Shown here: positions 1-28,319 of the stretch, piece by piece | Layout of the letters: each line of letters starts with the position of its first letter | Position numbering within the stretch: the first letter of the stretch is position 1 | IMG/VR virus record: IMGVR_UViG_3300022929_000148 | Location: 1-28,319 of that record | Reading direction: 5' to 3' (one strand) | DNA length: 28,319 nucleotides | DNA from: a virus | Made by a program: the position numbers and the translations under genes | The notes under the pieces: model-generated | The model's database searches: none | What the model was told of the DNA's origin: nothing | What the model saw: only the letters and a program-made list of their open reading frames with translations

Positions 1-2
1 TA

Positions 3-1688
3 AAGGACGCAGAATTACTGGAAGTTTCAGTAGTAACGGTTCCTGCTAACCAAGCTGCAACCTTTTCTCTTGCTAAATCTTTTAACTCAGAGTCTGAGTA
101 TGAAGAATTCAAGAAATCTTTCAAAACCGAAGATTCCGTGGAAGAAAAGCATGTTATTAGTGTTCAGGAGACTGAAGACAAAGTAACAGTTGAATTTGAA
201 AAACATTCCGAAACCGAATCAATGCCTAAAGACTTATCACAAGTCGAAGTACAGGAGAAAACTATGAGTGATATCGATATCGATGCGATTGTGGCTGCTG
301 CTGTCGAAAAGACCGCAACTGCAATGGCAATGAAAGAAGCTGAGCGCAAGGCAGAAGAGCAAACGCGATTGGAAGCAGAACAAAAAGCTGCTGAAGAAGC
401 CGAAGCTCAGAAAAATGCTGAAGAAGCTCGCATTGTAACCGCTGTAACCAGTGGTGCAGAAAAATTAATGGCTGACGTTGAAGCAAAACTTGCTGAAAAA
501 GATGCTAATTTTGAACAAGTTGTTGGTTCGTTGCAAAATGAACTAAAAGAAAAAGCCGAAGAAATTGAGAAAATGCGTCAGAGCAAGCGTGTATTCGCTG
601 ATCGTAGCGAAAAATCCTCTTTTTCAGAAGAAGACATGGTAAATGCACATATTCTTGGTGTAGTTACTAACAAAGGCTTGGAAGGAACTCGTTTTGGCCG
701 TTCTATCCTTGAAAAAGCTACGAATGCTAACGCAGGCGTACAGCTTCCTAGTTCTACGAACGAAGATTTTGAAACTACCGTTTCTACTGCGATTGAGCGT
801 GATATTGAGCTCGAGCTTGTTCTCGATCCTCTTTTCCGTAAGATTCAGATGAACGCTGCTTCAATGGTTATCCCAACTATGCCTGATGCAGGTTACGCAG
901 AATGGTTAAGCGCTAATGCTGCCGGCACTGGTGCTAGCGTTAACCCTAAAGGTAACTTAGGTTCACGTGATGAAGCCTCTCCAGGCGCCAACGCAGGTGT
1001 TACTTTAGGCACTAAAGTATTGACCGTTGAAAAGCTCGTTTCTAAGTCTTTCATGGCTAATGAAACTGAAGAAGATGCAATTATGCCTATTCTTCCTTTA
1101 ATTCGTGAAGCTATGGTTCGTGCACATGCACGTGCTATTGAGCATTCAATTCTTCAGGCAGGCTCTTCAGAAGTAGTAAATGCTGGTGGTCAAAATGGTT
1201 TGATTAAGATTGCTACCGACGATAGCAAAGTACTGGATGCCGGTGTTTCTGCTGGTGCAGCTTCTGTAACTGCTACTACTGCTCAATTGTTGAACATGCG
1301 TCAAGCAATGGGTAAATATGGTCGTCGTCCTAGTGATGTAGTGTATATCGTATCCTTGGATGCGTACTATGACATGTTAGATGATCCTGAATTCCAAGAT
1401 GTAAACTTGGTCGGTAGTGATCGTGCTACTAAGATTTCAGGTGAAATTGGTCAGGCTTATGGCTCACCAATTATCGTTTGTGACGAATTTACCGGTGGAA
1501 AGACTGCTAATAAGGTTTGGGGTATTGCTGTTAATACTCGTAACTTCTTAGTACCTGTTCTCCGTGGTGTAACTGTTGAATCTGATTATGATGTTGAAAA
1601 TCAACGTCGTGTATTAGTTGCTACTCAGCGTCGTGGTTTCGACCAGATGTTTAGTGCAGCTGGTCAGGTTGTTGCTCACGCTTGGTAA
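3..1688 (+). CDS. Prohead protease C-terminus fused to HK97-fold major capsid protein (5' partial)
   Basis: The frame is open from the left edge. The first 25 or so residues (ELLEVSVVTVPAN near nt 12-50) match the C-terminal strand signature of HK97-type prohead proteases (peptidase S78 family), but the catalytic part lies outside the window. About 85 residues later the chain becomes a charged, Ala/Glu/Lys-rich coiled-coil segment (roughly nt 264-600), as expected of the HK97 delta (scaffolding) domain. A phage major capsid domain follows to the end, with the typical late segment around RRPSDVVYIVSLDAYYDML. The protease would normally cut off the delta domain during head maturation; the cut site is not identifiable by eye. 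A GTG at 138 is a possible start but lies inside the fusion. Arg codons in the capsid part are nearly all CGT, with no AGA or AGG seen, suggesting very high expression. A strong hairpin follows the stop. Confidence 0.88.
   Translation, partial: KDAELLEVSVVTVPANQAATFSLAKSFNSESEYEEFKKSFKTEDSVEEKHVISVQETEDKVTVEFEKHSETESMPKDLSQVEVQEKTMSDIDIDAIVAAAVEKTATAMAMKEAERKAEEQTRLEAEQKAAEEAEAQKNAEEARIVTAVTSGAEKLMADVEAKLAEKDANFEQVVGSLQNELKEKAEEIEKMRQSKRVFADRSEKSSFSEEDMVNAHILGVVTNKGLEGTRFGRSILEKATNANAGVQLPSSTNEDFETTVSTAIERDIELELVLDPLFRKIQMNAASMVIPTMPDAGYAEWLSANAAGTGASVNPKGNLGSRDEASPGANAGVTLGTKVLTVEKLVSKSFMANETEEDAIMPILPLIREAMVRAHARAIEHSILQAGSSEVVNAGGQNGLIKIATDDSKVLDAGVSAGAASVTATTAQLLNMRQAMGKYGRRPSDVVYIVSLDAYYDMLDDPEFQDVNLVGSDRATKISGEIGQAYGSPIIVCDEFTGGKTANKVWGIAVNTRNFLVPVLRGVTVESDYDVENQRRVLVATQRRGFDQMFSAAGQVVAHAW
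252..266 (+). promoter_or_regulatory. Internal ribosome binding site and ATG for a stand-alone scaffold-capsid product
   Basis: An AGGAG motif at 253-257 lies 6 nt before an in-frame ATG at 264. Initiation here would give a 474-residue delta-domain plus capsid protein beginning MSDIDIDAI, without the protease. The ATG falls exactly where the coiled-coil segment starts. This supports dual expression: a few protease-capsid fusions and many capsid subunits. Confidence 0.6.
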
Positions 1689-1696
1689 TATTAGGA

Positions 1697-1725
1697 TGGG
1701 AGCCTTCGGGCTCCCAAGCCTTTTT
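1697..1725 (+). terminator. UUCG-capped hairpin after the capsid gene
   Basis: An 8-bp perfect stem (TGGGAGCC / GGCTCCCA, 1697-1704 and 1709-1716) closes a TTCG tetraloop, and five T residues follow at 1721-1725. It starts 8 nt after the capsid stop and ends just before the next gene. It can act as an intrinsic, probably leaky, terminator or as a 3' stabiliser of the abundant capsid mRNA. The T-run is short and separated from the stem by 4 nt. Confidence 0.75.
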
Positions 1726-1734
1726 GGAAAATAA

Positions 1735-2346
1735 ATGGCAGATTTAATTACATTAGATGACTATAAATTGCTGGAGGGTATAAACTCTACTCAGTTTGAC
1801 GAAAAGTTTGAGAAGCTAATTACGAGTGTAAGTCAGCTTGTCCGTACTTATTGTAACTCTGAGTTTGATACTTACGCAACTTCACCAGGATATACGGAGC
1901 TATTTGATATTCAATGGGACACTTATACTGTTCAATTGAAATATAGCCCTGTTATTAGTATAACAAATGTATATGAAAGATCAGGTCAAGCTTCTGATTA
2001 TATTGAGCTTTTTTCTAATGGAGGAGGAACTCCTCCAGAATACTCATGGTATTTAGATGCCACATCAGATTCTATTTTCCGAACTCAAGAGAGTGGAAAA
2101 TATAAAAACTGGCCTCATGGAGTGGGAGCAGTAAAAGTCACTTATTTAGCGGGATATGTTTCGGTACCCGTTGATTTAGAGCTTGCTGTTGCTGATATTA
2201 TTACTTATTATCACTTAAACGAGCAGAAAGAAAGACAAAGTATTGGTTCAGCTACTCGTGAAGGGGCAGGAAGCTCTGCAATTCGTAATGACCCGGGATT
2301 TCCCGACCACATACGAAGAGTTTTAGATATGTATAGGATTTCATGA
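1735..2346 (+). CDS. Head-tail connector protein, HK97 gp6-like
   Basis: The 203-aa protein has the plan of the phage gp6-like head-tail connector (adaptor) family: an N-terminal helical part (LDDYKLLEGI...FDEKFEKLITSVSQLVRTYC), a middle beta part around KYSPVISITNVY, then AVKVTYLAGY followed by a C-terminal helix (LELAVADIITYYHL). The adaptor forms a ring under the portal and links the head to the tail. This chain is longer than HK97 gp6 (about 110 aa) because of a larger middle domain. Its position directly after the capsid gene fits. The ATG is preceded only by a weak GGA-type ribosome site inside the terminator tail. The gene ends in an ATGA overlap with the next one. Confidence 0.75.
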   Translation: MADLITLDDYKLLEGINSTQFDEKFEKLITSVSQLVRTYCNSEFDTYATSPGYTELFDIQWDTYTVQLKYSPVISITNVYERSGQASDYIELFSNGGGTPPEYSWYLDATSDSIFRTQESGKYKNWPHGVGAVKVTYLAGYVSVPVDLELAVADIITYYHLNEQKERQSIGSATREGAGSSAIRNDPGFPDHIRRVLDMYRIS

Positions 2347-3635
2347 GTAAGGCAATGGTTCAAAAAATGCTTAAAGAAGCATTGAACTCTATTGATGATA
2401 AAAGCATTCGTAAAGGTGTAGATAGTAATAGACAGAGAGTAAGAGTAACTCGTCAAGGGTTAGTAAGAGCTTTTAGAGATGGTTACGAACGAAGTAGGGG
2501 TGAAGGCTCCCCCGATCTAGAGGACAAGGTATTTGTAGATGCTGCTACTGCTGCAATAGTCGCATTAAAAAAACACATTGAAAGACCTAGAACCAATGCT
2601 ACTTATAGTGTTGGTAAAAAAAGTACCACTGCAAATGTGTATTTTGATCAAAGCAGATTTATAAAAAAACCTTTTAAAATATTAAAAGATGCAGGATTTA
2701 AACATATCACAAAAATTTTAACGGCGAGAGGCGGAAGCAGAAACCAAGTCGACGGTGTAGTTTTTAAATCAGAAACTCAAAGGTTGCATAGAGCAAATAC
2801 TACAGTTGGCGTGGCTCGTTTCGCATCCTTAATGAATGTTTTAGCGGAGACAGATAATTTCTCGGGATTTATAAATAGTGTAGAATATAAAAGTTTTAGA
2901 GAAGAGTATCCCGGCCTTAAAGTTAGGTATAAACTAGACGGAAATCTGAAGGGTTTTGTAGAGATAGATGTAGACAGTAGAGTTAAAAATTCTAAAAAAG
3001 AAAAGACGGATTTTTCCAAAATTCGTCCCAAATTAGAGAGTAAATTACAAGATTACATCATAAGAAAAGGCTTTGCAGACCAGGAAGGAAGTAAAACCCC
3101 TCGACAGAAAAAAACTGAAGAGGCAGAATATAAAGTTGTAAAAGGAATTCTGTCAAAAGCTACCAATGCGAGAGTGGTAGGAAAACTTAAAAAACCTAAA
3201 AAAACAACTACAGACTATAGTATACAGGACACTAGTCGAGCTATTTCGGTCGCCGCTTCTACTAAAAAAGGTCAAAAGCAGAAGAAGAAAAGTCCTACTG
3301 CGAGAAATAATGCACAACAACTTTTAGCTTTACAAACTATTCTACAGCAGAAAATACAAACAACTGTACGGAAAAACATGAAATCTCCAGGACTTGTTAA
3401 TAGAACAGGAAGATTTGCGAGTAGTGTTAGAATTACAGATATTTCTACAACTCCTAAAGGTTTTCCAAGTATTGGATACACTTATGATAAAACACCTTAT
3501 CAAATTTTTGAGCAAGGTGCGGGAAAAAGACCTTGGGCTAGCGAAGACCGAGATCCAAGAAAAATAATAGACAGGTCTATCAGAGAAATCGCATCGGAAG
3601 TTTTAATCGGAAGATTTTTTACTAGGAGAATGTAA
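2343..3635 (+). CDS. Large basic neck / tail-completion protein candidate
   Basis: The 430-aa, Lys/Arg-rich protein has a C-terminal 90 or so residues that resemble the HK97 gp10 / minor tail Z-type neck proteins (NRTGRFASSVRI, a Gly-rich strand, then YQIFEQGAGKRPW and a terminal helix). The first 270 residues are not recognised. They include a segment with LARFA-like helices (about residues 80-180) and a very basic linker around residues 275-315 (KKPKK, KKGQKQKKK). The gene lies between connector and tail terminator, where the head-closure or tail-completion protein is expected. It starts by an ATGA overlap and ends in a TAATG overlap with the next gene. The role is inferred from position and the C-terminal pattern. 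Confidence 0.55.
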   Translation: MSKAMVQKMLKEALNSIDDKSIRKGVDSNRQRVRVTRQGLVRAFRDGYERSRGEGSPDLEDKVFVDAATAAIVALKKHIERPRTNATYSVGKKSTTANVYFDQSRFIKKPFKILKDAGFKHITKILTARGGSRNQVDGVVFKSETQRLHRANTTVGVARFASLMNVLAETDNFSGFINSVEYKSFREEYPGLKVRYKLDGNLKGFVEIDVDSRVKNSKKEKTDFSKIRPKLESKLQDYIIRKGFADQEGSKTPRQKKTEEAEYKVVKGILSKATNARVVGKLKKPKKTTTDYSIQDTSRAISVAASTKKGQKQKKKSPTARNNAQQLLALQTILQQKIQTTVRKNMKSPGLVNRTGRFASSVRITDISTTPKGFPSIGYTYDKTPYQIFEQGAGKRPWASEDRDPRKIIDRSIREIASEVLIGRFFTRRM

Positions 3636-4087
3636 TGGCTAATAGAACTTATACATCTAGAAGGATGGCCATTGTTTCCGCTTTAGTAGACAAGATTAAA
3701 TTAATAAATGGTAATTTCCCTTTTAGGTCAAATTTATATAATAACGTAGAGCCAAAATTACTTTTTTGGGATGAAGTACAAGACTTTCCCGCTGTACATA
3801 TTAGTGCAGGTTCGGAAACTAGAGACTATCAAGGAGGGGGTTATAAAGATAGATTTATGACTCTTACTCTCCGTATTTATGTTCAAGAGGAAAATGCAAA
3901 TTTTGCACTTGAAAAATTATTTGAAGATGTTGAGACTGTGATAGAGGATAACTCGGCTCTATCTTATACAGATCAAGATGGAAACGCGCAAAAAGTACAA
4001 CAACTTACAATAGTAAGTTTAGATACTGACGAAGGCGCATTAGAACCTTTAGGTGTTGGTGAAATCGTTTGCGAGGTCCGATACTAA
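3635..4087 (+). CDS. Tail terminator protein candidate
   Basis: The 150-aa protein has the size, position and alpha/beta plan of siphophage tail terminators (lambda gpU / HK97 gp10-11 group). It has an N-terminal helix (RRMAIVSALVDKIKLI), a strand with DEVQDFPAVHISAGSE, a beta strand FMTLTLRIYVQ, a helix ENANFALEKLFEDVETVIE and a final strand. Such proteins cap the tail tube and join it to the neck. The gene directly precedes the tail tube gene and starts by a TAATG overlap with the upstream gene, indicating translational coupling. Confidence 0.65.
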   Translation: MANRTYTSRRMAIVSALVDKIKLINGNFPFRSNLYNNVEPKLLFWDEVQDFPAVHISAGSETRDYQGGGYKDRFMTLTLRIYVQEENANFALEKLFEDVETVIEDNSALSYTDQDGNAQKVQQLTIVSLDTDEGALEPLGVGEIVCEVRY

Positions 4088-4093
4088 GGTTAA

Positions 4094-4112
4094 GAAGAGA
4101 TAAAATCTCTTT
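4094..4112 (+). other. Hairpin in the leader of the tail tube gene
   Basis: A stem of 7 Watson-Crick pairs (AAGAGAT / ATCTCTT, 4095-4101 and 4105-4111), extendable by one G-T pair, closes a 3-nt loop. It fills the only gap between terminator and tube genes and ends directly at the GGAG ribosome site (4113-4116), which is 7 nt before the ATG. No U-run follows, so it is more likely an mRNA stability or processing element than a terminator. Confidence 0.5.
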
Positions 4113-4123
4113 GGAGAATACAC

Positions 4124-5230
4124 ATGGCGTTACAATTTACAAGAGACGTAAGGGTGGTTGTAGAAGACCCTTCTAATAGTTCCCGCTGGGAAGTTCCAGT
4201 TCTTGATGGTTTTTCTTTTTCTCAAGCAATTAATGCTTCTGAGATTACAGTAAATGAGGCTGGAGCAACTTCAAGACGAGGAAGATTGCTTTTTAATGAT
4301 AGCTTAGCTCCAGTAGAGTGGAGTTTTAGTACTTATGCTAGACCTACTCTTGATGAAGACCTAGATCCCGATCAAAACCATGGAGTAGAGGAAGTTCTTT
4401 GGGCAATGTTTGCTGGGGCAAGCACTTATACTCCTGGGACAGGGGTATTTAGCAATAGTGGTGGGGATTTAAGTGTAATGACTCCTACTACTCATACTTT
4501 CGATTTTTCACAATCAAATATCTCAAACTTTGCTGATGGTTGGGATATTTATTTTCAGTTTGAACCTACTGGAGGTACTGCTCAAGTTTATAAAATTACG
4601 GACGCTGTAGTAAACTCTGCAACAGTAGATTTTGATATTGATGGAATCGCAACAATTCAATGGTCAGGTTTTGGAAGATCGTTGGCAGATTTAGCAACAG
4701 CTGTAGTACCGTCTACCATTACTTTAGGAGTGAATTCTTCCGCAAACTTTATTCGTAATCGTATCTCTACAGTTGACTTATTAAGAACAGATGTTAGTCC
4801 TGATGATACTTATACCATTGTTCTTACTGGAGGAAGTATTAATTTTGAGAATAATATTTCTTATCTCACTCCGGAAGAATTAGGACAAGTAAATGCTCCT
4901 TTAGCAAATATTTCTGGAACCCGTTCAATTTCTGGGAATATTACTTGTTATCTAGATAGCGATGTATCAAGTAGCCTTTCAGGAGAACTCTTTGCAGATT
5001 TAGTTGCAGATACGAGTACGGTTCGAAATGTCTTTGATATGGCAATCAATGTAGGAAGCACTGCAGCACCTTCAGTGACATTTGACTTACCGACAGCGCA
5101 CTTAGAAATTCCAGTAATCAATGTTGAGGATTTGCTAACTCTTGATATTGCATTCCATGGACAACCTTCTGCTGGTAACGTAGATAATACGGATGAAGCA
5201 ACAATTATCTATAGAGGTATAGCTCCTTAA
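4124..5230 (+). CDS. Major tail tube protein
   Basis: The 368-aa, beta-rich protein polymerises into the tail tube around the tape measure. The N-terminal part (FTRDVRVVVED..., INASEITVNEAGATSRRGRLLFND, PVEWSFSTYARP) and the C-terminal part (NAPLANISGTRSISGNITCYL, HLEIPVINVEDLLTLDIAFHGQP) have the look of siphophage tube subunits. About 130 central residues (4430-4830), rich in Thr/Ser/Asp, may be an added surface domain. The position between terminator and frameshifted chaperones is canonical. The start has a clear GGAG ribosome site at 4113-4116. A gap with promoter and hairpin follows the stop, as expected around an abundant virion protein. Confidence 0.82.
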   Translation: MALQFTRDVRVVVEDPSNSSRWEVPVLDGFSFSQAINASEITVNEAGATSRRGRLLFNDSLAPVEWSFSTYARPTLDEDLDPDQNHGVEEVLWAMFAGASTYTPGTGVFSNSGGDLSVMTPTTHTFDFSQSNISNFADGWDIYFQFEPTGGTAQVYKITDAVVNSATVDFDIDGIATIQWSGFGRSLADLATAVVPSTITLGVNSSANFIRNRISTVDLLRTDVSPDDTYTIVLTGGSINFENNISYLTPEELGQVNAPLANISGTRSISGNITCYLDSDVSSSLSGELFADLVADTSTVRNVFDMAINVGSTAAPSVTFDLPTAHLEIPVINVEDLLTLDIAFHGQPSAGNVDNTDEATIIYRGIAP

Positions 5231-5239
5231 AAATAATTC

Positions 5240-5268
5240 TTGACTTTTTGATATTGCTTTTGTATAAT
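5240..5268 (+). promoter_or_regulatory. Sigma70-type promoter upstream of the chaperone and tape measure genes
   Basis: TTGACT (5240-5245) and TATAAT (5263-5268) are separated by 17 bp, one mismatch from the bacterial housekeeping consensus. Transcription would start near 5275, and a G/C-rich hairpin follows at 5281. It lies in a true intergenic gap. It could supply extra transcripts for the chaperone-tape-tip operon. Confidence 0.65.
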
Positions 5269-5280
5269 TATAAAATCTAT

Positions 5281-5306
5281 GGGGGAGTTCTACTCCCCCT
5301 TTATTT
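5281..5306 (+). terminator. Hairpin after the tail tube gene / in the chaperone leader
   Basis: A 7-bp perfect stem GGGGGAG / CTCCCCC (5281-5287 and 5293-5299) with a TTCTA loop is followed by TTTATTT. It can terminate, partly, transcripts from the tube gene. It also lies about 6 nt downstream of the predicted start site of the 5240-5268 promoter, so it would form the 5' end of that promoter's mRNA. Which role dominates cannot be told from the sequence. Confidence 0.6.
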
Positions 5307-5327
5307 AAACTACAAAAGGATGTATTT

Positions 5328-5756
5328 ATGAGTGAGATTTCTCTAAAAACTTTGATGAAACCCTCCATGACCGTTTCGATTGATTTTCCGGGCATGTTGG
5401 GTTTTTCTGTGGAACTCTGTTATTTAGCCCGAGAAGAGTTATTAGCACTCCGCAAAAAATGCCTTAACAAAAAATTCAATCGTTCAACACATCAAGCAGA
5501 AGAAGTTTTAGATGATGATAAATTTCTTACTGAATACTGTAAAGCCGTAATCAAAGGATGGTCTGGCCTGAAGTTATCTTATTTAGAAGAGCTTCTATTA
5601 GTAGATACAGATGGTATGGACCCTGATGCAGAATTGCCTTATTCTCAAGAAGAGGCAGAAATTCTGATGAAAAACTCAGGCTCTTTTGATACATGGGTTA
5701 CAGAAACTTTGGGAGATCTTGAAAATTTTACGAAAAACAAGTCGAAGAATGCCTGA
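5328..5756 (+). CDS. Tail assembly chaperone, zero-frame product (lambda gpG-like)
   Basis: The 142-aa acidic protein lies between tube and tape measure, the fixed place of siphophage tail chaperones. These coat the tape measure and recruit tube subunits, and are not part of the finished virion. It starts with MSEISLKTLMKPSMTVSIDFPG and contains predicted helices around residues 30-60 and 95-135. AAGGA at 5316-5320, 7 nt before the ATG, is the ribosome site. The gene ends at TGA 5754-5756 inside the loop of a stem-loop that follows a slippery heptamer. A minority of ribosomes should therefore shift to the -1 frame and make a 275-aa fusion, as in lambda G/GT. Assignment is by position and frameshift signal; sequence family is not otherwise recognised. 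Confidence 0.78.
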   Translation: MSEISLKTLMKPSMTVSIDFPGMLGFSVELCYLAREELLALRKKCLNKKFNRSTHQAEEVLDDDKFLTEYCKAVIKGWSGLKLSYLEELLLVDTDGMDPDAELPYSQEEAEILMKNSGSFDTWVTETLGDLENFTKNKSKNA

Positions 5757-5764
5757 GACTTGTT
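5723..5764 (+). promoter_or_regulatory. Programmed -1 ribosomal frameshift signal
   Basis: The heptamer A AAT TTT (5723-5729) is in the correct zero frame (codons AAT, TTT) and fits the X XXY YYZ rule. After a 6-nt spacer comes a perfect 8-bp stem, AACAAGTC (5736-5743) with GACTTGTT (5757-5764), whose 13-nt loop contains the zero-frame stop. The -1 frame has a TGA at 5720-5722, immediately before the heptamer, and is open from 5723 to 6154. All three elements therefore agree on this site. Confidence 0.87.
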
Positions 5765-6154
5765 GAAAAAAGTATAACTCAAGAATCCGACATTTCTACG
5801 GAGAAATACCTAGAAATGTGTCGTCAGCTGGGCAAAGAACCAGACCCCTCTCGAATACCCGTATCTATAAATAATTTTCCTGAAGAAGTTCAGTATGCTT
5901 TTTTAGTCTTTCAACATATGCCTGACAGGTGGGAAGGAATGTCAGGCACTTATATGGGAAAAGATTGGTCAAGCGCTGAGTTTTTTCTCGATCTTTTTAA
6001 TGTGGAAGACAGAAAAATTGTAGTCTTCTTTATTTCAAAAATAGAAAGTTTTTATACAAAAGCTACAAATGAAAAGCTGCAAAGACAGAGAAAGGCTGAA
6101 GAGCGAAGAGCCAAAGCGGGTGGTAAACAGTACACCCATAATGTGCAGGGATAA
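5729..6154 (+). CDS. Tail assembly chaperone, -1 frame extension (lambda T-like part of GT)
   Basis: Read through the slippery site, the -1 frame adds 141 residues (YEKQVEECLRLVEKS... to THNVQG) to the first 134 residues of the upstream chaperone, giving a 275-aa fusion. An ATG at 5816 exists, but its only ribosome-site candidate (GGAG near 5800) is about 12 nt away, so independent translation is unlikely. The segment has acidic helices and a basic tail (KLQRQRKAEERRAKAGGK), a pattern seen in T domains that bind tube subunits. It ends in a TAATG overlap with the tape measure gene. Confidence 0.8.
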   Translation, partial: YEKQVEECLRLVEKSITQESDISTEKYLEMCRQLGKEPDPSRIPVSINNFPEEVQYAFLVFQHMPDRWEGMSGTYMGKDWSSAEFFLDLFNVEDRKIVVFFISKIESFYTKATNEKLQRQRKAEERRAKAGGKQYTHNVQG

Positions 6155-9100
6155 TGGCAAAAACAGTTAAAGTAAGTATAGTTGTAGATGACGATGGGAC
6201 AATGCGTCTTACAGAGAGATCTGCTAGTAGACTCGGAACTAGCTTAAATAATGTTGGTGTTAGTGCTCGTCGCGCTGAAAGAGGTATAAAAGGCACTGCT
6301 CAAACTGCTAGTGCGAGCGGTAAAAACTTTGGAAAGCAGGCTTCAATTATTTCAGGAGGTCTTGTTCCAGCATATGCCACTTTAGCTGCTCAGGTTTTTG
6401 CTGTGTCGGCAGCTTTTAGTTTTTTAAAAGATTCAGGAAATTTACAACTCTTACAATCGGGACAAGAAGCTTACTTTGCTGCTACAGGTATTTCTACTCG
6501 TCAGCTTACCGAAGATATTATTCGAGCAACAGATGCACAATTAAATTTTACTGAAGCCGCTCAGGCAGCCGCGATAGGTACCGCAGCAGGCTTAAATTCA
6601 GACCAAATAACGAGACTAGGCAGGGCCGCTGCTGATGTGTCTCAAGTATTGGGACGAGATTTAACAGATTCTTTTAATCGTTTAGTCCGGGGTGTAACAA
6701 AAGCCGAACCAGAACTTCTTGATGAATTGGGTATAATTCTTCGTTTGGATGACGCCACAAGAAAATATAAGGAATCGTTAAATATTAGTGGTGAGTTAAC
6801 AACTTTTCAAAAAAGTCAAGCGGTAACTGCAGAAGTTCTAGGTCAGGTAGAAGAAAAGTATGGAAGAATACTTGAGGTTGTAGGAAGAAGTTCCAATCAG
6901 TTCTCTCAATTAGAAAAAGTATTTACAGACTTGACAAAAAGGTTTAAAGAGTTTGCAGTGATAGCTACAGGGCCTATAGTCGAAATTTTAAAAGAATACC
7001 CCGTTCTTTTAGTAGCAGCTTTTACTCCTTTTCTGTCAACTGTTTTATCCGCAGCTTTACCAGGGCTTTCTACTTTTGGGGATAAACTTTCTAAGCTAAG
7101 TTCAAAGGCTTCAGATTTTGCTGATAAAACAAGAAAAAGTGCAGAAGAGCTACAACAACAAGTAGCAAAAGCAGGGGGCACAAAAGAATATCTTGCAAAT
7201 CTAAGAACAAGGTCTAGTAGCGAAGCCCAAGCTTTGGAAACCTCTAAGAAGCTTCGCAAAAATGCCCTTCTCCAGCAACTAAGAGATGGAAAAACACTTA
7301 GCCAAAGACAAATTTCTACACTGAAAAGACAAATTGAAACAGAACAGCTTTTGTTTAAAAAAGGAAATGTAAGAAGAAAAAGAGATTTTTTAAAAACTCT
7401 TGCTGAGATGCAAGCTGCAAATAAAGCCTCAAGTTCAGCTATGGCCAGAGATTTTAATGTAAGTATTGCGAGTAAACAAGCATCTCTTATCTCTTTTGGA
7501 GCTTCTGGATTAGGGGTTTTTGCCACTTTATCTGCTGCTGCAGCAGGTTTTGGTACAGTTCTCACTTTTGCTCTGAGTGCTCTTTCTTGGATTACTCTTA
7601 TAGCAACTTTAGCTGCTGTAGCATATGCTTTTTTTAGGGCTAAGAAGGAAACTCAAGAAACCAAAGAAGAAATAGACTTATTAGGGGAAAAAGTAGAATC
7701 TGCTGAAAAAGAATTACAAAAATTTGTGCAGGTTCAAAATATATTATACGAAGGATCTATTAACGCTTCTCAAGGAGTAGCCGAGTTAGCGAAAGCTTTA
7801 GGTAATATTAGTCAGGGCGAGCTATTTGCAGCTTTTGAAAAAATATCAGAAGGTCCTCAAGCTGGTCAGCTTAAAAATGCGAAAGAGCTAGAAGATGCTT
7901 TTGTATCTTTGGCAGAAGCTAATAAAGAGAGATTAGAGGCTATTAGAGAAGCAGAAGATAGAGAACTTAAATATGCGAACGCTGCTTTAAAAGTACAAAA
8001 AACTCATAAAGATGTTTATGATAATTATATAAAAATAATGAACGAGGCGAGTGAAACAATACGCACTCTAAAAGACGGTACAGAAGGCTACTTAGATATT
8101 CTTGAAAAATCTTCTAATAAAAGTATCGCAGGATTCGCTTCCAGAATTAAGCAGGAAAGACAAGCTGTTCAGGGATTAACTAGTGAATTCCTTAAAAGCA
8201 GGCCTGCAACTATAGATTATTTAAATGCTATTGAAAACTTTGATAAAGGTATAGCAGGCTCAGAAGAAGAATTAAAAAGAGCTAGAAAAGCTTATCTTGA
8301 TTTGGGAAAAGAAATAGATTCTGTAACAAAAACCACAAAAGATAATATAACCTCTACTAAAAGATTTTTTCAGGGTTTTTATCCTGAAAGTGAGACCCAA
8401 AGGAACTTAAGGGCCCTAGAATTAGAAAACCAATCTCTTCTTGATTTAGAAAAATCTTTGGGCGGTTTAGATGAGGCACAAAGAAAAAGGCTAAAGAATG
8501 TAAAAGAATTAATTCCTGTTATTGCACAATTAGCCGAACAAGAAAAAAAGAGAGCGGAGGCTCTTGATTCTATAAACTTAGTATATACTCAACAGTTAAA
8601 AGGGGCAACTAATCTTCAGAAAACAGAACTCAAACTACAGAAAGATATAAAAACAAAAACTAATGAAATAGCATTAGCACAACAGAACAAAGGAAACATA
8701 TTGTCTACTCAACTAAAAAGCCAAATAGATTATGTACGACAGTTGAAAGAGGAAGGAAGAAGTGAAGAATTTATTGTACAAGCCGTTTTAAATAAAAATA
8801 AAGCAGCAAAAGATGGTATAGATGCAGAAGATAGAAGGATAGCGCAGTTGACCGCAGAACTAGACCTACTCCAAAGACAAACTGTAGCTGCAAAAGAAAT
8901 AGCTGATAATGCTTTTCAATCTTTTGAATCTAATCTTCAAAAAGGCATATCAGATCTTATAAAAGGAGCCGAAAAAAGCTTTAAAGATTTTGCATTAAAT
9001 GTTACTCTCGGGGTTCTTAACACTGTAGCAGATACTCTAGCAAAACAATTAACCTCCTCTATAGTTAATTTTATAAAGCCAAAAGGCAAAACTATAGATG

Positions 9101-9987
9101 AAAAAATAGATGATGTTTTAAAGATGACCACTCTTCCTAAACAAATTCATGATGCAATAGTATCGGCAGGAAACCACATAGCTCAAACATTTGGTATTAA
9201 AACTAGAACTACTCCTTCAGGAGGTGCCTCACAGTTGGGGCCTGTTTCTGAGTTTACTAGTAATCCTTTAGCGGCTGGAGCTGATCCTTTGAACTTACAA
9301 GATCAACTTAACCAACAAATAAAACAGGGAATTGTTCCCAAAAAAGGATTTTTTGAAACACTTTTTGGGAAAAAATCAACTGGCAGAACCCTTAATCAAG
9401 AGGGTAACGATATAATAGTAGGAGATGCACAGGATCGAGGCGTAAGAACCGGAGGAATATTTAGTAATTTTATTAGTGATTTCTCAGATGTTTTTGATAA
9501 AAATTCCGAAGGTGGTTTTTTAGAGAAATTAGGTCTAGCTTTTTCAAGTTTTGGGGAAGGATTAGTAGGTTTATTTAAATCTTTGCCAGATCTTTTAGGG
9601 GGTTTGTTTAAGGGGTTTGGCGGATTTTTCGGTGGAATATTCGGCGCAGCCGCTGGAGGTATCATGCCTGGAGGAGTTACTGGATATGCGAACGGAGGAA
9701 TTGTTAAGCGGCCAACACTAGGGCTTGTTGGCGAAGGTAAGATGAACGAAGCCGTTGTACCTCTTCCGGATGGAAAAGCAATTCCAGTTTCAATGAAGGG
9801 TGCGGGTCAAAATAATAATGTAACTGTGAATGTTTCTATGGACAGTCAAGGAAATTCACAAACTGATAGCCAAAGCGATGGACAGCAGGGAGCAAACTTA
9901 GGCAAATTAATCGCTGGCGCAGTGCAAGAAGAGTTACAAAGACAGAAAAGGCCGGGCGGAATACTTAGTCCGTATGGAGCAGCATAA
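6154..9987 (+). CDS. Tape measure protein
   Basis: The 1277-aa protein is the longest gene of the tail-assembly block and sits right after the chaperones. It sets tail length; by the usual rule of about 0.15 nm per residue the tail would be near 190 nm (inference). Hydrophobic segments are seen at about residues 67-92, 279-305 and 440-495, and a Gly/Phe-rich one at about 1128-1169, consistent with a channel-forming role during DNA entry. Long charged heptad-like helices fill about 500-980. The C-terminus has the typical tape measure ending (ANGGIVKRPTLGLVGEG, NEAVVPLPDGKAIPV). Start and stop both overlap neighbours by TAATG. Confidence 0.93.
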   Translation: MAKTVKVSIVVDDDGTMRLTERSASRLGTSLNNVGVSARRAERGIKGTAQTASASGKNFGKQASIISGGLVPAYATLAAQVFAVSAAFSFLKDSGNLQLLQSGQEAYFAATGISTRQLTEDIIRATDAQLNFTEAAQAAAIGTAAGLNSDQITRLGRAAADVSQVLGRDLTDSFNRLVRGVTKAEPELLDELGIILRLDDATRKYKESLNISGELTTFQKSQAVTAEVLGQVEEKYGRILEVVGRSSNQFSQLEKVFTDLTKRFKEFAVIATGPIVEILKEYPVLLVAAFTPFLSTVLSAALPGLSTFGDKLSKLSSKASDFADKTRKSAEELQQQVAKAGGTKEYLANLRTRSSSEAQALETSKKLRKNALLQQLRDGKTLSQRQISTLKRQIETEQLLFKKGNVRRKRDFLKTLAEMQAANKASSSAMARDFNVSIASKQASLISFGASGLGVFATLSAAAAGFGTVLTFALSALSWITLIATLAAVAYAFFRAKKETQETKEEIDLLGEKVESAEKELQKFVQVQNILYEGSINASQGVAELAKALGNISQGELFAAFEKISEGPQAGQLKNAKELEDAFVSLAEANKERLEAIREAEDRELKYANAALKVQKTHKDVYDNYIKIMNEASETIRTLKDGTEGYLDILEKSSNKSIAGFASRIKQERQAVQGLTSEFLKSRPATIDYLNAIENFDKGIAGSEEELKRARKAYLDLGKEIDSVTKTTKDNITSTKRFFQGFYPESETQRNLRALELENQSLLDLEKSLGGLDEAQRKRLKNVKELIPVIAQLAEQEKKRAEALDSINLVYTQQLKGATNLQKTELKLQKDIKTKTNEIALAQQNKGNILSTQLKSQIDYVRQLKEEGRSEEFIVQAVLNKNKAAKDGIDAEDRRIAQLTAELDLLQRQTVAAKEIADNAFQSFESNLQKGISDLIKGAEKSFKDFALNVTLGVLNTVADTLAKQLTSSIVNFIKPKGKTIDEKIDDVLKMTTLPKQIHDAIVSAGNHIAQTFGIKTRTTPSGGASQLGPVSEFTSNPLAAGADPLNLQDQLNQQIKQGIVPKKGFFETLFGKKSTGRTLNQEGNDIIVGDAQDRGVRTGGIFSNFISDFSDVFDKNSEGGFLEKLGLAFSSFGEGLVGLFKSLPDLLGGLFKGFGGFFGGIFGAAAGGIMPGGVTGYANGGIVKRPTLGLVGEGKMNEAVVPLPDGKAIPVSMKGAGQNNNVTVNVSMDSQGNSQTDSQSDGQQGANLGKLIAGAVQEELQRQKRPGGILSPYGAA

Positions 9988-10364
9988 TGGCACTTGGAGT
10001 TAATGTCGGAGGAGTAACGGGGTTTGCAAATCCAGATAAAAATCTAAGAAAATCTACTAAACCTCGAGTTCTCAAAGTTTCTTTTGGAGATGGTTATGAA
10101 CAGCGTCTTCAAGACGGGATTAATAACTTAACCCAAAATTTTGCAATCTCCTTCAATAATCGCTCAAAACAGGAAATTGACGACATTGTAGATTTTTTTG
10201 ATGCTCAAGCAGGCGTTACTGCTTTTGACTTTACTTTTCCAGACCCTGACGGAGGAGGCGGAGAGACCACAATTAAAGTCGTATGTGAAGACTATAACCA
10301 AATTTATGTAAATAATGAAATTAATTCATGTTCTGCAACTTTTCGACGAGTATATGAAGCATGA
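9987..10364 (+). CDS. Minor tail protein, lambda gpM-like
   Basis: The 125-aa protein has the gpM family signature VLKVSFGDGYEQRLQDGIN near residue 27, followed by FAISFNNRSKQEIDDIVDFFDAQ, a pattern found across lambda-type minor tail protein M. Length matches the family (lambda gpM 109 aa). It is a tail-tip component next to the tube. The gene follows the tape measure and precedes the gpL homologue, as in lambda, and overlaps that gene by ATGA. Confidence 0.87.
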   Translation: MALGVNVGGVTGFANPDKNLRKSTKPRVLKVSFGDGYEQRLQDGINNLTQNFAISFNNRSKQEIDDIVDFFDAQAGVTAFDFTFPDPDGGGGETTIKVVCEDYNQIYVNNEINSCSATFRRVYEA

Positions 10365-11488
10365 CAGATATTATAAAAACCGTACAAAAACAAGACCCGG
10401 GCTCAGAGTTAATTATACTATATGATTTAGAGTATGCCGAAGGATCTTTTGCTCATTTTTTTAAAGGGCTTGATGATGACCTAACCGAAATTCAGTTTAG
10501 AGATTATTCAGGAACTGTGCTAACTTATGTAGCGATACCTATTCAAGCGGAAGGATTTGACATAAATTCGGACGGCGCTTATTCAAGACCAGAAATGACT
10601 GTAGCCAATATAGAAAGTGTTTTTTCTGATGAAATAGGCGGATTAGACTATCAGGATTTAATAGGTAAGAGATTGACTCGAAGATGTACTTTAAAAAAAT
10701 ACTTGGTTGGAGAGTCTAACGATTCAGGAGCAGGAAACGCTCCTGTAGAGTTCCCTAGGATGGTTTATGTAATAGATAGGCTTAAAAGCAAAAATATTAT
10801 TTCTGCAACTTTTGAGTTGGCAGCTCCTTTCGATTTAGCAGGAATACAACTTCCTAGAAGAACTGTAGTTGGTGGTGCATGTACTTGGCAGTATAAAGGA
10901 TTTGCTCAAAAAAGAGGAGGATGCACTTGGCAAAATCTTAGTCAGGGGGGCGGCACCGTTTATTTAAACGAGTTTGATGAGTATATAATTCCAGCTAGTA
11001 CTACATTTAATCCTGTAGGTTCTTCGGTAATACAAAATTCTTACTATAGCACTAGTACAACTCTAAATAGGGTCAATGCAGATGGCACCATTACTAGTAT
11101 TTCTGCAAATGATTACTGGCAAGCCTTGCAAAGCCAATCTAGTCCAGTATCTTCACCTTCCGACTCTGATAATTTTAACTGGAGAAGAGTGAGAGTCTAT
11201 GAGACTTCTTTCTCCGGTACCGTATACACCTATAAAGAATCCAGGCATAATACTAATATTTTAGATTCAGGTACTTTATGGAGAGTTAAAAAGACTCATG
11301 TTTATGGGGCTGAAAGTTTTCAGGAAGGGGCTTTTTGGACTGCAGGGGACAAATGCGGAAAAAGAGTAAATTCATGCGCATTGCGTTACAGAGCAAAAAC
11401 TGGAAATGCTCCTGTAGGCGGCGCAAATGTAGATCAAAATAACAACCATCTTAGATTTGGCGGATTTCCGGGTGCACAACAAAGATAA
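10361..11488 (+). CDS. Minor tail protein, lambda gpL-like, with a large insertion
   Basis: The 375-aa protein is a gpL family tail-tip hub component. Lambda gpL binds an iron-sulfur cluster by four cysteines, spaced closely. Here the matching set is C174 (GGACTWQYKG), C188 (RGGCTWQ), C332 and C339 (KCGKRVNSCALRY). Between the second and third cysteine is an extra segment of about 140 residues (192-331) rich in Ser/Thr/Tyr, which makes the protein much longer than lambda gpL (232 aa). C109 is a further cysteine outside the set. The 3' end overlaps the gpK homologue. Metal binding is inferred from the cysteine pattern. Confidence 0.87.
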   Translation: MTDIIKTVQKQDPGSELIILYDLEYAEGSFAHFFKGLDDDLTEIQFRDYSGTVLTYVAIPIQAEGFDINSDGAYSRPEMTVANIESVFSDEIGGLDYQDLIGKRLTRRCTLKKYLVGESNDSGAGNAPVEFPRMVYVIDRLKSKNIISATFELAAPFDLAGIQLPRRTVVGGACTWQYKGFAQKRGGCTWQNLSQGGGTVYLNEFDEYIIPASTTFNPVGSSVIQNSYYSTSTTLNRVNADGTITSISANDYWQALQSQSSPVSSPSDSDNFNWRRVRVYETSFSGTVYTYKESRHNTNILDSGTLWRVKKTHVYGAESFQEGAFWTAGDKCGKRVNSCALRYRAKTGNAPVGGANVDQNNNHLRFGGFPGAQQR

Positions 11489-12173
11489 AGAGATATTAGA
11501 ATACTTATCAGAAATTTATCCAGAAGAGGGCTGCGGCCTCTTAGTTAATAAAAAGGGTAAAATTTATTGGGTTCCCTGTGAAAATGTAGCAGAAAACAAA
11601 AAGGAAGACTTTATAATTTCGGCAGAAGACTACATAAAAGCTAGCCTTTCTGGTGATATATATGCAATAGTACATAGCCATCCAGATTCTAGCTGTGAGC
11701 CGAGTGATTACGACAAAAAAACTAGTGATTTTTTGGGTATACCTTTTATTATATATTCTTTACCAAGTTTTGAAAAATACGAATATACCCCTAAAAAGTT
11801 AAGAAATCCTTTATTAGGTAGAGATTATAGTTTTGGGCAGAGCGACTGTTTTTCATTAGTTAGAGATTATTATAAACAAGAACTAAACTTAGATATTCCA
11901 ACTATTCTTTTTGAAGACGACTGGTGGGATAAGGGATTAAATTATTTTGATACTCTATTTGAAAGTTTCGGCTTTGTAGAAGTAGAAAGTCCACAAAAAC
12001 ATGACGGTATAATATTTAATGTATTTTGTAATGTTCCAAATCATTGTGGCATATATTTGGGAGAAGATATTTTTCTTCACCACGCTATAAACAGGCTCTC
12101 TTGTAGAGAATCATTACACTCCGGTTGGGGTCAGCACGTAACGAGATATGTAAGATGCAAACAGTTTATTTAA
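11472..12173 (+). CDS. Tail tip protein with JAMM and NlpC/P60 domains, lambda gpK-like
   Basis: The protein (233 aa from GTG 11472) has two hydrolase domains, as lambda gpK. An N-terminal MPN/JAMM domain shows a Glu in YPEEGCGLLV and the zinc motif HSHP with SDYD downstream. A C-terminal NlpC/P60 peptidase domain has the catalytic Cys in GQSDCFSLV, a His in NHCGIYLG and a further HH pair. Such domains open peptidoglycan during DNA entry or process tip proteins. I chose GTG 11472 because TTGGCGGA lies 7 nt before it; a longer frame to TTG 11457 would add 5 residues and has no better ribosome site. The gene overlaps gpL by 17 nt and gpI by 19 nt. Confidence 0.88.
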   Translation: MHNKDKEILEYLSEIYPEEGCGLLVNKKGKIYWVPCENVAENKKEDFIISAEDYIKASLSGDIYAIVHSHPDSSCEPSDYDKKTSDFLGIPFIIYSLPSFEKYEYTPKKLRNPLLGRDYSFGQSDCFSLVRDYYKQELNLDIPTILFEDDWWDKGLNYFDTLFESFGFVEVESPQKHDGIIFNVFCNVPNHCGIYLGEDIFLHHAINRLSCRESLHSGWGQHVTRYVRCKQFI

Positions 12174-12934
12174 ATGGCGGTATTGCTCAATTTGGTGAGA
12201 AGTGGAATACAAATTGCAATACTATTAGAGATATTTTTAAATTAATCGAGTGCCAGACTCCAGGTTTTCGTAACTATTTAATTCAAGCTTACGAAAGTGG
12301 TGTGGGATTTGACATTAAAAGAGGTTCTGAATTTTTACAAGAACCAGAAGAGCTTCTTCTCTCTTTAAACAATGAAGATATTATTATTACAGAAGTTCCA
12401 GCAGGTTCCAAATCAGGAGGAGCTAAAATACTCGCAGCAGTTGTTTTAGCGGTGGCTACTGCGGGAGCGAGTAGCTTTTTAACAGGACTAGGGGACCTTG
12501 CTGCTTATGCTGCAGGTTCAGCAGAGGCGGGAGCAGCATATTATGCTGCAGCAGCGACTGTCGCATCCGTCGGAACTACTCTCGCTATAAATCTTGGCAT
12601 AAACGGAGTCACTCAACTTTTAGCCCCCGGACCTGAAACAGAACCGGACAGTCGAGAAAGTTATTTATTTAATGGTCCCGTAAATACTGTCGCACAAGGA
12701 ATTCCAATACCAATTCTATATGGAGAACTTGTGGTTGGAGGAGCTCCAATAAGCACTTACTATAGCTCTTCCCCGATTTATCCTCAGGCAGAAATTCAAT
12801 TGGGAGAGTTTACATTTCCAATTACTGGGTCTTCTGGATTGGCTAGTGCACAAAGCTATGAGCAAGCCCAACTAATTTCATCTTTTATTTCCCCAGAAGA
12901 AATAGAAAAACTAGGTGCTCAGGTTATAGGTTAA
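12155..12934 (+). CDS. Tail assembly protein, lambda gpI-like
   Basis: The protein (259 aa from ATG 12155) begins with a beta-grasp-like part (VYLNGGIAQFG ... TIRDIFKLIECQTPGFRNYL), as gpI proteins do, and then has two hydrophobic Ala/Gly-rich stretches (KILAAVVLAVATAGASSFL; YYAAAATVASVGTTLAINLG) followed by LLAPGP and a Pro/Tyr-rich end. In lambda gpI is needed for tip assembly but its exact role is unclear. A frame to TTG 12125 would add 10 residues inside gpK; the ATG gives a natural start (MQTVYLNGG). The position between gpK and gpJ is canonical. Confidence 0.83.
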   Translation: MQTVYLNGGIAQFGEKWNTNCNTIRDIFKLIECQTPGFRNYLIQAYESGVGFDIKRGSEFLQEPEELLLSLNNEDIIITEVPAGSKSGGAKILAAVVLAVATAGASSFLTGLGDLAAYAAGSAEAGAAYYAAAATVASVGTTLAINLGINGVTQLLAPGPETEPDSRESYLFNGPVNTVAQGIPIPILYGELVVGGAPISTYYSSSPIYPQAEIQLGEFTFPITGSSGLASAQSYEQAQLISSFISPEEIEKLGAQVIG

Positions 12935-12943
12935 GGAATATAA

Positions 12944-15900
12944 ATGCCAAAAATAACAGAAAATCAATATGGAACAATAACTGACTTAATTTCTGAAGGT
13001 GAAATAGAGGGGGTAGTTGGTGGACAATCCGGTATTTATTATAACGGAGTAGCTTTATCCTCGGAAGAAATCGTAGTAAGTCTACAAGGAGGTCTAAGAT
13101 TTATAGATGTATCGGGAACTTCTATTACTAATGCTAATGGTTTATTTGCAGGCATTGATTTAGCGGGAAGAGGGCCAGATAAATATATTCAAATTCAGGG
13201 AGCAGGTAGAGCTACTACCTTAGACTCTAATGTTTCCGCAGGTTCCGATGAAATCACTGTAACAACCTCCAATTTCTTTTTAGAAAAACACACTAAGCAC
13301 TTTAGAAGCGATGCTAGAAAAGTTTCGCTCAATGATAATCTAAAGCATACTCTTCGAATTGAGGGAGCGGGGCCAGACGGCAGGGAATATGTAGGGGTTA
13401 TTACAGGATTTACAGGCTCTTTTGATGAAATTGCTACTATATATCCTCCTATTGGCACTTCTGTAAGCTCTGGTGCGGCAGTCTCTGTAGACGAAGTAAA
13501 AAAATTAGTAAGTATAGGCTCCTCAGATACTGCTACTCTCGACTCCGCAGTGGAAACTGATGTAACTCAAGCGAGAGCAAAGCTTTCTTCTGGAAGTACA
13601 AACTCTAGTTTTATAAACAATCAAAATGATAATACTACATATGATAATGCGTGGTCTTACGTAAAAAGAGGCTCAATAACTCAACTACCTTTCAGGATGA
13701 GTAATAATACTCCTTCAGCCTCCTATATTATTGGCGTTGGACAAGATTTATCTTTTTGTAGTTTAGGCACTATTGGAGGAAATCAAGCTCCTACTTTTAT
13801 TAGCTCTACCTCTTTTAATTTTGGACAAAACTCTGTACAAGAAATAGATAAATTACAAGTAGATATAGAGTTTCCTGGGGGTTTACAATTAAATGGAAGG
13901 GACGGAGAAAGTAGGAATGCTTATGCTGAGTTTCAAATTATACTGCTTTATAAAACTTCCTCGACTCAATCTAATTTTACCAAAGAACTTATACATGGTT
14001 TTGACTATGGAGGTTCGGAATTTATAGATGGTATAAATGTGGGAGGAACATACTACTGGAATAAGGGAGATGGAGAAACTTCTTCTGTATATGATAAGTT
14101 CGATCAATATAAAGATTTCTATGAACGAGGTCCCACGTCAGGACGTTATAGAAAAGATGTAACTAAAGGAAGTAGAGGGGACGCTCTTATATCTAAAAAA
14201 GGGCAAAATACTAGCTTTATCGCAAGTTACGAAATCGACTTAAAAGATTATAAACCTTTATTTGATTGGCAAATAGAAATAAGAAGAGTATCTCCCTCTA
14301 AAGTAGGAGAATACACTTATAATAATAATTCTTTTATTGCAAAAGCTGTGGTTAAGAGTGTTACTGCTAGTATAACTGATCTTTTCTCCTATCCAGGAAC
14401 ATCCTACGCTGTTAGTGCTTTCTCTGCAAAAGATTTCAGTTCCCCACCTGCTAGAGCTTACCACCTACGAGGTAAAAAAATCGCAGTTCCAGATAACTAC
14501 ATTACAAGAGAAGAGCTTTCTAGTAATCAAGCAGAATATACTAGAAACAGTTCAACTGGAGATAGAGAGTCTTCTTATCAATCGTGGACGGGCGGGTTTA
14601 GGCAAGAATTAGTTTACACTAATAATCCTGCGTGGGTTTTTTATGATATTCTTACTAATACAAGATACGGTCTTGGAGATTTTTTAAAAACTTCTGATAT
14701 AGACATTTTTGCTCTTTATCAGATTGGTCGTTATTGTGATGAGCTAGTTCCAGACGGGAAAGGAGGTTTAGAACCTCGTTTCTCTTGTAATGTATATTTA
14801 AAGTCTCAGCAAGAGGCGTACAAAGTACTAAAGGATTTAAATAGTACTTTTCGCTCTATGATGTTTTGGATAGATGGTAAAATTACCTCCGTTCAGGATA
14901 AACCAAAAGAACCTGTATATACTTTTACACAAGGCAATGTAGAGAATGGGCTTTTTGATTATACTTATACAGGACAAAGAGCTAGAACTAATCAAGTAAA
15001 CGTAAGTTGGAATGACCCTACTCAATTCTATAAACAAACCGTTTTAACTATAGATGATACCGCTAATATAATTTCCCAAAACAGAATAGTTTCAAAAGAT
15101 GTAGTAGCTTTTGGCTGTACTTCCCAAGGGCAGGCTAGAAGAGTTGGTAACTGGCACCTAGCAACAGATACCAAAGAAACGGAGATAGTAAGTTTTACTA
15201 CTTCTATTAATGCTTCTTTTCTGCGTCCTGGAGATATTATTAATGTTCAGGACAAAAACAATTTAAATATAGAGGCTAGCGGTAGAGTATCTACAGGGTC
15301 TACTACTACTTCTATTAACTTAGATAGGTTAGTAGATTTTCCAGGCTCTGGAACTGTTGGAACAGACTGTAATTTATACCTCATATTTACAGAGCCTTCT
15401 TTCTTTCTTCAGCAAGAATCGGCTACTATAAATGGTCAAACATATGAGAGGGGAGCTTTATTATTAGAAGATTCTTCTGCCCAACCTCTGATTGGAGAAG
15501 AGCAAGGTATAAATTTACTGGACGATAGCGGAGACCCTGTAGTAGTACAGTACAGCAAAAATACTCGAGTAGAAGTCAAAGAAATTACAAATTCGGGTAC
15601 TAGTGCTTCTACTATTACAGTTTTAGGCGCTTTTACTTCAGCCCCCGAACAAGACACTATATGGGCTATTAGTAGACAGGAAGATGTTTCTACACAAGAG
15701 ATAAAAGAATTTAGAATAGCTGGAATAACAGAAGAAAATGGTTATAAATATAGCATTGCCGCAACCCAATACCTTAGAGAAAAGTTTGACGAAATAGAAA
15801 TAGATAAACCTGTTTTTACTACAAAATATGTTGCCGAAGCAGGACGCAATGAAATTCCTCCAGAAGTAGGAACCGTTTCTGTGGTTTTAGAAAATACGGG

Positions 15901-18900
15901 GTCTTTTGGCGAAGAATCCGTAGGAAGCTCAACCAAAGCTGTAATTAACTGGAGCCCGGCTGTAGAAACTTTTACAGACTCTTTAGGGACTACTTCAACT
16001 ATTCCTTATAGATTTTTAGGTGGATACAAAGTTATTCATGATTTACGGGGTAAAAATGAATTTGATACAGAGACTGTAATAGTTCCTGCAGGCCAAAATA
16101 CTTTAGAAGTTTCCGGAGTTGAAGCTGGAACTTATAGAGTTACAGTTATAACTTTAAACGATGGAGATCCCAGAACAGAGTCACTACCTAAAACTGTTAT
16201 ACGAACAATATTTACAGCTCCTCCCCAAAATGGTAGAATTACTAGAATAAGTAAGGGTGGTTTTATTACTTCTTCTATTTCTTTTAATTCGTCTACAGGT
16301 TTATTAACCATAGAAAAACCATCTTATACTTATAGCCCTCCTTCAGGCGTAGATTTTTTCTCCACTGCCGGAAGTCCATTATTTAACCAAGAAGATTTTT
16401 CTTCTCTAGGTGATGGAGAGACTGCGTACTTTTTTTACGACGCATCGTCTGCTGAAGCAGGCTCAGACCCTTGGAAAGCGGTTCAGCTTCATATAGACAA
16501 TATAAATGAAGATCCTGATGGAAATATTACTCGCTTTACTTATATTAAAGATTTAGGTTCTTCAACCAATGGATTAACAGCTATTTCAGGAACAGTAAAT
16601 ACAGTTTCTGGCAGTAATATTGTTACAGGCTCTTCTACTACATTTACTTCTGATTTTTCTGAAGGTGATTTTATCAAAGTTTCATCAAATTCTTCTGCAG
16701 GAACGGAAGTTGCAGAATCTGAATATAGAGAAATTGTAGAAATAACTGATAATGAAACTATAGTTGTTAAATATCCATTTTTACGTACTCAAACAGCAAA
16801 ATTTGGTTTTAAACAAACTGTAGCTCCAGACGTCTCAAAAGATGTAATTCTCGCAGAAATAAGCAGAACTGGAAGTATTTATTCAGCCGATGTTTTTGTG
16901 CAAACCAGAGGAGAAAACGGAGCTAGTGTTGATATCATTTTTCAAAGAAGTGCGACCCAGCCCGAAGCTCCTGATCCGTCTGAAGGACTTCCAGGAGGCA
17001 GTCCTGCTTGGTATACAAATCCTCCTTCGGGGACGCAGTTACTCTGGGCTAGCAAAGGCACAAAGGACGTTGGAGATATTGAGTTTACTTGGGGAACTCC
17101 GTATCAGGTAGAGGGCAGCGCTGTAGTTGAAATTGCTATATATAAGAAAGACGATAGTAATACTCCGATGGGAGGCAGTTATAATTTTACCACTAACTCT
17201 TTAAACACTACGGGTTTAACTGTTGGGTGGTCTCAGACGCCACCTTCTTTATCGAATAATCTTGAATCCGTCTATAAATCTGTCGCATTATTTGTCGGAA
17301 GCCCAGAAGAGACTTCTGCAAGCGCTACTTGGTCCGCCCCAGCTGTGATTGGTTTTCGACAGGACGGATCAATAGGAAATGATGCGAAAGCTGTAAAACT
17401 TACTCCTTCCTCTTTTGTAATTAATTACAGCACTGCCGGAGCAGAAAGCGACTCTATTACTTTTACTACCACTGTTCAGAGTATTTCAGGAAGTCCAACG
17501 TATAGTTTTTTAGTGGATGGAGTTGAAAAACAAAATTCAACTACCTCTACATTTACCCTGGCCGATGCAGACGAGCCTGATATTGGAGAAGTAGTTGAAG
17601 TATCCGTGGAAGTTTACGATACTACTCCATCACTGCTCGCTACAGATTCTGTAAGTATTTATGCAGTTCAAGACGGTTCCGATGCGATTATTGGCTTTCT
17701 TACTAATACGGCACATACTGTTTCGGCGGATAATTCGGGAACAGTGTCTTCTTTTTCAGGGGCGGGAGGAACTTTTAAAGTATTTGTTGGAGGAACAGAG
17801 GTAACCACTTCTTGTACTTTTTCTGTTGTGGGCAATCCGGCAAATACTACAACAAGCATTGACGCGTCTACCGGAGTCTATGATATCACAGCTTTGAGTG
17901 CAAATCAAGACAATGTTACATATCAAGCTGTAATTCCAGCAGCTACTGCGGGCACTTCGAGTGATGTCACAATTACCTCAATTTACAGTATCTCAAAATC
18001 TATTAAAGGGAACGTAGGGGATGACGGAGCAAGCCTTGACATTATTTTTCAAAGATATGATATCTCTCAAAGTCCTAGTTCTCCTACAGCTCCAAGCCCT
18101 TCTTCAGGTACTCCAAGTGGTTGGGATACAAATCCTCCAGCCGGTACAGACACTTTATTTGCTAGTCAGGGTGTAAAAGCTGTTGGAGCTACAAATTTTA
18201 CTTGGGGAACTCCGTATCAGGTAGAAGGCACCTCTGTAGCAGAAGTATATATCTATAGAAAGAATAATAGCGATGAAGCGACTGGAGGTAGTTATGACTT
18301 TACTACAAATACTTTAACTCAGCCTACTGATTGGTCTATCGCCCCTCCCGCTTTAACAAACGATGGCGACGAAGTCTATGTCGCTGTAGGTCTGTTTAGT
18401 GGACCACCTACAGCTACCTCAGCAACAACTACTTGGTCTACTCCAGTAGTATATGCTAAAAGAACTGATGGTATATCGGCTGATGTAGATATTATTTTTC
18501 AAAGATATGATATCTCTCAAAGTCCTAGTTCTCCTACAGCTCCAAGCCCTTCTTCAGGTACTCCAAGTGGTTGGGATACAAATCCTCCAGCCGGTACAGA
18601 CACTTTATTTGCTAGTAATGGAACTAAAGAGGGCGGAGCTACTAATTATACTTGGAGTACCCCATATCAAATCGAGGGCACCTCTGTAGCAGAAGTATAT
18701 ATCTATAGAAAGAATAATAGCGATGAAGCGACTGGAGGTAGTTATGACTTTACTACAAATACTTTAACTCAGCCTACTGATTGGTCTATCGCCCCTCCCG
18801 CTTTAACAAACGATGGCGACGAAGTCTATGTCGCTGTAGGTCTGTTTAGTGGACCACCTACAGCTACCTCAGCAACAACTACTTGGTCTACTCCAGTAGT

Positions 18901-20302
18901 ATATGCTAAAAGAACTGATGGTATATCGGCTGATGTAGATATTATTTTTCAAAGATATGATATCTCTCAAAGTCCTAGTTCTCCTACAGCTCCAAGCCCT
19001 TCTTCAGGTACTCCAAGTGGTTGGGATACAAATCCTCCAGCCGGTACAGACACTTTATTTGCTAGTAATGGAACTAAAGAGGGCGGAGCTACTAATTATA
19101 CTTGGAGTACCCCATATCAAATCGAGGGCACCTCTGTAGCAGAAGTATATATCTATAGAAAGAATAATAGCGATGGAGCGACTGGAGGTAGTTATGACTT
19201 TACTACAAATACTTTAACTCAGCCTACTGATTGGTCTATCGCTCCCCCCGCTTTAGATTCAGATACAGATAAAATATATGTCGCTGTAGGTCTGTTTAGT
19301 GGACCACCTACAGCTACCTCAGCAACAACTACTTGGTCTACTCCAGTAGTATATGCGGAAAGACAAGACGGTACTAATGGGGTCGCTCTCAATCTTACTG
19401 CGAGTCCCGTATCTTTTGCGTATGACGGAAGTGCTTATGACCCAGATGGAACTTCTACCGTCTCTCTATCAGCTTCTGGCGGAACAATTACATCTGTTAC
19501 TTATAGCGATGATGTTGCAGCGGCGATTGGAGCAGTAGCTACAGGAGATACCGCAGGAAGTACTTTTACTTTTCAAAATGATTTATCCTTGGCAAACGCA
19601 AAAGCAAGTGCCACTGTAACCGCAGCAGTTACTGGAACCGATTCGAAAGGCAATACAGAAGTTTCTTTTGGCTCAATTTCTGCAAAAATACCTGTAACTA
19701 TACAAGGAACGGATGGAGTAAGCATTACAGGGCCTAGGACTACAACTGGACATATATACTATCAATCAAGTACAGTCGATGCCCCAGATTTTCCCTCAGA
19801 GGATAATGTTACATATAATTGGTCAACCGGACGCTTATCGGGAGGAGTTATAGGAACTGGAAGCACAAACTGGAATCAAAATCCACCTACGTTCGCCTCC
19901 GGAAATAGTAATAAGTATTGGTATGTTCCATATAGTGTAACCGAAGCGAGTTTCGGAGGGCAAATAGCAGTTGATTTTGTTGGCTCAACTGTTTATCAAG
20001 GAATTGGGTTTAGCGGTCTAGTAACTTTTACTAGTGGAGAATTAACAGACGGCGTCTCTACTTTTAATCCTGCAGATAAAATAGATGACGGCGGAGCAGC
20101 AGCAGATGTAAATTCTAATATTACCACAATTAATGGCGGAAAGATTACTACGGATTCTATTACTGCTACCCAGCTTCAAATTTCTAACCTAGCTGCAGAC
20201 CCTACTGGCAATGAGGATGGAATATTTTTAGATGGAACGAGTAATAATATTAAGATATTTGCAAACGGAGTACTTCGAGTAAAAATAGGCAGCTTAAGCT
20301 GA
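12944..20302 (+). CDS. Central tail fibre / host-specificity protein, lambda gpJ-like, with internal repeats
   Basis: The 2452-aa protein is about twice the length of lambda gpJ (1132 aa). The N-terminus (GTITDLISEGEIEGVVGG, then SGIYYNGVAL) is the gpJ signature. Hub domains follow to about residue 960, including PAWVFYDILTNTRYGLGDFL and a fibronectin-like region near 985-1085. A module near 1215-1285 reads VNTVSGSNIVTGSSTTF...GDFIKV. Residues 1330-1477 are a diverged repeat, 1480-1690 contain Ig-like modules, and 1699-2148 are three 150-aa repeats nearly identical in DNA. The end (INGGKITTDSITATQLQISN) is like gpJ C-termini that bind receptors. AAGGA precedes the ATG. The protein forms the tip hub and central fibre. 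Confidence 0.92.
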   Translation: MPKITENQYGTITDLISEGEIEGVVGGQSGIYYNGVALSSEEIVVSLQGGLRFIDVSGTSITNANGLFAGIDLAGRGPDKYIQIQGAGRATTLDSNVSAGSDEITVTTSNFFLEKHTKHFRSDARKVSLNDNLKHTLRIEGAGPDGREYVGVITGFTGSFDEIATIYPPIGTSVSSGAAVSVDEVKKLVSIGSSDTATLDSAVETDVTQARAKLSSGSTNSSFINNQNDNTTYDNAWSYVKRGSITQLPFRMSNNTPSASYIIGVGQDLSFCSLGTIGGNQAPTFISSTSFNFGQNSVQEIDKLQVDIEFPGGLQLNGRDGESRNAYAEFQIILLYKTSSTQSNFTKELIHGFDYGGSEFIDGINVGGTYYWNKGDGETSSVYDKFDQYKDFYERGPTSGRYRKDVTKGSRGDALISKKGQNTSFIASYEIDLKDYKPLFDWQIEIRRVSPSKVGEYTYNNNSFIAKAVVKSVTASITDLFSYPGTSYAVSAFSAKDFSSPPARAYHLRGKKIAVPDNYITREELSSNQAEYTRNSSTGDRESSYQSWTGGFRQELVYTNNPAWVFYDILTNTRYGLGDFLKTSDIDIFALYQIGRYCDELVPDGKGGLEPRFSCNVYLKSQQEAYKVLKDLNSTFRSMMFWIDGKITSVQDKPKEPVYTFTQGNVENGLFDYTYTGQRARTNQVNVSWNDPTQFYKQTVLTIDDTANIISQNRIVSKDVVAFGCTSQGQARRVGNWHLATDTKETEIVSFTTSINASFLRPGDIINVQDKNNLNIEASGRVSTGSTTTSINLDRLVDFPGSGTVGTDCNLYLIFTEPSFFLQQESATINGQTYERGALLLEDSSAQPLIGEEQGINLLDDSGDPVVVQYSKNTRVEVKEITNSGTSASTITVLGAFTSAPEQDTIWAISRQEDVSTQEIKEFRIAGITEENGYKYSIAATQYLREKFDEIEIDKPVFTTKYVAEAGRNEIPPEVGTVSVVLENTGSFGEESVGSSTKAVINWSPAVETFTDSLGTTSTIPYRFLGGYKVIHDLRGKNEFDTETVIVPAGQNTLEVSGVEAGTYRVTVITLNDGDPRTESLPKTVIRTIFTAPPQNGRITRISKGGFITSSISFNSSTGLLTIEKPSYTYSPPSGVDFFSTAGSPLFNQEDFSSLGDGETAYFFYDASSAEAGSDPWKAVQLHIDNINEDPDGNITRFTYIKDLGSSTNGLTAISGTVNTVSGSNIVTGSSTTFTSDFSEGDFIKVSSNSSAGTEVAESEYREIVEITDNETIVVKYPFLRTQTAKFGFKQTVAPDVSKDVILAEISRTGSIYSADVFVQTRGENGASVDIIFQRSATQPEAPDPSEGLPGGSPAWYTNPPSGTQLLWASKGTKDVGDIEFTWGTPYQVEGSAVVEIAIYKKDDSNTPMGGSYNFTTNSLNTTGLTVGWSQTPPSLSNNLESVYKSVALFVGSPEETSASATWSAPAVIGFRQDGSIGNDAKAVKLTPSSFVINYSTAGAESDSITFTTTVQSISGSPTYSFLVDGVEKQNSTTSTFTLADADEPDIGEVVEVSVEVYDTTPSLLATDSVSIYAVQDGSDAIIGFLTNTAHTVSADNSGTVSSFSGAGGTFKVFVGGTEVTTSCTFSVVGNPANTTTSIDASTGVYDITALSANQDNVTYQAVIPAATAGTSSDVTITSIYSISKSIKGNVGDDGASLDIIFQRYDISQSPSSPTAPSPSSGTPSGWDTNPPAGTDTLFASQGVKAVGATNFTWGTPYQVEGTSVAEVYIYRKNNSDEATGGSYDFTTNTLTQPTDWSIAPPALTNDGDEVYVAVGLFSGPPTATSATTTWSTPVVYAKRTDGISADVDIIFQRYDISQSPSSPTAPSPSSGTPSGWDTNPPAGTDTLFASNGTKEGGATNYTWSTPYQIEGTSVAEVYIYRKNNSDEATGGSYDFTTNTLTQPTDWSIAPPALTNDGDEVYVAVGLFSGPPTATSATTTWSTPVVYAKRTDGISADVDIIFQRYDISQSPSSPTAPSPSSGTPSGWDTNPPAGTDTLFASNGTKEGGATNYTWSTPYQIEGTSVAEVYIYRKNNSDGATGGSYDFTTNTLTQPTDWSIAPPALDSDTDKIYVAVGLFSGPPTATSATTTWSTPVVYAERQDGTNGVALNLTASPVSFAYDGSAYDPDGTSTVSLSASGGTITSVTYSDDVAAAIGAVATGDTAGSTFTFQNDLSLANAKASATVTAAVTGTDSKGNTEVSFGSISAKIPVTIQGTDGVSITGPRTTTGHIYYQSSTVDAPDFPSEDNVTYNWSTGRLSGGVIGTGSTNWNQNPPTFASGNSNKYWYVPYSVTEASFGGQIAVDFVGSTVYQGIGFSGLVTFTSGELTDGVSTFNPADKIDDGGAAADVNSNITTINGGKITTDSITATQLQISNLAADPTGNEDGIFLDGTSNNIKIFANGVLRVKIGSLS
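16931..17374 (+). repeat. Diverged copy (R0) of the gpJ repeat
   Basis: Residues 1330-1477 of the gpJ homologue (DIIFQRSATQPEAPDPSEG to FRQDGSIG) align over their length with the downstream 150-aa repeat but at moderate protein identity. A 29-bp segment at 17084-17112 is identical to 18197-18225 in repeat R1. It is separated from the tandem array by about 660 bp. Confidence 0.85.
18038..19387 (+). repeat. Three tandem 450-bp repeats (R1-R3) inside the gpJ homologue
   Basis: Copies begin at 18038, 18488 and 18938 with an exact 450-bp (150-codon) period. R1 and R2 are identical over about 126 bp at the start and about 264 bp at the end, but differ across roughly 18166-18226. R2 and R3 share 300 bp (18491-18790 and 18941-19240) with a single A/G difference at 18726/19176, then diverge near the end. 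Each unit runs DIIFQRYDISQSPSSP ... WDTNPPAGTDTLFAS ... WSTPVVYA and probably folds as one beta-rich fibre segment. Confidence 0.96.
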
Positions 20303-20357
20303 TAAATTTTCTATAAAAATGCTGTATACAAAACGAAAAGCATCGAAAAAATAAATC

Positions 20358-20386
20358 TTGACATTAGGCTATTCAGTTGTTATAAT
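20358..20386 (+). promoter_or_regulatory. Consensus sigma70-type promoter before the adhesin genes
   Basis: TTGACA (20358-20363) and TATAAT (20381-20386) are both perfect, with a 17-bp spacer. It lies in the 142-bp gap after the gpJ stop. The start site would be near 20393, followed by a 7-bp hairpin and then the first adhesin-region gene at 20445. It is oriented to transcribe the whole right-hand gene set. Confidence 0.8.
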
Positions 20387-20404
20387 TTTTCCATAATCGC
20401 TGAA

Positions 20405-20421
20405 GTTTCAAACATTGAAAC
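20405..20421 (+). other. Leader inverted repeat downstream of the consensus promoter
   Basis: GTTTCAA (20405-20411) and TTGAAAC (20415-20421) form a perfect 7-bp inverted repeat around ACA. It lies about 12 nt after the predicted transcription start and 23 nt before the ATG at 20445. It may be an mRNA 5' stem-loop or a protein-binding operator; there is no U-run, so it is not a terminator. Confidence 0.5.
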
Positions 20422-20444
20422 AAGATTCCCGGAAGCAATCCTCA

Positions 20445-20813
20445 ATGTCGTATACCCAGAGAGACTTATCGCCTCTAGTTCGTGGCGACGACTGGACGTT
20501 AAAACTTGTCTTAACGTCAGATAACGCTGTGCTCAATATTACTGGTTATACTTTCTGGTTCACTTTGAAAGAGAACGTAGACGATGCTGACCCAGGAGCC
20601 TTGCAAGTAACCGCCACACCCGACACTTCTTCCAGCCCTACAGAAGCTTCCCAAGGCATTATTTATATAAAAGCTTCAAAAACATTGACGAACTCTCTCA
20701 ACCCTAAAACTTACAATTATGATGTTCAGCAAGTAGACGGTTCAGGCAATGTTCAAACACTTTTAATCGGAAAAGTAAAAGTAGTCAAGGACATTACACG
20801 TAGTATTTCCTAA
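20445..20813 (+). CDS. Small BppU N-terminal-like tail protein
   Basis: The 122-aa protein starts MSYTQRDLSPLVRGDDWTLKLVLT and continues with LNITGYTFWFTLKEN, TPEAS-type loops and YNYDVQQVDGSG...LIGKVKVVKD. This is the pattern of the small beta-domain at the N-terminus of phage baseplate upper protein BppU, which anchors receptor-binding proteins. ATG 20445 is chosen because GGAAG (20431-20435) precedes it by 9 nt and because the paralogous gene at the right edge starts at the same residue (MSFIQQDL). A TTG at 20415 would add 10 residues within the leader hairpin. It is the first gene after a consensus promoter and ends in a TAATG overlap. It probably connects the tail tip to the following adhesins (inference). 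Confidence 0.65.
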   Translation: MSYTQRDLSPLVRGDDWTLKLVLTSDNAVLNITGYTFWFTLKENVDDADPGALQVTATPDTSSSPTEASQGIIYIKASKTLTNSLNPKTYNYDVQQVDGSGNVQTLLIGKVKVVKDITRSIS

Positions 20814-22567
20814 TGGCGGGAACTTACTCTACAGATTTAACTCTTATCGCTGACGGTTCAAGTGGAAATCCTACGGAAGCTTCGGATTATAACCAGGGGG
20901 CTACTCCCAGCTCTGGAGATACGGACAATGCTATTCAAGGAACAACATCATTTTTCGCACTAGCACCCGCCCAGACAAATAGAAGTTTTAGTATTTTAGC
21001 GGATAATGGTACAGGCCTTACTTTAAATGCAGAAGAGGTATTTACTTTTTACGCTTTTTACGCCGTTCCTCTAGTTCTTGGAGCTTTTGGAGACGCAACA
21101 CCAGGAGTCGTTGCAATTTGTGGAACAGCTACTAATGCAATATCAACTTATGCGGTAGATGGCGATGATACTTATTACGAAGGTGGGTGGAGACAGTATA
21201 CTATAGATCCTCGAAATACTCCTACAGGAGAGTTAAGTGGTGGGGGAACTGGAGGTACTACTTCAAACACAAATCAGTATTATGGAATAGGCTATAATCA
21301 AATAAGTGGAACTAACCGACAATCTCCAATGGGATTAGATGCGGTAAGATATGGACGAATGACTATGTCCTCGACAGGGGGGGATAATACTTCTATAAAT
21401 AATGCTTCTCCTTTAAGTAGTTCAGCAGCAAATTTTCCACAAATGACTGACTATGACAATTATAATGCTGGAGGAACTCCTACTTTTGGAAGCGCTGTAG
21501 ATAGTGGATTTCACAGATTTGGACAAATTGTAGAAAAAAATGGTGCTTATATTTGTCAAGGAATTATACGGCTAGGTATAGCAGGAACAAATAACGAAGT
21601 ATATTTTAACGATACTACAAGAACAGTGTCTTTTTTAAATACTTTTAATACATATGCTGACTTTAACAGGTTAGAAATTGTAAATGCAGCCTCTACTGTA
21701 ATTTTAGATTCAATGGTTTTCTCAGGTTTAGGAACTACCGCACGAGGAAATTTTGAAATGGTAGACAATGCTTCAGTGGACCTTGATGGTTGTTCCTTTG
21801 TAGATATGGGAACTTTTATTTTTCAATCAAATGCCACTATTGATAGTTCAGCATTTAGAAGATGTAATACAATTACTTCTGGAGGAGCTACTTTTACAGA
21901 TTGTACTTTTTCTAGGTCAAATTCTACAAGTGCAGTAAGTGCAACTACAACCGAAGATTTTGATAACTGCACCTTTGTTTCTGATGGAACGGGTTACGCT
22001 ATAGATTTGGGCAACTTCAGCGGTACAAGTACTATGGATGTAAATTGTACTTTTACAGGGTATGATTCAGGTACAGATGCGAACGGTGGAACAGGAGGAA
22101 ATGCAAACTCTACAATAAGAGTAAATTTACAAAATACTTCTGATTCTCTGACAATTAATGTAGCTTCTGGGACGACCGTACCCACAGTAGACAATGTAGG
22201 GGCAGCAGGAACAATAACTGTTCAGCAAACTGTAGAATACACTGTAGAAAACATACGTTCAGGAACAAACCTTCAACTAGTAGAAGATCAAGGAGGAGGA
22301 ACTTTAGTAACTATAGGGGGAGTTGATAATGTATCCGCTACTCCTACGGGCGAAGATAGTGGCTTTGTAACATCTGCCGATGCAAACAATCCTGGAAAAT
22401 TTAAGGTAGTTTACACTTATGCCTATTCTGCAGATAGAAACATCTACGTTGCGGCAGTAAATGTAGACTTTCAGAGCGTTTATTTGAATGATGTTCTAGG
22501 TAATACCTCAGATAGCATTCGAATAACTCAAATTGCTGACCGACAGTATGATCCGGGCAGTGTATAA
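20813..22567 (+). CDS. Predicted beta-helix tail spike / adhesin protein
   Basis: The 584-aa, Thr/Ser/Asn/Gly-rich protein is not assigned to a named family by eye. Residues about 265-405 look like rungs of a right-handed parallel beta-helix: short repeated strands with regularly placed small polar and aromatic residues (FEMVDNASVDLDGCSFVDMG, IDSSAFRRCNTI, FTDCTFSRS, DNCTFVSDG), the fold of many phage tail spikes. The C-terminal 110 residues (VEYTVENIRSGTNLQLV ... SIRITQIADR) look like a separate beta domain. Start overlaps the BppU-N-like gene. The gene ends near a small hairpin. Enzymatic activity cannot be judged. A receptor-binding or polysaccharide-binding role is inferred from fold and place. 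Confidence 0.55.
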   Translation: MAGTYSTDLTLIADGSSGNPTEASDYNQGATPSSGDTDNAIQGTTSFFALAPAQTNRSFSILADNGTGLTLNAEEVFTFYAFYAVPLVLGAFGDATPGVVAICGTATNAISTYAVDGDDTYYEGGWRQYTIDPRNTPTGELSGGGTGGTTSNTNQYYGIGYNQISGTNRQSPMGLDAVRYGRMTMSSTGGDNTSINNASPLSSSAANFPQMTDYDNYNAGGTPTFGSAVDSGFHRFGQIVEKNGAYICQGIIRLGIAGTNNEVYFNDTTRTVSFLNTFNTYADFNRLEIVNAASTVILDSMVFSGLGTTARGNFEMVDNASVDLDGCSFVDMGTFIFQSNATIDSSAFRRCNTITSGGATFTDCTFSRSNSTSAVSATTTEDFDNCTFVSDGTGYAIDLGNFSGTSTMDVNCTFTGYDSGTDANGGTGGNANSTIRVNLQNTSDSLTINVASGTTVPTVDNVGAAGTITVQQTVEYTVENIRSGTNLQLVEDQGGGTLVTIGGVDNVSATPTGEDSGFVTSADANNPGKFKVVYTYAYSADRNIYVAAVNVDFQSVYLNDVLGNTSDSIRITQIADRQYDPGSV

Positions 22568-22570
22568 TCT

Positions 22571-22598
22571 AGCCCTTTTATAGGGCAGGGCTAATTTT
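22571..22598 (+). terminator. Weak hairpin between the beta-helix and 638-aa genes
   Basis: GCCCT (22572-22576) pairs with AGGGC (22582-22586) around TTTAT; an alternative pairing is TAGCCC (22570-22575) with GGGCTA (22588-22593). It is followed by ATTTTA. The stem is short and the U-run poor, so it may only attenuate transcription or shield the mRNA. Confidence 0.35.
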
Positions 22599-22610
22599 AG
22601 GAGAATCTAA

Positions 22611-24527
22611 ATGGCCGATTACGGAGAAAATCCGGTAACAGATCCGGATAACATAAGCTATGCTGCATTGACAGGATCGATTGCAGCAGGTTGGGTAGGA
22701 AATACAGACGATGAACTGTTGATTGACTATACAAACAAAAGAATTGCTTTAAAAGTTCAGGGAACTCTTGAGGACGATGGTATTACTTTGAAAGCAATCT
22801 ATTCAAAACTGAAGGATGCTTGGCAGTCGGATACAAGCGGTGCGGGGTCTTCGAACGTTCTTATTCGTTTCCCTTTCCCAATGGTTCCTATTACGGACGA
22901 GCAGTTTCAGTTGGTAGAAGGTTGGAATTGGGATAAAACTCAAACTTCTGGATCCGCAACTGCGACTACTCCCGAGTTGATTCGTACTGGCGGTTGGCAG
23001 GTAGTAAACACCGCAGGACAAACTACAGAAGAATGGGCGGGCGTCATTTCACTTGGCGATCTACCTGCAGGTACTCAGGTATACTTTGACCAGCAAAACG
23101 ATGAAACTACCGACAATACTCTAGATTTCAAACTTACGCGTAAAGTAAACCAGGCTGTTCAACTTTATAGGGACGATAACGGCGATGGCACACCAGACTT
23201 TAACTACCGCGGATACTTTAAGATGTTCGTCCGTGAATGGCAACGTACTTACTCTGCTTCAGCATTTACAGACATCGGTGTGACAACAGCTACTTATCAG
23301 GCGTATCGTTTCCCTCTTACAAACGCTGCTGATTTGAAAGTTCCTCATGCAGAAACAATCGTAGCAGGAACAGGTATTTCTTGTACTGCAGCTTCTGACG
23401 GTGATCTTCATACTTATACAGTCGCAGCAGGCCATGGTGTAACTGCAGGAGAAAAGATTTCTGTATCCGGATTTAGTTCAGAAACAGCATTTAACATTAC
23501 AAATGAATCTGTTACTGCAGTAACTGCAACTACTATTGTAGTAGATGCGGCAACCCCTGCTGCAAATGCTGCTTCAGACACTGGCGGTACATTGAAGCTT
23601 CCTGTATTTGACAACATGTTTATTGAGTACTCAAGAGATACTGCCGATGCTAGAACTTTACTAGTAGACATTAAGGGAACTCACGATACTGGTAGTGTTT
23701 CTTATGTTGTTGGCGATGTAGTACAATCTACAAATAGTGAATGGTACATTGCTATTCTGAATCATACTTCTTCCGCTACGGACCCTTCAGCTGACGCAAC
23801 TAATTGGGCTGCTTTTGACTTCGATCGTGAGATTAGTGCAGGTTCCGGTAACTACTATGCGTTTAATGTAGCTGTAGACGGCGACGACGATACGGCAAAC
23901 TATAATGATGGTGCTGCAAACACGCAGGAAATCTACGAGTTTACTCAGTATAAACTACGTCAAGCAACTAACATTGATGAAACCGCAGTTGGTGTAGCTA
24001 ATGCTGACACAGTTATTGGAAAAACTGCTGACCAGCTACTAACTTTTGTAGGTGATACTCTTGTAACATCTCAAGGTGTTTATGTAGACTCATTTGAATC
24101 AGAAGACATTAACTCTATTGATTTCTTTGACTACACAAATACTGTACGTCGTTATGATTTTGTTGCTTTCTTGACACTTAACTTTGGTCAGAACTTGATT
24201 GATGATACTAATGCAATTTATAAAATATTCTTCACAACTTCAGATGATGGTAATTTTGGTCAATCTACGGCTGAGCTTGTAGAAACTAATACTACTGGAA
24301 CGTTTATGGAAGGTACTGTATCTGGAGCATCTTCAGTTAGCCTTTCTTACAACTACGATGGAAACATTCAACGTGGTGGTGGAACGGGTGGAACTGACGC
24401 GGCTATTACTGCAGTAGCTATTGGTCTTACAAAAGGCCAGTATGTTAAGACTACAGGTACAATTGCTCGTAGTAAAACAAACAGTGTATCACTTGTTGCT
24501 GCATTGGAGAGAAACTACCAAGAGTAA
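22611..24527 (+). CDS. Probable abundant tail-associated structural protein with a CBM5/12-like segment
   Basis: The 638-aa acidic protein has an N-terminal part (NTDDELLIDYTNKRIALKVQ, DDGITLKAIYSKLKDAWQSD, RFPFPMVPITDEQF, residues 30-105) of a type I have seen in marine phage structural proteins without a defined function. Residues about 254-330 form a beta module (HGVTAGEKISVSGF ... ATTIVVDAATPA). Residues about 361-402 (SYVVGDVVQSTNSEWYIA ... DPSADATNWAAF) fit the aromatic pattern of chitin-binding type 3 / CBM5/12 modules. The C-terminus resumes the first domain type. AGGAG 7 nt before the ATG is a strong ribosome site. Arg codons are mainly CGT, as in the capsid gene and unlike most neighbours, which points to high expression. 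A strong hairpin follows. Confidence 0.5.
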   Translation: MADYGENPVTDPDNISYAALTGSIAAGWVGNTDDELLIDYTNKRIALKVQGTLEDDGITLKAIYSKLKDAWQSDTSGAGSSNVLIRFPFPMVPITDEQFQLVEGWNWDKTQTSGSATATTPELIRTGGWQVVNTAGQTTEEWAGVISLGDLPAGTQVYFDQQNDETTDNTLDFKLTRKVNQAVQLYRDDNGDGTPDFNYRGYFKMFVREWQRTYSASAFTDIGVTTATYQAYRFPLTNAADLKVPHAETIVAGTGISCTAASDGDLHTYTVAAGHGVTAGEKISVSGFSSETAFNITNESVTAVTATTIVVDAATPAANAASDTGGTLKLPVFDNMFIEYSRDTADARTLLVDIKGTHDTGSVSYVVGDVVQSTNSEWYIAILNHTSSATDPSADATNWAAFDFDREISAGSGNYYAFNVAVDGDDDTANYNDGAANTQEIYEFTQYKLRQATNIDETAVGVANADTVIGKTADQLLTFVGDTLVTSQGVYVDSFESEDINSIDFFDYTNTVRRYDFVAFLTLNFGQNLIDDTNAIYKIFFTTSDDGNFGQSTAELVETNTTGTFMEGTVSGASSVSLSYNYDGNIQRGGGTGGTDAAITAVAIGLTKGQYVKTTGTIARSKTNSVSLVAALERNYQE

Positions 24528-24534
24528 ATTTATA

Positions 24535-24562
24535 GGGGGTACTTCGGTGCCCCCAATCCTTT
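24535..24562 (+). terminator. UUCG-capped hairpin after the 638-aa gene
   Basis: An 8-bp stem, GGGGGTAC (24535-24542) with GTGCCCCC (24547-24554) including one T-G pair, closes a TTCG tetraloop. Only AATCCTTT follows, so termination may be partial. Its design is very like the hairpin after the capsid gene and would protect the 3' end of the upstream message. Confidence 0.65.
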
Positions 24563-24573
24563 AAGGAGTTAAA

Positions 24574-25134
24574 ATGTTTAAAAGAAGCGATGTAAGGCTA
24601 GTAGGGTATAGAATGAAAGCAGGGGTTGATCTTGTAAAACCTCACTTATTAGAAATCATTCCACACCTAGAGCAAGCAATGGCTGATGAAGATACTTGGG
24701 AAGGTTTTGCCGAGTATTGGGATGTAATAGTAAAACCTGACAGAATTATACGCGTTGCTACAGAAAATGATGAAGTCTTTATCAATGATTTCTGTGTAGC
24801 AATGAGAACAAAGCTCGCAATGGGTATGGCTTTAGAAGATATTCTAGAAACATTCTCAGTAAGAGAGCAAAACATTTATGAAATTATCAAGATAAATTAT
24901 TTAGGCGACGAAGTTGATTGGTCTGAGTATAAGTTTTCGTGGACTGCTCAGATAAACAGAGAATACAATCGTATTGAGGTATTAAACCTTAAAACAGACA
25001 GAAAAGTTGTTGAGCCACCAAAACCAGAAAATCAAAAGCTCAGCAAGGCAGTAAAAGAAGTAATCACAGAAGAAGATTCAGAACTTCTTTCAAAGATTAA
25101 ATCACTTTTAGCAAAAAATACGACAGGAGAGTAA
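24574..25134 (+). CDS. Unknown 186-aa protein in the adhesin region
   Basis: I do not recognise this protein. It is charged and mostly helical in appearance: residues 1-70 include MFKRSDVRLVGYRMKAGVDL and a Trp-rich stretch (DTWEGFAEYWDVIVKPD), then DEVFINDFCVAMRTKLAMGMALEDILETFSVREQNIYEII, and a Lys/Glu-rich tail (VVEPPKPENQKLSKAVKEVITEED) that may be a flexible or coiled-coil region. There is no signal peptide or membrane segment. AAGGAG, 7 nt before the ATG, is a strong ribosome site. Its different composition from the beta-rich neighbours suggests an assembly factor or chaperone for them (inference from context only). Confidence 0.6.
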   Translation: MFKRSDVRLVGYRMKAGVDLVKPHLLEIIPHLEQAMADEDTWEGFAEYWDVIVKPDRIIRVATENDEVFINDFCVAMRTKLAMGMALEDILETFSVREQNIYEIIKINYLGDEVDWSEYKFSWTAQINREYNRIEVLNLKTDRKVVEPPKPENQKLSKAVKEVITEEDSELLSKIKSLLAKNTTGE

Positions 25135-25137
25135 TAG

Positions 25138-27468
25138 ATGGCAGGCGAAAGAAAATATACTCGGATTCCGCCCGAAAGCACAGGTGATCGTATACTCATG
25201 ATTCATACTGCCGAAATTCGGTATGACGGAAAAAACACTAATCATCGGTGGCAGATCGGAGAAATGTATATGCTCTCTGGAGGAGCTGAGTCCAACAATG
25301 ATTTTATGTTCCATGTGCATGGCGTAATAGAGGAGACCTCTACTGCAGGTGTTTTGGCTGTTCACTATAATAAAACTGCTCGCCACCAAGGGTATACTCC
25401 AGAAGATAATCAGCTTATTCAATACGAAGGAGCTACTGTTGCTACTGTAAATGGTGCTCCGGAAGACTTATATATTCCTGGCTATAATATTATGGGGTAT
25501 GATAATCCTGAGTATGGGTTGGATATTGATGTTCAGGGTTCAGCAAATGTAAGATTTACAGAAGGTCAGCCACAACTTGATGCTTGGGGAAAACTAAGAA
25601 CAGCCGGAGCAACTCTTCTCGGGGACTATGTATTTTCTTCTTTGGGCGTTTTACAAGAGAATTTTTCTACAGTAGCGACACAAGCAGGGGCGAGCGCTAC
25701 CTTCGGGAGCGAAACATCTTTTGTTCGATATGATAATGATAAAAGAGGTGTAGATGTTGGAGTCACTAATCCAAGCGATCTCGCAACTGCTACTGCAAAA
25801 ACCTATCATCATTATGTTGCAGGCTCTTCTCACCTATTTATGGGAACTTGTCTATTTAATGAAGCCGGCACTGTAAATTCCCCTACAAATAATGGAGCGA
25901 GCCGTCGATTTGGCTTATTTGACGCAAAAAATGGGTTTATGTTTCATGTTGGTCCTGATGGCGTTCTATATCTTGAACAAAGAAACTCTAATTCCGGAGC
26001 TAAAGTAGACACGCTTCTAGCTTGTTCAGATTCTGCCACAGCAACAACTCTTGGGATCGATGTTTTTAACGGAGATAAAGTAAATGGTACAAGAGGGGCA
26101 GATAATCCAAGTGGAATGTTACTTGATTTATCAAAAGATAATCAATACTGGATTGATCTGCAGTGGCACGGATCTGGAAGAGTTCGCTTTGGAACATACC
26201 ACAACGGTGCTCGTGTAACCATCCACGAATATTACCATAACAATAGATATGCTCTTCCAATGAATCAAACTGTCTCTCTTCCTTGCTGTACTGCTGTATA
26301 CGGGTATACACAGGCTGAAATTGATGCAAACCCTTACTGGGGCGCTATTGGGGGAATTACAGCAATCGATGCTAATGAAATCTACGTAAGAGAGTTCAGT
26401 CAAGCTGTATGGACAGAAACCGATCTAGATTTGCAGCAGCTCGGAAATCAAAAAACATACTCTACAGGACATTTGCCTGTAACAGGGACTGGATTCAAAT
26501 ATTTATTCTCTCTTGGCATTCAGCCTCTCGCGGATGACGGAGTAGATACAAATCATAGTATTGTAGTACCCACAAAAATCGTAAACATTAATTACGATAA
26601 TAATGTTACCACAACTGGACAGAATCGAGATGCAATTGTGCATTGGAGAGCTTCTACGAACACTGTCCATCATCGACGAGATTGGACACATATTCCTGGC
26701 ACTGTAATGAGAGTATCAACATCTGGAATCAACTACGAAGAGACAAATTCTGATGGCACAAGAATTTTTGAAGATATGTATAATGGAAGAGGAGAAAAAG
26801 ACCTTTCTTCTACATTTATTGGGGTTCAAAAAGGAACGTGGAAACAATCTTCTGATGATGGAGGCACCTACGAACAAGCTTTAACAAGTATTACTGGGTC
26901 TTCCACAGGTGCTACTACAGCCACGGCTGATGCGGGAAATAGCACAACATTGATTGTGGCGGATACTACAGGGATGGAAATTGGAGGAAGCATTACAGGA
27001 ACAAATATTCCTGCGGGCTCTCATATACACGAAGTAGTAGATGGCACAACTGTAGAGATTCGTCCAAATGCAACTACAGGTGCTTTTAGTGGGGGAGAAG
27101 CAATTAATTTTACAATTCCCGTAAAAGTTACTGCAACAGAAGAACGATGGACGCTTCGAGAGCCTTACACAAAAACTTTTGGTGCAAATCCAGGAGGAGG
27201 CCTATATAAAACAAGAAACTTTACTGGGTTAACTCTTTCTGACGACGATGTGTATTTATTTATTACAGGAAGAAACACAGGAGTTCTTTATGCCGATTCT
27301 TCTTTTAGTACTCCTGTAACGAGCACAGGCTCCTATAGTGGTTCTACTGCAGATTTGTTTGGTTTTATCGGCCCAGACTTTATTGTAGATTTCTTTGTTC
27401 ATGAGCAGCTTGAGTACCAAGATCCGCGCGCGATGTTTGTGATAGAGTGGAAAGAGATTAAACAGTAA
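25138..27468 (+). CDS. Large tail-associated protein with ConA-like lectin features
   Basis: The 776-aa protein starts 3 nt after the upstream stop, with GGAGAG as ribosome site. The central part has features of concanavalin A-like beta-sandwich domains seen in phage adhesins: RRFGLFDAKNGFMFHVGPDGVLYL (about 258-281 with preceding residues) and WIDLQWHGSGRVRFGTYHNG then TIHEYYHNN (about 337-368). Residues about 587-660 are a small beta module (TLIVADTTGMEIGGSITG, IPAGSHIHEVVDGTTVEIRP), a kind that recurs in phage fibres. No catalytic residues can be assigned. It is probably part of a peripheral fibre or spike contacting the host surface. It ends in a TAATG overlap. Confidence 0.55.
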   Translation: MAGERKYTRIPPESTGDRILMIHTAEIRYDGKNTNHRWQIGEMYMLSGGAESNNDFMFHVHGVIEETSTAGVLAVHYNKTARHQGYTPEDNQLIQYEGATVATVNGAPEDLYIPGYNIMGYDNPEYGLDIDVQGSANVRFTEGQPQLDAWGKLRTAGATLLGDYVFSSLGVLQENFSTVATQAGASATFGSETSFVRYDNDKRGVDVGVTNPSDLATATAKTYHHYVAGSSHLFMGTCLFNEAGTVNSPTNNGASRRFGLFDAKNGFMFHVGPDGVLYLEQRNSNSGAKVDTLLACSDSATATTLGIDVFNGDKVNGTRGADNPSGMLLDLSKDNQYWIDLQWHGSGRVRFGTYHNGARVTIHEYYHNNRYALPMNQTVSLPCCTAVYGYTQAEIDANPYWGAIGGITAIDANEIYVREFSQAVWTETDLDLQQLGNQKTYSTGHLPVTGTGFKYLFSLGIQPLADDGVDTNHSIVVPTKIVNINYDNNVTTTGQNRDAIVHWRASTNTVHHRRDWTHIPGTVMRVSTSGINYEETNSDGTRIFEDMYNGRGEKDLSSTFIGVQKGTWKQSSDDGGTYEQALTSITGSSTGATTATADAGNSTTLIVADTTGMEIGGSITGTNIPAGSHIHEVVDGTTVEIRPNATTGAFSGGEAINFTIPVKVTATEERWTLREPYTKTFGANPGGGLYKTRNFTGLTLSDDDVYLFITGRNTGVLYADSSFSTPVTSTGSYSGSTADLFGFIGPDFIVDFFVHEQLEYQDPRAMFVIEWKEIKQ

Positions 27469-28067
27469 TGCCTTCGATTCATTTCAATTACGGAGAATGG
27501 TGGAGATGGGAAACTGCTGATGCAGGAGGTTTTCCTGGGCAGAAAGTAACTTTTGACGGCCCAAATAAGCTCATTCTTGTAAATGAAGGCGAAACTTCTA
27601 TTGATATTCAGGGTGAGGTTTATAGTAACTGGAAAGAATGGTCTCTACAGAGAGACAATATGAAATACTTGGAAGCTATAAGTACTCTTGGTGGAGACCC
27701 AATTACTGAAGAAACTTTTATTGGAGATACTTACTTCTTAGAGAACGGTTGGAGAATTCAACCTTGGAATAGCTACAACGGATATATATTAGATGTAATT
27801 GGAAATATTTATACTCGGGAAGCTGGAGGAAACCCCGTAAATCCAACCAATAATGTTTCGGTTGTTCTAACTCGTTCAAACATCACGGAAACAGCAATTG
27901 TGGGCGGAGCGACTACGGAAAATCGACTGCTTGAGATCTGGCAGATACTTGGTCTCGATGCAGCAAATACACAAACAATTCGAGATACTTCAATCACTGT
28001 AGGAGATATCACACTAAGCATTACTCAAAACGGAGTAGCAGAAACAACAACAGTAGCACGATCATGA
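27468..28067 (+). CDS. Conserved tail-associated protein of unknown function (199 aa)
   Basis: The 199-aa protein has a compact pattern I associate with a phage tail protein family of undefined role: FDGPNKLILVNEGETSIDIQ, VYSNWKEWSLQRDNMKYLEAI, STLGGDPITEETFIGDTYFL, ENGWRIQPW, and NGYILDVIGNIYTREAGGNP. The C-terminus holds a helix (ENRLLEIWQILGLD) and a beta end. The first part resembles in outline the N-terminal domain of the 638-aa protein (an ID-strand followed by a YSxWK-type helix), so the two may be related. It overlaps the previous gene by TAATG and the next by ATGA. Confidence 0.6.
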   Translation: MPSIHFNYGEWWRWETADAGGFPGQKVTFDGPNKLILVNEGETSIDIQGEVYSNWKEWSLQRDNMKYLEAISTLGGDPITEETFIGDTYFLENGWRIQPWNSYNGYILDVIGNIYTREAGGNPVNPTNNVSVVLTRSNITETAIVGGATTENRLLEIWQILGLDAANTQTIRDTSITVGDITLSITQNGVAETTTVARS

Positions 28068-28258
28068 CGGCTCAAAGAAGGTTAGCAATTGCTACGAGAG
28101 GGTTCCGAGGAACTTTTGGTATTAATAATTATATTAATGAAGAATTAGTTCTCGATGAAGGAGAACTCAATGTAAATATTTTAGAGACGGTTCCAGTAGC
28201 CACAATCGAGGTAGTTTCCGTAGAAGTATCATCGTTAGATATAGAAGGAGCTTTTTAA
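28064..28258 (+). CDS. Small unknown protein (64 aa)
   Basis: The 64-aa protein begins MTAQRRLAIATRGFRGTFG and ends with a run of hydrophobic-acidic residues (VATIEVVSVEVSSLDIEGAF). The AIATRGF start is reminiscent of short proteins found in other siphophage tail regions, but I assign no function. It is coupled to the 199-aa gene by an ATGA overlap and to the next gene by a zero-spacing stop/start, so it is likely translated. No signal peptide or membrane helix is evident. Confidence 0.55.
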   Translation: MTAQRRLAIATRGFRGTFGINNYINEELVLDEGELNVNILETVPVATIEVVSVEVSSLDIEGAF

Positions 28259-28319
28259 ATGTCATTTATACAGCAAGATTTAACTTCTCAAGCTCGCGGA
28301 GATACTTGGAATTTGCAAT
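28259..28319 (+). CDS. Second BppU N-terminal-like gene (3' truncated by window edge)
   Basis: An ATG follows the previous stop directly (TAAATG). The 20 codons available read MSFIQQDLTSQARGDTWNLQ. They align without gaps to the start of the 122-aa gene at 20445 (MSYTQRDLSPLVRGDDWTLK), sharing the MS, Q, DL, RGD, W and L positions. This is most likely a paralogue with the same anchor domain; its length and C-terminal part are outside the window. Confidence 0.65.
   Translation, partial: MSFIQQDLTSQARGDTWNLQ

Follow-up and report, generated by a model that had tools for sequence, protein, structure and literature searches.

The window analysed here is the 28,319-base record of an uncultured lambda-like bacterial virus, and its longest open reading frame (12944-20302, plus strand) encodes a protein of 2,452 amino acids. 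This is a gpJ-like central tail fibre or host-specificity protein, as the earlier note had recognised: it matches PF13550 in Pfam (E 1e-22, 81 bits against a cut-off of 23) and phrog_31 (central tail fiber J) among the PHROGs (3.7e-116), and its conserved hub region, amino acids 417-805 (14192-15358, plus strand), matches residues 154-519 of the solved λ gpJ, 8iyk_J (phmmer E 6.7e-60). By the sequence of its hub region the protein belongs with gpJ/central tail fibre J, and the genes upstream of it stand in the lambdoid tail-gene order tape measure, M-like, L, K, I and J. They are a tape measure gene (6154-9987, PHROG match), an M-like reading frame assigned from gene order only (9987-10364), a Phage_tail_L gene (10361-11488, Pfam match), a gpK-like gene (11457-12173, Pfam matches) in which a JAB peptidase-like domain is fused with NlpC/P60, and a tail assembly gene in the I position (12125-12934, PHROG match to phrog_32); the gpK-like gene overlaps the last of these, whose start is a TTG at 12125. 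After gpJ, between 20813 and 28067, there are large structural-looking reading frames of 584, 638, 776 and 199 amino acids, and a Pfam scan gave no family for any of them; a PHROG scan that covered the 584- and 776-residue proteins matched the latter (25138-27468) to PHROG 1645 (virion structural). Megablast of window positions 10000-20400 against phage records found no match.

Positions 18038-19387 of the gpJ gene are occupied by three tandem 450-bp units, each of 150 codons and in frame, exactly as the earlier note had placed them. Tandem Repeats Finder reports a period of 450 with 2.9 copies, 95% match and no indels at 18041-19363. The units, all on the plus strand, are R1 (18038-18487), which has a private 60-bp island at 18167-18226, R2 (18488-18937), and R3 (18938-19387), which has private bases at 19176 and 19243-19276 and whose similarity to the other units stops near 19356. 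An older, diverged copy of the 150-residue unit, R0, lies upstream (16931-17374, plus strand) and is 71% identical to R1 in nucleotide sequence over the best-matching 200 bp. Across the 450 bp R1 and R2 differ at 21 positions, R2 and R3 at 33, and R1 and R3 at 54, and the comparison of R2 (18488-18787) with R3 (18938-19237) over 300 bp has the single mismatch that had been reported for it, at 18726/19176. The longest exact direct repeat at a lag of 450 is 499 bp (18227-18725 = 18677-19175); elsewhere in the window, at lags up to 6 kb, the longest exact repeat is only 29 bp, which excludes chance as the source of the array.

The differences among the units are ordered along their length. Every difference between R2 and R1 lies at offset 188 or below, and every difference between R2 and R3 at offset 238 or beyond. 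The two difference sets are thus disjoint, and R2 is a chimera with the 5' part of R3 and the 3' part of R1. Since R2 has no private base, its one switch from R3-type to R1-type sequence falls inside a 49-bp interval (18677-18725, plus strand) that is identical in R1, R2 and R3. Just such a product is expected if two copies of a two-unit array recombine once by unequal homologous crossover, and we infer that R2 arose in this way; the crossover would then have to lie within the 49 bp, and the recent duplication suspected in the earlier note can be traced to that one interval. The ancestor would have carried an R1-type unit followed by an R3-type unit, and the exchange would have converted it to R1-(R3/R1 hybrid)-R3. 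Between R1 and R3, 52 of the 54 differences are packed into 125 bases of islands, with identical stretches of up to 126 bp elsewhere, and a 126-bp identical stretch appeared in none of 20,000 shuffles. Synonymous changes are also present in these islands, which, together with the identical tracts beside them, points to recombination or conversion; constraint on the protein sequence would not by itself account for the pattern.

Gene conversion of a pre-existing third unit could also have produced R2. An old three-unit array homogenised by conversion, with no recent expansion, would yield the alternating identical tracts and diverged islands that are seen here; R2 might in that case have received sequence from both of its neighbours. 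Conversion, however, needs at least two events that together leave no private base in R2, where a single crossover suffices, and a relative, contig L007, carries two units; we consider this origin unlikely and favour the crossover. Conversion of the R1 island by R0, with which it has a 29-bp exact run in common, was also considered and was dropped, as the same peptide is found in contig L006 and is explained by shared ancestry.

L007 is about 82% identical to the window in the matching stretch, and its two units have R1-type and then R3-type 3' ends. Deletions in both units (4738-4765 and about 5160) end at the same base (CCCTATCAAATCG), a biological or an assembly effect; because they share this end point the L007 array may be partly misassembled, and we trust it for unit order only. 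L006 has one unit, and the number of units, with the separate upstream copy R0 left out, is therefore three, two and one in the window, L007 and L006, respectively, in agreement with the earlier suggestion that copy number can change. The L006 reading frame that carries the unit (2-5803) encodes a tail-fibre-like protein, and near its C-terminus (about 4600-5000) there is an intein/Hint-like segment, a weak PF14890 match below the cut-off, before a Peptidase_S74 chaperone domain. No bacterial (prophage) relative of the unit was confirmed in a scan of genome contigs.

The number of units in the window itself depends on correct assembly, and contig L005 (IMG/VR 3300022928_002004) bears on it. 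L005 is 100% identical to window positions 11089-18281 (plus strand) and breaks off at 18281, 55 bases beyond the last base that is private to R1; an assembler word size of 55 presumably lies behind it. The 55-mer at 18281 occurs more than once if the gene has three units but only once if it has two, and for a two-unit gene the word analysis predicts contig stops at 18095, 18331 or 18431 instead. With two points of entry into the repeat and six word sizes in common use, about 12 positions in the 7,193-bp contig would qualify, and we estimate the chance of the L005 stop falling there at about 0.2%. Without an R2-type unit the node at which the contig ends would not be repeated; three or more units are therefore likely, and the stop supports the presence of such a unit in the sample from which L005 comes, or in a coexisting strain. 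A scan for exact matches to the R2/R3-type island in viral contigs found nothing, and a search for the sequence downstream of the array matched only L007, so a contig that continues L005 was not found.

If the real gene had two units and the assembler had looped the 450-bp circuit once too often, words of 21 and 33 bases would give no sign of it, as their sets are the same for two and three units; L005 shows that assemblies do break at the array, and L007 provides an example with two units. Against such an artefact, which we judge quite improbable, the three-unit sequence requires words of 55 bases or longer that are absent from a two-unit gene (5 at k = 55 and 77 at k = 127), and the stop of L005 is at none of the positions that a two-unit gene would give. 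The opposite artefact is less remote, if still rather doubtful: the true array might have at least four units with identical middle units, with three as the outcome of the shortest path through all edges. Simulated arrays of three, four and five units have identical word sets up to 500 bases, and the same unit also forms long, diverged arrays, among them one of at least seven units in a gpJ-like protein of contig L035; parsimony alone favours three. Three is thus a lower bound that short reads could improve only through depth: judging from the words, at least three units are likely present, and the assembly sets no upper bound. The findings suggest that arrays of this kind coincide with break points of short-read viral assemblies, and host-recognition genes may consequently often be truncated or miscounted in viral databases. 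Contig L018 terminates, as L005 does, inside a repeat; it encodes a different unit-bearing protein of 3,023 amino acids, and its 498-bp repeat (12016-12991; two copies, 98%) is of another sequence.

The array sits in an exchangeable distal cassette of the gpJ gene, about 16920-20346. Up to 16920, contigs L087, L088 and L089 share about 96.6% identity with the window; beyond that point their sequence is wholly different, and that of L089 returns to 96.2% identity from 20346. The upstream junction (16909-16930, plus strand) encodes G-E-N-G-A-S, and blastn alignments of these three contigs, of L095, L106 and of others end at 16914-16920. Of the distal region, only the C-terminal 60 amino acids (20120-20299, plus strand) retain similarity to the alternative cassette that L089 carries (blastp 41% over 61 columns, 1.7e-6). 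Alternative cassettes in the relatives contain collagen-like triplets, ITADQIAANQ-type repeats or other domains; that of L106 consists of collagen-like triplets in 63-bp repeats (12141-13131 and 13536-14217, with 15.7 and 10.8 copies at 95-96%) and contains a 286-bp exact run. The end of contig L086 at 16959 was considered as a cassette branch point and dropped as too speculative. Near-identical in-frame tandem arrays are found in 14 of 34 gpJ-like reading frames, with periods divisible by three in 19 of 19 cases, counts that are not independent because some of the contigs are near-duplicates. All of these arrays are distal to the core, at residue 1477 or later.

The two halves of the 150-residue unit are homologous to each other (hhalign probability 95%, E 3e-8; 0.2% for a reversed control). 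In R2, taken as the example, these are half a (18488-18679), recognised by its homology to half b, and half b (18680-18925), both on the plus strand, and many relatives have the b-type half alone, in series. An AlphaFold2 model of a single unit from 35 sequences has a pLDDT of 92, and its half b superposes on residues 478-552 of the DT57C straight-fibre protein pb4 (8hre) with an rmsd of 2.4 Å over 70 residues and a Z of 7.5, a value below 8, where a common arrangement can be enough; the next chain has a Z of 3.0. T5 pb4 (7zn2) was also found with the three-unit model. In Foldseek searches of the PDB no E was below 1, and pb4 was singled out only by the second-look alignment. PHROG 3890 (straight fibre) is matched in 9 of 35 units, and PF24168 is matched weakly in 8 of the 35 (best E 0.0033), below its curated cut-off (14.1 bits for R2 versus 27). 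Searching PDB sequences with a profile of the unit returned only weak beta-agarase chains (E 0.17), and R2 of the window matches none of the fibronectin III, Ig-like or BACON families of Pfam; Big_3_2 is weakly matched in 2 of 35 units. As sequence support is weak, we call half b pb4-like rather than a pb4 domain: in its predicted fold it resembles the decoration domain of T5-type pb4 straight fibres.

The three-unit model (14 sequences, a single chain without trimerisation) has a pLDDT of 78.5 and a pTM of 0.33, and its linkers, residues 149-154 and 298-303, are under pLDDT 50. The earlier note considered it likely that each unit adds one rigid segment. That idea draws no support from a model with such poorly ordered linkers, and the single-chain prediction favours beads on flexible linkers over a rigid rod.

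In our view the array is probably a recent in-frame expansion, by the crossover described above, of a two-domain beta-module of 150 residues in the distal, exchangeable part of a λ gpJ-type central tail fibre, an expansion that would lengthen the fibre or make it multivalent. In the gpJ trimer the units would be strung, as small beta-domains, between hub and tip; added copies would lengthen the distal fibre and multiply its surface-contact domains, its reach might be tuned by copy number as the earlier note proposed, copy number would be changeable by the same recombination, and selection would act through host attachment. Such an effect on attachment is plausible rather than proven, in view of two precedents: the C-terminal part of λ gpJ sets host specificity (PMC11101478), and in phage EfV12-phi1 in-frame duplications of 1.8 kb arose repeatedly in the tail fibre, but only during coevolution with its host (PMC6365445).

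The units might instead be surface-binding domains, for carbohydrate or protein, that were multiplied for avidity and are not spacers. The distal position and exchangeability of the cassette are in keeping with this, as are the conserved aromatic and proline positions of the unit and the fact that the pb4 match falls on the decoration domain and not on the spike prism. No carbohydrate-binding family is matched by the unit, however, and the T5 study gives pb4 no direct role in host recognition (PMC10038345), so that we hold this alternative to be credible but on balance the weaker one. Expansion of a fibre module remains the reading that we prefer. It could be extended to a standing length-and-valency switch in the distal cassette of this gpJ group, in which the array would grow and shrink by unequal crossing-over within populations and coexisting virions of differing unit number would be selected as host surface layers change; we regard this extension as speculative and improbable.

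Several known systems share features with the window. Like λ gpJ (PDB 8iyk), its protein has the homologous hub, is encoded after L-, K- and I-like genes and has a variable distal part, but it is 2452 rather than 1132 amino acids long, with arrays of 150-residue units in its distal part, and it has no sequence match to the helical shaft, the straight-fibre prism or the LamB-binding domain of 8iyk. The T5 and DT57C pb4 proteins (7zn2 and 8hre; PF24168) likewise belong to a central fibre, and half b superposes on DT57C pb4 at the Z given above; in T5, however, each chain of the spike has two small decoration domains, which are inserted towards its C-terminus (PMC10038345), whereas the window has many in tandem, fused to gpJ. 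In EfV12-phi1 (PMC6365445) a tail-fibre gene also has an in-frame tandem duplication of variable copy number, which in the window's case varies between relatives (3, 2 and 1). The EfV12-phi1 unit is 1.8 kb and that of the window 450 bp, and the former belongs to an Enterococcus myophage under laboratory selection, the latter to an uncultured siphophage-like virus. The tandem BACON repeats of crAssphage (PMC6949934) are a tail-associated array of beta-domains grown by internal duplications, but that array is older and diverged and its domains are of another family. In phage T4, according to the account of Tetart 1996 given in PMC11336670, duplication of a small adhesin domain broadened host range; as described there this is a small tip adhesin and not an array in the fibre body. 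Tail-fibre domain duplication is thus already documented in T4, EfV12-phi1 and the crAssphage BACON array. In the window an environmental phage appears to preserve the outcome of a single unequal crossover within a host-recognition fibre, an event so far followed mainly in laboratory coevolution, and the window is a new natural example of this known process with an unusually clean recombination record.
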